Virus record (IMG/VR): IMGVR_UViG_3300025030_000169
Location: 1 to 47,422 of that record
From: a virus
Reading direction: 5' to 3' (one strand)
Length of the DNA: 47,422 bases
Shown here piece by piece: positions 1 through 47,422 of the stretch. The notes beneath the pieces are model-generated. The model did not search any database. It saw only the letters and a program-made list of their open reading frames with translations, and was not told the DNA's origin. The position numbers were made by a program, and so were the translations under genes. The first letter of the stretch is position 1. Every line of letters starts with the position of its first letter.

Positions 1-3000
1 CGCTGGATGATATGCTGAATCTCGTGGTGAACGGTGCTGCGTGCCGCCTCGTTATCCATCCGCGAGTTGACATAGATCGTCACATCCTGCGGGGAAAATA
101 TTCCTCTGCGGTTTGGCCCCAATGACCGGAAGGCGATGTTCACGCCCTTGAGGAATGGGTATGCCTGGAACAGTCCGCGGTCTTTCAGGACATCCGACAG
201 TTTGCCGTCGCGCATCTCGAGCGAAGAAAGGCTGTCGTCAAGTTCGAAACTCCATTGTCCCGGGACGATCTCCCACCAACCGGTTTCCTTCCAGATGTCC
301 TCGCGGGGCTTGCCGGCGGCTTTCATCTCCTGGGCCTTGGCCAGTTTGCCGGTGTCGGCTGTGGTGGCATTTTTGCCGGCAAAAGAGAATAGCGGATTTC
401 CGGCGCCGTCACTCCACTCTTCCATGGATGAATCTTTGACGGGTGCCATGGCGATAAGGACATTACCCTTTCTCGTCACCTCGCCGAAATACTGACGCAC
501 TTCATCCTCATACCAGGCGGTCTTCTGGTGATTTTGCCATGAAGCGGGAGCGCCGTTGACTACCTTTGTAACCCGGCTGTTGCCGTCACCGTCGCCTTCA
601 TGGATCTGGAAATAGGCGGTACCGTCTGCTTTGATAGCCTTGGCCGCCTGTCGAATTACCGCCAAGCGAACAGGCTTCTCTTTGATGACATTCAGCACAT
701 TATTTACGGTCGCCGTGTCGGTCCTGTTGGCCGTCAATTCTTTGACAACATCTTGGTTATGCTCGGCCGATCTGTTGAAAGGATCGTAGACCAAGTTCTT
801 TATTCCTTGTTCCTTCAGGTATTCCGTCCCGGCGTCATACTTTCCACCGCCGATGTCGACATTGACGGTTCCCGGCTTGAGGAAGTTTTTCTTGAAGAGT
901 GCCGGGACTTGGTTCAATGAAGTTGCGGCCGAAGAGATAGCCTGCAGGACCTTCTCGGAGAACATCGGCGCGGCCATGTTGCTGCCCTGGATATCCCCCC
1001 CGCGCTTCACCGCGCTGATCGCCATGACCCGCAGGTCATCGACAGACAGGTAATTGACGAACCGGTTACCGAACACCCTGATCAGGATCTTCTTGGCCGC
1101 TGCCATGATACGGCGGACTACTCCCGACTCCGGAGCGTCCTCGACCATGTAGGCCATGACCTCGCTCCAGTAGTGCTCAGACTTCGTGCTCTTCGGCACC
1201 CTGGCCATCGCGGCGCGGATCGCCCGGCCGGTCCTGCCGGATTCTCTCTGCCGCTTCGACAGGGACCGCTCTATTGCCTGATACTCCCTGTCCTTGAGCA
1301 TCAGTTTGCGGAGGTGAACGCCAACCTCATGGTTGAGGACATCGCCGGCCCGGCCTTTCTGAATGCCATCGGCCACGAGCCATGACTTGGTGCCATCGGT
1401 GAAACCTTGGATGGTGCGGCCGTCTTCTGAGTGGAGGATATCCGGAGATGTCAGCCGGTCGATGACCTCCATGGCTTCTTCCTGGGTGCCGACGAAATCA
1501 ACCGCCCCGGATTCCACGAGAGAGGTGAAGGTCTCTTCGCCGATGGTGGAGCGCAGTTCGTCTTCCAGTTGCGCCACGGTGCGGCCGGTGGTGGTGCCGC
1601 CGGACTTCGAATATTCGACACCGAGTTTCGCCTTTTCCACTTCCTTCGCCACGGCATCTTCTGAAGCATTGCTTTTCTTCCGGCTCTCCAGTTCCCGCTC
1701 GACCGCCGTCAGCCGCTCCCCTTTCTGCTTCAGATCATCTTCTTTGGCAAATGGCTTTCCCGCCACTTCCTTGTAGGTAGGCAAGTCCTTCTCGGCTGTC
1801 GCAAGAAGACGGGCTTCATTGTTTGCCCTTGATGAGATATCTTCGATGGTGTCCAGGGTGCCGCGGAACAATGAAGGCATCGCCGTGTGCGCCCGGTTGG
1901 CGGCGAGGGTCGAGGCATAACTCTGGTTGACGAGGTAGGATTGCTTCCCGCCGGGAAGGTCTATTCGGCGCTCAAAGAAGAATTCAACCTGTTTTTTACG
2001 ATCAACAACCTTGTGCTTCTCATAACCGACAGCCGACATCGAAACCTGCATGGAAAGATCGATATCGATACCATGAACAGTGACGGTCCCGAGCATGATC
2101 TCATCGGATTCGGAAAAGTCCGGATCCTGCTTTTCAATCTGCTCGAGTTTAGCATTGGCCAGGGCAACGACTTCCTTGGTGGCCTCGCCACGCTGCTTGA
2201 AGGACTTGCCGTTGATCTTCATGGCAAAGAAAGCGGCATCGCCCAAGACCGCATGCAGGGCATCCTCGGCCTTGACTTTGGCCCGGTACTTCTTGCCGTC
2301 GATGGTGACGGAAAAAGGTTCCGCGCCTTCCTTCTTCGACTCTTCGATCAGTTTATCCAGGGCCTTCCTGGCGTCGGAGCCGCCATAAGTGGTGCCGTCG
2401 ATGTCGACGGTGGCCGACTCCCACTTTCGCCGCTCGTCGGCGGTGGCCTTCTCGACTGTCTTCGCCGCAGACTCCAACTCCTTGATCATGGCCGGCGCCG
2501 TCTCGATGGTCCGTTCCATCCGGTGAATGGTGTCTTCGGCCGCCCATCTTTGCCGCTCATGTGCCCGCTTCAGCCGCTCAAGTTTGTCGATCTCGGCCGA
2601 CAACTGCACCCGCTCAAGCTGCAGCGGTTCTCCGGAGGCGATAGCCGCAATCTCGGCCATGCCAACGGCATCGGTATCGTCAAACTCCATAGTGAAAGAG
2701 CCGTCATACTGCCGAATGCCGTTGATCATCTTCAACTTGGTGGAATTGAGCGCCCACATCTTGGCATCGACGGTGGTGTCGGTGGTATAGGCCAGGATTT
2801 CCACCTCGAAGTTATCCCGGATAGAATTGCCGTTTTCATCAAAACCGATTCTATTGCCCTGACGGATGATGCGCCCCTCGCGCTGTTCGATGTCGGAAGG
2901 CTTCCAGGTGACATCGACATGGTGAAGGCCGACGAGCCGCTCCTGAACGTTGGTCCCGGCGCCCATTCGCGGAGTGGAGCCGATAAGCACCCGCACCGCG

Positions 3001-6000
3001 CCGCTGTTCACTTCCTCGAAGAGGAATTTCTTCTTCTCGTCGGTGTCGGCTTCCTGGATAAACCGGATCTCGTTTGCGGGAATACCGCGCTCGACAAGAT
3101 TATCCTTGATCTGCTGGTAAGCGTTCCAGCCACCGGCCTGGGCAATCCTCAGTTCCTCGATCTCTACCGGGTCGAACCGCTCCAGGCTATCACCGATGCG
3201 CCTGATAGCCGCTTCATCTCCGGTGCGCTCGGCCGCCTCCAGTTTGGCCATGAGCTCGTCGTAGGTCTTGATGATCTTGTCATCGCCTTTCGCCTTGGGG
3301 ACGCTCCGGTCCAGGAAGATAAGTTGGGTGCCCTTTTCGGCCGTCCATTTGCGATGGAGCCGCACAACTTCATCGGATACCCTGGAGAGTTTTCCGCCTT
3401 CCTCGTTGCTGTCGATACCTGGCCTAGCCGCCCGGGCATCGAGTGAAACCTTTCTGGCCCGGTCCATCAGCCGCAGGCGCGCCTTATTACGCTCTTTCGG
3501 ATCGGTGATGCTTTCCAGTCCGTCAAAGCCGCTGATGATGTCCTCGATGATTCCGCGCTGTGCCGGCGTCGGTTTGACGTTGATACCCACCCGGCCGCCG
3601 CCCTTGACTTTCGGCAAGGGAAATTGAGCGCCGTTGTTGTCCTCGGCGTACCACTTCTGAATATCGTCATTCGATACGCAATCGGCGAAGGTGTAGTAAA
3701 GGTCCATGAGGGACCGGGTATTCGTCCAGTCGCGGCCAAGGCGGGAAACCTCCTTGAGGCCCTTGCCGGAATCGGTCGGCTCGAAGGCGCTGTTGACGGA
3801 AGCGAAGTTGTTTCGCCAGGCGTCGAAATGTTCCAGACCGTGCTCCTCAAGGAGTTCCGGCACCAGGTAGCGCATAAGGGTATACATCTCGACCGCGCTG
3901 TTCGATATCGGGGTGCCGGTCATGAAGGCGATGGAGCCGTTTTTCATCTCGTGAAGGACACGTGTTTTTGTCCACAAATCGTAGGCTTTTCCAGACCCGC
4001 CTTTCGGCCCCATGCCGCGCACGTTGAGGCTTGAAGTGTAGAACAAATTTTTCCCGATATCGTGTTCTTCGTCGACGGTCAGGTCATCAACTCCCAACTG
4101 CTCAAAAGTGAGGAGTCGGTCTTTCTTCCCGCTCTTCTCCTTTACCTGGGCCAGCCGGTTCTTGATCTTGTCGCGCAGGGCTTCCGCCTCTTTCACGGCC
4201 AACGGTTTTCGGAAACTTCCGCCATCATGCCCGGTTTCTGCCAGTGCTTCCTTCACGGCTTCCTCAGCAATGGCCAGCTCTGCTTCCAGGTATCTGGTCT
4301 CGGTAGCCGGAGAAATGCCGATAAACTGGAAAGAGGAATGCGGGACGATAACCATATCCCAATCGCCGGTTGCGATCTTGGCGAATATCCGGCGGCGCTT
4401 TGCCGGGACCAGATCTGACTTGCCGGCGGCCAGCAGCTTGGCCCCCGGGTAGAGCTTATAAACGTCCTTGGCAAACTGCTCGACAAGATGGTTCGGGACA
4501 ACGATCATTGGCTTACGGGAAAGCCCCATGCGCTTTCGCTCGAGCGCCCTGGCTATGCTGGTAAAGGTCTTGCCGCTACCGACAGCATGGTCGAAGAGAA
4601 CAACATTATCGACGATCCCGCGCCATATGGCGTTCTTCTGGTGCCGGCGCATGGCAATGATGGCATCTGGCACCTTCCCCGGGAACTGCAGGTGTTGCCC
4701 GTCGCGCTGCTTGGTGACCCGGACATTGAATTTGTCGTTGAAGATTTTTACCAACCTGTTCCGGCGGTCGGAGTCCTTGAATACCCATGCGTCGAATTCA
4801 TCCTTGATCTCGGCAGCCTTGGCTATTGCCGCATCGGTCGCCTCCTGGTCGACATGAGTTTTCCCTTCATGGTCGGTGTAGGTGACTTTGATCGGCCGAT
4901 TGTTGAGGATGGCGTCCACGAGCGCAACTGGACTCCGTTGCTGAGTGCCCCAATTACTCGGACCGGCCGTCCTGCCCTGAACATGGAAGGTGTTTGTGGT
5001 GCGGAAATACTTCACCTCTGCCGGGCTCTTGGTCAGGTGAGAAAGGAAATCGGCATAGACATCCGCCGGAATCCACACGCCGCCGATGGTCGCCGTCACC
5101 TTGTCGGCGGTCCACGGCTCCGGCAGCACCTTCTCCAGGGCCTTGGCGTTCTTCTCCAGGCCTTTGGCCTTGGCCGCCGCCATCTTCCTCACAACATTAC
5201 CGCCGAGATATTCGTCGGCCGGTTCCCACCTGTCAGTTTCCGGATCGAAGAAGATGAGCGGGGTATCGAGGTCGTCATGCAGGGCCTTGACGGTCTCATC
5301 CTCGCTCTTGCCCAACAGTTCGGCCACTCTCTCAAGGCTGATTCGTCCGGTCTCCGACAGGTTGATGGCCAGGGCGTCGGCGGGCGTCGCCGCCGTGGTG
5401 GCCTTCTCTACCGGGGAGATGACCCGCTTGCTCAAGATGGTGGCCTGCTCAACCATGGCCTGTTGAGGCGCTATGCCGAGTTTCTTCGCCTTGTCCTTAT
5501 CGATCGGCGGTTTGTACTTGCTTTCCAGGGAGAGGAGCAGGGCACTGTTCGGCATGCCTGCCAGGATGTTGGCCGTCTTCCTGTCGTTGATATGCGAGTG
5601 CTCTTTCACATAGGCGTCATACTGCCGGCGCAGTTTCGCCCGGTTGCTCTCCATCTCCTTCTCGGATGAATCGGAAGTCTCGAGGTTGATCTGCTTGGTG
5701 AGGGTTTCGAGAAGCTGTATAGAGTCGCGCAGGCGATTATACCCCGGCTCGCCGAGTTTCATGTTGGCCGGAATGTCGCTTTCCTTCTCGAATACTTCTC
5801 GGGTTTTCTGGTTCCGCTTGGTCGCCTTGTCACCGACAACCACCTTGACCTTCGCCCCCTTTTCATCAACCTTGTCGACATCGCGGAACCACTTGCCGTC
5901 CTTGTCCATGCTGAGAGCCGATGACCAGGGGGAAGATGGTGTGATAACCCGCTTGGATAGAATGGTGTCTCCGCCGTCGGTCTCGCGGTCGATAACCTGC

Positions 6001-9000
6001 TCCAGTTCGCCAAACTCATTGAATGAGATGGAACCCAATTCCTGACCGGAGAGGGAAATCTTCATGGCGTCGACCATGTTCTTGAAATACTGCGCCTGCT
6101 TGTCGGCTGGTGCCACTTCAACGGCGATATCCGCCGGCATGGTCTTGATGATCTTGTCTAGGCGCGCTGCAATGTCCTCGGACTTGTCGAGTTTCACATT
6201 GACGTTGGTCCCGGATCCCCGCATGGAGCCGGATCGTTCCAGTCGGCCGATAACCGCTGCCGGGTTCGATTTGAAATAGGCGTTGACCCTCATCGGCTCG
6301 CCGCCGAGCGGATCTGGAATGGTTGTGGTTTCCACCCACTCAGGATCTGGCAGGGTGATCTTCTGTTTTGCGGCGGTCTCCCGGGCGGTCTCCATCGCCG
6401 AGAGTTCGCGCTCGGTGTATTTCTGCAGGAAGAGAACATCCGTCACGACATCGGTCTTGGCATTCTCCTTGAAAGCCGTATCCGGCAGCCGGATGGCGGC
6501 CAGGAGTTTTCCTTTTCCAGCCAACAGTTTACGAACGGTGGTATCCTTTCCGTCCATCAGGTAGCGCGAAACCACCATCACCTGCAGGCCGCCGGGCTTC
6601 AGAGCGTCCATCCCGGCTAGGAAGAACTGGTGATGAATCGTGTAGGGATTGAGGTCCGGATTGTGCGGGAAGTTGAGCCGGTCTTGCCCGAAAGGCGGAT
6701 TGCCGATTACCAGGTCAAAGCTGTTTTCAGGCAATGGAAGATCCTGGAAACCGGAATGGAATACTGCGGCGTTCGGGTAGAGGTGCTTGGCAATGCCGGC
6801 CGTGATATTGTCGTACTCGACCGCCATCATGTTGGTATTGCCGGCCAGGGATTCCGGCATCAGACCAAGGAAGTTGCCGACACCAACAGAAGGCTCCAAG
6901 ACGTTGCCGCCCTTGAACCCCATGCGCTCGACCGCCTTCCACATCGCATTCACGACCGGGAAACTGGTGTAGTGCGCGGCCTTGGTGCTGTTCCTGGCAA
7001 CGGCCAGTTCTTCTGGTGTCAGGATCTTCTCGAGTTCGGCAACACGATCCTCCCAGCCGCTCTTTACCTCGCCGGTTACGCCATTGCGGAAGGAATTGGC
7101 CAGCCCGCCCCAGCCGACATACCGGGCGAGGGCGCGTTGCTCATCCGGAGTAGCCCGGCGCTTTTCTGATTCGAGTTTCTTGAGGATTTTGATAGCGGCG
7201 AGATTGTCGTTGAACTTCACGGTCTCACCGCCTTGACCGAGACGAACGTCTTCGGTAATGCGGAAATTTACTGCGGGAGTGGTGGCTGGGCCGCTTACTC
7301 TCTTTCCATCTCCTCTACCACTTCCTTCTCCGGTTTCAGAAGAATGTACCTCGGCAACATCACCTCTTCCGCCTCGTGGTGCTGATACCCCGCCTGCATC
7401 AGGCTTCTTATTCCCTCCTGCGTTCTTTCGGCCGCCTTGAGCGCTTCCGCCTGCAGGAGCCCGGCCGCTTCCAGTGCCGCCGCTTCCTTCGGACGCCATT
7501 CCTTCCAGTGCATTATCGCCTGGACCTGCAGCTGCTTCGTCGTCTGCCCGTACTGACTTCCCTTCACCTGACTGATTTTCGTTATCGGCATATGGTTCAC
7601 CTCCCCTTTCTTCAAGCGTACTCTTGTTAGGCTTTTCTGTCAACTCGACTTCGAGGTTTCCATTCCGCACGTCCTTGACGAATCGCTGCAGGTAGGGCCG
7701 GATCTTGTCACCGAATTGTCCGTAGAAGTAATTGATGAGTTCCTTGACGGAATACCCAAGATCCTTTACTCCATTCCAGGCGTTGACGAAATGAGGCTTG
7801 GCCTTTTGATATGTCTCCTCATCGAATGCCGGCCCCATCCTGATGGTATTCGGATCGCCGAAAAGAGCAGTGAGACCGGCCATGGCGTCCTTGACCGCCG
7901 ACTGCGCGGCAATGCCGCCTTCCTTGACGATCTGCCCGGCGGTCTTCTTCGGCGCTGGCGGACTCGGCGGGTTGCTCTTCGGCGGCCGGGGGGCGATCGG
8001 CGCTTTCGGTTCACGGGGAGGCTTCGGCGGTTCGGCAGTCTTTGGCGGTTTCTCGGCTGCCCGTTCCTGGTCTACCTCGTCAAAGAGATTGTCGATATCA
8101 TCATCCGACATTTCCTGGAGTTGTTCCAGGGTCGACTTCGGATCTGCCTCTGGCCTTTCCTCGACAAGACGAACATTATCGGAAGTGGTCTCGAAAGATT
8201 CCCCGTTTTCCAGGGATATGGAAACAAGAGGTTTTTGTCTGCCGATCTGGACGAACCGGCTGACGCTTCCACGTTCGCCCTTGTTTTCGCCGTTGGTTAT
8301 TACCACCTGGTCGTTGGGGTAGAAACGATCTTCAGTTGTGGTGCTATTCGCCTCGATCTGCGCTTTCTGCTCGGGAGTTACGAGGTCTTTCAGAATGGAC
8401 GGAACCACTTTCGGCTGCACCTCATCAAACAGGTACATCTCGGCCGAATCCTTGTCGGACTGGCTGGGCTTCTCAAGGTTGTGCCGGAACATGCGGGCGT
8501 TGTAATTGTCGCCCCGGGACTCGGCCTCGGCCAGGGCGTTTTCCATCAACCACCGGTCCACCCGCTTCAAGGTGTTCTCGGCCTTTCTGTTCGAGTCGGT
8601 TGCCACTTTCGGAAAAGGAGAGGTCTGCCGGCCGGTCGCGGTGAGGCGCACGTCGCCTTCAGCCAGCATTTCGCCGGTTTTGCCGCGGGGAATGGATATC
8701 CCGGAATTTTCCAACCCTTTGACGTTTTGATTTTCGGTTCCGGAACTGGTTTTGTTTTCTGTTTTCGAATTCTCTGAGGTCTGGCCTGTTTTTCCCCCTG
8801 GGTCGCCGGTGAGGTGCTGCTCACGAATGAACCACCCGCCATCCTTCTTGAAGGTGAATTTGTCGATGGCCTTTGCTTCTTTCCAGGTAATGTCGGTGCG
8901 GACTATTCCGCGAATGGTCTTGCCTTTCTTGGTGACGTGCTCAACGATATTGTCTTTTTTTGGTGTTGTTGAGTTAGGAATATTATTTTCTATAATTTCA

Positions 9001-11867
9001 ATGGCGCTAGCCGTTTCATCACCGGCCTGTTTCTGCTCCATTTTCTCCGGGTAAAGTTTCGCGATACCGTTTTTCGCCCACTGGTTATTGCTGTACGCCT
9101 GCAGAACAGGAAGAGGAACGGGAAGATCAAACCGCAACGCTTCTTTCACAGAGCGCGGATGTGCAGCCAGGCGGATGGCCTTTTCGTCGGTATCTGTGAT
9201 CCCTGCGGTGTACTCTTTGGGAGTCATTTGATATGGACTCTTTTCAGAAACAGTGGCTTTCGTTTCGGCATTCGCAAATTCGACTTTTGGCATTCCGAAA
9301 GTGGGTTTTCGGAATGTGTCCTTTTTCGATTTCGTCTCAGAAAAGACAGTTCTTTCTCGGACGAATACACCTTGGCTTGGCCCTTTTCCGCTCACCCATT
9401 TCTTGAATACCGGCATGGCGATTCGAGTAACAGATTTGCCACCTGTCCACCCTGCCTCATAACTGGAATTGTAGAGGGCAAGGGCTTCCTGCTCGCTATT
9501 CACGCCAGCCACGACCTTGTGCTCATCGAAAGAACCATCTGCCTTGTGCTGGTTGACCACGTAGACATTATCCGCCCCGCCCTGATAGCCGGGTTTCACC
9601 ATGATATCGACATGATCCTTATCATACCCCTTGGACCCGAGTATGCGGCCGTAGTCGGCCTTCATCTCCTGGGACCATTCTTTGCCTGAAGCGTCCTTGC
9701 CGGAGCGCACCGAGCCGGCCGGGTTTTCGATGGAAAGACTCAGCCCGTCGATTGAAGCCTTGGCGGTCTTGTAGTTCTCAGCTTCCTTTTGGGCTTCGGT
9801 CGGCGCGAGGTTGATATCCTTGCCGTGGACGATGGAGGAAGGATTGTCTACCGTGTTCTTAGGCGCCGCCTGGACGCTCTGTTCCCCGGTGCCGCCTTCC
9901 AACCCTGTGGTACGAATATCCCCTTGCTGAACAGATCCTCCATCTGTTTTCCCGTCAGATACAAGTGAGCCGCTTCCCGCCCCGTCTGTTCCTTGTGGTA
10001 GAGAGCCAATCTCTCTATATCCTGGATACTTATTGATCTGCCCATCTGTCTCTCCTTCTGGTTGATTTGCAAAAGCCGCTGCGGCATCATCAAGGCGCGC
10101 CTGTCTCCCCTCCACATCGACCATGGCCGGCGTCTGTTCCTGGTTCATGAACGCCTGAGCGGATTCTTCGGCGGTCGGCGGTCGGCCTGTACGGTTCGCT
10201 TCCAACTCTTCCATGGAAAGCTCTCGGTCAGCCAAACCCTGCTTTAGATTCTCGAATCGCTGCTTTCTGGTCCTGGTGTCGGCCATGCCCTGTTCGTCTT
10301 CTGCCTGGCCCGTCAGGTCCCACATCAGGTCGCGAGTCTCTTCCGGGAATTGCTGATTGAGGACATCGGCGTCTATCTGGTCCCTGGCCCCTTCCGGAAG
10401 GATGGGGGAGTAGCCCTGCTGCTGGTCCGGACCATAGCCAGGCTCTTGGCCGGGAACCGGAATACCGAGATGATCAAACACCCCTTCCTTCACGAACCGG
10501 TCTTTGGCGTCCTGGGGAAGTTGCGGATCATTGAAGAATTCGAGTGCAGCATTGACCCGCTGTGCTCGGTCATCTTCTGATTCGACAGGTGAACCGGTGA
10601 GTATCCCGGCCAGTTCGACGGCGGCTTGAGAGTCGGGAGAGTCGGTATTCTCGCTGTTGAGTGATTCACCGAGAAGGGCATTGACCTCGTTTTCAAGAGG
10701 GTCTGTGCTTGCTGATCGGCGGATAGGCCTTCCGGCGGCAACGTCTTCAAGAGCTGCAACGCGCCACTGATCAGCGTCAGGGACCTTGTTCTCCTTGGCC
10801 GACTCATAAAGTGCGTTGACTATTTCCGCCCTGGTTTCCGGTTCGGTGGCTTTCGGGTCGTTCAGGGCGTTGTCAACCGCTTCGGCATGCTGTGACCGGC
10901 GATAAGAGGCATGCAGGCCAAACGGCGCGAGCCAGGCGGTCATGCCGAGCGTCGGTAGGATTGACGCCTTGGCCTGTTCAATTGGATCGGTGTTGACGCC
11001 AGCGTTCTTTTCGACTGTGGCTTGGCCGTAGTTCTGGCCCATCTCCGTTAATGTTTCGCCTATAGCTGTCTTGACCAATGCCTTGGCAAACGGCCGAAGG
11101 ATTTCTTTGTTGGTGGCTTGGCCAATGACACTCGAGATGGTTTTTCCCGCACCAATGCCGAGCAGATCTTTACCGAAACCGAGAAACTTTCCGCCAATAT
11201 AGGTGCCGAGAGTTTCACCGGCAGTCTCGATTGCGCCAGACTTCCAGCCGGCAGTTTCGGCTGCCTCCTCGGTGCCGCCTGCTTCCATGACCGCTTCTTT
11301 CGTCTGCTGCGCCTGGGCCATGCCCATAGGAACGGCTCCACCAAGGGCGGTAAGTCCAAGGCCTATGCCGCCGGCAGTCAACGCTTCCGGCAGGAGGGCA
11401 ACACCGGCACCCACGGCCAGTGCAGGGACAATCGATGACGGAATCATCTCTGCGCCTTGAGCGAGGGTATTGGTGACGGCACTATGGTCTTCCGGGTGAA
11501 GCTGGTTCTCCGGACGCTCAAGGTATGCTTTACGGTTTTCCGCCAGACTTTTTCCGTAATGCGCCAGGCCCTGGGCCTTTTCCTTGCCGATGATGTTTTC
11601 GGTAACGGGTGATTCCGTTCCCCACTGAAGCGCCTGACCGGCCATCTCCGGAAGGACACCCAAGGTGCCACGCTTCCATGCGGTGCCGAGTTCTCCAAGT
11701 GCTGACCGCGGCTCCTGCGGCTTAGGGGTGTTCGCGATAGATTCTACCTGATCAAACACACTGAGACTTTTGCCGGCTGTCGCGTTTTGAACAGGTGGCG
11801 GGACCGGATCGGAAGCGTCGATAGAAGAGGATATCCGAGAATCTACATCATCAAAGATGTTGCCCAT
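1..11867 (-). CDS. Giant phage polyvalent protein (methyltransferase-helicase-peptidase), 3' end cut by window edge
   Basis: A single frame stays open from ATG at 11867 to the left edge, more than 3955 residues. Seen in order: small-residue-rich hydrophobic stretches (about 140-275); a pyrophosphatase-like core GRILGSKGYDKDHVDIM (740); KOW-like NDQVVITNGENKGERG (1182); Pro-rich and Gly/Ser-rich linkers; an N6-adenine methyltransferase with VLEPSVGVGNF (1655) and NPPFG (1723); a superfamily 2 helicase with GSGKT (2429), DEEH (2599), MTGTPISN and QREGRIIRQGN (2995); a coiled coil (3075-3150); HEVGVH (3513); a second SAM-methyltransferase-like domain with VDIGGGKYD (3669) and NVLNVI (3720); then an LPD23-like segment ending in HEIQH (3948). 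Such domain mixtures are known as phage/conjugative polyvalent proteins, and P1 DarB (methylase-helicase) is a virion-carried antirestriction example. Injection with the DNA is inferred. The ATG follows the previous stop by 14 nt and lacks a convincing Shine-Dalgarno, so translation is probably coupled. Confidence 0.9.
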   Translation of the reverse strand, partial: MGNIFDDVDSRISSSIDASDPVPPPVQNATAGKSLSVFDQVESIANTPKPQEPRSALGELGTAWKRGTLGVLPEMAGQALQWGTESPVTENIIGKEKAQGLAHYGKSLAENRKAYLERPENQLHPEDHSAVTNTLAQGAEMIPSSIVPALAVGAGVALLPEALTAGGIGLGLTALGGAVPMGMAQAQQTKEAVMEAGGTEEAAETAGWKSGAIETAGETLGTYIGGKFLGFGKDLLGIGAGKTISSVIGQATNKEILRPFAKALVKTAIGETLTEMGQNYGQATVEKNAGVNTDPIEQAKASILPTLGMTAWLAPFGLHASYRRSQHAEAVDNALNDPKATEPETRAEIVNALYESAKENKVPDADQWRVAALEDVAAGRPIRRSASTDPLENEVNALLGESLNSENTDSPDSQAAVELAGILTGSPVESEDDRAQRVNAALEFFNDPQLPQDAKDRFVKEGVFDHLGIPVPGQEPGYGPDQQQGYSPILPEGARDQIDADVLNQQFPEETRDLMWDLTGQAEDEQGMADTRTRKQRFENLKQGLADRELSMEELEANRTGRPPTAEESAQAFMNQEQTPAMVDVEGRQARLDDAAAAFANQPEGETDGQINKYPGYREIGSLPQGTDGAGSGSLVSDGKTDGGSVQQGDIRTTGLEGGTGEQSVQAAPKNTVDNPSSIVHGKDINLAPTEAQKEAENYKTAKASIDGLSLSIENPAGSVRSGKDASGKEWSQEMKADYGRILGSKGYDKDHVDIMVKPGYQGGADNVYVVNQHKADGSFDEHKVVAGVNSEQEALALYNSSYEAGWTGGKSVTRIAMPVFKKWVSGKGPSQGVFVRERTVFSETKSKKDTFRKPTFGMPKVEFANAETKATVSEKSPYQMTPKEYTAGITDTDEKAIRLAAHPRSVKEALRFDLPVPLPVLQAYSNNQWAKNGIAKLYPEKMEQKQAGDETASAIEIIENNIPNSTTPKKDNIVEHVTKKGKTIRGIVRTDITWKEAKAIDKFTFKKDGGWFIREQHLTGDPGGKTGQTSENSKTENKTSSGTENQNVKGLENSGISIPRGKTGEMLAEGDVRLTATGRQTSPFPKVATDSNRKAENTLKRVDRWLMENALAEAESRGDNYNARMFRHNLEKPSQSDKDSAEMYLFDEVQPKVVPSILKDLVTPEQKAQIEANSTTTEDRFYPNDQVVITNGENKGERGSVSRFVQIGRQKPLVSISLENGESFETTSDNVRLVEERPEADPKSTLEQLQEMSDDDIDNLFDEVDQERAAEKPPKTAEPPKPPREPKAPIAPRPPKSNPPSPPAPKKTAGQIVKEGGIAAQSAVKDAMAGLTALFGDPNTIRMGPAFDEETYQKAKPHFVNAWNGVKDLGYSVKELINYFYGQFGDKIRPYLQRFVKDVRNGNLEVELTEKPNKSTLEERGGEPYADNENQSGEGKSVRADDEAAAGPGDNALEGMASEGSGGTGSGRAPAGGSAQGGRKNAGGNKKPDAGGVSAPRGGRGDVAEVHSSETGEGSGRGDGKRVSGPATTPAVNFRITEDVRLGQGGETVKFNDNLAAIKILKKLESEKRRATPDEQRALARYVGWGGLANSFRNGVTGEVKSGWEDRVAELEKILTPEELAVARNSTKAAHYTSFPVVNAMWKAVERMGFKGGNVLEPSVGVGNFLGLMPESLAGNTNMMAVEYDNITAGIAKHLYPNAAVFHSGFQDLPLPENSFDLVIGNPPFGQDRLNFPHNPDLNPYTIHHQFFLAGMDALKPGGLQVMVVSRYLMDGKDTTVRKLLAGKGKLLAAIRLPDTAFKENAKTDVVTDVLFLQKYTERELSAMETARETAAKQKITLPDPEWVETTTIPDPLGGEPMRVNAYFKSNPAAVIGRLERSGSMRGSGTNVNVKLDKSEDIAARLDKIIKTMPADIAVEVAPADKQAQYFKNMVDAMKISLSGQELGSISFNEFGELEQVIDRETDGGDTILSKRVITPSSPWSSALSMDKDGKWFRDVDKVDEKGAKVKVVVGDKATKRNQKTREVFEKESDIPANMKLGEPGYNRLRDSIQLLETLTKQINLETSDSSEKEMESNRAKLRRQYDAYVKEHSHINDRKTANILAGMPNSALLLSLESKYKPPIDKDKAKKLGIAPQQAMVEQATILSKRVISPVEKATTAATPADALAINLSETGRISLERVAELLGKSEDETVKALHDDLDTPLIFFDPETDRWEPADEYLGGNVVRKMAAAKAKGLEKNAKALEKVLPEPWTADKVTATIGGVWIPADVYADFLSHLTKSPAEVKYFRTTNTFHVQGRTAGPSNWGTQQRSPVALVDAILNNRPIKVTYTDHEGKTHVDQEATDAAIAKAAEIKDEFDAWVFKDSDRRNRLVKIFNDKFNVRVTKQRDGQHLQFPGKVPDAIIAMRRHQKNAIWRGIVDNVVLFDHAVGSGKTFTSIARALERKRMGLSRKPMIVVPNHLVEQFAKDVYKLYPGAKLLAAGKSDLVPAKRRRIFAKIATGDWDMVIVPHSSFQFIGISPATETRYLEAELAIAEEAVKEALAETGHDGGSFRKPLAVKEAEALRDKIKNRLAQVKEKSGKKDRLLTFEQLGVDDLTVDEEHDIGKNLFYTSSLNVRGMGPKGGSGKAYDLWTKTRVLHEMKNGSIAFMTGTPISNSAVEMYTLMRYLVPELLEEHGLEHFDAWRNNFASVNSAFEPTDSGKGLKEVSRLGRDWTNTRSLMDLYYTFADCVSNDDIQKWYAEDNNGAQFPLPKVKGGGRVGINVKPTPAQRGIIEDIISGFDGLESITDPKERNKARLRLMDRARKVSLDARAARPGIDSNEEGGKLSRVSDEVVRLHRKWTAEKGTQLIFLDRSVPKAKGDDKIIKTYDELMAKLEAAERTGDEAAIRRIGDSLERFDPVEIEELRIAQAGGWNAYQQIKDNLVERGIPANEIRFIQEADTDEKKKFLFEEVNSGAVRVLIGSTPRMGAGTNVQERLVGLHHVDVTWKPSDIEQREGRIIRQGNRIGFDENGNSIRDNFEVEILAYTTDTTVDAKMWALNSTKLKMINGIRQYDGSFTMEFDDTDAVGMAEIAAIASGEPLQLERVQLSAEIDKLERLKRAHERQRWAAEDTIHRMERTIETAPAMIKELESAAKTVEKATADERRKWESATVDIDGTTYGGSDARKALDKLIEESKKEGAEPFSVTIDGKKYRAKVKAEDALHAVLGDAAFFAMKINGKSFKQRGEATKEVVALANAKLEQIEKQDPDFSESDEIMLGTVTVHGIDIDLSMQVSMSAVGYEKHKVVDRKKQVEFFFERRIDLPGGKQSYLVNQSYASTLAANRAHTAMPSLFRGTLDTIEDISSRANNEARLLATAEKDLPTYKEVAGKPFAKEDDLKQKGERLTAVERELESRKKSNASEDAVAKEVEKAKLGVEYSKSGGTTTGRTVAQLEDELRSTIGEETFTSLVESGAVDFVGTQEEAMEVIDRLTSPDILHSEDGRTIQGFTDGTKSWLVADGIQKGRAGDVLNHEVGVHLRKLMLKDREYQAIERSLSKRQRESGRTGRAIRAAMARVPKSTKSEHYWSEVMAYMVEDAPESGVVRRIMAAAKKILIRVFGNRFVNYLSVDDLRVMAISAVKRGGDIQGSNMAAPMFSEKVLQAISSAATSLNQVPALFKKNFLKPGTVNVDIGGGKYDAGTEYLKEQGIKNLVYDPFNRSAEHNQDVVKELTANRTDTATVNNVLNVIKEKPVRLAVIRQAAKAIKADGTAYFQIHEGDGDGNSRVTKVVNGAPASWQNHQKTAWYEDEVRQYFGEVTRKGNVLIAMAPVKDSSMEEWSDGAGNPLFSFAGKNATTADTGKLAKAQEMKAAGKPREDIWKETGWWEIVPGQWSFELDDSLSSLEMRDGKLSDVLKDRGLFQAYPFLKGVNIAFRSLGPNRRGIFSPQDVTIYVNSRMDNEAARSTVHHEIQHIIQ
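7295..7591 (-). CDS. Nested out-of-frame small protein inside the giant gene (98 aa)
   Basis: This ORF lies wholly inside the giant polyvalent gene in the +1 register. Its ATG (7591) follows a perfect 8-nt anti-SD complement, GGAGGTGA (7597-7604), by 5 nt. The product looks like a real soluble helical protein: it begins MPITKISQVKGSQYGQTTKQ and holds MHWKEWRPKEAAALEAAGLL, with well spread Trp, His, Tyr and charged residues and mostly G/C third positions. In the giant frame the same DNA encodes a featureless Gly/Ser/Asp linker (about residues 1425-1524), the kind of segment that tolerates a second code. A TTG 24 nt upstream is in frame but would overlap the ribosome site. Function unknown. The alternative is a chance open frame produced by Gly-rich codons; the ribosome site and composition argue against this. 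Confidence 0.6.
   Translation of the reverse strand: MPITKISQVKGSQYGQTTKQLQVQAIMHWKEWRPKEAAALEAAGLLQAEALKAAERTQEGIRSLMQAGYQHHEAEEVMLPRYILLKPEKEVVEEMERE
9848..10045 (-). CDS. Second nested out-of-frame small protein inside the giant gene (65 aa)
   Basis: The ORF begins with ATG at 10045, 6 nt after AGAAGGAG (10052-10059), a strong ribosome site. It starts MGRSISIQDIERLALYHKEQ and continues with HLYLTGKQMEDLFSKGIF, a plausible amphipathic helical protein. The C-terminal 15 residues are Arg-rich and less convincing. The overlapping part of the giant protein (about residues 607-673) is Gly/Ser/Asp-rich linker immediately before the pyrophosphatase-like domain. It uses the same alternative register as the nested ORF at 7295-7591. 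Function unknown. A chance ORF remains possible, and the evidence is weaker than for the other nested ORF. Confidence 0.42.
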   Translation of the reverse strand: MGRSISIQDIERLALYHKEQTGREAAHLYLTGKQMEDLFSKGIFVPQGWKAAPGNRASRRRLRTR

Positions 11868-11881
11868 TGAGTATATCCCAA

Positions 11882-13765
11882 TTAGTTGAATTTATTCTTT
11901 AAAGCCTTGTATTGCTCGGGATCGTTTTTGGCAAGGTCGAGAAGTACAGACATCTGTTCTGGTGAAGCGTTGTCACTATTGAAATCGTTACCGAAAAGAC
12001 TATCAATATAGCCAGGAGGGTACACGAATCTCCCTGTTCCTGGGCGTTGGACGCCTTTTTTGTCGAACTCTGGCTTTACATATGTCGGGACATCGCCTTT
12101 GTCTTTCTTCTCATCCTTGTTCGCTAGTGTTCTCAATTCTGTGGCAATAGCGCTTTTCCTTTTCGAATCGGTATCAGGAGAGAGGTATTCCTGCTGCAGT
12201 TTATTGATCGTGTCAACCTGCGCAAGTCTGCCTTCATTCAACGATGAGCTTGCCTTGTAATTACCGATCTGCGCTGTCGAGAGATTTTCATCGATAGTGT
12301 TTTTCCGATTCATCTCTTTGGCGCGATTGGCTTCCACGACAGATTGTAACCCGAGTTTCTCCCGTTCTACGCCGAGCTGCCCTTGATTCCTGGTATTAGC
12401 TCCTCCTTCGGCGATAGTCCTTTCCTCCAAAGATCCTTGGTTTGCAATTATTCTTTCGTTTAGGCTCGACCTTTGTTTCCATCCCATGCCTGGCGCATTT
12501 TCTTTCGTGAGAAGACCATCGGTTGGAGAAGATCCTTTGGTTTTCTTGCCGAGAATTCTATCTGCATTCATTGAGGCAAGCTGCCCTTGAGACAGTCCTG
12601 ATTGCTGTACCTGCGCGTCGTAACGGTTTATCTGCGCTGTAGGTCGAACAGGATTTTCCATGAATCGATTTATCGCAGATCGGTCTGTGCCTGGGGCAAA
12701 CTGCACATCGAGATTTCCAACCTGGCGAAGACTGCCAGCAGGAATCTCAGTTGCTGGTCCGGATGGGGGCCTACTGCCCTCAAGAGCATTCGCTGTTTTG
12801 AATGCAGCTACGTCACCCAAGGCTTTGCCGCCAGCATTCCCCGGGCCGATATTGGTCAACATGATTGGCCCTGTGGTGCGGTTCGTATTGTAAAGGGATG
12901 GATCGTTCGCAGGATTGGCCATTGATAGCGGCACAGCTGCCCCTGGCATGGCGGTCTGTTGTGGTTGAGAAGCAGGTGCAACAACAGGCTGAACAGCTCC
13001 TGGATTTTGCTTTGGCGACACAAACGGCTGATGTTCTGGTGTGTGCTGTGCCAACATCGAACCATCAGGCGGCTTAGGACGTTGAATAGGAGGCGTTGTT
13101 GTCGTCGGCGAGATGTTCGTCACCGCGCCATGAGGATTGGTAGCCGTGGCTCTCGCTGCCGGGATAGGAACCGGTGCGATGTCAACCCCGGAACCTCCAA
13201 CCTTTCGCTCATAGTTCGGCCCCATCAAGGCCCCAACTGCCTCGCGTTCTCCAACTGGAGTTCTATTGGCGGTCACCGGATCGTTTGCAGTATTAACGAA
13301 GTCGGCCAAAGAATTTCCGGTGGCATCCTGGACAGCACCGACTTGTGGCGCCAGTTGTCCTGCAGGCTGGGCAACATCTTTCAATCCCTGCTTTATCCCC
13401 ATGACTCTCAAATGTTCAGGAGAAGACCGCCTCCTTCTGTCCATTGCTTCTTGTCCGAGTATCGGCTCGCTGGCACCACCAGCAGAAGAAGGGCTGTTCT
13501 CCGGGGTAAATGCGCCACCAGAAAGATTCGGATCTATTTTTGATACTGACGATGCGTTGACATTGAACCGTGGCCCTGTAGATTGCGGGACAATATCTTT
13601 CAACCCCGCAACTGCCGAGCTCGCCTGATTGACGATATTTCCTGCCTGATAGCCGAGAGATGCCGATGGTGGTAGTCCTTGAGATAGCTGTCCACCTTCA
13701 GTAAAACCAGGCTTTTCTTTTCTTGCTCGCATGAATGCGTCGGTAAAATTTTCACTGGCAACCAT
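11882..13765 (-). CDS. Large disordered virion-associated protein (627 aa), function unknown
   Basis: The protein is rich in Pro, Gln, Ala, Gly, Ser and Asn over most of its length, with a proline-rich tract around residues 225-285 and charged, helix-prone segments after about 400. It has no recognisable enzyme motif and no membrane segment. ATG at 13765 follows GGAGG by 8 nt. It is the last gene before the giant polyvalent gene and follows tail genes, the position where podoviruses often encode internal or ejected proteins. A role as internal virion protein or as partner of the giant protein is inference. The 100-nt gap upstream (13766-13865) is AT-rich and holds no gene that I can support. 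Confidence 0.7.
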   Translation of the reverse strand: MVASENFTDAFMRARKEKPGFTEGGQLSQGLPPSASLGYQAGNIVNQASSAVAGLKDIVPQSTGPRFNVNASSVSKIDPNLSGGAFTPENSPSSAGGASEPILGQEAMDRRRRSSPEHLRVMGIKQGLKDVAQPAGQLAPQVGAVQDATGNSLADFVNTANDPVTANRTPVGEREAVGALMGPNYERKVGGSGVDIAPVPIPAARATATNPHGAVTNISPTTTTPPIQRPKPPDGSMLAQHTPEHQPFVSPKQNPGAVQPVVAPASQPQQTAMPGAAVPLSMANPANDPSLYNTNRTTGPIMLTNIGPGNAGGKALGDVAAFKTANALEGSRPPSGPATEIPAGSLRQVGNLDVQFAPGTDRSAINRFMENPVRPTAQINRYDAQVQQSGLSQGQLASMNADRILGKKTKGSSPTDGLLTKENAPGMGWKQRSSLNERIIANQGSLEERTIAEGGANTRNQGQLGVEREKLGLQSVVEANRAKEMNRKNTIDENLSTAQIGNYKASSSLNEGRLAQVDTINKLQQEYLSPDTDSKRKSAIATELRTLANKDEKKDKGDVPTYVKPEFDKKGVQRPGTGRFVYPPGYIDSLFGNDFNSDNASPEQMSVLLDLAKNDPEQYKALKNKFN

Positions 13766-13865
13766 GAAGGAGACCTCCTCGTTTTTGTTCGTAATATCTT
13801 TTTATTAATATCTCGGACTCTGCCATTACTAAGATAAATTGGCAATCCATTAATTGTATAAATAG

Positions 13866-15236
13866 TTATACGTCATGGTTATGGGCGTGGGTCTCCCCAA
13901 TACTGTCGGAATGTTGCCAATGCTCCCCTCTGGTCTCGGTTGCGGAAGTGCTGTGACCGATAGAAGTATTGACCGCGTTCAGAGCGCTTGCCAGGACCTG
14001 GGCGGCGATATTGCTGATGGCATCGAGAATCTTTTCACGGAGAGCATTGATCGATACCGTGCTGTCGAGCAGAGCCTTGACTTCCTGCACAGCCTTCTCG
14101 AGTTCAAGCCTCGACTTTTCGAGTTTCGCTTTCTGGTTCTCGGTCAAAGCGTTGAACAGATCAGCCTGCGCCCTGATCTTCGAGGCGTAGACATCCCCAT
14201 CGACCTTATGGGCTTCGACCAGGCTCGACCGCTCCTTGGCGATCTGCTCGGTCTGAGCGATGGCCCCGTCCGTCTGCGCCCTGAAGGAATCGACAACCAC
14301 CTTGTTATCGGCGGCGTATGCCTCCATGATGCCTACCTTCGCCTTCAGCTCCGCTTCGATCCCCTGCCACTGAGCGACATACGCCTTGTTTTTCTCGGCA
14401 TAATTGTCGAGAATCAGTTGGGCCGCCGCCTTTTTCGCCTCAAGAGACAACCTGCCTGAGTTCTGGTTGAATTCTCTAAGTATCTGCTCAAGCTGGATTG
14501 CCTTGTCGAGCAGGAAGTTGGTATTGGTCTGTGCCAACTCAGCCTGCTTTGTGGCAATCTCGGAGTTTAGCACCGTGTTCTGGCGCAGGACCTCTGCCGC
14601 CATCCGCTGCTCAATCGATCGCATCGCAAGTTGAGGGAATGGGATTGCCCTGGATCCAAGTTCCCTGGTTGCGGTGAGAAAGGCGCTTTCGTTTTCAACC
14701 CGTTGCCGCTCACGCCCCCTATCCCACATTCCGGCCTCTATTGCCGCACCTAACCCGGACCCGCCTACCAGCAGTCCGTCATGCACCTTCGTGAACAAGT
14801 CGAGCCACATCTCAGATGTATACGGCGTCTCGGAATATCCAAGGGCAGGATTGACATCTGCTGGCTTGACTGGAGTCGTATAATCAAGGGAGATTGCCGG
14901 TGATGTTTTCAAAACCGGGGCAAGTGGAAAAACCACATCTTCGAATCCTGGAAGAGTTAATGCTCCAGGAGGAGAAATCCCGTTGAAGCTGATACCTGCG
15001 ACCTCATCAATAACCACATCGCCGATAATGTCCTTCCAGCCTGCAGGCATTGAAATTGAAGTCAGGGTATCATTCAATTCTCCCAGATAAGTATTCACCT
15101 GGGTTTTCATATCCTCGACCAGGGTAAATGTCTGGTCATACTTCTCGATCAGAACATTACGGCCACCGGCATAACCTGCAGCCATCTCATCAACATTTCC
15201 TTCGTCTACATCAACAAATGTGCCGTCACCAGCCAT
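13866..15236 (-). CDS. Coiled-coil tail-region structural protein (456 aa)
   Basis: The first 160 residues are mixed and Pro-containing. Residues about 170-400 form a long Ala/Glu/Lys/Gln-rich coiled coil with heptad-like spacing. The C-terminus is a short His-rich tail (EHWQHSDSIGETHAHNHDV) that could bind metal. The start ATG (15236) overlaps the upstream stop as TAATG, with GAGAGGTG just before it, so translation is coupled. Its place among tail genes and its elongated predicted fold suggest a structural or needle-like virion part; this is inference, and I recognise no named family. Confidence 0.7.
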   Translation of the reverse strand: MAGDGTFVDVDEGNVDEMAAGYAGGRNVLIEKYDQTFTLVEDMKTQVNTYLGELNDTLTSISMPAGWKDIIGDVVIDEVAGISFNGISPPGALTLPGFEDVVFPLAPVLKTSPAISLDYTTPVKPADVNPALGYSETPYTSEMWLDLFTKVHDGLLVGGSGLGAAIEAGMWDRGRERQRVENESAFLTATRELGSRAIPFPQLAMRSIEQRMAAEVLRQNTVLNSEIATKQAELAQTNTNFLLDKAIQLEQILREFNQNSGRLSLEAKKAAAQLILDNYAEKNKAYVAQWQGIEAELKAKVGIMEAYAADNKVVVDSFRAQTDGAIAQTEQIAKERSSLVEAHKVDGDVYASKIRAQADLFNALTENQKAKLEKSRLELEKAVQEVKALLDSTVSINALREKILDAISNIAAQVLASALNAVNTSIGHSTSATETRGEHWQHSDSIGETHAHNHDV

Positions 15237-17389
15237 TACGCACCTCTCAATGATTCATAATCAACTTCTGCACCATTATGGAACAATCGCGTTTTTGTAA
15301 CACCGTCGAAATTATATCGTACTCGTAACTGCTTCTGATCCGGCGCGAGCAACACCTGTCCGACAAGCTGAGCCGTGCCGCCTACACTTAAATCAAGCAT
15401 CTCGACCATCGGCAACCCGGTTATTCTGTCAACTCGTCCTCCAAAAAAAACCGAGAAATTTGGCGCAAGACTGAACTTGTCTCCGAGGTGCCTGCTGATT
15501 TCCAGGCTCAATGCATCAGTGAAATGGGTAACGTAAAGCGAAAAAACCCTGCCCCATTTAGGGAACTCATATGGCACACCAACTTGAGTGTAAGATTTTG
15601 TAGCTGTATCAGACCAATCAAGTTCAGCAGAAGCAAATGACGGAGGAGGAACTGAAGGAAAATCAGGAAATGAGTCAGCAGCACCCATATTGCTATTATC
15701 AGTTATTCCTACATTAAACTCTATAATATATTGATTTCCAGGAGAGAAAGACCACTGCTCAAGAATGGTTGAATTTCCGTCGATATCAAACAGATTTAGC
15801 ACAAAGTTAACGGTTATCGAGACAGCAACGCTTTCTGATTCAGAACTTTCATCTACGTTAGCTGATATAATTCCTGCATTCCACGATAAGATAATAATAG
15901 CTTTAGGGCATGACCATACTATAAAGCATCCTTTAGATGTATATTCTCGAAAATTATCATATGAAGTTACTTCTGGAACACCTGGATATGTATATGTTTC
16001 TGAATAATTTCTTTCCGCAGTCGCTTGTGTTGACCACTCTCCTATTTTATTACCTGATAGGAAGTATTCTGCGATCGCGATTCCACTGAAAGTTTTCGTA
16101 TTTGACAGCACTCTTTCTAGTTCTTCAACAAACCCGCTTTCATCATATCTCCATGTCGATGTATAGTTTTGTTCATACTCTTCAGATGTTGAGTATTGAC
16201 AAGTCATACTAATATTAAATTCAGGATAATCCCGTATTGTCTCTACATTACCAAATGAATTAGCCTCTGAACTTGTTGAAGTAACTGCAATGTCTACGTA
16301 ATAATCAACATCATGTTCAGGCTCTTCCGGTTTGCCGGTTTCAATATATGTCTGTGTTCTGCTTCGCTCTGTTGTTGCTGTTGTAGATGCGGAAATATCC
16401 TGGTAAGTGGTAATTACCTCACTCAAGGCGCCGTTTTCAAGCCACACCGGGGAATACTTTATGCGTTTCTTTACGAACTGAAGATGTAAATCATTGTTAT
16501 TATCAAGATAGTATCCTCCCCAATCACCACATAATGCTACGCCATAGAACCCAGCCGTCTCATCCCATCTAAGTGCGAGCATGTCGTAATAACCGGCAAT
16601 AGTGAACGAGGAAACAACTGTTTTAATTATTGGCGTTTTCAGCTCTAATGATCTCGGACATATCATGTACGCATAAACAGGAACGGTGAGCGTTACAGAT
16701 AGGTCGTTTACATTTCTGCTTGACGCAAATTCTATGGGGAAAAAGAATCTATAAGCGTACCCTCTGATAATCCTGATAGGCCAACTGGTTTGCATGACAG
16801 AAGCGAGTTCAGAAAAGTTCGGTAGCATATACTCTTTAATCGACGTTACCTGATTCCCAACCACAACAGGAATAACCGTCCCGGTATTCGTCACAGTACC
16901 GCGAGGATTTCCATTGATATCTGGACTCACTGGGACGCACTTGGTATATCCAGTTGGTACACCATCAATGATCTCAGGCTCCTCGGTAAACCATGGCTCC
17001 CCATATGTGGCCCCTGATATTGGCAGTCCAGTAAGCATGAAGCAAGCTGCAGGTACAGGAGAAGAATGATACTGGCGGTCAAGCCCGATAATCAACCACC
17101 TGTTCGGATCATCAGTGATCATCGAATCAAGGACCAATACTCTATCTCCGACGCACAACCACATAGATGGAGGCTCAACCCCATCGGGGAGAAGACATCC
17201 GACACACGCCGAATCGATTTCAACCGAATTCGTTGCCGCCGCGAGTTCAGGATAAACTGGCCCTGACCATTGCACTGTCGCAGTCAGATGTCCTTCAGCT
17301 ATTGAAAGAACAAGCGCTCGGAAAACGCAGGCGTTGAAGAAGTTGAAAGAAACCCTTGGAGGATAGCAGGTGCTTTTGATATCGGTCAC
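15236..17389 (-). CDS. Large beta-rich tail protein (717 aa), unknown family
   Basis: A long Ser/Thr/Tyr-rich protein with alternating hydrophobic residues typical of beta-structured phage tail or fibre proteins, and Cys residues scattered near the N-terminus. It starts with GTG (17389), overlapping the upstream TGA as GTGA, 6 nt after AAGGAGGTG. The central DNA, about 15700-16850, is visibly richer in A+T and in NNA/NNT codons than the genes on either side, which suggests a host-range region exchanged by recombination. No enzymatic motif is seen. Fibre, tail-hub or receptor-contact roles are possible. Confidence 0.72.
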   Translation of the reverse strand: MTDIKSTCYPPRVSFNFFNACVFRALVLSIAEGHLTATVQWSGPVYPELAAATNSVEIDSACVGCLLPDGVEPPSMWLCVGDRVLVLDSMITDDPNRWLIIGLDRQYHSSPVPAACFMLTGLPISGATYGEPWFTEEPEIIDGVPTGYTKCVPVSPDINGNPRGTVTNTGTVIPVVVGNQVTSIKEYMLPNFSELASVMQTSWPIRIIRGYAYRFFFPIEFASSRNVNDLSVTLTVPVYAYMICPRSLELKTPIIKTVVSSFTIAGYYDMLALRWDETAGFYGVALCGDWGGYYLDNNNDLHLQFVKKRIKYSPVWLENGALSEVITTYQDISASTTATTERSRTQTYIETGKPEEPEHDVDYYVDIAVTSTSSEANSFGNVETIRDYPEFNISMTCQYSTSEEYEQNYTSTWRYDESGFVEELERVLSNTKTFSGIAIAEYFLSGNKIGEWSTQATAERNYSETYTYPGVPEVTSYDNFREYTSKGCFIVWSCPKAIIILSWNAGIISANVDESSESESVAVSITVNFVLNLFDIDGNSTILEQWSFSPGNQYIIEFNVGITDNSNMGAADSFPDFPSVPPPSFASAELDWSDTATKSYTQVGVPYEFPKWGRVFSLYVTHFTDALSLEISRHLGDKFSLAPNFSVFFGGRVDRITGLPMVEMLDLSVGGTAQLVGQVLLAPDQKQLRVRYNFDGVTKTRLFHNGAEVDYESLRGA

Positions 17390-17994
17390 CGCTGCACCTC
17401 CTTGAACTTCGATTCGGAGTGCGCCAAGTGGGATATCCTACAGCTGATCATTGAACACGCCTCACGGCTGGGGACCGTATAATCCCCCGTAAGCGGATCA
17501 GGCTCAAAGACCACGAGGACGAGTTGCCCTACCCTATACGGCCTCATCAGCATGGGCAGAACCCCGGAGAGCAGGACATACCGATACGTGCCTTCAAGAT
17601 TGCACACCTCAACGTCATACGTCCACGTGGGATCAAAATAGTCGTAGCAACCTCGCCTCTTCGGCCCGACGATCTGCCCGATTGCGAGATGACAGTTGCA
17701 GTAGCATTCCAGGTCCTTCCTCCTGGGTGCTCCGCCCCTGTGTGGAACGTGAATATGAACGTGCGACTCACCGAACGACGACCACACTTCAATTACAGAG
17801 CCATCTGACATTCTCCTTGTCTGGTGCTCCTGCTTGAACTTGTCGAGCCCCATCTTTTGAGCCCGGTCGATTTTTTTCTCAACGGAGATGAGCATGGAAC
17901 TTGCCCTACCAAGCAACATCTCACCGGCATGAATATTCCCGGTGATGTCCAACCTCCGAGGCACCTTCCGGAATCCGATCAGTTTCGTTGCCAT
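17386..17994 (-). CDS. Tail-module protein with Cys/His-rich patch (202 aa)
   Basis: The protein is basic and contains HVHIHVPHRGG followed by CYCNCH (about residues 80-105), a cluster of possible metal ligands. The remainder is mixed alpha/beta. ATG at 17994 overlaps the stop of the fibre-like gene (TAATG), and its own stop overlaps the next GTG start, so three tail genes form one coupled translation unit. No family recognised. A small tail connector or hub component is a guess from context. Confidence 0.68.
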   Translation of the reverse strand: MATKLIGFRKVPRRLDITGNIHAGEMLLGRASSMLISVEKKIDRAQKMGLDKFKQEHQTRRMSDGSVIEVWSSFGESHVHIHVPHRGGAPRRKDLECYCNCHLAIGQIVGPKRRGCYDYFDPTWTYDVEVCNLEGTYRYVLLSGVLPMLMRPYRVGQLVLVVFEPDPLTGDYTVPSREACSMISCRISHLAHSESKFKEVQR

Positions 17995-19286
17995 TAATGC
18001 ACCTGGTTACGGATATACCGGAGAGCGCTGGGCAAAACTGGAGAACTGTCATCCTTGAACCTGCAAACGAAAGAGGGAATTTCTGCAACCATCGAAATTC
18101 CTTGATCAACCTCATCTTCCGCTTCGGCAAACGACCCTCTAAATCTTGGCAACCTCCCTGAAAAAGAGAAGCTATATCCGGCATTGCCGGAGAATTCAGC
18201 CGAGAATGCCGGAAGTGTGGCCACCATTGAGAAGAACTGCTCGCCGCCGATCTCTGCAGAAACTTTGAATTTAGGAAGAGTGGCGAGCATGTCGAACTTC
18301 GATGAAGTTCGTATGCTGCCGGTTACAGAAAATGCCGGAAGTTGAGCATCAATTATCGCGCCGGCTTCAAACCCTGCGGTAAACTTTGGGAGTTCTGCAG
18401 TTATCCGATTTGTTGAATCACGAATGTATCCATAACCGACAAAAGACGGCATAACTGCCGTGGCTATAATATCATAAGACCTTATAACTGCATTGAATGC
18501 GGGGATGTCTGCGTCTAAAGTTGTGCCAAATCCTGCATCTGCGACAAAAGAAGGAAGTTCTCCGGAAACTGCGGCACCAAATGCAGAATAGCCGTTGAAC
18601 GATGGTAATGATCCATCTACGAGCCCACCAAAATCGACGTTACCCGTAAATGATGGAATGGTTGCATCGAGAGAAATGAAACTTGTTATGTGGATACTTG
18701 ACTCAAAAACTGGCAGGACAGCTACTGATTCAAGGCCAAACTCTAGGCTCGCCTCGAATCCTGGTATGACAGCATCGATAGCGATACTTGCAACTTCCTC
18801 TCTAAATCGTATCTCTTGAACAGCAACCCAATTGATCGATGTTCCGCTGGTCCACATCGTATTGATGATGACCAGGAGATATGGCGCATACTCGGAAGTT
18901 GAGAAATCTATCCAATCTGACCATGTATTGAATGCAGCATCGTTAACCTGATATGCTCCGATGTAAACTTCTTCACCGGCAAAAACTCCGGTTGCAGAAG
19001 CATAAACTTTGATATCTTTCGGAAAGTTTTCAGCTCCAGCATCGCCACGTCTGTTGAACTGGATTCCTGTTATCTGCTTGCTTGTGCCAAAATTCCACTT
19101 CAGCCAGCACCTATCAGATCCGTCAGGTCCATTACCTATAGACGATATCCAGCAATCAATACTGCCGCTCGACGATACACCATTAAACGCCTTCGCTGCA
19201 GTATATGAAGACGAGTAAATGCTTGACGCGGAGATCATTGCCTTGGCGGCAGTTGATCCATCGCTTTCAAAAACAACGATTGACAT
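17994..19286 (-). CDS. Fibre-like protein: discoidin-like domain plus 13 LPxF repeats (430 aa)
   Basis: Residues 1-165 resemble an F5/8 type C (discoidin, galactose-binding) beta-sandwich: AAKAFNGV, then CWLKWNFG, then ITGIQFNRRGD and DIKVYAS, in the usual order. Residues about 170-415 are 13 degenerate repeats of roughly 19-22 residues built around Asp/Ala-x-hydrophobic-Pro-x-Phe (DATIPSF, GSLPSF, GELPSF, DADIPAF, AELPKF, AQLPAF, ATLPKF and others). A carbohydrate-binding head with a repetitive beta shaft fits a receptor-binding tail fibre. No strong Shine-Dalgarno precedes ATG 19286. The repeat family is not one I can name. Confidence 0.75.
   Translation of the reverse strand: MSIVVFESDGSTAAKAMISASSIYSSSYTAAKAFNGVSSSGSIDCWISSIGNGPDGSDRCWLKWNFGTSKQITGIQFNRRGDAGAENFPKDIKVYASATGVFAGEEVYIGAYQVNDAAFNTWSDWIDFSTSEYAPYLLVIINTMWTSGTSINWVAVQEIRFREEVASIAIDAVIPGFEASLEFGLESVAVLPVFESSIHITSFISLDATIPSFTGNVDFGGLVDGSLPSFNGYSAFGAAVSGELPSFVADAGFGTTLDADIPAFNAVIRSYDIIATAVMPSFVGYGYIRDSTNRITAELPKFTAGFEAGAIIDAQLPAFSVTGSIRTSSKFDMLATLPKFKVSAEIGGEQFFSMVATLPAFSAEFSGNAGYSFSFSGRLPRFRGSFAEAEDEVDQGISMVAEIPSFVCRFKDDSSPVLPSALRYIRNQVH
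18041..18779 (-). repeat. Coding array of about 13 diverged LPxF repeats
   Basis: Within the fibre-like gene the translated repeats share hydrophobic-Pro-x-Phe at intervals of about 19-22 residues, with a Gly/Phe position half-way. DNA identity between copies is low, so this is an old, selected protein repeat and not a recent DNA duplication. Confidence 0.8.
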
Positions 19287-19305
19287 ATCAGGTTATCCGG
19301 TCCCT

Positions 19306-19773
19306 TTACGCCGGGAACTGCACAGATCCGACGTCTATGGTCCTGGTCTCGCCAGTCAGCACATTGGGGTTCGGCATGATAAATGTGGCTCCAGACGCTG
19401 CGACCGTCCCATCAAACCTTCTAGCCACAGCACTTGCCCCGGTGATTTTGGCGTTGTCGTAAACCCTGGCGAACTGCACCAAGCCATCTGCCAATATCAC
19501 GCAGGACCATATCTCAGCAGGGTTTTTCACAACCTTACCATCGCTGTCCAACACCCAACTCAAACCATTATCTGGTTGACCAGGTGTAAAAGCCCCTGAG
19601 TTTTGCGTCACAAGCCCTAAAAGCGTAAATCCCGATTCGTCTGCATCTGCGTCTGCAGGCTGCGCCCCGCCTCCAAACAGCCCAACTACGCAATCGTTGT
19701 ACATATCGCCGAACGATTCGCCGCCCGGCTTCATCATGTCATTTCTACATCCTGTCGAAAATTTAAGCGGCAT
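19306..19773 (-). CDS. Small structural protein, unknown (155 aa)
   Basis: ATG at 19773 follows AGGAGGA by 3-4 nt. The protein has Gly/Ala/Asp-rich segments (GLFGGGAQPADADADESG) between beta-like stretches and ends in a compact beta region. It lies between the beta-rich stopper/tail protein and the discoidin-repeat protein, so a short tail or fibre-base role is likely by position only. No family recognised. Confidence 0.65.
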   Translation of the reverse strand: MPLKFSTGCRNDMMKPGGESFGDMYNDCVVGLFGGGAQPADADADESGFTLLGLVTQNSGAFTPGQPDNGLSWVLDSDGKVVKNPAEIWSCVILADGLVQFARVYDNAKITGASAVARRFDGTVAASGATFIMPNPNVLTGETRTIDVGSVQFPA

Positions 19774-19785
19774 AACATCCTCCTG

Positions 19786-21171
19786 TTAGCCCCTGCCGAG
19801 GGCTTGATTGATTGGTAGAACTGAGAACTGGTTAATAGTGCAATCTGCCCCGTCGACGTTCTGAATCTTGAACTTCCAGTAGCGCCCATCATGCTTTGCG
19901 CCACTGGAAAGACGACTGGCAAAAGATTTTCGTATAGTCTGGCGGCCGGTCTTTGAATTCTCTGTAAAGATCTGCATGCCGGCGACATCATCCGCATACG
20001 GGGTCACGGCAAACGATCCTTGTGAATTGGTGCCAAGGTAGAACCGCCGCATGCTCTTCACCCCCTTGTAGCCGAAATCCGTCGTCAGCGTCTCGATATC
20101 CATATCGATGTCGACGCCGTTGTAATCGTCACCGCCGAGAAGGTAGATTCCCGAATCGCTGCAGGCCAGGAACTCATCGCCTCTTCGACAGAAGCTGTTG
20201 AACGGGAAATGGCTACGGTTGGTGGTTGCTTTGCCGCGCAGCTCTCCGACGGTTAGAGCCGTTTGAGTGCAGAACGAATCGTCAAGAGTGGCAATCAGAT
20301 CATACCCCCGCAGTAGCGCGGCCCCGCGACTTCCCGACGATGGATATGCCACCCGATCTTTCGTGATATTGATAAAGATTCCGCCAGGCGCCCCGAGTCC
20401 TATCCCTTCACGGCTCAACCACAAGGAGCACAATCCAGGGGAGGAAAGTCCAATCTCTAGCGCTTCAACCTTCTCTGTGGCCACGCCCCATTCGATGGCC
20501 GGATAATTGGCTACCTGCTTCGGTGCCATATCATCCAGGCAACTGCCGGCGAGGAACCAAGTAGTCTTCTCGTCGCTGACGAAGAGCCCGCCGTCTACCG
20601 ACAGAACCATGATAATTCTGCCGGCAAGAGAGAAAGCCTTACTGCAATCCCATAGCCCGAAGTCACCCAACTCGGACTCGAACAGCGAATTGCCGATAGC
20701 TCCGAACATCCGGCCGGCATGAATGGCAATCTTCTCGAAGTTTGGGATGGTAGGCTCGAAAAAACGTGTAGTTGTAGGCCCGTTGTAGGTGCCGACATTC
20801 CAGACATACGACAGGGCATCCCTTACTATTCCCTTGTCAGCGCCATTGACGTAATAGGTCTCGTTGCCGTATTGCTGGTAGCAGATGCGGTCACCGGTCA
20901 TGCCAGACCGTATTCCTGACAAGGTGTTGTCAGGTGCAACCTGGTGAAGCGATGTGCCTTGAGCAACCAGGCAAATACCGTCATCACGAAAAATGCTATG
21001 GCCGTCAGTCAGAGCCCTGACCAGTCCATAACCATCAGCCCTGGCGATCCTCTTGCCTTCGGTGATAACAGCATTGACCGCATACGCAAGGTCATGTTTC
21101 CCCATTTCCGCCGGATCAACGGCGGTGTTGAGGCCTAGGCAAACGTCTATGATGTCGATAGGATCGCTCAT
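19786..21171 (-). CDS. Beta-rich tail/DNA-stabilisation-like protein (461 aa)
   Basis: The start is set at ATG 21171, just after the upstream TAA; an in-frame start at 21192 would extend into the adaptor gene. The sequence is a series of beta-strand-like units with repeated aromatic and Gly turns (for example GRMFGAIGNSLFES, GLCSLWLSREGIGLG), consistent with a propeller-like tail protein. Its place, directly after the head-tail adaptor, matches the P22 gp10 packaged-DNA stabilisation or tail-hub position. The function is assigned from order and general fold, not from a clear homologue. Confidence 0.68.
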   Translation of the reverse strand: MSDPIDIIDVCLGLNTAVDPAEMGKHDLAYAVNAVITEGKRIARADGYGLVRALTDGHSIFRDDGICLVAQGTSLHQVAPDNTLSGIRSGMTGDRICYQQYGNETYYVNGADKGIVRDALSYVWNVGTYNGPTTTRFFEPTIPNFEKIAIHAGRMFGAIGNSLFESELGDFGLWDCSKAFSLAGRIIMVLSVDGGLFVSDEKTTWFLAGSCLDDMAPKQVANYPAIEWGVATEKVEALEIGLSSPGLCSLWLSREGIGLGAPGGIFINITKDRVAYPSSGSRGAALLRGYDLIATLDDSFCTQTALTVGELRGKATTNRSHFPFNSFCRRGDEFLACSDSGIYLLGGDDYNGVDIDMDIETLTTDFGYKGVKSMRRFYLGTNSQGSFAVTPYADDVAGMQIFTENSKTGRQTIRKSFASRLSSGAKHDGRYWKFKIQNVDGADCTINQFSVLPINQALGRG

Positions 21172-21173
21172 CT

Positions 21174-21836
21174 TTACCGTGCCCCCAGCCAACCGAGATT
21201 CGATGACGGCCTTTTCGGGTACACCTCACCATGCTCCTTGCAGTACACATCTAGGATGGCAATTTTTTCCTTCAGCATCTCATCATGTGCAATGGTGTTG
21301 GCCTTTGGCCCCTCCATGCGATCTTCGATCCTGTTGAAAATTTTAACGCAGGCGTCATGGATTATTGCCCAATCGAAATCATCATTTCCATAAGCACCGT
21401 CTGGATTGGTTACCTCTGGCAAGAAAACCATATCGACCGGAAGACGATAGAAATACAGCTCAATGTCAGTAGCTGCAGCCGGAATCTTTTGATAAATCAG
21501 TATCCCTTTTTTGATGGCCACGGCTGCAACATCTCCAGAGTCTGTGCTCAATCCTTCGCGCGCCATGGACATTGATACGACATCCTTGAAAATCTCTATG
21601 TCTTTTCCAGCAACACGTGCATGGAAAAGGTTTTTATGAAAAGTGTCCGGGAGGTTTACTTCTATCCCGGCACCGGTTGTGACGGTATCGAATCCGTCTT
21701 TCAGATCGGGAAGGAGAAGAAGGTCTGCTATTCTCCGCTGAGAACGGTTAATCCTTTTCAAGATATCTGCAGGATCCTCGTAGCTAGGATCATCGACTAT
21801 ATCTATGACCTCTTGGCACAACTCCTCAGCGTTCAT
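21174..21836 (-). CDS. Head-tail adaptor-like protein (220 aa)
   Basis: The N-terminus MNAEELCQEVIDIVDDPSYE followed by ILKRINRSQRRIADLL is a typical opening of short phage adaptor proteins that attach below the portal (P22 gp4/gp6-like, DUF6682-type), and a Tyr/Phe-rich beta middle is followed by a C-terminal helix. ATG 21836 follows GGGAGAG. The position after coat genes and before tail proteins fits. The exact family needs a profile search. Confidence 0.62.
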   Translation of the reverse strand: MNAEELCQEVIDIVDDPSYEDPADILKRINRSQRRIADLLLLPDLKDGFDTVTTGAGIEVNLPDTFHKNLFHARVAGKDIEIFKDVVSMSMAREGLSTDSGDVAAVAIKKGILIYQKIPAAATDIELYFYRLPVDMVFLPEVTNPDGAYGNDDFDWAIIHDACVKIFNRIEDRMEGPKANTIAHDEMLKEKIAILDVYCKEHGEVYPKRPSSNLGWLGAR

Positions 21837-21839
21837 GCT

Positions 21840-22037
21840 TTACTCTCCCTTTACCCAACCGAAAAGTTCCTTGGCGTTCTTCATGATTTCTTCGAACTGT
21901 GCCTTGGGAGTGACGGTGTCGGCGGACATGGTTGTAGAACATCCGCAGTTTATGGATGCTGTCCTCAGTGCCGCTTCGAAACAACCGAGACGGATCTCCT
22001 GCTGTTTCAACTTCAAAACCTCTATTTCAAGGTTCAT
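21840..22037 (-). CDS. Small protein after the coat genes (65 aa)
   Basis: ATG 22037 is chosen because GAGGA lies 7 nt upstream; a GTG at 22064 is also in frame. The N-terminal half is helical (LEIEVLKLKQQEIRLGCFEA), the middle holds CGCSTT, and the end is charged. Its stop is 3 nt before the adaptor start. Function unknown; a head-completion or assembly accessory is possible. Confidence 0.55.
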   Translation of the reverse strand: MNLEIEVLKLKQQEIRLGCFEAALRTASINCGCSTTMSADTVTPKAQFEEIMKNAKELFGWVKGE

Positions 22038-22099
22038 ACGATTATCCTCGAAGCGCACGGCCACGAAGAGCCGTGCGCTGTTTGAATTACCGGCCAGAA

Positions 22100-22522
22100 T
22101 CAGCCGGAAGTAGCAACCGACTCAACCAAGATCGTCACCTTTTTCCCGGCGTTCGCTATGTTGTTGTCGTTTATGACCATTACCAGGTCATGTTTTTCGG
22201 CAACTTCCAAGGGCAGAGCGAGCGCCTCGATATCCTGGGAAGCCACGATGTCATGAGCCGCACCGAACTTATCAGGATCATCCGTCCCGCCATCTTCCCG
22301 GCTGATATAACCAAGGTCGATATCCGATCCAGCATTGAAAGCGGCGTCCGCGATAATCCGCATGCGCCAGTAGGTGTTGTACTCACTCTTCTTGCGAAGT
22401 TTCACCACGGTTCCATCGGCTTCGGCACCGGTGAAGGTGTACTCCAGTTTCTCATAGTTTACGTTGCCACAATGTGACTGATGAGCCAGGTCTTTGTAGC
22501 ATGCTGCTTCGATAGTAGGCAT
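22100..22522 (-). CDS. Small beta-rich head-associated protein (140 aa)
   Basis: GGAGG lies 5 nt before ATG 22522; a TTG 12 nt upstream overlaps the ribosome site and is rejected. The sequence is mostly beta with acidic loops (DLGYISREDGGTDDPDKFG) and ends in VTILVESVATSG. It follows the coat gene directly, a usual place for a head decoration protein, but no family is recognised. Confidence 0.65.
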   Translation of the reverse strand: MPTIEAACYKDLAHQSHCGNVNYEKLEYTFTGAEADGTVVKLRKKSEYNTYWRMRIIADAAFNAGSDIDLGYISREDGGTDDPDKFGAAHDIVASQDIEALALPLEVAEKHDLVMVINDNNIANAGKKVTILVESVATSG

Positions 22523-22591
22523 GAAAACCTCCAAAAGTTTTAATCAGTTACAAGGGGGCAGAGAAATGCTACCCCCTATTTGTCGAACTAT

Positions 22592-23809
22592 TTAGACCAC
22601 GGCCGCGTCGAACGCGCAGACGCCATAGTCGTTGATCCGGCCGGCAGAATCGGCGAAGCGGATCTTGGCCAATCCCATGATCCAGTCCATCCACTGACGC
22701 CACCAGGCTTTCTGGTTATAGAGCTCGCCGTCCATGAGGAAGTTCCCGAAGCCGCCGGGCAGGACCGAGCCGTAAGCCATAGCCAGGGCCTGGCCGCCGA
22801 GGATAATACCGCGCTCGACAGTCACACCGGCAGGAACGGTCTGGTTGTTCTCGGTGGCCGCGTCATCATTGGCACAAACCTTGACGGACTCTCCGGCCTG
22901 CCAGCCGATGGGCTTGTTGTAGCGCTTGAACAGGATGTTATCCTTCATAAACATCTCACCCTTGAACAGCGGGTGGTTGAACCCGTTGGTCCGTTTCAGG
23001 GCATTGGCGACCTGCAGTTGGAAATCGGTCGCGGCGCTCTCAAAGTTGGACCACATCTTGGGCGTGATGAAGGCGAGGTACATCGGATCGGTGCCCGGCT
23101 GAGTGTCGGAAGCACCAAGGCTTACCGGCTGCAGCGGGTGCGGCATCAACTCGATGGCCTCTTTGAACTTCCGGGTGTCATCCGGTCCGAAAGTATCGTT
23201 GGCGGTGATGGCGGTCAAGCCATCGGTGCCGGAGATGGACGATGCAGAACCACAGTAGAACTTGCGGTCGAAGGTCGGGGCCGTTACCGGGTTGACCATG
23301 ATCTTCGCGTAATCCGCATCGGTCGCAAGGGGCAGGATCCGGTCGGAAGAGACATAGGTGCCGCGGGCGCCGGCGAGCAGGTTGACTGCTACCTCGTCGG
23401 TCAGATCGCCGTGGTACTCGGTCAGGAGCGGCCGGCCGAGTTTCTTGAGGTTGTAGCCAACCTTCTGCTGCTCCATCATCAGCGGAACACGAACAGCCTT
23501 GTGGCACTGGTCGATCCTCATCTCGAACCGGGCAGAGCTCACATCCTCCTCATAGCCATCGCGCTTTTCGATGCCCATGGAGGGCTTGCCCGACAGTTTG
23601 TGGATGATGGTGACTGAGACCAGGTTGCCGTGAGACTTTGACAGGTCGTTGATCTGTACCACCGGAGCAGTCGGGGGAGTTTGAACCTTGCCATCCCGGG
23701 CGTCGATCATCGTCGGCGCACTGGCGGTCAGCAGGTTGGGGAGGGAGTGCTGCTTGTGGCACTCCGAGAAAATGATACGGTCAGCTAAATACTGTTTTGA
23801 ATCGGGCAT
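22592..23809 (-). CDS. Major capsid protein, N4-gp56/DUF4043-like (405 aa)
   Basis: The length and layout fit a coat protein of the N4 gp56/DUF4043 type: an N-terminal arm, SARFEMRIDQCHKAVRVPLM, then LLTEYHGDLTDEVAVNLLAG, and a late segment MYLAFITPKMWSNF followed by NHPLFKGEMFMKDNILFKRY, which resembles the family's conserved 'pick up the residue, load onto HK97 core' region. AGAGGA precedes ATG 23809. Neighbours are a scaffold-like gene upstream and small head genes downstream. Family assignment comes from recalled motif patterns; capsid function is strongly supported by context. Confidence 0.8.
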   Translation of the reverse strand: MPDSKQYLADRIIFSECHKQHSLPNLLTASAPTMIDARDGKVQTPPTAPVVQINDLSKSHGNLVSVTIIHKLSGKPSMGIEKRDGYEEDVSSARFEMRIDQCHKAVRVPLMMEQQKVGYNLKKLGRPLLTEYHGDLTDEVAVNLLAGARGTYVSSDRILPLATDADYAKIMVNPVTAPTFDRKFYCGSASSISGTDGLTAITANDTFGPDDTRKFKEAIELMPHPLQPVSLGASDTQPGTDPMYLAFITPKMWSNFESAATDFQLQVANALKRTNGFNHPLFKGEMFMKDNILFKRYNKPIGWQAGESVKVCANDDAATENNQTVPAGVTVERGIILGGQALAMAYGSVLPGGFGNFLMDGELYNQKAWWRQWMDWIMGLAKIRFADSAGRINDYGVCAFDAAVV

Positions 23810-23821
23810 AATATCCTCTAT

Positions 23822-24856
23822 TTAGATTCCCAATGCCTTGTCGATTTCGTCGCGGACCTTCTGCGGCTGGCTGTTATAGAATGCCATCTGCTTTGCCGGG
23901 TCCGTAATCGCTTCCATCTGCGACAGTGGGTCGTTTCCGTTGGACGGTATTGGAACACCACCTGCACCTGAGAGTGAGGGAGCCGGGGGTGCATTCCCGG
24001 CCTGCGCTCCAGGCTTGGTTGCGCCCTGCATAATATCGTTTTTCACCGATTCAACCACCTTGGCGAACCGGTCTGCATAGGGGAGTTTCGCGTATGCTGG
24101 ATCGGTAAGCATCTCGCCGTCCTTCGCGACAGCCCGCGACCAAAGGGCCGGGCTGTTCTCCTGCCAGTAGGAAAGCTCATCATTCGCTTCGATGGCTTTC
24201 AGTAATTCAGGATCAACTTCTTCAGTTCTGGTTTGCGCTGGTGGTTTAACGGCAGTTTCCGGTTGCCCGGTAGTGGCCGGTGCCGCTGGCTTGATCGCTT
24301 GCGCCTTCAAAATCTCGATCATGTCTGCCAGCTCGTCACCGAATTCCGTCCGGATCTCCTCCATCTTCTCGGGAGTGAATGCCGCAGCCGGATCTTTGAC
24401 GCTGCCGGGGAGCTTAATCCCCTTGTCCTGGATGGCGGTCTTGATGGCGGTCAGCTCATCTTTGAGCTGGTTCACCGTGCTTTCCAGTACATCGGCCTTG
24501 GCCGCTTTCGCCTGGGTCTCTTCGAGTTGCCGTTGAAGCTCTTTTTTCGCGTGACGTTCAGCCGCCCACTTACTCGGCGGCGCGATATGCTTCGTCAGGT
24601 CCTCGTCCTTGGCCGCAGGTGCGGCGGCTACTGGCTGTTCTCCAGGTGCGGCGGCAGCCGGTGCCGCCTGCTCTGCCGGGGTGGTTCCCGGTTCGGCCGG
24701 TGGCGTCGTTGACGCTTGTGGTGCCGCTGGCTCTTGGGGGGTCGGCGTTTGCGCGACCGCAGCCCCTGCCTCTTCGGCCACAAGCTGGTCTTCGAGTTCC
24801 CGCATCTGTTCGAGACTCATCTTGTTGATCTTTGCTGAACTGATATCTACTGCCAT
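23822..24856 (-). CDS. Scaffold-like assembly protein (344 aa)
   Basis: A highly charged, Ala/Pro/Glu-rich protein: disordered N-terminus (residues 30-85), a coiled coil (about 95-145), and a C-terminal region with KMEEIRTEFGDELADMI and the short helical end VRDEIDKALGI. It has no enzymatic motif. It lies between portal and coat, the normal place for the internal scaffold, with GGAGAG 7 nt before ATG 24856. The composition and position match capsid scaffolds such as P22 gp8. Confidence 0.78.
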   Translation of the reverse strand: MAVDISSAKINKMSLEQMRELEDQLVAEEAGAAVAQTPTPQEPAAPQASTTPPAEPGTTPAEQAAPAAAAPGEQPVAAAPAAKDEDLTKHIAPPSKWAAERHAKKELQRQLEETQAKAAKADVLESTVNQLKDELTAIKTAIQDKGIKLPGSVKDPAAAFTPEKMEEIRTEFGDELADMIEILKAQAIKPAAPATTGQPETAVKPPAQTRTEEVDPELLKAIEANDELSYWQENSPALWSRAVAKDGEMLTDPAYAKLPYADRFAKVVESVKNDIMQGATKPGAQAGNAPPAPSLSGAGGVPIPSNGNDPLSQMEAITDPAKQMAFYNSQPQKVRDEIDKALGI

Positions 24857-24880
24857 TTGAAACTCTCCTTTCTTGCGTTT

Positions 24881-27058
24881 TTACGGTGTTGACGCCTCAC
24901 GAGGCAGAGATTGCATCCCCCTGCCGGGGAGAGACGGGGCCGGTGCATTGCCCGCCGGGGTAGGTGTTGCTGCTCCTGATGCACCAGGAGGGAGGGCCTT
25001 ACGCTGATCAGGCTGAGGCCCTCCATTGTTCCGGCCGGGGCGGGGCCCATTAAGGGCGATGCCGCCGGCGGCCGGGGTGCTTCCTGCTGACGAACCAGGG
25101 AAAGGCGTTATCCCCTGTTCCATCAGCTTGAAATTTCGAATGAGTTGGGCTGTCTCAATACGCTTCTTGAGCGCTTCGGCCGTGGCGTTGGCCGCCTGGG
25201 CGTTCTTCTGCTTGGCCCCTGCCTGCAGGTCTTCGACCTCTGCGACAAACTTCTGGATCTCTAATTGCTTCATCTGGGCAGCCTCTTCGGCCTGGGCCGC
25301 TTCCTGCTGCTCGCGCTTACCCTCATCCTCTTCGTAGCCGAGTTTTTTGTTGATCAGCTTGATAGCCTGCTCTTTTTTCGGCATCTCGGATGATTCGAGC
25401 CAGAACGGCAGAAGGACTCCCTTGAAATCGTCGGGGATCTTGTCGATGATGGCGGTAAGCCGCATGTGGGTGTGCTGCTTGTACCCGGCAGAGGTATGAA
25501 TATCCTGCATTGCCACTTGGGCACGGAGAAGAGAGACGCGATTATTCAGGCCATCGTTCAGGGTTACCTGCTTCTTCTGCTGGCCAATCTCCTGGGGAAT
25601 GCTCACCATCACCCGGCGCTCGCCGATATCCGTCACGACATGGGCAAACGCAAGATCGCCCACACACCTGCGGGCATGTTGGTAGTTCGCATTGATCTTG
25701 CCGAGCGATTGGGCACCGAGTTCTGCGATAGACTCGACAGCAATTCCACTCTGGTCTGCCTCGGTCTGACCTTGGAAAGTCGCGTAGATACCGGAAGCGG
25801 CGCTTATCTCTTCTCTTGCCCTTTTGCATATGCCCTCCAGTACCGCGATTTTCTCCCACTCCCGGATAACCTCGAACTGCCGGCCATGCTTCTTGTTGAT
25901 CACGCCGTCCGTGCGATTGATCTCGAATATTGCCTGGGCGTCGGTCATGCCCTGCAGGGCGTCGTGGTCCTTCTCGATACGGCGAGAGCGGAGGATGCGC
26001 TGAATCTCCATCGCGGCCCGGTTGTACTCTTCCTGTGGGCCGCGCATGCGCCGGATGAGACCGACAGGGCAGTTATTGCCATCCTCGCGGCAGCCGAAGA
26101 AGGGTACGTAAGGGAAATGGTTATGAGGTTCGGGGCTGGGCCCGTCCCATATCAGGTGCGGTCCGACGAACCAGGCCACCCGGCAGACATGAATCGGGAC
26201 CTTCCGATGCAGAATGCCAAAGCCGGAGGCGAGAATATCCAGGTGGATCGGATTGTCCTTGCGGAATTCCATCACCGCGCCGTCCTGGGTGGCAATCAGG
26301 TCGCGGGGCTCGACTACCTTGTAGTAGACCTCATAGATAGCCACTCGCGGCCGGCCGCTGTTGTTGTCCAGGACCATATCCATCGGGTCGGTGTACTCAT
26401 TCAGCGAGGTGAACCAATCGACGTGAGGGCCTTCTTCCGAGATATCGATCGTTCGCCAGTCGCTGAACGTGAAATCAATGAGCTCGTGAAACTGCTTGCC
26501 GAGAAAACCCTTGGCCGAGTCCTTGTCGAAAAACTTCCGTCGAGCCAGCCACCGACAGTCGCGGCGTAGATCAATGGACCGGCCGCGCATATCCCACCAT
26601 ATTTCATCACGGTGGACATCCTCAACGAGGAGTTTGCCGGGGGCGAGCGGATCGGGATTGCGGGCAACATGTATCCAGCCAATCCCGACACCGGCCTGCA
26701 GCTCATAGGCATCAGAGCATGCGGTATTGGCATCGGCCAACCGCATTTCATCGTTCAACTTGTGGTTTACGGCCTCGGCCATCTCCTCATGCTCTTCAGA
26801 AGCACCACTGATCATCCAGTCAACCCGGTGCTTCGCCTCGTAGCCGGTGACCGACTCCATCGCCGGGGCAATAAGGTTGATCTGCAGCGGATTGAGCCCA
26901 AGACTTTCGAGGTAGACGATCTGCTCTTTCTTCCACTGCCGATTATCACGCCAGGCCAAATCGATAGCGGCCTCACCTCGCCATTGCTGCTGGGAGGAGA
27001 TGTCACTGAGCAGGCTCCGGAGTATCGGGTTTGCTTCTGAGAGTTTGAGGATAGCCAT
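24881..27058 (-). CDS. Portal protein, P22 type (725 aa)
   Basis: The protein opens with a helix and RDNRQWKKEQIVYLESLG, NPLQINLIAPAMESVTGYEA, DAYELQAGVGIGWIHV and DEIWWDMRGRS, features of the P22-like portal group that forms the 12-mer DNA channel at one head vertex. The C-terminus is a long coiled coil (KQEAAQAEEAAQMKQLE) and a Gly/Pro/Ala-rich tail. AAGGACC precedes ATG 27058. It follows terminase and one small gene and precedes scaffold and coat, as in P22-like phages. Confidence 0.88.
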   Translation of the reverse strand: MAILKLSEANPILRSLLSDISSQQQWRGEAAIDLAWRDNRQWKKEQIVYLESLGLNPLQINLIAPAMESVTGYEAKHRVDWMISGASEEHEEMAEAVNHKLNDEMRLADANTACSDAYELQAGVGIGWIHVARNPDPLAPGKLLVEDVHRDEIWWDMRGRSIDLRRDCRWLARRKFFDKDSAKGFLGKQFHELIDFTFSDWRTIDISEEGPHVDWFTSLNEYTDPMDMVLDNNSGRPRVAIYEVYYKVVEPRDLIATQDGAVMEFRKDNPIHLDILASGFGILHRKVPIHVCRVAWFVGPHLIWDGPSPEPHNHFPYVPFFGCREDGNNCPVGLIRRMRGPQEEYNRAAMEIQRILRSRRIEKDHDALQGMTDAQAIFEINRTDGVINKKHGRQFEVIREWEKIAVLEGICKRAREEISAASGIYATFQGQTEADQSGIAVESIAELGAQSLGKINANYQHARRCVGDLAFAHVVTDIGERRVMVSIPQEIGQQKKQVTLNDGLNNRVSLLRAQVAMQDIHTSAGYKQHTHMRLTAIIDKIPDDFKGVLLPFWLESSEMPKKEQAIKLINKKLGYEEDEGKREQQEAAQAEEAAQMKQLEIQKFVAEVEDLQAGAKQKNAQAANATAEALKKRIETAQLIRNFKLMEQGITPFPGSSAGSTPAAGGIALNGPRPGRNNGGPQPDQRKALPPGASGAATPTPAGNAPAPSLPGRGMQSLPREASTP

Positions 27059-27064
27059 AGGTCC

Positions 27065-27490
27065 TTACCTTTTCTGGAAGCCTTGCGTTGGATGGTAGCG
27101 GATCCCGTCCATGACAACGACATTCGGCATCAATTCACCACGAACGCGGAACCGCAGGATACTTTTCCGCATCTGATAGCCGTCGATGTTCGCCACCTCG
27201 ACCTGGAATTCATCGTCGGAGAGTTCTTCCACGACTACCCAATTCTCGTTACGGCTTACCGGCTGCGCGAATTGGTCCTCGCCATCTACCACTTGCACGG
27301 TTTTTATATCTTCGGCGAGTTTGTCGGCTGCAACCATATAGGCATTGACTGCCTGAATGGTGTTCTCATCTTCGCCTATTGCCGCAAGGGCGGTGTCGGC
27401 TATGCGCTCTTCTCTCCCTTCCATATCGCTGGCATCGGGATTTTCAATAGTTGTGGGCAACGGTTGCGGTGCCTGTTTCCTGGGTGGCAT
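27065..27490 (-). CDS. Small protein between terminase and portal (141 aa)
   Basis: An acidic N-terminal helix region (residues 20-65) is followed by a beta-like C-terminal domain (NWVVVEELSDDEFQVEVANI, then RVRGELMPNVVVMDGIRYHP). AGGAGA precedes ATG 27490 and the stop is 6 nt from the portal start. The C-terminal domain looks folded, and a head-assembly accessory role is likely from position. No named family recognised. Confidence 0.68.
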   Translation of the reverse strand: MPPRKQAPQPLPTTIENPDASDMEGREERIADTALAAIGEDENTIQAVNAYMVAADKLAEDIKTVQVVDGEDQFAQPVSRNENWVVVEELSDDEFQVEVANIDGYQMRKSILRFRVRGELMPNVVVMDGIRYHPTQGFQKR

Positions 27491-27511
27491 GGTGTTCTCC
27501 TGTTCTGCTGG

Positions 27512-29908
27512 TTAATAAGGCGAAGCCGGCCGGTCCTTGTAGGTCACCGCCGACTTCTCTTCGATTAGTGCTTGCAGGCCTTCACCCTCGCCCATCAGCC
27601 CGTATTCCAAAGCCTCGACGGGGTGAGACCATGCGTTCTTGTCTGGCTCATCCATGTGTTTCTCATCACCCGCCACCTGCAGGCGCCGGTAACAGAACTT
27701 GCCAGCGAGCCCCTTCCGAATCATCTTGGCCTTCTTGCAGATGAGCAGGCGAGGGCGGCCGTTCATGGCGAGCTCGGTCAGGGGATTGGCAACAGCTGCC
27801 CTGCGCTGCAGCGGATCATTGGTATCGCACGGCATGCAGGGGATTCCGTTCAGGTTGAGTATCTGAATTGCCGATGACTCCACTTCCTGTCCTGGGTGCT
27901 TGCCCGCCGGATCTCCCCAGCCGATGAACGAATGGCCGGGATATTCATTGTTCAGGTAGGTCAGTAGGTTCGGGGCGAACTTGGACGCGGACATGCCGGA
28001 GGAAACAAACTCGTCGAGGCAATACCACTGCAGACCGATCTGTTGCAGGATGGCGCAGGCGGGAGTGCGGCCGAAGTCGAAGCCGAGAATTATCGGCGAA
28101 TCCATGACCGGATCCACATCATCCACGCAATGGGTGGTGTCGTTGTACTCGGGATGGACCGGCTTGCCGTCCATGACGAATCCGTACATGTTGCCGAGAT
28201 TGACTTTGATCCAATCCTCGCTTTTGCCCTGCATGCCGCGCTCGTAGTAGCGAGGAGCGGCCTTTTCGAGGTTCTCCCGGTTCTCCCGGGCGGGATTGAT
28301 AACCCACTGGCCGCTAACCTTGATCACCCCGCCAGGCTGAGTAAAGAACCGCCAGTCGGGCAGTTCCCCTTTCGGTGCCAACTCCTCCTGGAATCGATAG
28401 AGCCAATGATCCTCGTCGCACTGGTTGGTGTCGCCGAACATGCCGTGCCATGTGGGCAGGACCTCACCGAGCATCATTGAGGGAAACCGGCCGTGCCGCA
28501 AGTCGGCCATGTCCACAATCTCTTTCGGCAGCTCCTTGACCTCAGAAAGGTAAAACCATGTAACCTGTTGCCCTCGCAGCTTCCGGATATGGTCGGGGCG
28601 GTCCAGGGCGACAAACATCATCTCATGCCACACCATTGTCCCGTCCGGTAGTTTGAACCGCATGGTGAACGTGGGCGGCTCCTTGCTTCCCTCCTTCCAA
28701 ATACCGAGATCGCCAAAGATCGTTTTGAAGTCCTTGGCCGTGGTGGACAGCAACTCACCGTAGGTATTCCGGATGGCGATGCACTTCGTCGGCCGGATCT
28801 TGCGCCGGTTGGGGGCCTGCTTGGTCATCAGCCGGAATGATTTGTAACAGGAGGTGGTGGTCTTGGCCGAATTTCCGGTGACAAACACACAGTCGTCGTG
28901 GCGAGCAACAAAGAACGATGTCGGCACGGTGAAGCAATATTTCCTGCCATCCACGGCAGGAGCGCGGCCGCATTCCGTGTTTTCTCTTATGTTCGTTGAG
29001 TTCTTCCTGGAGTTTTTGCCGTGAACATAGACACAGTAGGTGTCATTCCATGCCTCTTTATCCGGATACGATTTGACGGTTATCGTTGCTTTCCGTCCGG
29101 TCGCGTGGGCGGCGTACTGGATGAAGTCAGCATCCTGTTTATGGGCTGAGAAAAACCTTGTTTCTTCCCCCTCAAATAATCCGTCCCAGTGCGACATTTC
29201 CTCCAGTATTATCTCCAACTGCTCGACCGAGCATTGCCACCACATCTCATCGAAATGTTTTCCGCGATACGGTGAATAGAAGAAAAAATTCTCTTCTGTT
29301 GGTCGAGCCCCACAGTCTCGTCTATCGAAATCGATATCATTCGCATTGAGGAGGAATTCAAGCCGCTCTTTCTTGCGGTCTTTTCTCAAACCGAATCGGC
29401 AATAGTTGTTGGTGCATCTTTCCGGGAAATTCCCATCGGCGTGAATAGCGACTGCCAAGCGAATCATATCATCCGTCATATCCATCCTGTTTCCTGTCGG
29501 TGGATGGAACTTGAATGGGATTCTCCTGATCGATTTGTGCTTCTCGATGTTTCCAGCCAACTCCACCTGAAACTTGTGCCGATAATCGTAATAAGGCACT
29601 CGGTGTTCATCGGAGAGCAACATCGATAACGAATATTCGTTTCGGAAATGGATAAATGACTCACACGGTAGAACGACGTATTGGTCCGGTGTAACGTATT
29701 CAATGACCCACGTATCTGGGTTCCATTGCGCTACGAGATCGCCAATCTGGTATTCGTCTATCCTCTTCCATCCCGCAGGTGTCAGAAATTCGGTATCACC
29801 AGACAGGCAACCCAAAGGTCCGGTAATGATCGCGTTCGTCGTCGTATCGTCGTAATAGGCCTGCAAGACCGGCCCGGGAGGCGTAAAGAGGTAGCGATGT
29901 GTGCTCAC
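27512..29908 (-). CDS. terL: Terminase large subunit with an intein in its ATPase P-loop (798 aa precursor)
   Basis: The ATPase-nuclease motor packages DNA into the head. Residues 1-33 and 347-798 are the terminase; 34-346 are an intein. After splicing the P-loop would read GPLGSAKTTTS. Walker B-like VTWFYLSEVKEL lies near residue 450. The nuclease part has ILGFDFGRTPAC (about 609), WGDPAGKHPG (about 665) and SHPVEALEYGL (about 760), the usual three acidic sites. GTG 29908 overlaps the small-subunit TGA and follows AAGGAGG by about 7 nt, so the two are coupled. Mature length would be 485 residues, normal for the family. Without splicing the P-loop is broken, so packaging depends on the intein. 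Confidence 0.93.
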   Translation of the reverse strand: MSTHRYLFTPPGPVLQAYYDDTTTNAIITGPLGCLSGDTEFLTPAGWKRIDEYQIGDLVAQWNPDTWVIEYVTPDQYVVLPCESFIHFRNEYSLSMLLSDEHRVPYYDYRHKFQVELAGNIEKHKSIRRIPFKFHPPTGNRMDMTDDMIRLAVAIHADGNFPERCTNNYCRFGLRKDRKKERLEFLLNANDIDFDRRDCGARPTEENFFFYSPYRGKHFDEMWWQCSVEQLEIILEEMSHWDGLFEGEETRFFSAHKQDADFIQYAAHATGRKATITVKSYPDKEAWNDTYCVYVHGKNSRKNSTNIRENTECGRAPAVDGRKYCFTVPTSFFVARHDDCVFVTGNSAKTTTSCYKSFRLMTKQAPNRRKIRPTKCIAIRNTYGELLSTTAKDFKTIFGDLGIWKEGSKEPPTFTMRFKLPDGTMVWHEMMFVALDRPDHIRKLRGQQVTWFYLSEVKELPKEIVDMADLRHGRFPSMMLGEVLPTWHGMFGDTNQCDEDHWLYRFQEELAPKGELPDWRFFTQPGGVIKVSGQWVINPARENRENLEKAAPRYYERGMQGKSEDWIKVNLGNMYGFVMDGKPVHPEYNDTTHCVDDVDPVMDSPIILGFDFGRTPACAILQQIGLQWYCLDEFVSSGMSASKFAPNLLTYLNNEYPGHSFIGWGDPAGKHPGQEVESSAIQILNLNGIPCMPCDTNDPLQRRAAVANPLTELAMNGRPRLLICKKAKMIRKGLAGKFCYRRLQVAGDEKHMDEPDKNAWSHPVEALEYGLMGEGEGLQALIEEKSAVTYKDRPASPY
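28871..29809 (-). mobile_element. Intein with LAGLIDADG-type homing endonuclease (313 aa)
   Basis: It starts with Cys34 (CLSGDTEFLTPAGW, block A), has SDEHRVPY (block B with the conserved His), and ends CVFVTGN followed by Ser as +1 nucleophile. Two LAGLIDADG-like motifs are visible: LAVAIHADGNF (about intein residue 118-128) and MSHWDGLF (205-212), each keeping the acidic residue, so the endonuclease may be active. The residue before the terminal Asn is Gly, not the usual His, a known variation. It lies exactly between G and S of the terminase P-loop, a conserved site where homing elements escape deletion. Confidence 0.92.
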
Positions 29909-30597
29909 TCGCCTTCCTCCTTATTCGGATCTTCCGGCCCGCCCTCTTCATAGGCGCCGTATGCGGGATCGTGGATGATGACTGTCGGCAGATCGTCCTC
30001 GCTCGACCGTTTATCATCGAGGTTGAAAGCCAAGCGCTCAAGCATCTGCCGCTTGTGCATGCAGCTGGCGAGTTGCGCGGCGGCGGCGGCCTTGTCGGTA
30101 TCGCATACCTCAAAATCTCGGGAGACTATCTGACCCTTGTAACAGAAAACCTTCGTAACCTTCGCGGCCCTCATTTTGATGACGAGTTCCTCTTCGAGTG
30201 CTCTGAGTTGCGATAGGTCTTTCCGATGAGAGCGAAGGACTGCTACGCGGGTCTCAGCTGCAAGCTCCAGTTCGCGTTGTTCCAGGTCGATGGATGAAAG
30301 AAGTTTCCTGTTTGTCTCTCGCGTTTCGTCAGATGAAACTTCGGACGAAACCATGCAACTTTCACCCAAACCCTCAGCAACCTTGGCATCTTCCTGTATC
30401 AGTCTTGCTTGAGCAATTCGGCGTACTTCTGCGGAGTTATCTCTTACCCATAACTCTTTTTTGACACGTTTCCCTATTGCGGTATGGCTGCAACCATGAC
30501 GACGTGCGAGTTCCATGGGAGAGAACTGCCCGGTCGAATATTCCCGCCGGATAGTGTCCCAATCGAACCTGTCTCGCCCTTTTTTCTCCGTCGCCAT
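29905..30597 (-). CDS. terS: Terminase small subunit-like protein (230 aa)
   Basis: The protein has an N-terminal helix-turn-helix (FSPMELARRHGCSHTAIGKR, about residues 18-40) for DNA recognition, a long charged helical middle suited to ring assembly, and an acidic C-terminus. It is immediately upstream of, and overlaps, the large subunit. ATG 30597 is preferred, with GGGGGA about 7 nt upstream; the ORF is open to 30651, but that would run through the likely promoter. Identification rests on the HTH, size and position. Confidence 0.78.
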   Translation of the reverse strand: MATEKKGRDRFDWDTIRREYSTGQFSPMELARRHGCSHTAIGKRVKKELWVRDNSAEVRRIAQARLIQEDAKVAEGLGESCMVSSEVSSDETRETNRKLLSSIDLEQRELELAAETRVAVLRSHRKDLSQLRALEEELVIKMRAAKVTKVFCYKGQIVSRDFEVCDTDKAAAAAQLASCMHKRQMLERLAFNLDDKRSSEDDLPTVIIHDPAYGAYEEGGPEDPNKEEGE

Positions 30598-30619
30598 ACC
30601 GTAATCCCCCGTATTTACG

Positions 30620-30632
30620 CCTATGCTATAGG
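30620..30632. promoter_or_regulatory. Inverted repeat, possible operator 1
   Basis: CCTAT-GCT-ATAGG: perfect 5-bp arms with a 3-nt spacer, overlapping the -10 of the minus-strand promoter. A regulator site is inferred. Confidence 0.4.
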
Positions 30633-30651
30633 ATTCCTGCCTTAGTATCAA
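30623..30651 (-). promoter_or_regulatory. Candidate sigma-70-type promoter for the late operon
   Basis: On the minus strand TTGATA (30651-30646) and TAGCAT (30628-30623) are spaced 17 nt apart, about 26 nt before the terminase start. The -10 matches 4 of 6 consensus positions. It overlaps the inverted repeat at 30620-30632, so repression or activation there is plausible. Confidence 0.45.
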
Positions 30652-30671
30652 TGGATTTTTTTATTGGTTGC

Positions 30672-30686
30672 ATAGGTGAAACCTAT
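30672..30686. promoter_or_regulatory. Inverted repeat, possible operator 2
   Basis: ATAGGT-GAA-ACCTAT: perfect 6-bp arms with a 3-nt spacer. Its centre is 53 bp (about five helical turns) from that of operator 1, and both contain the pentamer ATAGG/CCTAT, although arranged the opposite way round. Confidence 0.45.
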
Positions 30687-30710
30687 AACACCGGAATTTC
30701 ATTTTTATAC

Positions 30711-30739
30711 TTGCGTTAGCCATTGGATAACGGTATAAG
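30711..30739 (+). promoter_or_regulatory. Sigma-70-type promoter for the plus-strand early operon
   Basis: TTGCGT (30711-30716), a 17-nt spacer and TATAAG (30734-30739) form a good match, about 70 nt before the first plus-strand gene. An AAGGAGGT just downstream (30737-30744) has no start codon near it. With the minus-strand promoter it makes the divergent control region between late and early genes. Confidence 0.6.
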
Positions 30740-30810
30740 GAGGTAACAGTACACCATAGGACTACAGGCTAAAGGCATAACAGGTTAAAATCACAGCAAA
30801 GGAGAACACC

Positions 30811-31410
30811 ATGGAAAATTTTATCGACTTCATTAACTCGGCTCCAAAATTCGCACTCGAAGCTCTGAATGATAAAATCGCTGGAAAACTTGACAAACTT
30901 GAAGCTGACAACTTCCCCCTCCTCGGAGAGATCATCGTTGGCAAAATGACAGATCCAGCCAATGACAGAATTTATGGTGCGACTCCGTCTTTCTCATGCC
31001 CCGAGTTAGAGGTTTTGGTTGTTGAGTTCCAATCTACTGGCCCGCGCGACGAATCAGGATTTGGCACTATGGGACCAGGACTATCCGGCAACCCGATCAG
31101 AATTTTTATCGGATCGAAATATACCGGAATAATCCTCCAGTATGATCACTCATCAAAAACCTGGTCGAGTGCCTACTCTCACGGCAATTTTGGCAAAAAA
31201 TATGCTTCGGGAGGAACATGGTCGGGAGGATCGCTCTATGCGAACCGGAAAGAAGGGAGATCCTGCTTGGAGGCATTTGTGGATCGGCAGGAGTTTGGGG
31301 AGAAGCACGTGTATTCGAAATCAGAAGAAAAATGGCAGGAGAAATTCTGCATCTCTCAACTTTTTTGGGATGCTGCTCGGCGAGACCTTGAGAAACTCGG
31401 ATTGATTTGA
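30811..31410 (+). CDS. First early-operon protein, unknown (199 aa)
   Basis: AAAGGAGAA precedes ATG 30811 at good spacing. The N-terminus is helical (SAPKFALEALNDKIAGKLDK); the rest is beta-rich with many Gly, Ser and aromatic residues and a helical end. It lacks membrane segments and known catalytic motifs. As the first gene behind the early promoter it may be a host-takeover protein, but that is context only. Confidence 0.7.
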   Translation: MENFIDFINSAPKFALEALNDKIAGKLDKLEADNFPLLGEIIVGKMTDPANDRIYGATPSFSCPELEVLVVEFQSTGPRDESGFGTMGPGLSGNPIRIFIGSKYTGIILQYDHSSKTWSSAYSHGNFGKKYASGGTWSGGSLYANRKEGRSCLEAFVDRQEFGEKHVYSKSEEKWQEKFCISQLFWDAARRDLEKLGLI

Positions 31411-31413
31411 TCA

Positions 31414-31460
31414 TTGGACCACGGCGGGGCTAGCGCCCCGCCCGCAGTCGAGCGGTCAAA
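31414..31460 (+). other. Structured intergenic repeat, copy A
   Basis: TTGGACCA is followed by a perfect 8-bp hairpin, GGCGGGGC-TAGC-GCCCCGCC (31423-31442), then GCAGTCGAGCGGTCAAA. A second copy is at 33576-33623 with the same flanks but a different, still paired stem, so the RNA structure appears conserved. No T-tract follows, so it is not an ordinary terminator. Confidence 0.6.
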
Positions 31461-31486
31461 CATCACAACCACAACTGAGGACACCT

Positions 31487-31684
31487 ATGGAAAACGAATA
31501 CAAAACGTACAACAGCAAAGGTGAATTTCTTGCTGCCTATGGTTTGGGCTGGAACATCGCGGACATTATGAGGAATCAGTACAACCTCACCGACAGAGAA
31601 GTGTGGAGAGTGGATTTGATAATCTCCGGTCGAGTTGTGTCAAGTGTGACCAGGACCGAATTAAGAGATGCGGTGAAACCATGA
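31487..31684 (+). CDS. Small early protein, unknown (65 aa)
   Basis: The protein reads MENEYKTYNSKGEFLAAYGL, then helices and a beta pair (VWRVDLIISGRVVSSV). GAGGA precedes ATG 31487. Its stop overlaps the next start as ATGA. A compact soluble domain, function unknown. Confidence 0.6.
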   Translation: MENEYKTYNSKGEFLAAYGLGWNIADIMRNQYNLTDREVWRVDLIISGRVVSSVTRTELRDAVKP

Positions 31685-31794
31685 GAAACAGAAAGATCAC
31701 GAGAGAGGAAAGAAGCCTTAAGAAATGGCGCATGGTCGCGCCTTGGGTACTGATCGCCATCTATGCGGCGGTCGGAATTATAGAGAAAATATAA
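31681..31794 (+). CDS. Mini membrane protein (37 aa)
   Basis: Begins at an ATGA overlap with the previous stop. A basic N-terminus (MRNRKITREERSLKKWRM) is followed by one transmembrane segment (VAPWVLIAIYAAVGII), so an N-in membrane anchor is likely. Too short for family assignment. A superinfection, lysis-control or simply accessory role is possible. Confidence 0.55.
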   Translation: MRNRKITREERSLKKWRMVAPWVLIAIYAAVGIIEKI

Positions 31795-31804
31795 GGAGGT
31801 CAGC

Positions 31805-32074
31805 ATGGGAACCAGAAGTATCAAAATCAAAACCACCTGCAGTTTGAACCACGTCAATACCACTCTCGCATCACCTCTCGCGCCCCTGGGTGATGTCCGG
31901 GACGCATCGGTGCAGGTCAGGCAGGTAAACAACATCCCGGCCGATGTGCCGACTGCAACCGTAATCAGGCTGTTCGCCGGGACCTGCGACATCACCGGAC
32001 TGTGCGGGAATGGGCATCGAGAGCGGCTGGAATTCGATTACTCCGAGTTGGGGTATGGGAAAATCATCAGATAA
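31805..32074 (+). CDS. Small early protein, unknown (89 aa)
   Basis: AAGGAGG lies 5 nt before ATG 31805. Beta-rich sequence with three Cys (CSLNH, GTCDITGLCGNG) that could bind metal, and a charged C-terminus. No family recognised. Confidence 0.6.
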   Translation: MGTRSIKIKTTCSLNHVNTTLASPLAPLGDVRDASVQVRQVNNIPADVPTATVIRLFAGTCDITGLCGNGHRERLEFDYSELGYGKIIR

Positions 32075-32082
32075 GGAGAGGT

Positions 32083-32316
32083 ATGACCACTGTAAAAGCC
32101 GTCCGTGCCCTGCTCGGCGTCTCTCAATCCTCTATGGCCACGCTCCTGGGCACATCCAGGTGCCGCGTGAGCGATTTTGAGAGAGTCGCCAGGCGGGAAA
32201 CGAAACAGATGAAGAGGCACCTGCAGGCGCTCGTCATGATCGACGCTGCAGGACTCACTTACCAGCTCATCGAGAACATCAAAAGAGTGAAAGAGGAAGA
32301 TCCTGATGAAAACTGA
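32083..32316 (+). CDS. XRE/Cro-like helix-turn-helix regulator (77 aa)
   Basis: VKAVRALLGVSQSSMATLLG followed by TSRCRVSDFERVARRE is a Cro/CI-type helix-turn-helix with the expected 'S-Q-x-x-hydrophobic-A-x-x-L-G' pattern. GGAGAGGT precedes ATG 32083. A phage regulator of early or late transcription is likely, and the inverted repeats in 30620-30686 are candidate targets (inference). Confidence 0.7.
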   Translation: MTTVKAVRALLGVSQSSMATLLGTSRCRVSDFERVARRETKQMKRHLQALVMIDAAGLTYQLIENIKRVKEEDPDEN

Positions 32317-32788
32317 AGACACTGAAAAAATAGCCTGGACAGCCATCGTCCGGAAACCGTCATACATCATCGACGATTACCCTGAGCCGTACCACGGCCT
32401 CCAGGTCATGGCCGACACGGCGAAACAGGCGGGCGAGCTGGCCATCATCAAGGCCTACAAAATCGATGAGTGCGAGGGCAGACTTCCCTTCGACCAAGGC
32501 GACTACGAACTCGTGGTGGTCCTGTGTGGCCTTCCTGATGTCACATGGGGTTGGTCTTTAGATTCCGATCCTCCGGCCGAACCGGTTTTCCAGATCCTGA
32601 AGCAAAGCGAGTGCGAAACGTACCGCTGCAATTGTGGCAACACCAAACACGACGAGGGTTTTTTCCAGGTCGACGAGCAGGGCGAGTACCTTTCCGACAT
32701 GGACACGCCCGTCACCGATCGGTTGCTTTATAAGTGCGGCCGCTGCGACAAGATTGTCGAGATAAACGAGGATTCCCTCGACGTTTAA
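32306..32788 (+). CDS. Early protein with C-terminal zinc-ribbon-like Cys set (160 aa)
   Basis: GAGGAAG precedes ATG 32306, which overlaps the end of the regulator gene by 11 nt. The C-terminal half has CNCG and later CGRC (about residues 108-150), spaced like a zinc ribbon. The N-terminal half is mixed alpha/beta. Function unknown. Confidence 0.65.
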   Translation: MKTEDTEKIAWTAIVRKPSYIIDDYPEPYHGLQVMADTAKQAGELAIIKAYKIDECEGRLPFDQGDYELVVVLCGLPDVTWGWSLDSDPPAEPVFQILKQSECETYRCNCGNTKHDEGFFQVDEQGEYLSDMDTPVTDRLLYKCGRCDKIVEINEDSLDV

Positions 32789-32816
32789 CCACCCACATTT
32801 CCAAAAGGAGAATAGC

Positions 32817-33263
32817 ATGAGAAAGGTAATGGTCAGTAAATGGAAATGGAGCGGGATAAATAACGGCAAGAAAGAGGAAATCGGCGAGGCATTCTTTCAT
32901 CAATTCGGCGTCGGTTATAAGGAATTTTGGACCGCCCCGCCCATGCAATTCACTGTGGCTATAATCGAATGGCCGGATGGTCAGGTCGAATCGGTCGGGG
33001 TAAGCTTTATCCGCTTCCTCGAACCTCCCGAGCTTCCACTGGCAGACCAATGGACCAAAGAAGAAGTCCAGGAGATGGAGGCGCAAAACCATGCGCCGCT
33101 CCAACCAAACATCATCGACGAAAAAATACTCACCAAAATTTCACCTGCGATGATCAAGGAACTTGAGGATCTTCTCAAAACAGTTTCCCATAATGATCTC
33201 ACTAGGGATTCAGAGGACTGTGCTCTGGAAGCGGCAATCTACATCCTGAAACGCCTTGTTTAA
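32817..33263 (+). CDS. Early protein, unknown (148 aa)
   Basis: AAGGAGAA precedes ATG 32817. The first half is beta-rich and aromatic (EFWTAPPMQFTVAIIEWPDG), the second half acidic and helical, ending CALEAAIYILKRLV. No motif recognised. Confidence 0.65.
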   Translation: MRKVMVSKWKWSGINNGKKEEIGEAFFHQFGVGYKEFWTAPPMQFTVAIIEWPDGQVESVGVSFIRFLEPPELPLADQWTKEEVQEMEAQNHAPLQPNIIDEKILTKISPAMIKELEDLLKTVSHNDLTRDSEDCALEAAIYILKRLV

Positions 33264-33283
33264 CCATTGGACAGGAGAATATC

Positions 33284-33559
33284 ATGATTTTTTGGGTAAA
33301 ACTGATTGCGGTAAAAGAAACTCATGGCCAAGAAGCCAGGAACAGCTTGAATGCAAATTGCACACATGTCGCTGGTGACCTCTGGCTTTTCGAAGGTGAT
33401 GAAGAATCACTGGATCCTGGATTGGATTTTACCATTGTCGATGAGCAAGCGATAGAGTCTTACGGTGATGATTCAGGATCAAACCTCAAGAAGATGGTTT
33501 GCGAAACATACTTTCTCACCGGTGAGCAACGCCTGCTCTTGGGTTGTTCTGGTACATAA
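33284..33559 (+). CDS. Small early protein, unknown (91 aa)
   Basis: ACAGGAGAA precedes ATG 33284. MIFWVKLIAVKETHGQEARN and an acidic middle suggest a small alpha/beta fold. The C-terminus has TYFLTGEQRLLLGCSG. No family recognised. Copy B of the structured repeat follows its stop. Confidence 0.6.
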   Translation: MIFWVKLIAVKETHGQEARNSLNANCTHVAGDLWLFEGDEESLDPGLDFTIVDEQAIESYGDDSGSNLKKMVCETYFLTGEQRLLLGCSGT

Positions 33560-33575
33560 ATTGGCACCATAACCT

Positions 33576-33623
33576 TTGGACCAAGCCGGGGGCGCTGTCC
33601 CCGGCGGCAGTCGAGCGGTTAAA
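33576..33623 (+). other. Structured intergenic repeat, copy B
   Basis: TTGGACCA, then a 7-bp hairpin GCCGGGG-N7-CCCCGGC (33585-33605), then GCAGTCGAGCGGTTAAA. Compared with copy A the second stem pair changes from G:C to C:G on both sides, a compensatory change. A 5'-leader or intercistronic RNA element for the gene at 33657 is possible. Confidence 0.6.
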
Positions 33624-33656
33624 TCGTCAATATTAAAAAAAGGAGAAGACAGGGAA

Positions 33657-33836
33657 ATGACACCATGGCAAAGACAGCAACAAATGCTGCACCAAAAATA
33701 CAAAGAAGAATTCCGTGTCGATTTCATTTATCAGGTTGATCGAGAAATCGTATGCGGCAAATACAAACTCATGTTTCCTGACGCTTTCAGGCATGTGCTT
33801 ATGATGTCCATATTGAAGGAGATGAACCGATGCTGA
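33657..33836 (+). CDS. Small early protein, unknown (59 aa)
   Basis: AAAGGAGAA is 10 nt before ATG 33657; an upstream in-frame ATG at 33576 lies in the structured repeat and is rejected. The protein is basic and helical (TPWQRQQQMLHQKYKEEFRV). It overlaps the next gene by 7 nt. Confidence 0.58.
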   Translation: MTPWQRQQQMLHQKYKEEFRVDFIYQVDREIVCGKYKLMFPDAFRHVLMMSILKEMNRC

Positions 33837-34048
33837 AGACGAAAAAGGCAAAGCGAGTCCTGTCGAAGTGGGAGCAGAGCCACTTGACATCGGTCGGAAT
33901 CAACCGAGTTGAGGACTTCGACGAGAAGTTGGCCAGGATGGCGAAAGAGCAGGCTGACATGGAAGCGAAACACGGCAATGATATCCCGGTGTTTATCGGC
34001 TGGTGCCCCACCTGCTGGGCTATCGGCAAAAAACTGAACATGATTTGA
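33830..34048 (+). CDS. Small basic early protein (72 aa)
   Basis: ATG 33830 overlaps the preceding gene's end; GGAGATGAAC upstream serves as ribosome site. Lys/Glu-rich helical sequence with a CPTC motif near the end (IGWCPTCWAIGKKL), perhaps a single metal knuckle or redox-like pair. Function unknown. Confidence 0.55.
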   Translation: MLKTKKAKRVLSKWEQSHLTSVGINRVEDFDEKLARMAKEQADMEAKHGNDIPVFIGWCPTCWAIGKKLNMI

Positions 34049-34060
34049 AAAGAGAGAGAG

Positions 34061-34462
34061 GTGGAGAAACCGAAAAAACACGGCAAACCCTGGTCGGTTG
34101 CCAATTACACGAGGCTTATGGACCTGATCGATAAAGGCATCTCGCCACACCGAGCGGCCGCGCTGTTGGAAAGAACAGAGGGAGCGATCGACAAGAAAAT
34201 CACCGTCATCAATATCATCAAGATGATCAAATCCGGGAATCCAGACATGACTATCAGAGATTTCATCAAAAAGCAGAAGAAGCTCTCGACCGAAGAGCTG
34301 GCCGTCATCACCGACGCCATTTTCAATGCCGACTGCATCGGCGCTGGCAGGCTTACCTACGCGCAGGAAGCGATAGATGATGCCGGTTTCACCTGGACCG
34401 AAGTACATGAGCGGTTCGTTTTTGAAAACTTTGTTGAGAAGGAGCAACCCAATGCCCGATAA
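34061..34462 (+). CDS. DNA-binding-like early protein with Myb/GcrA-type N-terminus (133 aa)
   Basis: GTG 34061 lies after AGAGAGAG. GKPWSVANYTRLMDLIDKGI and HRAAALLERTEGAIDKKI form a three-helix Myb/SANT or GcrA-like DNA-binding unit. The remainder is helical and charged. A transcription or chromatin-like regulator is plausible. Start and exact family are moderately certain. Confidence 0.6.
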   Translation: MEKPKKHGKPWSVANYTRLMDLIDKGISPHRAAALLERTEGAIDKKITVINIIKMIKSGNPDMTIRDFIKKQKKLSTEELAVITDAIFNADCIGAGRLTYAQEAIDDAGFTWTEVHERFVFENFVEKEQPNAR

Positions 34463-34664
34463 AAACAGAAACTTTGGCAGAATTAAACAGGCGGAACGGG
34501 CGCTTACCGCCCTGGATTGTCTTGACGACCTGGAGGCGGATATCGTGGACACGATGACGAACCTCCTCCACCTCGCCCATGCGAACGGCCTGGACACTCC
34601 AGCAATCATTCGGATGGCAAATATCCATTTTATCGAGGAGGAAAAAGGCAATGTCAGGGTTTGA
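34452..34664 (+). CDS. Small helical early protein (70 aa)
   Basis: AAGGAG lies 7 nt before ATG 34452, overlapping the previous gene by 11 nt. Helical, acidic (ALTALDCLDDLEADIVDTMT). Its end overlaps the next start. Function unknown. Confidence 0.58.
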   Translation: MPDKNRNFGRIKQAERALTALDCLDDLEADIVDTMTNLLHLAHANGLDTPAIIRMANIHFIEEEKGNVRV

Positions 34665-34980
34665 ATTCACAGATGATTTTTACAAAATGATCATGGCCGG
34701 GGAGTTAAAGATTGTCACCGGTTCAGATAATGCCCACTACATGAAAGACCTTGATTTCGTCATAGAGCAAAGGAAAGGATGTCATGATGTGAGAGTTTTT
34801 CAGGGGAATAGAATAATTGCCACAATGACGGTAAAGGACCATGGCGGAGCTCTCCACCTGTGTGGTGTCGCAATGAGAATCAGCCTGACCCATGAGATAA
34901 TGGAGAAATTAGAGGAAACAGCCGAAGTAGGAATGAACTGGTTTTCCAAAATCCTGAAAATAATCAAGGAAAGGCCATGA
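34651..34980 (+). CDS. Early protein, unknown (109 aa)
   Basis: AGGAGG precedes ATG 34651. Mixed alpha/beta, with DFVIEQRKGCHDVRVFQGNR in the middle and a helical end. It overlaps both neighbours, showing a tightly coupled mini-operon. No family recognised. Confidence 0.6.
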   Translation: MSGFEFTDDFYKMIMAGELKIVTGSDNAHYMKDLDFVIEQRKGCHDVRVFQGNRIIATMTVKDHGGALHLCGVAMRISLTHEIMEKLEETAEVGMNWFSKILKIIKERP

Positions 34981-35075
34981 TCGAATTATACATCATCATG
35001 CTGACGATAGGCACCTCATCACCCGGCGCGATGCTGGGCGTATCGGTCGCTGCCGCAATCTTGGGCAATATGTAA
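34977..35075 (+). CDS. Mini hydrophobic peptide (32 aa)
   Basis: ATGA overlap with the preceding stop. MIELYIIMLTIGTSSPGAML then GVSVAAAILGNM: a hydrophobic, Ser/Gly-interrupted single- or double-span peptide. Such peptides can insert into membranes, but its role is unknown, and a chance ORF cannot be excluded. Confidence 0.4.
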   Translation: MIELYIIMLTIGTSSPGAMLGVSVAAAILGNM

Positions 35076-35147
35076 GTATTTATATTCACGATAGATATAT
35101 TTAACGGTCTTGAATATATCTCACCTATCACCAAACGGAGAATTGAC

Positions 35148-35636
35148 ATGATTAAGCAAATAGGAAGCGAAGGGGTATACCAGATAAACACGACAATCAT
35201 CAACGACAGGTTTATCCAGCAGGACATTTCGATGGAAATAATGGGATTCCGTGAGCTTTTACACCGAAGAGTTTTTGATATCCAGGAAGAGCAAATCAGG
35301 TTGGCGCTTATCACACTCGGATGGACACCACCTCGAAGCCAGAAGCCAGGTAGCGACATCACGCCATCACAAGACCTACTCAAAAGCATATTCAACGAAG
35401 TGGTAAACCGGGGAGCCGCGGAGAAAATGCCGTATCAACATGTCGTCGGTCTTGTGTTTTACCCGATCTGTGGGAAACACATCGATGAAAAGGAATGGTA
35501 CTGGAGGATCAACTCAATCGGTAAACTGGTCCACCGGGCTTGCCTGGTGCAAGTAGAACTCGAAATAGATTTGGAAAAACCATGGATGGAAACCGCGCTT
35601 CATTATGCCCGCGCAATGGGGATTGTGAAAGACTGA
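35148..35636 (+). CDS. Last plus-strand early protein, unknown (162 aa)
   Basis: ACGGAGAATTGAC precedes ATG 35148. Mixed alpha/beta, with PRSQKPGSDITPSQDLLKSI and VVGLVFYPICGKHIDEKEWY. It is followed 35 nt later by the bidirectional terminator. A 72-nt AT-rich gap separates it from the previous gene and may hold a promoter, but none is clear. Confidence 0.68.
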   Translation: MIKQIGSEGVYQINTTIINDRFIQQDISMEIMGFRELLHRRVFDIQEEQIRLALITLGWTPPRSQKPGSDITPSQDLLKSIFNEVVNRGAAEKMPYQHVVGLVFYPICGKHIDEKEWYWRINSIGKLVHRACLVQVELEIDLEKPWMETALHYARAMGIVKD

Positions 35637-35664
35637 TTGGCTCAATTTAGCTCAAATTTGGCTC

Positions 35665-35704
35665 ATAAAAAAGGCCCTGCCGGGAAACTGGCAGGGCCTT
35701 TCTG
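35665..35704. terminator. Strong bidirectional intrinsic terminator
   Basis: A perfect 11-bp stem AAGGCCCTGCC / GGCAGGGCCTT (35671-35681, 35690-35700) with an 8-nt loop. On the plus strand TTTCTGTT follows; on the minus strand TTTTTTATG follows. It ends the plus-strand run and the converging minus-strand run (35705 gene). Confidence 0.93.
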
Positions 35705-36082
35705 TTATTCCTCCCCCCTAAGTACTGCCTCGATGTCCTGACAAAACTCCCAATTTGATTCATGAAACCTACTTGGTGGTTTCTCCTTGCGCCTCTCCAG
35801 CGCGGCGCGGATGGCGGAAATCTGTGATTTTTCCTTTGTAATATCTGGAATAAAAATAGGCTGAGGAATAGTTTGTAACTGCGTTAATACCATTTTCTGT
35901 AACTCTTCGGCTCGACAAATGGCATGATATGCCAGCATCGTATATTTATCTTCAGCAGACATACCTGAATACTCTACTGAATCTAAAACGCTCTTAACTA
36001 AAATATTTTCAAACCTAAAACGGAATATTGCTGCCCTCATTTCGTCAGCCGATTCAGCTTGTTCAATTTTTCTTTCACACAT
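35705..36082 (-). CDS. Last gene of the minus-strand early run, unknown (125 aa)
   Basis: GGGTGGAGAT precedes ATG 36082. A mostly helical, charged protein: MCERKIEQAESADEMRAAIF, a Tyr/Ala middle, and a C-terminal ISAIRAALERRKEKPPSRFH. Its stop abuts the terminator. No family recognised. Confidence 0.65.
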   Translation of the reverse strand: MCERKIEQAESADEMRAAIFRFRFENILVKSVLDSVEYSGMSAEDKYTMLAYHAICRAEELQKMVLTQLQTIPQPIFIPDITKEKSQISAIRAALERRKEKPPSRFHESNWEFCQDIEAVLRGEE

Positions 36083-36097
36083 ATCTCCACCCCTATT

Positions 36098-36268
36098 TCA
36101 GGCACATTCAACCCGTCGAAATATCACCGCTGTCCCGTAAAACACCATGGCAAGACCGATCCCCTGCAGGGCTTTCCCGCCATACCCAAAACCCCACATC
36201 CCGACAATGACCGCCAGGACCGGCACAGCCTTATACAGCGCCCCTGGAATCCAGATTCTTCTCAGCAT
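36098..36268 (-). CDS. Small two-span membrane protein (56 aa)
   Basis: GAGGGGA is 5 nt before ATG 36268; the longer upstream frame (to 36391) is covered by the preceding gene. Two hydrophobic segments (AVPVLAVIVGMWGFGYGG and LQGIGLAMVFYGTAVI) with basic ends fit a small inner-membrane protein. Holin-like size and topology, but no lysis enzyme is adjacent, so that role is unproven. Confidence 0.6.
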   Translation of the reverse strand: MLRRIWIPGALYKAVPVLAVIVGMWGFGYGGKALQGIGLAMVFYGTAVIFRRVECA

Positions 36269-36740
36269 CTTTTTCCCCTCCAATTGTGCAAAGTGATAGA
36301 ACGGCCGCCACACACAGGTTCCATATCTCGAATAGCTGCTTGTAGACCGCATCTCCCTTCTGTCGCTTGAAATAGTCAATGAGGAATTCATATTGATAAA
36401 CCAGGTTCCCCATGGCTTCCATGGTCGACCTCACCCGCTCATTGCCTTCGTACTCCCATTCCCACAACGGACTGACGAATTCCCCGTCGACCATGGCCTT
36501 CCACTTCTTACACATCGCGGCCAGCTGCACCAGTTCCAGGTGGAGGCTGGTGTTCTTCTCCGGCTGCTTGTCCGAACTCTTGCGGAATTCCTCCACCACC
36601 TCGTTAAATTCCTCGGTCAAGGTACCGAAGGCCTCATACTCCCCGATAAACTTGCCATTTACCTGGATTGCCCGCTGCAATTCCCGCTCGACCTCAGCGA
36701 TGATCTCGGCCGCATCGGCGTCAAGATTGATTTTTACCAT
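36231..36740 (-). CDS. MazG-like all-alpha NTP pyrophosphohydrolase candidate (169 aa)
   Basis: AFGTLTEEFNEVVEEFRKS followed by SLHLELVQLAAMCKKW resembles the EExxE and downstream helix of small phage MazG-like proteins, which hydrolyse (d)NTPs in nucleotide-pool control. Helical throughout, normal length for the group. ATG 36740 abuts the TAG of the DUF5131 gene. The assignment is by pattern, and the second metal helix is imperfect. Confidence 0.55.
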   Translation of the reverse strand: MVKINLDADAAEIIAEVERELQRAIQVNGKFIGEYEAFGTLTEEFNEVVEEFRKSSDKQPEKNTSLHLELVQLAAMCKKWKAMVDGEFVSPLWEWEYEGNERVRSTMEAMGNLVYQYEFLIDYFKRQKGDAVYKQLFEIWNLCVAAVLSLCTIGGEKDAEKNLDSRGAV

Positions 36741-37571
36741 CTACATCACCACTGGAAATTGTTGAACATCGATATGCGCCGGGATCGACTCTCTCTCCGC
36801 TTTCGTCCGGCCGCTCATCTGCTTCATAAAAAAAAACACCCCTGACGCCTTGCATTGATCGTGGAGCGATTCAGCCCATTCCAGTTTCATCGGCCTGACC
36901 TTCTGTCCTGATTCGCCGCCGCAGATTACCCAATCAACTCCTATCCTATAATCATTCGCGAAAGCATTTATTAAAACTGGAGGTTGACCACGTTCAGGGA
37001 ATTCAGCTGGTTTTAAAACTATTTTTCTGAGGTCGACCGGCCCCAATATCGGCTCAACAGAAACGAACCGCACCGCCGCAGGAATCTGCAGCAAGATCGG
37101 AATCCGCTCGTCAGCCATCTCTTGATTTTCAGCGGTCACCCCGGCCCATACATTCGCCGGCCACACATTGCCGCTCGGCGATGGACCGAACCTTGAAGGG
37201 ATGAGCCCATAGTCCTGGCAGAACTGCAGCGCATTATCTGGCCGCTTGGTAAGCACCAAAAATGTGTGCTGCTTGTAGGCGTTCATCCGGCCGAAAACCC
37301 GTAAAAGGAAATCAGGCGAAACATCAGAATGGAAAAGATCGCCCATGGAACACACGAATACCCGCTGCGGTTTTTTCCACTCACCTGGTTCATTCAGCCT
37401 ATCTTCGTGCTCGGTAACCCAAAACGGTTCTAGTTCTGGATATCCATACCGGCCGGCAAGTCGCTTCGCCATCTTTTCTGCATAGCAATTGGCACACCCG
37501 GGGGAAATCTTGGTGCAGCCGGTTACTGGATTCCAGACGCGTGTCGCCCAGTGGATTTTAGTAGCACCCAT
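36741..37571 (-). CDS. DUF5131 / phage Gp37-Gp68 family protein (276 aa)
   Basis: The N-terminus WNPVTGCTKISPGCANCYAE, with Cys19, Cys26 and Cys29, is the hallmark of this family, followed by FVCSMGDLFH, FLVLTKRPDN, WAGVTAENQ, RFVSVEPILGPVDL and WVICGGESG. The cysteine cluster and the TIM-barrel-like succession suggest a radical-SAM-like Fe-S enzyme; the reaction is not established. A good ribosome site (GGAGGG) precedes ATG 37571. It is often found beside nucleotide or RNA-modification genes in phages. Confidence 0.9.
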   Translation of the reverse strand: MGATKIHWATRVWNPVTGCTKISPGCANCYAEKMAKRLAGRYGYPELEPFWVTEHEDRLNEPGEWKKPQRVFVCSMGDLFHSDVSPDFLLRVFGRMNAYKQHTFLVLTKRPDNALQFCQDYGLIPSRFGPSPSGNVWPANVWAGVTAENQEMADERIPILLQIPAAVRFVSVEPILGPVDLRKIVLKPAEFPERGQPPVLINAFANDYRIGVDWVICGGESGQKVRPMKLEWAESLHDQCKASGVFFFMKQMSGRTKAERESIPAHIDVQQFPVVM

Positions 37572-37574
37572 CGC

Positions 37575-38096
37575 TCAACCCTCCATCATGTAGACGGGAA
37601 GAATAACCCACCCGAGATAATCCAGGCGTTCGGCCACGGTCCCGCGCCACCCTTCGGCTTTGGCGCCAATCATGATCTTGTCGCCCACCTCCCTCTCAGT
37701 TTTGCCGGTGTATTGTGGCAAAGGGAAACGGTCACCACTGGCGTTTCCACCGAAGGCTATATACCCAACCGGCAACGATTTATTCACATGAACATAATTT
37801 TCCTTGCGCGTGAAATCGGTAAACCAACCGATATATCGATCGATATCGCATTGAGTGTCGGTATCAGGGATTCTTGCGCCTTCGGTATTTTGAAAAACCT
37901 GAACACGGGCTATCAACATATTCACACTCTGGATATACTCTGGTCCGCATTTTATTCTCTCGCACTCATCTCGATACGCTTTCAATGCTGGTAGCACCGC
38001 GACATCTTTAGCGCAAAGAACCATGGCATTCTCCTGGGTATAATGTTTGCCGTTACAAGGGTTCACTGCCGTGAATACGAATTTCCTGTCGATCAT
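37575..38096 (-). CDS. Phage hypothetical protein beside DUF5131 (173 aa)
   Basis: ATG 38096 overlaps the preceding stop as ATGA. It has FVFTAVNPCNGKHYTQENAM, VLCAKDVAVLPALKAYRDEC and a C-terminal beta/helix part. Similar arrangements occur as uncharacterised phage proteins. Its coupled place between ASCH-like and DUF5131 genes implies a shared function, unproven. Confidence 0.68.
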   Translation of the reverse strand: MIDRKFVFTAVNPCNGKHYTQENAMVLCAKDVAVLPALKAYRDECERIKCGPEYIQSVNMLIARVQVFQNTEGARIPDTDTQCDIDRYIGWFTDFTRKENYVHVNKSLPVGYIAFGGNASGDRFPLPQYTGKTEREVGDKIMIGAKAEGWRGTVAERLDYLGWVILPVYMMEG

Positions 38097-38908
38097 CTCT
38101 CTTTCTCCACCTTTTTGAATTCAACTACGTAGACCAGGGGATTACCGTAAATCTGCCACGCCTTCCCCCGGTGATCTCTTCTCGCCCGCACATCCTCCCA
38201 CGGATACGACAAATAGCTGGTTATTACCCCATTGTTTTTTACCGGTGATGGCGCGGCGTTGATGGAATCCCAAAGTTTCCTGAAGGCGTCGACCGGTTCC
38301 ACATCCCACTCATGCCATGGCCAACCATTATCATCTGTTCCAGGCAGGCCGTCACGGTCTGGAATACCCCACTTCCAAAGGCTTCCATCTTTCGTCACTG
38401 ACTTCATACCTTCCGCCTTTACATCTTCCGTGGTGATATCCTGCAGGAATTCCAGTCGCACCCTGGTAATTTCCAGGTCGATTCTGCTGACCCAACGGGG
38501 CATGTGAATTGATGGTTTCGGCCATGTCCAATCGCCGTAAAAAGGATCTCCATCAGCGAAATACCAGACCGGTTGATTTTTTCCCCATTCCCTTGGCGGC
38601 ACACTATGTAACCAATCCGGACCAGCGAATGTTTCCCGCACATACAGGATATCACCTACCTTTCCATACGGGCACCGGGCAAGAAGAAGCGGCCACGCCT
38701 CCTCCATCATCTCCTTTTTGGTCTCATACATTCCATGCCCGCCGTCACCCCAAGGATAGAAGGCATGCCATAGACCCTGCCCTTTATCGAAAAAAGGCTG
38801 AACATCGCACACCCGCCTCGTCATCGTTTTCCTGTTGTCGATGATCGCCATAACCATAGGCGCCTTAAACAGGATCCCTCTTTCCATTTTTCCGTCAGCT
38901 CGTTTCAT
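38093..38908 (-). CDS. ASCH-domain-like protein (271 aa)
   Basis: The opening GILFKAPMVMAIIDNRKTMT followed by RRV is the characteristic ASCH-like N-terminus. Also visible: YGKVGDILYVRETFAG, SRIDLEITRVRLEFLQDIT, and near the end DAFRKLWDSIN and PWEDVRARR. ASCH proteins bind RNA or nucleosides (YqfB is an N4-acetylcytidine hydrolase). The length matches the phage version with an insertion. The C-terminus overlaps the next gene as ATGA. Substrate unknown. Confidence 0.8.
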   Translation of the reverse strand: MKRADGKMERGILFKAPMVMAIIDNRKTMTRRVCDVQPFFDKGQGLWHAFYPWGDGGHGMYETKKEMMEEAWPLLLARCPYGKVGDILYVRETFAGPDWLHSVPPREWGKNQPVWYFADGDPFYGDWTWPKPSIHMPRWVSRIDLEITRVRLEFLQDITTEDVKAEGMKSVTKDGSLWKWGIPDRDGLPGTDDNGWPWHEWDVEPVDAFRKLWDSINAAPSPVKNNGVITSYLSYPWEDVRARRDHRGKAWQIYGNPLVYVVEFKKVEKER

Positions 38909-38929
38909 TTCTCCACCACCTTTCTTTTT

Positions 38930-39166
38930 TTAAAAAGGAACGTCATCCTTGATGTCGCCGGAAGCCCAAACAACATCAATTTTCCGGCATGTATCGACCA
39001 GTTTTAAAACGTGGAAATTTTCTCCTGGATGGTTCCTGGACAGTCTTTCAGCTTCTCCCCTGGCTATGCCCTCCGATGGATGTTTAACGGTTGGTGCCCC
39101 GTGACTCTCATTCCATACCAGATAAAATTCCCGTATCGTAAACCCTCCTGTAAGGAATTCCAACAT
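38930..39166 (-). CDS. Small phage hypothetical protein with uncertain start (78 aa from ATG)
   Basis: The core IREFYLVWNESHGAPTVKHP followed by EAERLSRNHPGENFHVLKLV matches a common short phage protein. The ATG at 39166 lacks a good Shine-Dalgarno, whereas AGGAGGG sits a few codons inside it, 6-7 nt before an ATA codon (TIREF). Either translation begins at 39166, coupled to the upstream gene, or at a rare ATA start. The longer frame to 39268 is a shadow of the upstream gene. Confidence 0.6.
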   Translation of the reverse strand: MLEFLTGGFTIREFYLVWNESHGAPTVKHPSEGIARGEAERLSRNHPGENFHVLKLVDTCRKIDVVWASGDIKDDVPF

Positions 39167-39554
39167 AGGCGTAAGCCTGTAGCTTGCCCAACTCCCACGC
39201 CTCAAGTTTGACCGTCTTCCTAATCGTCGGCGACTCTTTCGGTTCGACCTCGGCATTGTTCTTTTCACGAAGCAACTGCAGCTGCTCGGTTGAGGTGCCG
39301 CCTTCTTTTTTCTTCCGCTGCTTGACCGGTTCCTGCTCGACTACAGGCTTATCGACAGGCCCGAGTCTGCCTGAGCATTTTGGACAAAGTTTTGAACTTC
39401 CGCGGTCCAGGTGCGCCCGGCGAAGGGTAACCTCTTGGCCGCATGTGTGCCGGCACAACCACCACTTTGAGAGACCGCTCGATTTCAACCGAATCACGGT
39501 GAAGCCGTTGATCTCCCTGCCGGTAATATCTGTCTGACTATTTTCCTTTTTCAT
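39108..39554 (-). CDS. Zinc-ribbon phage protein (148 aa)
   Basis: Start at ATG 39554 is fixed by an ATGA overlap with the previous gene. A Cys set (CRHTCGQE, then CPKCSG about 25 residues on) forms a zinc ribbon within residues about 30-65, followed by a Lys/Glu-rich linker and a folded C-terminal helix-beta segment. A nucleic-acid-binding adaptor is plausible. Confidence 0.68.
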   Translation of the reverse strand: MKKENSQTDITGREINGFTVIRLKSSGLSKWWLCRHTCGQEVTLRRAHLDRGSSKLCPKCSGRLGPVDKPVVEQEPVKQRKKKEGGTSTEQLQLLREKNNAEVEPKESPTIRKTVKLEAWELGKLQAYAYVGIPYRRVYDTGILSGME

Positions 39555-40042
39555 GACCTTGACCCTTTCCTCCTCCCATGTTTTTCTGAAAAAGACATCC
39601 ATCCTTTCGGCATGCGCCGGGAATACACCTCACCTGTCGGCAAAATCCCTTTCCATGCCGGATCACAAAACAACCGGTAATGCCATACCTCAAGGGCTTT
39701 GCCTTGTGGTGTCTGTGGCGGTTCGATCCACAACAATCTGGTGTCGTCACCGAAGAATGCTTTCGCCAACGACTCGGCCCGCCGGGCGAGATATCCTTCA
39801 TCGAAAGAAAGCGATAAATGGAAGCAGCGCTCATAGTCAGGATTTTTCCACCACCCGCAAGAGTGGTGCCCCTGGTCGCGCGTGAAAATCACTTTCGCGC
39901 CGGCAGGGATAAAGAAACTTCGGCATGAAATCAGGTAGTCGAAAGTTTCCTTGGTTCCGTCATATAGTCCGGTTGCGGCCCTGGCTTTTGCGCTAACCAC
40001 CAGGTCTTGCAGATTTATGAAAACTGAATTCATTACATCCAT
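39551..40042 (-). CDS. Phage hypothetical protein (163 aa)
   Basis: Mixed alpha/beta with SFFIPAGAKVIFTRDQGHHS, a possible His/Cys site (HHSCGWW), and LWIEPPQTPQGKALEVWHYR. It overlaps the following zinc-ribbon gene (ATGA). ATG 40042 has only a weak ribosome site. No family recognised. Confidence 0.62.
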   Translation of the reverse strand: MDVMNSVFINLQDLVVSAKARAATGLYDGTKETFDYLISCRSFFIPAGAKVIFTRDQGHHSCGWWKNPDYERCFHLSLSFDEGYLARRAESLAKAFFGDDTRLLWIEPPQTPQGKALEVWHYRLFCDPAWKGILPTGEVYSRRMPKGWMSFSEKHGRRKGSRS

Positions 40043-40115
40043 ATCTCAAAATTCCTTGCGATTGAGACAGATATTATTTCGTAATCGTGCAGTCTGCCTG
40101 ACAGAACTTGTGCCG

Positions 40116-40289
40116 CTAAAAATCGCTACACCCGGAACCCTCGCAATACGGACACGTCCGGCCTTCAATATTATGCCCCCTACCATTACACAGGTGGCAT
40201 TCAGGAACCGGCTCGTTCTCCCAATCACATCTGTCGTCAACCTGTTGTTCTCTAAGGACTTCAACATCGTGGTAGCTTTTCTCCATCAT
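40116..40289 (-). CDS. Mini DnaJ-type zinc-finger protein (57 aa)
   Basis: ATG 40289 (or 40286) follows a G-rich stretch. CHLCNGRGHNIEGRTCPYCE followed by GSGC is a paired CxxCxGxG zinc ribbon as in DnaJ central domains. Such small proteins are common in phages, where they probably act as RNA- or protein-binding accessories. Confidence 0.65.
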   Translation of the reverse strand: MMEKSYHDVEVLREQQVDDRCDWENEPVPECHLCNGRGHNIEGRTCPYCEGSGCSDF

Positions 40290-40333
40290 GCCCCCCCATC
40301 TATTTCGCAATCAAGCACACAGCGCCTGACATC

Positions 40334-40972
40334 TCAGTTTGCAGTTTTGGCGATGGTCAACAGGATCTCGCGGAACTTTTTTGGAGTTGCGTTGCGAATT
40401 TTTGTCTTATCTTTACCGCCGATCATTGCCATCATCCCAATCCTTCTGGCTTTTTCGTACCCGTATCGCTCAAGGGCAACTGGATGTATCCGCTGCTCCC
40501 CTTTGCTCCAATTAAGCTGGGGAAACTCCACCTTGGCGGCGTATAACCAGGTAGGCTTTCTGCTCACATGTCCATAATGCCCCTGCTCCACGTAACACGT
40601 CCACCCGCCGAAATCGTCGGCCTTTGCCCATCCTTTCCCTGGCTCTGGCTTTGCAATCCCGAAAAACTCCCATGCCCTGGAGTGGGCTGGATGCTCAAGC
40701 ACCCCGCCGTAATTTCTGACAGCAGTAAGAGCAGCGGCAAAGCATCCGCCATCTTCACCAAGACGGAACTGATGGGGGTTGTTCGGGGCTCCGTGCCAAT
40801 ACCTACCCCATCTTTGGCATGGAGGATGGGCGACTACCGGATGAGGTCCTTTGTATGCCCTGGCGTCCCGGTTTTCGTCCCACGGGTCAACCCCATCGAT
40901 ACCGAAATACGCGCCATCTGTTTCTACATACAGAGCGGCAATTGTCTTTAGTTTCTGCTGCATTTTTGACAT
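40334..40972 (-). CDS. Phage PPCQxWG protein, possible methyltransferase relative (212 aa)
   Basis: VVAHPPCQRWGRYWHG, then GGVLEHPAHSRAWEFFG and KPTWLYAAKVEF, mark a widespread phage family. The PPCQ motif recalls the catalytic loop of cytosine-5 methyltransferases and is near the N-terminus, but no canonical SAM-binding FxGxG is visible. It may be a DNA-modification enzyme with a divergent fold. Confidence is good for the family, low for the reaction. Confidence 0.68.
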   Translation of the reverse strand: MSKMQQKLKTIAALYVETDGAYFGIDGVDPWDENRDARAYKGPHPVVAHPPCQRWGRYWHGAPNNPHQFRLGEDGGCFAAALTAVRNYGGVLEHPAHSRAWEFFGIAKPEPGKGWAKADDFGGWTCYVEQGHYGHVSRKPTWLYAAKVEFPQLNWSKGEQRIHPVALERYGYEKARRIGMMAMIGGKDKTKIRNATPKKFREILLTIAKTAN

Positions 40973-41009
40973 TTCAAAAAGAAGATGATAGTTTCAACTG
41001 TTGCAAATT

Positions 41010-41240
41010 TCAGTTTTTCTTCTTCACCTCGAAGGTGAACTCCACCTTCTCCTGGTCAAACTCCATCGTGAGGATTTTCCCAAGCGGTGCCGTATCGATC
41101 TCAATGACGGGAACAACCACTTTCCCGCCGAGTCGCTCCACGAGCACGAGAATCAACTGGTCCTTCATTTCGTCGAGCGCCTTGATGAGTTCGATGTTCT
41201 CCGGGTACAACTGCTTCGCCAACTCAATTCCTTGCCCCAT
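41010..41240 (-). CDS. Small phage protein (76 aa)
   Basis: GGAGG is 8 nt before ATG 41240. Helix followed by beta (VVVPVIEIDTAPLGKIL, then EKVEFTFEVKKK). It overlaps the preceding small ORF by 17 nt. Function unknown. Confidence 0.58.
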   Translation of the reverse strand: MGQGIELAKQLYPENIELIKALDEMKDQLILVLVERLGGKVVVPVIEIDTAPLGKILTMEFDQEKVEFTFEVKKKN

Positions 41241-41358
41241 ACGCAAAACCTCCTACAATCCTCTCTAACTTTTTCATGGTGTCTAGTGCAGGTAATCCTA
41301 CCGCCTCACCCCTAAAAATCACGCACAGGTCAACGTCGTAATCGTACAACTTATTCAC
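41224..41358 (-). CDS. Mini ORF with coupled GTG start (44 aa)
   Basis: GTG (41358) overlaps the TGA of the mini zinc-ribbon gene. It reads NKLYDYDVDLCVIFRGEAVG, then KKLERIVGGFAYGARN. No independent ribosome site is visible, so only translational coupling supports it. A longer frame (to 41487) is a shadow of the mini zinc-ribbon gene. Confidence 0.35.
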   Translation of the reverse strand: MNKLYDYDVDLCVIFRGEAVGLPALDTMKKLERIVGGFAYGARN

Positions 41359-41516
41359 GTATTGCGGTTGGCCTTCTGTTTCTCCTCGATGCACTGCGGG
41401 CACCGAACATGCTGCCCGCCACTCGTCGCGAGAATCTTTGTTTTGTGCCGTTCGCAGTACGATTGCTTTCGGTCCAGTTTGTAGCACTTCCCGCAGGTGT
41501 CTTGCTTTTTATTCAT
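41355..41516 (-). CDS. Mini zinc-ribbon protein (53 aa)
   Basis: ATG 41516 overlaps the preceding stop as ATGA. MNKKQDTCGKCYKLDRKQSY with a later CPQC gives two CxxC pairs (Cys8/11 and Cys39/42 approximately). It is highly basic. A mini zinc-ribbon is likely. Confidence 0.62.
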   Translation of the reverse strand: MNKKQDTCGKCYKLDRKQSYCERHKTKILATSGGQHVRCPQCIEEKQKANRNT

Positions 41517-41968
41517 TCCGCCACCTTCATAATGTCATCGCGAGTCAGCCCGGCGCCCGCCCACTTGTCGACCGTCACATTCTCCCGGATTTGCAGGTAC
41601 CCGTTACGACCGAGCTGTTGAAGTTCTTCGATTGACATCCCCTTATACCTTGGCAGATCTTTCTCGAACTCGATCTGAGAGGGAGATTTAACTATCACTC
41701 CCCATCGTACTTTACCTCTCTCGTCAACCGATAAAGGCACGTATCCGTTGTCCCGCAACTCCTGTAAAGTTTTTGCGATTCGCTCACGATTGGCAGCCCC
41801 GACTTCCTTGTTTAACCTGCCGGATGGAAACTCCCCTGAGTTGGTGGATGAGAAGCATATCCGTAGGTGAGTGACGAATATAGCCATGTTCTCATATCCG
41901 ACTATTTCGTTTGGTGTCAGGTCTGTCGGAAACATTGGTGGTGATTTCAACATCGCTTGTCTGTCCAT
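41513..41968 (-). CDS. Phage hypothetical protein in the replication module (151 aa)
   Basis: GGGAGG is 8 nt before ATG 41968, which overlaps the replication gene by 22 nt. A helical N-terminal half includes IVGYENMAIFVTHLRICFSS, followed by a winged-helix-like stretch (KTLQELRDNGYVPLSVDERG), and the C-terminus is charged. A DNA-binding partner of the replication protein is possible. Confidence 0.6.
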   Translation of the reverse strand: MDRQAMLKSPPMFPTDLTPNEIVGYENMAIFVTHLRICFSSTNSGEFPSGRLNKEVGAANRERIAKTLQELRDNGYVPLSVDERGKVRWGVIVKSPSQIEFEKDLPRYKGMSIEELQQLGRNGYLQIRENVTVDKWAGAGLTRDDIMKVAE

Positions 41969-42717
41969 TTACCGTGCCTCCCGTATAAATTTTCTTGTCC
42001 TGCTCCGGCTTTTGCTGCCTGCAGATATGATTCAAACTTTGTTCCAAAGAGCGTCACTGGGCGAAGAAACTCGCACATCTTTGAATCAGTTTTCCACTCG
42101 TCGGTCTTGTGCTCTATGACCGCTTTAAAATCTTCGAGGCGGAAGCCTTCTGCCCATCGCGCCCTAATGTGGCTTTTCGTCGACTGCGTCTGCTGCTTGA
42201 ACGCTGTTCCAGCTTTTTCGTTGAGGAAAGAAACGATGTCGGAATAAGGAATTTGGGGGCGCTGTCGTGGCTCTTGCCCGACAATATCTTCTATTCCTTC
42301 TTTACATTCTTCTCCTTCTTTACATTCTTGTATGTGTTTTTCTGCTGTCTTTCTGCTGTCTTTCTGCTGTCCATTTTGCTGTTCTTTTTTTTGGTACTCG
42401 TCATATTTTATTATAGTAAGTATCTGTATTACATTGTTTTTCTGTTGTATTATCTGCTGTTCCTTTTCAAGGTCATCTAAAAACCTCCTAACCTTTGTTC
42501 GGCTCCACAGCCATCTGTCGGCTAATTCAACCTCAGATCTTGCCACTTGTCCTCGTAAAACATCTACTTTAACTCCACGTTTATAAAAGAAAGATTCTTC
42601 ATGATTGGCCAACATGATCAGGTCAACCCACGCTTGGCCCCTGCTGAACTTCTCGCATGTCCATAGCGACGTTTCCTGTAATTTTCTGTGCAACTTTACC
42701 CATCCATCTAGAGACAT
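41947..42717 (-). CDS. DnaD-like/phage replication initiation protein (256 aa)
   Basis: Residues 1-105 form a winged-helix replication-organiser N-terminus: GWVKLHRKLQETSLWT, AWVDLIMLANHEES, then SEVELADRWLWSRTKVRRFL. Residues about 110-145 are a low-complexity Lys/Glu/Gln linker encoded by short direct repeats. The C-terminus (PYSDIVSFLNEKAGTAFK, then LRPVTLFGTKFESYLQ) matches the phage conserved C-terminal Phg_2220_C domain. It should help load host helicase. The ATG at 42717 lacks a good Shine-Dalgarno. Confidence 0.85.
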   Translation of the reverse strand: MSLDGWVKLHRKLQETSLWTCEKFSRGQAWVDLIMLANHEESFFYKRGVKVDVLRGQVARSEVELADRWLWSRTKVRRFLDDLEKEQQIIQQKNNVIQILTIIKYDEYQKKEQQNGQQKDSRKTAEKHIQECKEGEECKEGIEDIVGQEPRQRPQIPYSDIVSFLNEKAGTAFKQQTQSTKSHIRARWAEGFRLEDFKAVIEHKTDEWKTDSKMCEFLRPVTLFGTKFESYLQAAKAGAGQENLYGRHGKWTDKRC

Positions 42718-42730
42718 AATCACACGCCAA

Positions 42731-42848
42731 ATAAAAAAAGGCTTAGGAGTCTGCCCAGAGAGAAAGCAAGGTGTATAGGCACCCTATTCTCTGGTTTGGC
42801 TTGCAGACTCCTAAGCCTTCGGTTATTTAATTTTTTCATCACTCATCC
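42731..42848 (-). ncRNA. Candidate small RNA / attenuator ending in intrinsic terminator
   Basis: On the minus strand, a 17-bp perfect stem AAGGCTTAGGAGTCTGC / GCAGACTCCTAAGCCTT (42803-42819, 42738-42754) is followed by TTTTTTTAT. Within it, CCAGAGA/TCTCTGG (7 bp) and an inner hairpin pair. The T7-like element just upstream would start a transcript at 42848, giving about 118 nt. It lies between KTSC and the replication gene and could end the upstream operon, act as attenuator of the replication gene, or be a free-standing RNA. A 39-aa ORF through it is less likely. Confidence 0.6.
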
Positions 42849-42865
42849 TATAGTGAGTCGCTTTA
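42847..42865 (-). promoter_or_regulatory. T7-class promoter-like element
   Basis: Minus strand TAAAGCGACTCACTATAGG differs from the T7 consensus TAATACGACTCACTATAGG at only two positions (-14 and -13) and contains 14 contiguous identical bases. No single-subunit RNA polymerase gene is visible in the window, so its use is unproven. Confidence 0.55.
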
Positions 42866-42988
42866 GTCTCCCGTAAAAAAGTGGTAGCCAGCCACACGGT
42901 CAACCAACACCATCATACAACAGCATTAGTAGTTTTGAACAGTTTTTTGTACTTATGATACAACTTTTTAAATCAGGTATTTTGCCTA

Positions 42989-43222
42989 TTATCGTATTTT
43001 CTTCCCCGTAAACCTTCCCCTGATATTCGCGAAGAAATGCTTTCCGAGAGACTTGGCCGCCACCAGTTCGTCATATTCCTTTTTTGTGACGCCAGGATAA
43101 TGGTATGTCCCGGTTTTAAATCGCAGGGCCATTGTCGATGTTTTTTCATCATATCCATGACCGGTGATGGAAGATGATTTTGCTGCGGTGATTTCAATTT
43201 TAGGTTCTTTCTTCTTTTCCAT
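42989..43222 (-). CDS. KTSC domain protein (77 aa)
   Basis: AAAAGGAGAACC precedes ATG 43222. SSSITGHGYDEKTSTMALRF followed by YHYPGVTKKEYDELVAAKSL and KHFFANIRGRF is the KTSC domain almost end to end; it is a small domain seen alone or fused to RNA-related proteins such as lysyl-tRNA synthetase. The exact role is unknown. The following 266 nt up to the replication gene hold no other gene, only the RNA/terminator structure. Confidence 0.85.
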   Translation of the reverse strand: MEKKKEPKIEITAAKSSSITGHGYDEKTSTMALRFKTGTYHYPGVTKKEYDELVAAKSLGKHFFANIRGRFTGKKIR

Positions 43223-43275
43223 GGTTCTCCTTTTGCCTTTCGGTTTTTTTCAAAAAGACTGCTTCTATTTCGTAA

Positions 43276-43887
43276 TCAACCTTCAGCCCTAACAGACATG
43301 TTCCAGTCATCTATGGCTTTATCGACTTCCCATTTTTTGACAGGCGCCATGTCCACTGTCGGCTCCCACAAAATATGGTCGAGATTTGAGCTTCTATGGC
43401 TTCCTTTTGCGCGATCTTCCTTACACTTTTCAAGTGTTTCAGGGTTTTCGTCATACCACGGCACCGAGACAAATATGACGAGCGGGTCGCTCGGGATGGT
43501 GGTCAGCGTGGAATAGTAGGCTCTGCCATTGCCGAACAGAACCGGATTTCCACCGTAAAGCCCCACTACTTTTAGTGATTTGCTTACATCTGCCGTTTTA
43601 ACAGCAGCTAATTTTGTGGCAATCTCTTTACCTTTTTTGCTGTTAGACTTGGGCCACCAACCACCTCTTTTCTTTTCTTTAAAAAGAGATTTATCTGGTT
43701 CTTTTTCAAACATTAGCCCGACAAGCCGGTTGTCTTGCTGATACCATTGGGTACTTTTGGCTCCGATGCTCTCAAGGATTGGCTGATATTCTTTCTTGGC
43801 CTGCTCGTTTATCGCTGTGGCTTCTTTCACGGCAGCAACAAGCGGCCCTTCCGTCACTCGAAAATACCTTCTGTATATGCCTTTCAT
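43276..43887 (-). CDS. Phage hypothetical protein, possibly DUF5420-like (203 aa)
   Basis: AAAGGAGCGG precedes ATG 43887. The N-terminal helix (YFRVTEGPLVAAVKEATAIN) and later GGWWPKSNSKKGKEIATKLA and DPLVIFVSVPWYDENP resemble an uncharacterised group in lambdoid and other phages (DUF5420-like, low certainty). Soluble, no catalytic motif. Confidence 0.65.
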   Translation of the reverse strand: MKGIYRRYFRVTEGPLVAAVKEATAINEQAKKEYQPILESIGAKSTQWYQQDNRLVGLMFEKEPDKSLFKEKKRGGWWPKSNSKKGKEIATKLAAVKTADVSKSLKVVGLYGGNPVLFGNGRAYYSTLTTIPSDPLVIFVSVPWYDENPETLEKCKEDRAKGSHRSSNLDHILWEPTVDMAPVKKWEVDKAIDDWNMSVRAEG

Positions 43888-43952
43888 TCCCGCTCCTTTT
43901 TTAGCCTTTCAAAAAGTTGATAGTAGTTTCGAGTTGATCATACCCCGGGCCG

Positions 43953-44693
43953 TTATGCCTGGCAGATATAGACCGGCTTACCGGTATATCTAGCCACAAA
44001 TCTCTTAAACCACTCTTCGTCGCTATTTTGCTCTGACAAATGAATCAAGTGGATCTCCTGAAGAGACGAACCGTCCATCTTATGAAGTAAATCAATCACC
44101 CGCTGAATACTCATGTGGCTATCCACCAACCTTTTCCGGCGGGCAGGATCCACAAGTCCAGATCTAATATTTTCCGCGAGGATTCGCTCGCAGAAATTCG
44201 CCTCGACCATAAGGTGCGTCACCCCTTTGAACTTGTACCGGCAATACGACAGATCGGTAAGAAAGAGGATTTTGTAAGGTCCGGTGGAAATCAGGAAGCC
44301 GAGCGGTTCCTCGGCGTCGTGGACCACATCGAATGACATGACTGTCCATCCTCCTTGGATGGTGAATTGCCGCCGGGAAGATACGATATGGAGGCGATGA
44401 TGGTTGAACTGCTTATTTGCCTCACTCGGATCTGCCAATCTCAACTCTCCCAATGTGCCAGAACTCAGGTAGACATCGACGCCGTTCTTGATGGCGTCTT
44501 TTACGGCCCTGGAATGATCAGCATGACCGTGGGTGACCAAACACCCGGCTAAGGTCGAAGTCGTGTAACCTGTGGCCTGCTGAATGCGTTTCCAGGTTAT
44601 TCCGCATTCGATCATCAGCCGGGAATTGCCGTTGTCCAATAGGTAGCAATTCCCGGCCGATGAGCTGGCAATTGAGGTGATGGTGAGACTCAT
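43953..44693 (-). CDS. MBL-fold metallohydrolase (246 aa)
   Basis: Start is set at ATG 44693, overlapping the upstream stop as ATGA; the longer frame to 44822 is a shadow of that gene. The HTHGHADH-type site, THGHADHS (residues 54-61), later VHDAEEPLGF, LFLTDLSYCRY and IHLSEQNSDEEWFKRF, fit a WalJ/YycJ-like metallo-beta-lactamase-fold hydrolase. It lies in the RecT operon and could act as the nuclease partner; this is inference, since no RecE/YqaJ-type exonuclease is seen. Confidence 0.9.
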   Translation of the reverse strand: MSLTITSIASSSAGNCYLLDNGNSRLMIECGITWKRIQQATGYTTSTLAGCLVTHGHADHSRAVKDAIKNGVDVYLSSGTLGELRLADPSEANKQFNHHRLHIVSSRRQFTIQGGWTVMSFDVVHDAEEPLGFLISTGPYKILFLTDLSYCRYKFKGVTHLMVEANFCERILAENIRSGLVDPARRKRLVDSHMSIQRVIDLLHKMDGSSLQEIHLIHLSEQNSDEEWFKRFVARYTGKPVYICQA

Positions 44694-45175
44694 GACGGTT
44701 TTCCTATCGGCACCGGTGCAAGAAGAAGATCGAAATCTTTTTTGGTCATCGGCTCCAACTGTCCATATACCGGGCTCAATCCTTTCACCGCCCACTGATG
44801 GACGAATTTTAGATAGTCCCATATGATTTCCTTGGATTTAAAAAGGATGTAATCAGCCTTTTCGGCATCAGTCATACCATCGATCGGATCGTATCCGCCG
44901 AGCGCCTGCTGCTCAAATCCTGATCTCAAAATCAAAGTGGCCAGGATGGTGTTGTCTTCTCGATCAACTACGGTAGCCATGGAGATGAAACTATTGATCA
45001 TCTCGTAGTTTGGCTCAGATGTCATATTCTCCGGCATTTCTAGGTAGGCCTGTTCAAAAACTTCTTTCGGGGACCATGATTCATATCCGTCAGGGTAGAC
45101 GACTTTGTATCCCGGCTGCCCGTCCCGCTCATCCTCTTCTGCCATCACCTGCTTTACTCCGATGTATGTCTTCAC
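44690..45175 (-). CDS. Phage hypothetical protein (161 aa)
   Basis: GTG 45175 follows AAGGAGAA. The first part (MKTYIGVKQVMAEE, then GYKVVYPDGYESWSPKEVFE) is the small domain often seen at the front of phage DUF2829/Gp49-type proteins. The second part is helical. It is preceded by an 8-bp hairpin. It overlaps the MBL gene (ATGA). Function unknown. Confidence 0.68.
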   Translation of the reverse strand: MKTYIGVKQVMAEEDERDGQPGYKVVYPDGYESWSPKEVFEQAYLEMPENMTSEPNYEMINSFISMATVVDREDNTILATLILRSGFEQQALGGYDPIDGMTDAEKADYILFKSKEIIWDYLKFVHQWAVKGLSPVYGQLEPMTKKDFDLLLAPVPIGKPS

Positions 45176-45190
45176 GCTGTTCTCCTTGCG

Positions 45191-45212
45191 CTCCCCTCGG
45201 TGAGGAGGGGAG
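45191..45212. other. Perfect 8-bp hairpin before a ribosome site
   Basis: CTCCCCTC-N6-GAGGGGAG immediately upstream of the ribosome site of the gene at 45175. No T-tract follows, so this may be an mRNA processing or translation-control hairpin, not a terminator. Confidence 0.5.
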
Positions 45213-45235
45213 TTGTCATTTCTAAGATTGTCATT

Positions 45236-45616
45236 TTACGGGCGTCTTCCAGAGTGCTCGCGGCCGTCTTCCAAGGATCTCGCATGAGAGCTGTATGTGC
45301 TCGCCATGCTTTCGTAATAGGTCTGTAAGGATCTCAGCGCCCGAGCAAGGGTTTTGTCGGCAGCACTTGATAGCCATGGAGATTTTTTCCCAAAACCAGA
45401 GCTTTTCACCTCATATTCAACAGAGCCGTCTTTCTCTCTCCTTTCAACCTGTAGTGTCGACAGCCTATTGAATCCGCTGCTCTGTATCCCGGTGGCACAG
45501 AGGTATCCAGTAATATCTGGAAAAGGGTTGTGCACCGTCCAGGAGTATCTAGGCATGATCTTTTCAAGTTCCTTCCTGAATTCAGATGTTTTCATTACGG
45601 CATCCTTTTTTGACAT
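45236..45616 (-). CDS. Phage hypothetical protein after RecT (126 aa)
   Basis: ATG 45616 overlaps the recT stop as TGATG. It has SWTVHNPFPDITGYLCATGI, a charged middle, and a basic C-terminal helix with Ser/Arg tail. Similar short proteins follow recT in other phages. Function unknown. Confidence 0.65.
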   Translation of the reverse strand: MSKKDAVMKTSEFRKELEKIMPRYSWTVHNPFPDITGYLCATGIQSSGFNRLSTLQVERREKDGSVEYEVKSSGFGKKSPWLSSAADKTLARALRSLQTYYESMASTYSSHARSLEDGREHSGRRP

Positions 45617-46776
45617 CAGAACGGAGCCCGGCCTTTTCTCTGCTGATTTTTCGCCTCATCCTCCATGAGCGCCCGGTCTGCTTCCTCTGAGGTCATGCCA
45701 CCAGCTGCCGGCGGGGCCGGTCCGATATCTGCCGGCGGCGGTTCGTTGCCCTGCGGGGGAGTGTTCTCGGGAGTGGTGGCCGGCTCCTTCTCTTCGGTGA
45801 TCTCCCCGGTCTCCATATCGATGAAATCCTTGTTCGCTTCCTCTTCGTAGGTCATCTGAGATTCAGCTTCGCGCACCGAAACCTCGTTTTGCTGAAGGAC
45901 TTGGTAAGCGTCATCGATCTTCTGAGAGTCGATGGTGATATTGCTGTAGGCTGCCCGCTTAATGGTCTTCATGCACATCTCCTCGAACCAGCCTTCCACC
46001 TTCTCTTTACCGGACTTCTTGTTCTTTCCGGTCTTCTCGTCTTTCACCCAAGCATCTTTTTCCCCGCCCCAGAACTCAGGACTGGCATGCTTCGGTTTCC
46101 GCTTTTCGATGTCCTTCATGGACATCACCACGAGTTTGTTCCTCGTTTTGTCCTTATAGGCGTGATAATAGAACCCGCCGACGATGGCGCCGCGGTCGAA
46201 AGGGTTGGTGACCTTCAAGGTATAGGAGTCGAATTTGTTCTCGTGGTCCTTCTTGATAACCTTGAATTCGTCGGTGGAGAAGACCAGTTCACAGGTGACG
46301 ACAGGCGGTTCGCCAAGGGCGTATTTCTCGGCCTTCAGTTCGAGGCCGCGATACCCCGGAAGAAAACCGATATCATATTGGCCGGTGGTGTTGTTTTTAT
46401 ACGGGACGAGATGGACATGGTTCTTCTCCAAGGCATCCCAGCCGATACGGGCTGCAGACACGACATTGCGAGCCAGCAACGACATATTCACGTTCTGCCA
46501 GGTGATAGGAACCAGGTCGCGGTATTGCTCGCTTTTTTTCAGGCGCTTTTCCTCGGCCAGTTTTAGTGCAGCATCCAGGGCCATGAAATAGTTCTGCGCC
46601 AAGCGTTTCTGATGCTCGGTCAGGGCAAGTTCACCAACACCTGAGCCGAATTCACTTACGACTTTAAGCATGAAGCGCTCAGACATGGATTGGGTAGGCG
46701 CGGCCGGGATATTTCCCGCAGTGGTTGCAGGTGTGGTTCCCGCCGGGACTGGTAACTCTTGTTGTTTTCCTTTCAT
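45616..46776 (-). CDS. recT: RecT-family single-strand annealing protein (386 aa)
   Basis: Recombinase that anneals complementary single strands. Visible: KLKSEQYR-type N-terminal region, ITWQNVNMSLLARNVVSAAR, HVHLVPYKNNTTGQYDIGFL followed by PGYRGLELKAEKYA, and GWFEEMCMKTIKRAAYSNIT, all in RecT order. The C-terminus (about 310-386) is an acidic, Pro-rich tail. A good AAGGAGAA precedes ATG 46776. It heads an operon with the MBL-fold gene. Confidence 0.92.
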   Translation of the reverse strand: MKGKQQELPVPAGTTPATTAGNIPAAPTQSMSERFMLKVVSEFGSGVGELALTEHQKRLAQNYFMALDAALKLAEEKRLKKSEQYRDLVPITWQNVNMSLLARNVVSAARIGWDALEKNHVHLVPYKNNTTGQYDIGFLPGYRGLELKAEKYALGEPPVVTCELVFSTDEFKVIKKDHENKFDSYTLKVTNPFDRGAIVGGFYYHAYKDKTRNKLVVMSMKDIEKRKPKHASPEFWGGEKDAWVKDEKTGKNKKSGKEKVEGWFEEMCMKTIKRAAYSNITIDSQKIDDAYQVLQQNEVSVREAESQMTYEEEANKDFIDMETGEITEEKEPATTPENTPPQGNEPPPADIGPAPPAAGGMTSEEADRALMEDEAKNQQRKGRAPF

Positions 46777-46808
46777 TGTGATTCTCCTTTTTTATTAATA
46801 TTTTTTTT

Positions 46809-46825
46809 CATCAACGAGGTTGATG
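46809..46825. promoter_or_regulatory. Palindrome upstream of recT
   Basis: CATCAAC-GAG-GTTGATG, 7-bp arms, between the stop of the right-edge gene and recT. It is followed by A-runs on the minus strand, so it is not a terminator. A regulator site is possible. Confidence 0.45.
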
Positions 46826-46833
46826 TCAGTCTG

Positions 46834-47422
46834 TCACGCGCCTGATAAACCAAGAAACCTCATAAATGTGTCACAGCCGTATTCTCCAACAGTAAGCGAA
46901 ATAATCTCGCCAACTGTGTATCTGTCTTTATTGACGCTGAGACGGTTTTTGAGAAAATCAGCTACTCCGAATGAACATGCACCAGTGATAACGCGGTAGC
47001 ACACAACAGCATCTTCAAAACTGAGTTCGCTGTCTGGTGTCAAATCTTCATAATCCGATTTGTCGCGATTTTCAGTTTTGAATCGGAGATCAATCATGGC
47101 AGTCTTGACACTATCTCCGTGAGCTGTTTTCCCGTCTTTTTCCACCAAATAAAAAACTTCATCCTTGTTGATTTTTTTAATTTTATAAATATTGGCGTTA
47201 TCAACGCGTCTCTCTAAGACAACCTCTCCCAAAATACCGTCAGCACAACAATACCTGCCATCCTGCCATCTCATTATCGGCGTTTCTTTGCCAATCTCAA
47301 TTCTCTCTCTCCTGAGATCGAGATAGCCGCCGACGGTCGGGTTGAAGCCCTCGGGAATGCTGGTCAGGCTACTGAGATCGAGAGAGCCGCCGACGGTCGG
47401 GTTGAAGCCCTCGGGAATGCTG
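46834..47422 (-). CDS. Leucine-rich-repeat-like phage protein, N-terminal part cut by window edge (at least 195 aa)
   Basis: The frame is open to the right edge. Visible repeats read SIPEGFNPTVGG-S/Y-LDL with a 20-residue period, the LTSIPEG/VGGSLDL type known from phage LRR-like proteins. The C-terminal 146 residues form a separate domain with WQDGRYCCADGILGEVVLER, VFYLVEKDGKTAHGD, then VVCYRVITGACSFGVADFL, a conserved tail in such repeat proteins. An internal ATG at 47274 is probably not the true start. It may act in host interaction; the function is not established. Confidence 0.75.
   Translation of the reverse strand, partial: SIPEGFNPTVGGSLDLSSLTSIPEGFNPTVGGYLDLRRERIEIGKETPIMRWQDGRYCCADGILGEVVLERRVDNANIYKIKKINKDEVFYLVEKDGKTAHGDSVKTAMIDLRFKTENRDKSDYEDLTPDSELSFEDAVVCYRVITGACSFGVADFLKNRLSVNKDRYTVGEIISLTVGEYGCDTFMRFLGLSGA
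47312..47422. repeat. 60-bp tandem repeat (about 1.9 copies, broken by the window edge)
   Basis: Two nearly identical 60-bp units with one visible mismatch (47326 versus 47386) encode the 20-residue LRR-like repeat. Their near-identity suggests recent expansion and probably explains why the sequence ends here. Confidence 0.9.

Follow-up and report, generated by a model that had tools for sequence, protein, structure and literature searches.

DarB-like proteins are the closest described systems for the giant protein studied here; they have been defined by an LPD36 domain (GxG[GAS]), an EcoKI/TaqI-like N6 methyltransferase with NPP[YF] and a SWI2/SNF2 helicase, in that order (PMC5512222). It has been reported that DarB of phage P1 is packaged through an N-terminal signal, of which 30 residues suffice for capsid targeting (PMC9024508), and 51 unique peptides of the DarB-like gp69 of JC1 were obtained from purified virions (PMC9144972). 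The virion RNA polymerase of N4 is another point of comparison: its N-terminal domain is likely membrane-spanning and has been proposed to form an inner-membrane complex together with a periplasmic tunnel protein (PMC12633501, a 2025 preprint). Our study describes a DarB-like protein encoded in a window of viral DNA, by which we mean the whole stretch of 47,422 nucleotides that was analysed, and reports that close relatives of this protein carry very different putative entry segments on a nearly unchanged body, as if the phages traded the entry part.

The gene for this polyvalent protein of at least 3,955 residues occupies 3..11867 on the minus strand; its open reading frame begins with an ATG at 11867 and runs without a stop up to the window's left edge. 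Since the virus record spans 47,422 bases and ends here, the C-terminal end of the protein is missing, and the first-pass annotation was right to speak of more than 3,955 residues. Chance does not account for 3,955 codons uninterrupted by a stop, and the same frame is open and conserved in the relatives. Upstream, on the same strand, we identified a small terminase subunit that matches PHROG 1206, an intein-bearing large terminase with a weak match to PHROG 979, a P22-type portal, a Phage_capsid_3 capsid protein, a head-closure-like protein and several genes without a match. Because of these virion genes, the frame at 3..11867 is taken as the last gene, within the limits of the contig, in a structural run of podovirus type that starts at the small terminase, which agrees with the earlier placement at the end of a structural operon. 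The gene order is that of BcepIL02, POI1126, SopranoGao, DC1, JC1, CSP3, Pavtok and PEp14, in which the lysis genes come directly after the DarB-like gene or past one or two small reverse-strand genes. Directly upstream of the DarB-like gene, a 627-aa protein without a family match is encoded at 11882..13765 on the minus strand; between sister phages this gene has conserved ends and a mosaic middle, and its position makes the protein a possible co-ejected partner. A 430-aa protein with an F5/8 type C (discoidin-like) domain (17994-19286, minus strand) is perhaps a sugar-binding tail protein.

The anatomy of the protein, with its motifs intact, can be read from the sequence itself, and in domain profile and motif searches most of the domains listed by the first-pass annotation were recovered: an InPase-like domain, an N6 methyltransferase and a SNF2 helicase with intact motifs, and two zincin-type motifs (all coordinates below are on the minus strand). 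The chain starts with a leader (aa 1-56, 11700..11867) that is kept by the window and the sister contigs L003-L006 and that is a candidate capsid-targeting signal by comparison with the N-terminal 30 residues of P1 DarB. It is followed by an exchangeable Gly/Ala-rich helical cassette of a type that we call A (aa 57-388, 10704..11699), which close relatives replace by types B and C. The InPase (type I pyrophosphatase-like) domain (aa 691-825, 9393..9797) was identified by Pfam at 1.9e-45, with 154.5 bits against a cut-off of 26.8; its D-x-D-x-x-D motif (DKDHVD) is common to the window, L005 and L007, and also to portal 9b41, so that both the type I pyrophosphatase core and the metal-binding acidic residues of a polyvalent-type InPase are present. 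A conserved core, composed of LPD36-like, methyltransferase and SNF2 helicase parts and delimited by alignment with relatives, covers aa 1491-3400 (1668..7397). Within it lie the N6-adenine methyltransferase (aa 1631-1830, 6378..6977; motif I at 1656-1668, GNPPFG at 1722; Pfam N6 methylase 1712-1820) and the SNF2-type SF2 helicase (aa 2404-3005, 2853..4658; GSGKT, DEEH, TGTP and QREGRIIRQGN; Pfam SNF2/ResIII 2404-2687 and a weak Helicase_C at 2942-3004, 0.024). The C-terminal block consists of a zincin-like segment (aa 3477-3600, 1068..1439) with the HExxxH motif HEVGVH at 3513, a second class-I SAM methyltransferase (aa 3640-3805, 453..950) called from a profile and a structure model, LPD23 (aa 3827-3883, 219..389; Pfam 3.2e-19) and the start of a second zincin (aa 3913-3955, 3..131), which matches DUF6782 at 0.005, or 1.1e-4 when the C-terminal piece is searched alone, and carries the HExxH motif HEIQH at 3948, at the contig edge. 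As for the third zincin ligand, SEVMAY was read by eye for the motif at 3513, and the contig end cuts off the zincin at 3948; against solved structures, the C-terminal piece gave an IrrE zincin at E 0.18, which is not significant. A third HExxxH, at 2333, lies in a stretch without a zincin match and is probably a chance occurrence.

The identity of the protein as DarB-like, proposed beforehand, is supported by a profile match to PHROG 10089 ('DarB-like antirestriction', E=0), by the alignment and motifs of the core, and by the gene order. The defining domains occur in the described order, with GWGG at 1585-1588, methyltransferase motif I, GNPPFG and helicase motifs I, Ia, II, III, V and VI. 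In our alignment of the core (1491-3400), which comprises the window and 27 other sequences (28 rows; L020 starts too late and was left out), NPPF is present in 27 of 28 rows, the exception being P1 DarB with NVPF; Walker A GxGK[TS] and motif II DExH are present in all 28, and motif VI QRxGR in all 27 rows that reach it. The first-pass annotation had named the loss of catalytic residues in all relatives as an observation that would count against it, and these 28 rows keep them. TS stands in place of the 'TP' cap in 27 of the 28 aligned rows, the window among them, so the departure from a strict TP motif was rejected as an argument against DarB-like identity. A tblastn search with residues 1-2289 matched 578 phage records, the best being the DarB-like proteins of POI1126, PBC5 and Atu_ph08, and the helicase C-terminal region was found at 40-93% identity in 23 viral loci, one of which is the L004 contig again. 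In one matched record (L041; Itty13, NC_070969) the annotated genes are opposite in strand to the tblastn match, and the DarB-like frame was seemingly annotated on the wrong strand. The full or partial proteins of loci L013-L034, several of them open at an end, have 2,055-5,837 residues, and named relatives have 2,255 (P1), 4,667, 4,841 and 4,877. Given this range the window protein is of ordinary size for its kind; that it would be larger than most was wrong, as relatives reach about 5,800 residues.

Motif II of the helicase also bears on inteins. In the DarB-like protein of L004, a 333-residue intein (L004:18338-19336), with TIGR01443 and TIGR01445 above their cut-offs, lies in this motif (DE^CHEF); at this place the window, L002 and L005, which have no intein, carry DEEHDIGK, longer by one residue than the DExHE[FMY]K or DEAHSFK of viral relatives, and this altered motif could be what the loss of an intein left behind, or a way of escaping homing. 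The large terminase gene of the window (27512-29908, minus strand) has an intein-like insert at aa 34-346, in its Walker A motif (GPLG^SAKTT); because the NCBIfam intein profiles gave no report on the insert at E 0.01, the call is based on reading the splice junctions.

The second methyltransferase (~3640-3805), near the C-terminus, was absent from the first-pass annotation and is unrelated to the N6 methyltransferase. Methyltransf_23 is matched by 19 of 26 family members (the window scores 27.0 bits at a cut-off of 27), and the family has a conserved D-x-G-x-G-K-Y motif, which reads DIGGGKY in the window. In an AlphaFold2 model with a mean pLDDT of 83.4, the best structural neighbours are SAM methyltransferases (5ufm: Z 13.0, rmsd 3.9, 168 aligned; 5cm2: Z 12.9, rmsd 3.8, 153 aligned), and the segment is thus assigned, from its predicted Rossmann-like fold and its glycine-rich motif I, to the class-I SAM methyltransferases. 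The C-terminal piece gave no match in viral contigs as a single-protein query, and an alignment-based search gave 49 loci. Among other polyvalent arrangements that we observed, the order seen in the window is inverted in the protein at L056:598-7932, which carries RadC and ART domains and whose zincin segment follows the second methyltransferase, and the phage protein at L007:9815-12469 joins an InPase domain to segments that resemble, by eye, parts of GNAT and of ATP-dependent DNA ligase.

Special attention was given to the segment behind the leader. The capsid protein of the window is present at 98-100% identity in five of five sister records (L002-L006); L002 is 100% identical to the window over the 2,658 residues covered, the core is 95-97% identical to that of the window where the contigs reach (L004, L005), and the window and L003-L006 have the leader of ~57 residues in common. 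Residues ~57-388 nevertheless belong to three unrelated Gly/Ala-rich types, namely A (window, L002, L003), B (L004, L006) and C (L005). Compared as DNA, L004 and L005 share 99.3% identity along 8.35 kb upstream of the gene and 92% in its first 191 nt, have no match across the cassette until about nt 1000-1100, and are 84-96% identical from there on. Cassette B is 98% identical in DNA between L004 and L006, and cassette A in L003, from another dataset, is 82% identical in DNA. The HMM of A matches 3 proteins, that of B 3 and that of C 16; no protein is matched by more than one type, and the hhalign probabilities are 9.9% for A/B, 0.2% for A/C and 0.1% for B/C. Since the members of each profile were inside the set searched, the independent matches are L055 for cassette B, and L031, L026, L024, L032 and L027 for cassette C, with weak ones in SopranoGao, PEp14, Pavtok, BcepIL02, JC1 and DC1. 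For cassette A, matches are confined to L003 and L016, with a weak blastp match in L013. The N-terminus that had been described as membrane-active-looking is thus real as regards composition, but does not belong to the constant part of the protein, being replaced in close relatives. It is important to note that no coupling of cassette type to neighbouring genes was observed: the cassettes of L004 and L005 differ although the tail region is 99.3% identical, those of L004 and L006 are 98% identical despite different tail regions, and the 627-aa upstream gene is 87-93% identical among L004, L005 and L006 whatever the cassette. Because cassette type follows neither the tail genes nor, visibly, the upstream gene, no partner of the cassette is identified. 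We found no description of cassette exchange in DarB-like proteins in searches of an open-access library; a possible recombination of kinase cassettes has been raised (PMC5512222), and the available text on LASTA (PMC10052179) has no occurrence of DarB, methylase or PLxRFG and discusses only tail-fibre exchange.

The same slot is exchanged in isolate genomes. The DarB-like proteins of the Klebsiella phages SopranoGao and LASTA have 99% identity in the core and 98% behind it, and differ at aa ~258-650, with seven consecutive windows under 40% identity at aa 251-650. In DNA they are 96.5% identical over nt 1-803, unaligned until nt 1960 (90%), and 97% identical from nt 3315 to the end (~9.8 kb). 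LASTA carries cassette B (33% identity to L004) and is itself a member of profile B, and the SopranoGao segment is related to C at E 2.4e-10, a weak C; with the LASTA region as query, three loci were found, two of them at 100% and 88%. A further case is L055, from the same dataset as L003 and L004, which encodes a polyvalent protein of 3,651 residues. Its leader is a different one, followed by cassette B at 69% identity; an NPPF/DarB core is absent, and the C-terminal block of the window protein (zincin, second methyltransferase, LPD23, zincin) is present, 53% identical over 3477-3955. The L055 portal is 24% identical to that of the window over part of its length, and the window capsid protein has no match in L055 and L056. 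From the arrangements in L055, L056 and Lastavirus, both ends of the window protein are assembled from modules that travel separately from the core.

How general such exchange is was evaluated in 13 pairs with a core identity of 82% or higher, where a 100-residue window under 40% identity was counted as low (L017/L024, L026/L033, L024/L027, L017/L027, L023/L030 and L023/L029, at 0.71-0.82 core identity, were left out). Low windows occur before the core in 11 of the 13 pairs, within the core in none of 12 (the thirteenth, L004/L005, has six, at the L004 intein and the L005 contig end), and after the core in four of the 11 pairs that reach the C-terminal part. Related pairs were grouped (the window, L004 and L005 with one another; L021 with L029 and L023; DC1 with CSP3, BcepIL02 and JC1), and by group low N-terminal windows are found in 7/8 and, at the first slot, in 3/8 (window group, L026/L028, Lastavirus); L021/L029 and L021/L023 hardly test the N-terminal half, as only 159 residues precede the core. 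The contrast between core and N-terminal half is partly by construction, because pairs were picked for a conserved core; the confinement of changes to discrete blocks with conserved flanks is not.

These other exchange spots bear on the alternative that survives best, according to which the cassette differences are neutral phage mosaicism: the region between leader and InPase would tolerate any helical filler and be exchanged without function. Mosaicism is general in phages, and the low windows of the survey lie at further spots of the N-terminal half (Lessievirus aa 701-751 and 1251-1301; L014/L015 1051-1151; L019/L025 617-667 and 1317-1617). On the other hand, A, B and C each recur as whole modules in unrelated phages, they are alike in length (280-330 aa) and in Gly plus Ala content (28-31%, versus 17% in the core), and one type matches the N-terminal region of virion RNA polymerases. 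We therefore regard neutral mosaicism as a possible account, but a doubtful one.

The match to virion RNA polymerases gives a clue to the role of the cassette. The N-terminal part of PHROG 2206 ('virion RNA polymerase') is matched by cassette C at 1.9e-6 and by the SopranoGao segment at 7.4e-19; the latter also matches PHROG 938 (endolysin) and PHROG 342 (internal virion protein with endolysin domain). The slot may accordingly hold an exchangeable entry module, a function suggested by sequence relationship, and A and B would do the same job as C by equivalence of their slot. Cassette A of the window does not match PHROG 2206, and searches of phage records, PHROG and genome contigs gave none for it, so the role proposed for A is based on this equivalence. 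Further observations count against the entry role: at the hydropathy cut-off used, A has a single transmembrane-like stretch (141-159), while B and C have none, no partner that varies with the cassette was found, and a structure model of A from a three-sequence alignment was all helical and uninformative (mean pLDDT 36). Pfam gave no telling match on the exchanged segments. A search of the SopranoGao cassette against solved structures returned three rows at E about 0.8, all of one prion-protein entry group, which were rejected as chance. Instead of an entry module, the cassette could be a variable anti-defence or effector domain under arms-race selection. Its exchange independently of the tail genes and of the tested upstream gene would fit an intracellular target, and polyvalent proteins are rich in such domains (PMC5512222); against this stand the absence of an enzymatic family match for any cassette, the Gly/Ala-rich helical composition, the position adjoining the leader and the match of C to virion RNA polymerase N-termini, and we consider an anti-defence cassette unlikely.

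The reading that we favour, and hold to be probable, is that the DarB-like protein is packaged in a podovirus head and ejected with the DNA, that its modules act as outlined below, and that the slot is exchanged by recombination. The leader of ~57 residues would target the protein to the capsid, and its conservation in front of an exchanged cassette is as expected if a constant capsid has to accept it. Next, the helical cassette rich in Gly and Ala (aa 57-388) would insert into the inner membrane or dock there, where the ejection conduit ends, and anchor or thread the chain. The SNF2 motor, in the cytoplasm or at the pore, would move along the entering DNA while the fused N6-adenine methyltransferase modified it against type I-like restriction, and the InPase, the second methyltransferase and the zincins may be auxiliary or self-processing modules. 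The cassette slot, whose exchange is evident from the sequences, would be swapped by recombination within one phage lineage and between unrelated phages, with leader and core staying. By analogy with P1 DarB and JC1 gp69, it is plausible that the window protein is virion-carried and injected, and protection of the entering DNA is suggested by family analogy; the antirestriction role of P1 DarB transfers by analogy because that protein has no NPP motif and is distant (22-31% identity in pieces). For the takeover role put forward by the first-pass annotation, nothing speaks except the extra enzyme domains.

It is also conceivable that the protein acts mainly in the cell after late expression, or as an internal head scaffold, without any antirestriction role. 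According to the available text of PMC9144972, a search of JC1 gave no homologues of the other P1 proteins (the P1-type accessories being DarA, DdrA, DdrB, Hdf and Ulx), which would fit such a role; the methyltransferase and motor motifs are, however, kept at ~50% core identity across unrelated viruses, which argues for an enzymatic role on DNA and makes this alternative improbable. Least credible of all is that the cassette differences are assembly chimeras, a suspicion raised by window-group contigs that all come from metagenomes and in several cases end inside the gene, because B is found in two contigs of different datasets (L004, L006) at 98% DNA identity, A in a contig of another dataset (L003) at 82%, all frames stay open, and a swap at the matching position is also present between two isolate genomes, those of LASTA and SopranoGao.

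Tentatively, and with more doubt than for packaging and ejection as such, DarB-like proteins could be regarded as polymorphic platforms for delivery. Two of their parts would be constant, the leader for capsid targeting and the methyltransferase-translocase for protection of the DNA, and two exchangeable, the cassette for entry at the inner membrane and the enzymatic tail. Other ejected proteins (virion RNA polymerases, polyvalent proteins lacking DarB) would draw their cassettes from the same pool, and selection on the cassette would act at the host inner membrane, for example through entry cofactors or through superinfection exclusion, independently of the host range set by tail fibres. The slot bears on the open question of how a giant protein passes from the phage head through two membranes. 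If it holds an entry module, the near-identical natural pairs L004/L005 and LASTA/SopranoGao are ready-made experiments on the inner-membrane step. Were the platform view correct, there would be a second, inner-membrane determinant of host range, exchanged independently of the tail fibres, and ejected proteins would draw on a common pool of entry modules.

Compared with known systems, the window protein is similar in setting to those of the Lessievirus or Bcep22-like phages (BcepIL02 gp70, 4667 aa; JC1 gp69, 4515 aa), which are likewise giant and encoded by the last virion gene before the lysis genes. The methyltransferase and SNF2 helicase core is common to both (31-33% identity by pieces), whereas leader, cassette and C-terminal half differ, these proteins are not among the phage matches listed for the second methyltransferase, and the lytic transglycosylase domain published for the Lessievirus proteins was not found by Pfam in the part of the protein present in the window. 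The best named matches of the core (38-44% by pieces) are the DarB-like proteins of PBC5, POI1126 and Atu_ph08 (4841-4877 aa), whose N- and C-terminal parts are unrelated to those of the window. P1 DarB (2255 aa) has the same methyltransferase and SNF2 motor at about half the length, with GNVPFG where the window has GNPPFG. The Lastavirus proteins of LASTA and SopranoGao have the same slot, with cassette families B and, weakly, C, and a core 37% identical to that of the window in the best pieces, but their leader is a 258-aa segment, transglycosylase-like by eye, that differs from the window leader. In N4-type virion RNA polymerases (PHROG 2206), an N-terminal region related to cassette C, with no match to cassette A, precedes a different payload, an RNA polymerase. 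KVP40.0066 and similar stand-alone phage proteins of ~175-230 aa belong to the same family as the second methyltransferase (29%; 49 loci), and are free small proteins in large-phage contigs, whereas in the window this domain is fused. The window protein is a noteworthy variant within a described kind of protein, on account of the exchanged slot, of cassettes that are used again with other payloads, and of the second methyltransferase.

Follow-up and report, generated by a model that had tools for sequence, protein, structure and literature searches.

A linear virus record of 47,422 bases (the window) was analyzed. Its minus strand carries a giant DarB-like polyvalent gene and, nested within it in another reading frame, a small gene for a putative TnpV-like protein (Table 1). 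The nested frame runs from an ATG at position 7591 to a TAA at 7297-7295 and is shifted by +1 relative to the giant frame (giant codons start at 11867-3k; 11867-7591 = 4276, remainder 1). An earlier note on this DNA had placed a 98-aa ORF at 7295-7591 without stating the strand; the ORF exists, but its strand is now corrected to minus, and the plus strand holds no such gene at 7295-7591. The perfect Shine-Dalgarno sequence with 5-nt spacing described there could be read directly, as GGAGGTGA is separated from the ATG by the spacer ACCAT.

Table 1. Position and supporting evidence of the features of the giant gene and the gene nested in it.
Feature	Position	Strand	Evidence
Giant DarB-like polyvalent gene (≥3955 aa, incomplete at the window end)	3..11867	-	ORF, Pfam domains, annotated phage homologues
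Inorganic pyrophosphatase domain of the giant (PF18823)	9393..9797	-	E 7e-46
Shine-Dalgarno GGAGGTGA of the nested gene	7597..7604	-	sequence reading; kept in L001-L003; SD enrichment
Nested gene, 98 aa, TnpV-like helical protein (predicted)	7295..7591	-	ORF, same-frame homologues, codon-position signal, AlphaFold2
N6 adenine methylase domain (Eco57I / N6_Mtase) in the giant, located downstream of the overlap	6408..6749	-	above Pfam cut-offs
SNF2-type helicase motif region of the giant	3807..3953	-	E 6e-4, below cut-off
LPD23 large polyvalent protein associated domain of the giant	219..389	-	E 9e-20

In addition to the listed domains, a putative metallopeptidase was found in the giant by domain search. 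The combination of N6 methylase, helicase and LPD-type domains in one giant frame, with the SNF2 match below its own cut-off, classified the protein as DarB-like, and its relatives in phage records are labelled DarB-like antirestriction protein, PLxRFG protein or DNA methylase. The N6 methylase, the SNF2 region, the pyrophosphatase and LPD23 are shared with the polyvalent proteins of phages and conjugative elements surveyed by Iyer et al. (2017; PMC5512222), and the text of this survey makes no mention of TnpV, overlapping genes or frameshifts.

The giant frame is uninterrupted across 7295-7591 and rich in Gly, Ser, Glu and Arg, in agreement with the earlier description of this segment as a Gly/Ser-rich linker with no fold. 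In the overlap, 47% of the giant residues are G/S/R/P and 9% are hydrophobic, compared to 24% and 29% downstream, and 49% of the nested protein consists of A/E/L/K/Q. According to the genetic code, nested GAx and GCx codons would write xGA and xGC (Gly, Arg, Ser) in the +1 relation, which is consistent with these numbers, so that an Ala/Glu-rich nested helix would automatically result in a Gly/Ser/Arg-rich giant linker. Another out-of-frame ORF within the giant gene (91 aa, 8567-8842, minus strand) was rejected as a probable chance frame: it has no Shine-Dalgarno sequence, is R/P/S-rich and is less conserved than the giant frame, with 83.5% nested identity against about 94% identity of the giant stretch.

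Using the window protein alone as query, only three near-identical viral contigs were retrieved, and tblastn against isolated phages gave no match. Homologues were reached only through intermediate sequences, with divergent relatives being recovered by a query with the neighbouring methylase segment. All of the more distant complete relatives encode a protein at the corresponding place, with the relative frame unchanged, and these proteins share the pattern ARKHWxxWLPxKVAxLKAEGxL...GYQxHEAEEVxLP...ILLxPE. With a distant relative as query, homologues were identified in the Klebsiella phages SopranoGao and LASTA, Agrobacterium phage Atu_ph08, Microcystis phage Mwe-JY07, Vibrio phage VvAW1, Sinorhizobium phage PBC5, Pseudomonas phage Itty13 and the Erwinia phages PEp14 and Stean as well as on a Micromonospora plasmid, all of them in the +1 frame. 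None of the phage regions viewed annotates the nested gene separately; the PBC5 record includes it as the C-terminal part of orf33.

The distribution of the gene was analyzed in 183 loci from bacterial genomes and viral contigs, mostly fetched via the methylase domain in methylase alignment scans. Many of these are metagenomic drafts and many are near-duplicates, and 79 are non-redundant. With an iterative HMM, a family member was detected on the upstream side of the methylase in 157 loci, and in 156 of them the gene is nested +1 with the giant frame open; the single exception (L046) may be a draft frameshift. At the corresponding place, eleven further loci have a member of a second subfamily, likewise nested +1, and in another six loci, all Clostridial, TnpV is nested farther upstream in the same +1 frame. 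Altogether, about 173 of the 183 loci encode a homologue in the +1 frame, in most cases directly preceding the methylase domain. Because the loci were mostly fetched via the methylase, this proportion is the frequency of the nested gene in such giant genes and not the frequency of nesting among TnpV genes. The search for homologues of the 98-aa protein proposed in the earlier note was thus answered with same-frame homologues, and the architecture that it had considered unusual for these proteins turned out to be the rule in this class. The nested pair occurs on plasmids and chromosomal elements as well as in phages, and about eight phyla are represented, with records from Pseudomonadota, Bacillota, Actinomycetota, Planctomycetota, Chlorobiota, Thermodesulfobacteriota and Spirochaetota together with a cyanophage. 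The nested gene is absent from some of the loci L085, L088, L094 and L101 and from P1 darB. Since P1 darB, unlike the giant of the window, represents a DarB system without the nested gene, the latter is not essential to DarB-type anti-restriction in general.

Several additional frames were observed in these genes. In Burkholderia phage BcepMigl (L188, 4690-4959) a weak TnpV-like match (E 0.016) is nested +1 in a DarB-like gene, and the DarB-like gene of Bacteroides phage BKO1-TP3 (L190, about 4630-4960) contains an open frame in +1 directly before the methylase, whose acidic product does not clearly resemble the TnpV family. The codon-position scan flagged a second +1-nested ORF of 73 aa in L123 (1623-1841) and L130 (1659-1877), about 2.5 kb upstream of the methylase and 64% identical between the two loci, and a single giant gene of this type may harbour two or more nested genes. 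A conserved basic peptide of 47 aa is nested +1 upstream of the TnpV-like gene in L140 (2193-2333) and is also found in L141, L139, L029, L135 and L136.

The nested copies from Bacillota belong to the Pfam family TnpV (PF14198), with E-values down to 4.5e-44 and scores of up to 149 bits, and the Micromonospora plasmid copy scored 28.4 bits, just over the curated cut-off of 27 bits. The window protein had no Pfam match and did not reach this cut-off, and of the phage-type members 14 of 56 matched TnpV at E<0.01, below the cut-off. Profile-profile comparison of the phage type with the Bacillota type (hhalign) resulted in a probability of 85.9 and an E-value of 5.2e-6, and both types also have the same position and frame in the host gene. 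The phage type is best called a probable remote relative of TnpV, and the window protein TnpV-like instead of a member of the Pfam family. TnpV of Tn4451-type transposons is, like the nested protein, small and predicted to be helical, but has been described as a stand-alone transposon gene, whereas here the gene is nested +1 in a giant methylase-helicase gene.

AlphaFold2 predicted five helices for the window protein (pLDDT 85.8). This model and a TnpV model are both mostly helical, no common PDB match stands out, and a PDB structure search with the two models gave no significant fold match. Matches to helical designed proteins were discarded as composition artefacts. The match of the nested-protein model to 2apl (PG0816; VIA-align Z 7.7, 80 residues, 2.9 A), which we take to belong to DUF1896 (PF08989), lies below the stated noise limit for helical bundles and was not seen with the TnpV model. 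In the viral library, the best structure match was Q8W6J4_2 (TM 0.71, E 1.2e-3), which could be the PBC5 protein.

An ATG is located near the HMM start in all 79 non-redundant loci. Taking the ATG nearest to this start, chosen blind to any Shine-Dalgarno sequence, we observed a Shine-Dalgarno match of at least 5 nt in 41 of the 79 loci in comparison to 5.1% of 4586 background +1-frame ATGs (Fisher p 1.5e-30). This enrichment supports independent initiation at the nested ATG, and the nested frame is probably translated. Together with the homologues in the same frame and at the same place, it indicates that the frame is more than a chance ORF.

Substitution patterns point to selection in both frames. 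Across 41 independent pairs, substitutions at giant codon positions 1/2/3 amounted to 794/421/370 in the overlap and to 545/373/2161 in the methylase part, the third-position excess shifting to the nested frame within the overlap. A blind sliding scan of 17 giant pairs flagged mostly the nested interval. Following the suggestion of the earlier note to compare synonymous and nonsynonymous change in both frames, we sorted 598 substitutions from 27 close pairs by their effect in each. The rates per site were 0.167 for nested-silent, giant-changing and 0.227 for doubly silent substitutions, in contrast to 0.036 for nested-changing, giant-silent substitutions and 0.046 for those changing both proteins; they dropped to 0.003 for nested stops and 0.004 for nested-silent giant stops. 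In the overlap, nested-nonsynonymous changes are therefore depleted about 4-fold and giant-frame stops about 40-fold, while amino acid changes in the giant are nearly free. By these sequence comparisons the nested protein is clearly under purifying selection, and the rates in the two frames indicate that it is the constrained product and the giant a linker that needs only to stay open. With the nested proteins taken as given and codon usage assumed to be ordinary, an open giant frame in all 79 loci has a probability of about 1e-137, which argues that the giant polypeptide really reads through. Both frames are thus open and under selection. The earlier note had named the lack of a homologue and conservation of the giant frame alone as the outcome that would speak against a nested gene, and we found the opposite, a conserved nested frame.

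These data refute the idea of a chance open frame in GC-rich DNA. Long chance frames are indeed common in GC-rich giant genes, and openness given the giant protein is often likely (0.66 for the window's own case), but neither accounts for homologous amino acid sequence in the same frame across phyla, for the codon-position switch or for the enrichment of Shine-Dalgarno sequences.

Stand-alone copies of TnpV served as a control for the openness of the giant frame. We searched 13 genomes with Pfam TnpV and obtained both nested and stand-alone copies. At the nested copies, the giant frame is open for about 550-890 codons, up to the edge of the fetched stretch, whereas the corresponding frame at the stand-alone copies is closed, mostly within 28-71 codons. 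A third-base T before GA, AA or AG, equivalent to a stop in the giant frame, occurred in 34 of 214 cases in the stand-alone copies but in 0 of 106 in the nested copies of the same set, and in 0 of 2427 across the 79 nested loci. As the frame is closed in stand-alone copies, its openness is no by-product of encoding TnpV. A single Faecalibacterium genome (G012, locus L067) contains twelve TnpV copies, both nested and stand-alone. In the tree, the stand-alone and nested copies are interleaved, with at least three changes between the two states.

Taken together, we consider the nested frame a genuine coding gene related to TnpV, lying +1 in a DarB-like polyvalent methylase-helicase gene, whose product is constrained, whose counterpart in the giant is a read-through linker and whose likeliest origin is the swallowing of a small gene (probability roughly 0.9). 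Homology, frame, Shine-Dalgarno sequence, selection in two frames and the stand-alone control were each established by computation. In the proposed mechanism, ribosomes would start independently at the nested Shine-Dalgarno sequence and ATG on the mRNA of the giant, and two proteins would be made from one stretch. Across the nested gene, the giant frame would encode a disordered linker, selected only to lack stops, and its Gly/Ser/Arg-rich composition would follow from the Ala/Glu-rich codons of the nested gene.

Instead of internal initiation, a programmed frameshift from the giant into the nested frame could produce a truncated giant ending in a TnpV-like domain. In the PBC5 record (L019, 1-4285), orf33 is annotated as a protein of 2185 aa in which the upstream part of the giant continues in frame into the TnpV-like domain, owing to a sequencing error or to a genuine change of frame. 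The profile phrog_938 (length 2185) matched 6 of 6 members tested; it was probably built on this orf33 fusion, and we did not adopt its 'endolysin' label. However, PBC5 is a single record from 2001 that may contain a frameshift error, and its relative Atu_ph08 has a continuous giant frame with the gene nested. An ATG at the family start in almost every homologue, enriched in Shine-Dalgarno sequences, and the same start in stand-alone homologues (Campylobacter pCOS502) also argue against frameshifting, which we regard as very improbable.

Regarding the origin of the overlap, the giant may already have had a permissive linker in which a young gene arose by de novo overprinting, the polarity assumed in the earlier note. 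De novo overprinting is described as the usual origin of viral overlaps (PMC8227390), and the overlapped part of the giant is in fact a linker rich in Gly and Ser that lacks a fold. In contrast, the nested family spans phyla and has stand-alone members, and the linker residues are nearly unconstrained and sharply unlike the rest of the giant in composition, which makes de novo overprinting unlikely. The likeliest origin is that a small gene upstream of a methylase-helicase gene was swallowed when elongation or fusion carried an upstream frame across it. Of the two frames, the linker is more likely the younger one, created by reading through a small gene that already existed, because the nested family is old and includes stand-alone genes and because the linker residues in the overlap are nearly free. 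The interleaved tree leaves room for escapes from the nested to the stand-alone state or for an ancient birth inside the giant. One such scenario, with a tnpV-like gene long locked in methylase-helicase genes of phages, plasmids and integrative elements, +1 in virtually all lineages, the transposon TnpV as escapees and the two products cooperating in anti-restriction, appears possible but doubtful. Hence, the earlier view of a real gene nested out of frame in the linker with its own ribosome-binding site holds, while the direction of overprinting was probably the reverse.

The function of the nested protein can be proposed from its neighbourhood. The constant link to the methylase-helicase suggests, tentatively and by association, a small partner or regulator of this protein, made from the same mRNA and acting in anti-restriction or in DNA establishment of phages and conjugative elements. 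A role as Xis-like excision or recombination factor would be somewhat less probable: for TnpV of Tn4451 a function in excision has only been postulated, based on likeness to lambda Xis (PMC3158075), and stand-alone TnpV adjoins a serine recombinase, but TnpX was reported to be the sole transposon protein needed for transposition of Tn4451/3 (Lyras 2004, as cited in PMC3158075) and the constant neighbour of the nested copies is the methylase-helicase.

Overlapping genes and TnpV are both of known kinds, but we found no description of TnpV nested in the giant gene in a literature search covering sources other than subscription journals and preprints. The 'TnpV in snf2' of Streptococcus suis papers refers to mobile elements inserted into snf2, which is a different matter. 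Fully nested phage genes are known from Rz1 in Rz of lambda and E in D of phiX174. As proposed for the TnpV-like pair, translation begins there at an internal start and yields a second protein from a different frame of one mRNA. Unlike the TnpV-like nesting, which spans many phyla and occurs on plasmids and chromosomal elements as well as in phages, these two cases are confined to a phage group, and the TnpV-like pair also differs from both in that one of its frames is a near-unconstrained linker. To our knowledge, overlapping genes this old and broad are rare, and most known cases are young and restricted to one virus group.

If the scenario of a long-locked tnpV-like gene holds, few fully nested gene pairs known from bacteria and phages would be older or more widespread. 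The pair has been largely invisible because only one of the two genes, the small one or the giant, is retained by annotation pipelines, and both choices are found in plasmid records. With the stand-alone copies as controls, it provides a clean system for measuring the constraint that one frame imposes on another and the way in which linkers arise from frames read through old genes. Finally, it ties the functionally unexplained TnpV family to anti-restriction methylase-helicase proteins.

Follow-up and report, generated by a model that had tools for sequence, protein, structure and literature searches.

A conserved overlapping gene, apparently TnpV-like, in a linker of giant DarB-like polyvalent genes

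Within the giant DarB-like gene of a virus recorded in IMG/VR lies a second gene, which we call N2, that is read out of frame across one of the giant's linkers. Comparison with its relatives indicates that N2 is a real, conserved overlapping gene, and that the DNA at this position most likely specifies two different proteins. The N2 product would be a separate helical protein, of ~75-120 aa across the family, that is made alongside the giant. Taking the explanation as a whole, we consider it probable that N2 is overprinted on the giant's linker, encodes a protein of its own, is a relative of TnpV, and arose, as the likeliest route, when a small gene was captured and read through by the giant.

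The giant gene and its two nested reading frames

The window, by which we mean the whole stretch of 47,422 nucleotides that was analysed (record IMGVR_UViG_3300025030_000169, positions 1 to 47,422), carries a giant frame that is open from position 11891 to the window's first bases (3-11891; 3963 codons), has its first ATG at 11867, and is truncated by the window edge (Table 1). Pfam matches in the giant are PF18823, PF07669/PF02384, SNF2/ResIII and PF18838, and its domains include LPD23. An N6 methylase is fused to an SF2/SNF2 helicase and accompanied by LPD domains, which is the makeup of DarB-like polyvalent proteins such as DarB of phage P1 (Iyer et al. 2017, PMC5512222); by contrast, the passages of that paper located by term search make no mention of a nested gene. 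Relatives of the methylase domain were present by tblastn in 103 phage records, ~27 of which were retrieved and inspected for N2 or TnpV. In one IMG/VR relative, the giant's helicase is interrupted by a large in-frame insert (L003:11510-12532) that is absent from the window and from a second relative, L002; the end of the insert matches the Pfam family Intein_splicing (E 5e-7), and the insert looks like an intein.

Table 1. Features on the minus strand of the window
Feature	Position	Strand	Basis and remarks
Giant DarB-like polyvalent gene (host frame)	3..11867	minus	phrog_10089 DarB-like antirestriction and Pfam matches
AGGAG upstream of the N1 ATG	10052..10056	minus	sequence; 5-nt match, within chance
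N1, nested +1-register ORF, 65 aa, unsupported as a gene	9848..10045	minus	present in the window and L005 only
Inorganic pyrophosphatase domain, PF18823	9393..9797	minus	giant aa 699-833 (E 1.9e-45); follows the N1 linker
Shine-Dalgarno of N2, GGAGGTGA	7597..7604	minus	8-nt match, 5 nt before the ATG
N2, nested +1-register gene, TnpV-like helical protein (predicted), 98 aa	7295..7591	minus	family nesting, constrained frame, model pLDDT 89.7
N6-adenine methylase domain	6372..7271	minus	PF07669/PF02384 within giant aa 1720-1828; starts right after N2
SF2/SNF2 helicase domains	2856..4658	minus	ResIII, SNF2-rel and Helicase_C matches; giant aa 2412-3012

The first-pass annotation had reported two small ORFs that share a register and lie in linkers flanking folded domains of the giant. 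Both are present on the minus strand, start one base into the giant's codons, and sit in Gly/Ser/Ala/Asp/Glu-rich stretches beside folded domains: N1 precedes the pyrophosphatase domain, and N2 directly precedes the methylase-helicase (aa ~1541 onward). The common register had been taken to suggest a system. However, the openness of the frame accounts for it, as in 1000 synonymous-codon shuffles of the giant, with ATG ORFs of at least 65 aa counted per register, the +1 register held a mean of 7.97 such ORFs versus 8 observed, and the +2 register 0.27 versus 0. Since the shuffles give equal counts, the shared register is uninformative by itself. An ORF like N1 (at least 65 aa, Shine-Dalgarno match of at least 5) is expected 0.89 times per shuffle and one like N2 (at least 95 aa, match of at least 7) appeared in 2% of shuffles, so that N1 falls within chance and N2 beyond it. 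Comparison of the sequences with those of relatives makes the excess of N2 over chance decisive, and the two ORFs are different in kind despite their common register.

Conservation and constraint of the nested frames

N2 is intact in the IMG/VR relatives L002 and L003, including a two-codon insertion that keeps both frames open. A homologue occupies the same place and register in five methylase relatives at ~60% identity (L010, L011, L012, L013 and L014), and none was found in the more distant methylase relative L015. Alignment scans then gave a family sample of 25 + 66 IMG/VR loci and 6 bacterial genome loci, to which 13 named phage records were added. When 125 loci were scanned with an HMM, N2 was detected in 119. 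In 109 of these it is overlain, in register -1, by a giant frame of >400 aa; the remainder are PBC5, counted twice, in which N2 overlaps the giant and is fused to the upstream ORF, and 8 others. Among the 93 distinct sequences, 85 have N2 nested under an overlay frame without any stop, mostly directly upstream of the methylase domain; the other 8 are L060, L088 and the 6 genome loci.

Nine isolated phages whose frames we checked carry N2 (SopranoGao, Atu_ph08, VvAW1, Mwe-JY07, POI1126, PEp14, Itty13, Stean and PBC5). The feature tables of all nine records list no separate N2 gene, and those of Itty13 list genes on the opposite strand. At this same site, Burkholderia phage JC1 and Pseudomonas phage USP_25 each have a nested ORF that is divergent (E 0.003 with TnpV; E 1e-4 with the N2 model). 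Neither model found N2 in two other methylase carriers, Pseudomonas phage 8P and Pseudoalteromonas phage Y7. As tblastn queries, N1 and N2 of the window itself gave no match among phages, where family members matched later; N2 gave no match in a search of plasmids, and PADLOC returned none of 4.

Shine-Dalgarno matches of at least 4 nt precede 82 of 91 N2 starts, compared with 313 of 1760 control ATGs; two further sequences have no ATG nearby. With its ATG and Shine-Dalgarno, N2 appears to possess its own translation start, and it would therefore most likely be translated by ribosomes that start inside the giant's mRNA. In a different reading, N2 would not be a protein in its own right but a second C-terminus, into which translation of the giant's upstream frame shifts. 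This is what Sinorhizobium phage PBC5 would suggest, in which an upstream polyvalent ORF enters N2 in frame by an apparent one-base difference (L041:5709-6282). However, PBC5 is one old record, and the difference may stem from an error in sequencing or from a true split. Given the Shine-Dalgarno of N2 itself, and an in-frame stop that lies close upstream of nested N2 (median 29 codons; within 60 codons in 70 of 85), we regard the frameshift reading as highly improbable.

A bona fide overlapping gene is recognized by purifying selection that acts on its nested frame when relatives are compared, and N2 shows such selection. Changes were counted in 26 independent pairs (distinct sequences without the 6 genome loci, 1-30% divergence, at least 180 aligned bases, each sequence used once). 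They fell at N2 codon positions 1/2/3 in the numbers 198/185/435 (chi-square P ~3e-32 versus uniform), with the giant's third position changing least, and the downstream control in the same giants gave 372/263/1578 at positions 1/2/3. Between the window and L002, the giant has a pN of 0.083 over N2 versus 0.012 elsewhere, and a pS of 0.095 versus 0.252 elsewhere. Codon usage was compared at the 85 of 93 distinct loci where the giant is long enough. The mean log-RSCU is 0.174 for N2, -0.311 for the linker frame and 0.261 for the giant elsewhere; N2 exceeds the linker at 78 of the 85 loci, and the linker falls below the rest of the giant at all 85. Together with the ribosome-binding sites, these comparisons show that constraint falls on the N2 frame; the giant's linker at this position is read-through sequence.

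The idea that N1 and N2 alike are open by chance, in a gene with biased codon usage, and yield no protein draws on the length and register counts, which equal those of the shuffles, and it suits N1, which recurs in L005 only. For N2 it is refuted by the third-position bias in the 26 pairs, by the conserved Shine-Dalgarno sites and by the predicted fold, and as an account of both ORFs it is almost certainly wrong.

N1 of L005 is 86% identical to that of the window. The 14 differences are spread over nested codon positions as 1/8/5, with 9 non-synonymous and 5 synonymous, such that this one relative and its 14 changes provide no excess of synonymous changes and no sign of purifying selection on the N1 frame. 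Fifteen loci with the pyrophosphatase domain were compared, four of them already in the relative set. N1 was found only in the window's contig and that of L005. A further 13 relatives of that domain have no N1, namely L002 and L003, in which the linker at the N1 site differs, and 11 more. The giant's synonymous divergence is nonetheless lowest over N1 (0.145 versus 0.469 elsewhere; Poisson P ~1e-4), which, together with the AGGAG ahead of its ATG, might be expected if N1 were a real, young captured gene as well. However, low divergence fits a recent exchange of the linker equally as well as it fits dual constraint, and N1 consequently stays unproven; considering also its nested substitutions and its absence from the 13 relatives, we find a young gene quite unlikely, and N1 is probably just an open frame within a variable linker. 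The first-pass annotation had proposed that small genes were captured between domains of the giant, whose frame then read through them as linker, and had named relatives whose linker has no open small frame as the observation that would refute it. N2 fits this proposal well; N1 does not, in view of L002, L003 and the 11 further relatives.

Likeness of N2 to TnpV

The AlphaFold model of N2, built from an alignment (A8) of 63 sequences, with 89 distinct references listed plus the window, is all-helical at a mean pLDDT of 89.7. The window's N2 did not match TnpV (PF14198) at E 1. Among 18 aligned N2 members, PF14198 matched three (best 4e-4, under the Pfam gathering cut-off), and TnpV was the sole Pfam family matched by more than one of the 18. 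An hhalign comparison of N2 with TnpV gave E 1.7e-4 over 51 columns (probability 49%), and the first three helices of a TnpV model (pLDDT 86.4), which lie within the hhalign-aligned stretch, have the order and spacing of those in N2.

Judged by helix order and spacing, the two predicted models have a three-helix core in common. N2 also resembles TnpV, which is encoded by a small gene of Tn4451-type transposons and conjugative elements, in a sequence match that is weak but repeated, and canonical TnpV likewise lies inside methylase-helicase genes and shares the register of N2 there. In contrast, the N2 alignment and model have neither the N-terminal strand pair nor the C-terminal signature of TnpV, its scores stay under the gathering cut-off, and it is nested, whereas the passages of PMC3158075 that treat TnpV describe a free-standing gene. 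N2 is thus apparently TnpV-like, a distant relative short of a proven member.

Foldseek searches with the N2 model gave a best E of 2.8 against the PDB and a best match in BFVD to Q8W6J4_2 (E 4e-4), presumed from its length and period to be the orf33 product of PBC5; the TnpV model had no BFVD match under 0.001. We dropped an 'endolysin' match (phrog_938) as a hint to the function of N2, because the profile length of 2185 is that of PBC5 orf33, whose C-terminus would be N2 in frame.

A search with PF14198 of 20 phage and viral records gave matches above the cut-off in nine. In seven of these, TnpV lies in register -1 inside a methylase-helicase frame (MT836028, MT836171, MT838062, MT835923, MT835532, MT835575 and Listeria phage OR846775); in two Streptococcus phages it is separate, either directly 3′ of the SNF2 gene (MN270279) or far off (MN270259). 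Two clostridial plasmid records, L191 and L192, also have TnpV nested, which brings the total for nested canonical TnpV to nine records from gut phages, a Listeria phage and clostridial plasmids. No TnpV was found in the methylase-carrying records MT835857, MT835870, PP438435 and BK070120. In the Monoglobus plasmid L192 (L192:5160-12347), a 'TnpV protein' is annotated and the SNF2 gene is begun ~1.9 kb later, and the giant frame is open through both.

Six of 25 IMG/VR TnpV loci are nested with 0 overlay stops, and the 19 standalone loci have 3-8 stops in that frame; L194 and L216 have identical figures in this set, and in L197 the giant frame ends soon after TnpV with no methylase within. The stops in the standalone copies imply that, in this AT-richer group, an open overlay accompanies the giant and does not arise by default. 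We also built a tree from 29 TnpV sequences (L160, L181, L211, L216, L217 and L218, being near-copies, short or divergent, were left out). On it, TnpV must have switched between the nested and the free state at least three times, and some of the standalone clades are interspersed with nested ones; the trio L202, L203 and L205, all standalone, branches inside a nested clade with supports of 88-93. Here, therefore, escape is as possible as capture, and traffic may have gone both ways.

Origin, possible role and implications

N2 homologues also stand free of any giant. They occur in 8 of 398 genomes of one Burkholderiaceae sample, and in the copies checked no giant homology was found within ~1.5 kb. 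In Alphaproteobacteria, a second-subfamily model found one copy in 385 genomes, the one already known, and nothing further. One free-standing copy, L125, has an internal stop. The overlay frame of standalone N2 in the GC-rich Burkholderiaceae has 0 stops in five of seven copies, so that openness alone is little proof in GC-rich genomes.

Capture followed by read-through is the likeliest origin of N2 on the sequence comparisons, although not proven. It would have begun with a small mobile-element gene adjoining a methylase gene. The frames upstream and downstream would then have been joined through N2, by way of the sole alternative frame able to stay stop-free, and the new joined frame would have become a disordered linker of the giant. 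When N2 proteins were back-translated with local codon usage, the overlay frame that is used was open in a mean of 5.9%, and the other in 1.1%. Because N2 has normal codon usage, the linker is anti-preferred, substitutions follow N2 and homologues stand alone, the evidence leans toward N2 as the older frame, which the giant came to read through. The normal codon usage of N2 could instead reflect long selection on N2 rather than greater age.

The older frame of an overlapping pair is expected to be the folded, codon-adapted and conserved one, and the pattern of N2 and linker is the reverse of what an older giant frame would lead one to expect. This bears on the opposite history, in which N2/TnpV arose de novo by overprinting in the giant's linker and escaped later, the nested state being ancestral. 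Nesting at similar positions in Proteobacteria phages and Bacillota-associated elements would agree with such a history, as would the free trio within the nested TnpV clade. However, it is the N2 frame that is folded, codon-adapted and conserved, while the giant's linker is low-complexity, anti-preferred and fast-changing, and we think a de novo origin unlikely. Overprinted genes of viruses are the topic of a review (PMC8227390). As in such genes, one DNA stretch would give two proteins and the second frame is disordered and fast-changing; in contrast to those genes, the small frame at N2 looks to be the older and belongs to a family that also exists free.

The first-pass annotation had looked to phages with a split polyvalent protein and the small ORF alone between the parts, and none was found. 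Found instead were PBC5, where N2 is fused to the upstream half; L020, in which two adjacent stops (L020:8676-8681) break the giant ~330 bases before N2, and thus split it naturally upstream of N2; and MN270279, with TnpV 3′ of the methylase-helicase gene.

As to its role, N2 would likely serve as an accessory of element DNA transfer together with the methylase-helicase, for example in the protection of incoming DNA or in excision. In the relevant part of PMC3158075, an excision role is postulated for TnpV of Tn4451 from its homology to lambda Xis. The strand-free model of N2 does not obviously support an Xis-like fold.

In the open-access literature, judged by titles and the beginnings of abstracts, we found no description of a gene that lies within DarB-like or SNF2 methylase genes. 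It is conceivable, and we put it forward tentatively, that across two bacterial phyla the methylase-helicase genes of phages and conjugative elements are commonly two-protein genes, in which a captured TnpV-like gene lies out of frame and is recycled as linker. Were this true, polyvalent giants would have a general route of assembly, whereby neighbours fuse through a small gene between them and the small gene is kept. A protein family lies hidden in one of the commonest giant phage genes, unannotated in at least nine isolated phages, and models of DarB-type antirestriction should then add a second protein. Automatic annotation may cut the giant short or omit the small gene (compare L192).

Pairs of nested and free-standing copies also offer a natural experiment on the formation of fused giant genes. 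The neighbours of free-standing N2 include, as named by eye, apparent integrases and element regulators. Beside one such copy lies a second small ORF (L147:876-1298, minus strand) that resembles the nested ORF of phage JC1, and in a Paraburkholderia (L124:2963-11426) free-standing N2 is located between what appear by eye to be type I restriction genes and a cytosine methylase.

Follow-up and report, generated by a model that had tools for sequence, protein, structure and literature searches.

Small genes lying on the same strand within other phage genes are well established: Rz1 inside the lambda gene Rz, and genes B and E of phiX174, encode verified proteins with known roles. The nested ORF described here, N2, was located in a viral DNA stretch of 47,422 nucleotides (the window, which comprises the whole stretch analysed). 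Like these genes, the N2 ORF is small, lies entirely within a longer gene but in another reading frame, and has a start codon and ribosome site of its own. Unlike them, it is an orphan, is missing from close relatives, and sits where a giant multidomain gene has a low-complexity linker.

The gene containing N2 matched the polyvalent proteins of phages and conjugative elements (Iyer et al. 2017, PMC5512222) by its domain content of InPase, LPD23, methylase, and helicase. That article describes separate small ORFs that code polyvalent domains near the large gene in a cassette-like arrangement, whereas N2 lay inside the gene and out of frame; a word search of the article returned no mention of overlapping genes. 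Overprinting, the origin of a new protein from a second frame of a gene that already exists, is treated in a review (PMC8227390). N2 was similar to the overprinted viral genes covered there in that its protein was encoded in a frame other than that of the gene containing it, but the overlapped stretch itself came and went between relatives. Because this stretch was present in some relatives and absent from others, an inserted segment was considered as likely an origin of N2 as overprinting of an old linker.

The nested ORF and the giant gene

The giant gene was composed of at least 3,955 codons, and its reading frame continued past the low-coordinate end of the window (Table 1). The protein was matched by the DarB-like antirestriction family phrog_10089 over residues 2044–3423 (PHROGs, 1548 bits) and contained the Pfam domains InPase, LPD23 (residues 3827–3883), N6_Mtase, and SNF2/ResIII helicase. 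Its great length and its combination of several unrelated domains with counter-defence or enzymatic roles make it a polyvalent, DarB-like gene.

N2 was a complete ORF with a start, a stop, and a ribosome site, and spanned codons 608–673 of the giant ORF. The coordinates, the length, the ATG start, and the AGAAGGAG motif placed six nucleotides upstream by the earlier note were all exact. Its assignment of N2 to a low-complexity linker of the giant gene was also correct: the host region was a low-entropy linker rich in Gly, Ser, Asp, and Glu (PEGETDG...), ahead of the pyrophosphatase domain, which adjoined N2 on the downstream side. The start region of N2 was weakly structured, at −6.9 kcal/mol, whereas the gene as a whole averaged −15.9 kcal/mol (standard deviation 4.4).

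Table 1. Positions of the nested ORFs and associated features in the window
Feature	Position	Strand	Basis or remark
Giant polyvalent (DarB-like antirestriction) gene	3..11867	-	ORF call, phrog_10089 and Pfam matches
Inorganic pyrophosphatase (InPase) domain of giant protein	9393..9797	-	Pfam PF18823, residues 691–825, E 1.9e-45
Nested ORF N2	9848..10045	-	ORF list; 65 aa, +1 frame of giant ORF; ATG at 10045, TAG at 9850-9848
Shine-Dalgarno (SD) AGAAGGAG of N2	10052..10059	-	6 nt ahead of N2 ATG
Variable linker segment	9856..10070	-	Four-way nucleotide alignment and protein alignment
Companion nested ORF N1	7295..7591	-	98 aa, +1 frame, another linker of giant gene
SD GGAGGTGA of N1	7604-7597	-	

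The product of N2 had a computed pI of 10.9. The helical character attributed to it earlier was only partly supported, at low confidence (mean pLDDT 65.6, pTM 0.44), by an AlphaFold2 model built on the two available sequences, which contained three helices (residues 7–21, 32–40, and 56–64). No fold match was obtained with this model by Foldseek (best E 1.9), and no match to the sequence was found in Pfam, PHROGs, NCBIfam, or PADLOC. Searches of the IMG/VR viral contigs with the single sequence and with a profile gave no homologue beyond the window and its relatives L002 and L003, and phage and plasmid searches gave none. A standalone copy was sought in the contigs of the relatives, including the linker-less L006 and L007, and none was found. 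Weak PDB sequence matches (E 0.13) were taken as chance. The N2 product is thus an orphan, with no known family in the libraries searched.

N2 in related genomes

N2 was represented by two distinct sequences, that of the window and L002, which were identical, and that of L003 and L005, which amount to one distinct relative. L003 (~84% nucleotide identity) kept the SD, the ATG, all 65 codons, and the stop, and the L003/L005 counterpart encoded a 65-residue protein with 86% identity. The SD of L003 was TGAAGGAG, with the same AAGGAG core and spacing as in the window. N2 and its signals were absent from the close relatives L006 and L007. Retention of the ribosome site and ORF in close relatives therefore held for L003/L005, the only relative with the linker, and failed for the other two. 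The variable segment of the linker, present in the window and L003, was replaced in L006 and nearly deleted in L007. It covered N2 and its SD except for the last codons and the stop, and in the four-way nucleotide alignment its limits agreed with the SD and stop of N2 within a few codons per side.

Third-position divergence between the window and L003, with a mean of 0.36 over 1,085 aligned giant codons, reached its minimum at N2 (0.09–0.12). The lowest rate over 65 codons was 0.092, for stretches starting at codons 613–615, close to the start of N2; outside the N2 region the lowest value was 0.154 (mean 0.356, standard deviation 0.115). The codon-frame selection test gave a divided result. 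The rate per site of changes synonymous in the giant frame and nonsynonymous in the nested frame (SN) was 0.114 in N2, compared with 0.396 and 0.343 for the flanking regions (P 1.5e-4 and 1.4e-3). At giant-nonsynonymous sites, suppression of nested-nonsynonymous changes (the NN/NS contrast) was in the expected direction, 0.038 against 0.088, on only seven changes. The third-position dip and the SN suppression were significant and the NN/NS contrast was not, and recent exchange could mimic this pattern. An antisense gene at N2 was rejected, as the plus-strand frames differed in length (59 residues in the window and 257 in L003).

The companion ORF N1 and wider occurrence

The SD and ORF of N1 were conserved in L006 and L007. 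Changes at the three giant codon positions over N1 numbered 12, 4, and 5 in one part of the alignment and 6, 1, and 2 in another. This excess of position 1 over position 3 is a dual-coding signature, and with its site-class rates and codon fit N1 is an independent and stronger case of a nested gene than N2. The earlier note had argued that N2, as a second case, made chance less likely for N1. The logic runs the other way, since it is the strong case of N1 that lends weight to N2.

For ATG ORFs of at least 60 residues with a strong SD, synonymous-codon shuffles of the whole giant gene gave an expectation of 0.13, and two were observed (P 0.007). The codon fit of the +1 frame equalled or exceeded that of the giant frame in the N1 and N2 regions only, out of ~780 windows. 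No nested ORF of the N1 or N2 kind was present in the named DarB phages POI1126 and PBC5 or in BF1-TP2, and no excess of nested ORFs was found in five giant genes of named phages. Eight ORFs of at least 60 residues with a strong SD and an ATG were counted across 11 related gene pieces, against 1.0 expected; this count takes in N1 and N2 twice each. The comparison set of ORFs of 300–800 residues in the same loci contained none in 35,485 codons.

Interpretation of N2 and rival explanations

N2 is probably a real accessory gene, out of frame within an interdomain linker of the giant polyvalent gene. The observed basis of this reading comprised the translation signals, conservation in one relative, the third-position dip, and the presence or absence of the segment between close relatives, and the evidence was moderate. 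The earlier proposal of a nested gene with its own ribosome site is the better-supported reading and is partly borne out, with the L003 conservation and the SN suppression in its favour and the NN/NS contrast as its weaker part. Ribosomes would initiate on the mRNA of the giant gene at the internal SD and ATG, and translation of 65 codons in the +1 frame would yield a small basic protein. In the giant frame the same bases would form a low-complexity spacer ahead of the pyrophosphatase domain, tolerant of a passenger. Made together with the polyvalent protein, the peptide may, by association, act as an accessory host-takeover or counter-defence factor. It is also conceivable, as a tentative generalization, that linkers of polyvalent genes are landing sites for small out-of-frame accessory genes with their own ribosome sites, swapped as SD-to-stop cassettes while the giant frame is kept open; N2 and N1 would be two such cassettes in one gene. 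Gene callers normally drop ORFs nested in a long gene, and such passengers would be small phage proteins missed as a class, with host takeover or counter-defence as plausible roles. The 'disordered linkers' of polyvalent proteins would then be selected for a second frame.

A chance origin of N2 is rather unlikely. In this explanation, the +1 frame is open owing to the linker composition, GAAGGAG and an ATG arose by accident, and the linker was shared recently between the two phages, with little time for divergence. In random synonymous recodings of the linker, the +1 frame stayed open in 45% and the ATG appeared in 55%; an SD was present in 10%, and the three coincided in 2.5%. Because about 45% of recodings stay open, the length of N2 is not surprising and was rejected as evidence for a gene by itself, while the presence of both SD and ATG is moderately surprising. 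The stop-free run holding N2 (98 codons) was the tenth longest in the +1 frame. These phages are mosaic, and a recent linker swap between lineages would also lower divergence. Nine of the 14 changed N2 codons between the window and L003 were nonsynonymous, and the giant frame was better conserved than the nested frame. When evolution under the giant frame only was simulated at flank divergence, the SD, ATG, frame, and TAG of N2 were all kept in 3–14% of runs, and eight or fewer third-position changes over N2 occurred in 0.1–0.3%. Chance is further opposed by the coincidence of the divergence minimum with N2, its codon fit relative to recoded linkers (P 0.02), the accessible start, the variable-segment limits at the SD and stop, and the clear dual-coding pattern of N1 in the same gene.

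A role for the internal SD as a pause site in translation, which would allow the N-terminal part to fold before the pyrophosphatase domain and make the N2 ORF a by-product, is highly improbable. The position of the SD at a domain boundary and its conservation in L003 would fit such a role, but a pause leaves the reduced divergence over the full 65 codons up to the stop unexplained, and L006 and L007 do without the SD. Least probable of all is a constraint on the segment by RNA structure or a transcription signal instead of a protein. The fold z-score of −1.73 leans in this direction but is unremarkable, promoter, terminator, and Rfam searches of the segment found none, and the divergence minimum tracks the limits of N2.

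Arrangement of the giant gene and its nested ORFs

In the 47,422-base virus record, virion genes (head, portal, and others) were followed by a giant minus-strand gene, which was identified as a DarB-like polyvalent protein by Pfam and PHROGs. The nested ORF N2 was located in the linker directly ahead of the pyrophosphatase domain, and N1, its companion, in another linker. The ribosome site of N2 described in an earlier note, with its six-base spacing, ATG, 65 codons, and stop, was exact in every element on re-check.

Coordinates of the giant gene, its domains, and the nested ORFs
Feature	Position	Strand	Details
Giant gene	11867 to the window's end	-	≥3,955 codons
Inorganic pyrophosphatase domain	aa 691-825 of giant protein		Pfam/PHROGs
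Other giant-protein domains			N6-methylase, SNF2/ResIII helicase, LPD23; Pfam/PHROGs
N2 Shine-Dalgarno (SD)	10059-10052	-	AGAAGGAG; six bases, then ATG at 10045
N2 ORF	ATG 10045; TAG 9850-9848	-	65 codons; +1 frame of giant gene
N1	7591-7295	-	nested ORF, 98 aa; SD GGAGGTGA

Same-strand nested genes are familiar in phages, as with Rz1 and the phiX174 cases. No description of nested genes in interdomain linkers of polyvalent genes was found. A word search of a polyvalent-protein survey gave no mention of overlapping genes, and the survey likened small nearby ORFs encoding polyvalent domains to cassettes (PMC5512222).

Nested ORFs compared with chance

When the amino acids of the N2 linker were recoded at random using phage codon usage, the +1 frame stayed open in 45% of the linkers, so the open frame by itself was not beyond chance. 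An open frame combined with an ATG and a strong SD occurred in 2.5%. Over the whole giant gene, two ORFs with an ATG start, a strong SD, and a length of at least 60 aa were observed against 0.13 in synonymous shuffles (P = 0.007). Across 11 related gene pieces, the numbers were 8 observed and 1.0 expected (0/300 shuffles), with N1 and N2 each counted in two genomes. No such ORF was present among 35,485 codons of 300-800 aa ORFs from the same loci, and in five giant genes from named phages, one nested ORF (at least 50 aa) was seen against ~0.5 expected.

Along the giant gene, only at N1 and N2 did the +1 frame fit phage codon usage at least as well as the giant frame (P < 1e-4 and P = 0.02 against recoded linkers, respectively). 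The start regions of N2 and N1 were weakly structured, at -6.9 and -7.9 kcal/mol, respectively, against a mean of -15.9 kcal/mol.

Conservation and selection at N2

The related contig L002 was identical to the window across the 10.1 kb overlap. The related loci L003/L005 shared ~84% nucleotide identity over the N2 region. The AAGGAG core of the SD was retained there, as were the ATG, frame, and stop, and 56 of the 65 residues were the same. The N2 segment was absent from L006 and L007, though both matched the window closely on either side; L006 contained a shorter, unrelated linker with stops in the +1 frame, and in L007 the place was nearly deleted. The differing segment ran from 11 bases upstream of the SD to 5 bases upstream of the N2 stop codon. 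By these comparisons, N2 is an accessory, orphan element. Mosaicism was strong against L006 and L007, where window codons 40-345 of the giant gene flipped abruptly between near-identical and highly divergent blocks.

Between the window and L003, giant-frame third positions changed at a mean rate of 0.356 (SD 0.115) in 65-codon windows. The lowest rate of all, 0.092, was in the window starting at codon 613, and N2 occupies codons 608-673; the next lowest away from N2, 0.154, was within the conserved pyrophosphatase domain. Changes silent in the giant frame and altering the nested frame occurred at 0.114 per site in N2, against 0.396 and 0.343 in the giant-gene stretches on either side (P = 1.5e-4 and 1.4e-3, respectively). 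Giant-nonsynonymous, nested-silent changes occurred at 0.088 per site and changes altering both frames at 0.038, although this contrast rests on seven changes. With the neutral rate put near the flank values, these rates fitted the product of two constraints (~0.31 and ~0.24), which predicted ~0.027 for the both-altered class.

Under simulated selection on the giant frame only, third-position changes this few were obtained in 0.1-0.3% of runs, and the start, frame, SD, and stop were all kept in 3-14%. A linker recently exchanged between mosaic phages, which the mosaicism allows, would have lowered divergence likewise. Because of this, and because the window-wide z for the dip was only about -2.3, N2 is considered a probable, not a certain, nested gene.

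N2 had its signals, was conserved in one relative, showed locally reduced divergence, and was present or absent as a unit. As a nested gene, it would be translated by ribosomes initiating internally on the giant-gene mRNA; the 65-aa product would be basic, with a computed pI of 10.9. In the giant frame, these bases may encode a tolerant spacer. Only the nature of the surrounding gene hints at a role for N2 in host takeover or counter-defence. The structure model had three helices (pLDDT 65.6) and gave no clue to function, nor did a fold search with it.

N1 and nested ORFs in related genes

N1 was retained in L006 and L007 and is a stronger case than N2. Counted by giant codon position in two windows over N1, changes relative to L006/L007 were [12,4,5] and [6,1,2]. 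Thus position 1, where most changes are nested-silent, varied more than position 3, whereas normal coding regions show the reverse. At the sequence level, this pattern is a clear dual-coding signature; recent exchange does not yield more change at position 1 than at position 3. The L006 form of N1 weakly matched the C-terminal part of the polyvalent profile phrog_938 (E = 1.3e-5), and an AlphaFold2 model of N1 from two sequences had a helical core with pLDDT near 90. The giant gene therefore very likely harbours one or more genuine nested genes, and this makes N2 more plausible a priori.

Nested ORFs were also seen in related giant genes (0-based codons). L003 contained a 45-aa GTG ORF with AAGGAG at codon 1030, in another linker, which is unlike the window's linker at the corresponding place. 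Nested +1 ORFs with strong SDs were located at codon 980 of L011 (133 aa, AGGAGGT) and codon 574 of L009 (76 aa, AAGGAGG). The related polyvalent gene of L017 contained two, also in +1 with strong SDs, at codons 1335-1422 (88 aa) and 1039-1116 (78 aa), and the 88-aa ORF was weakly TnpV-like (PF14198, E = 2.5e-4, under the curated cut-off).
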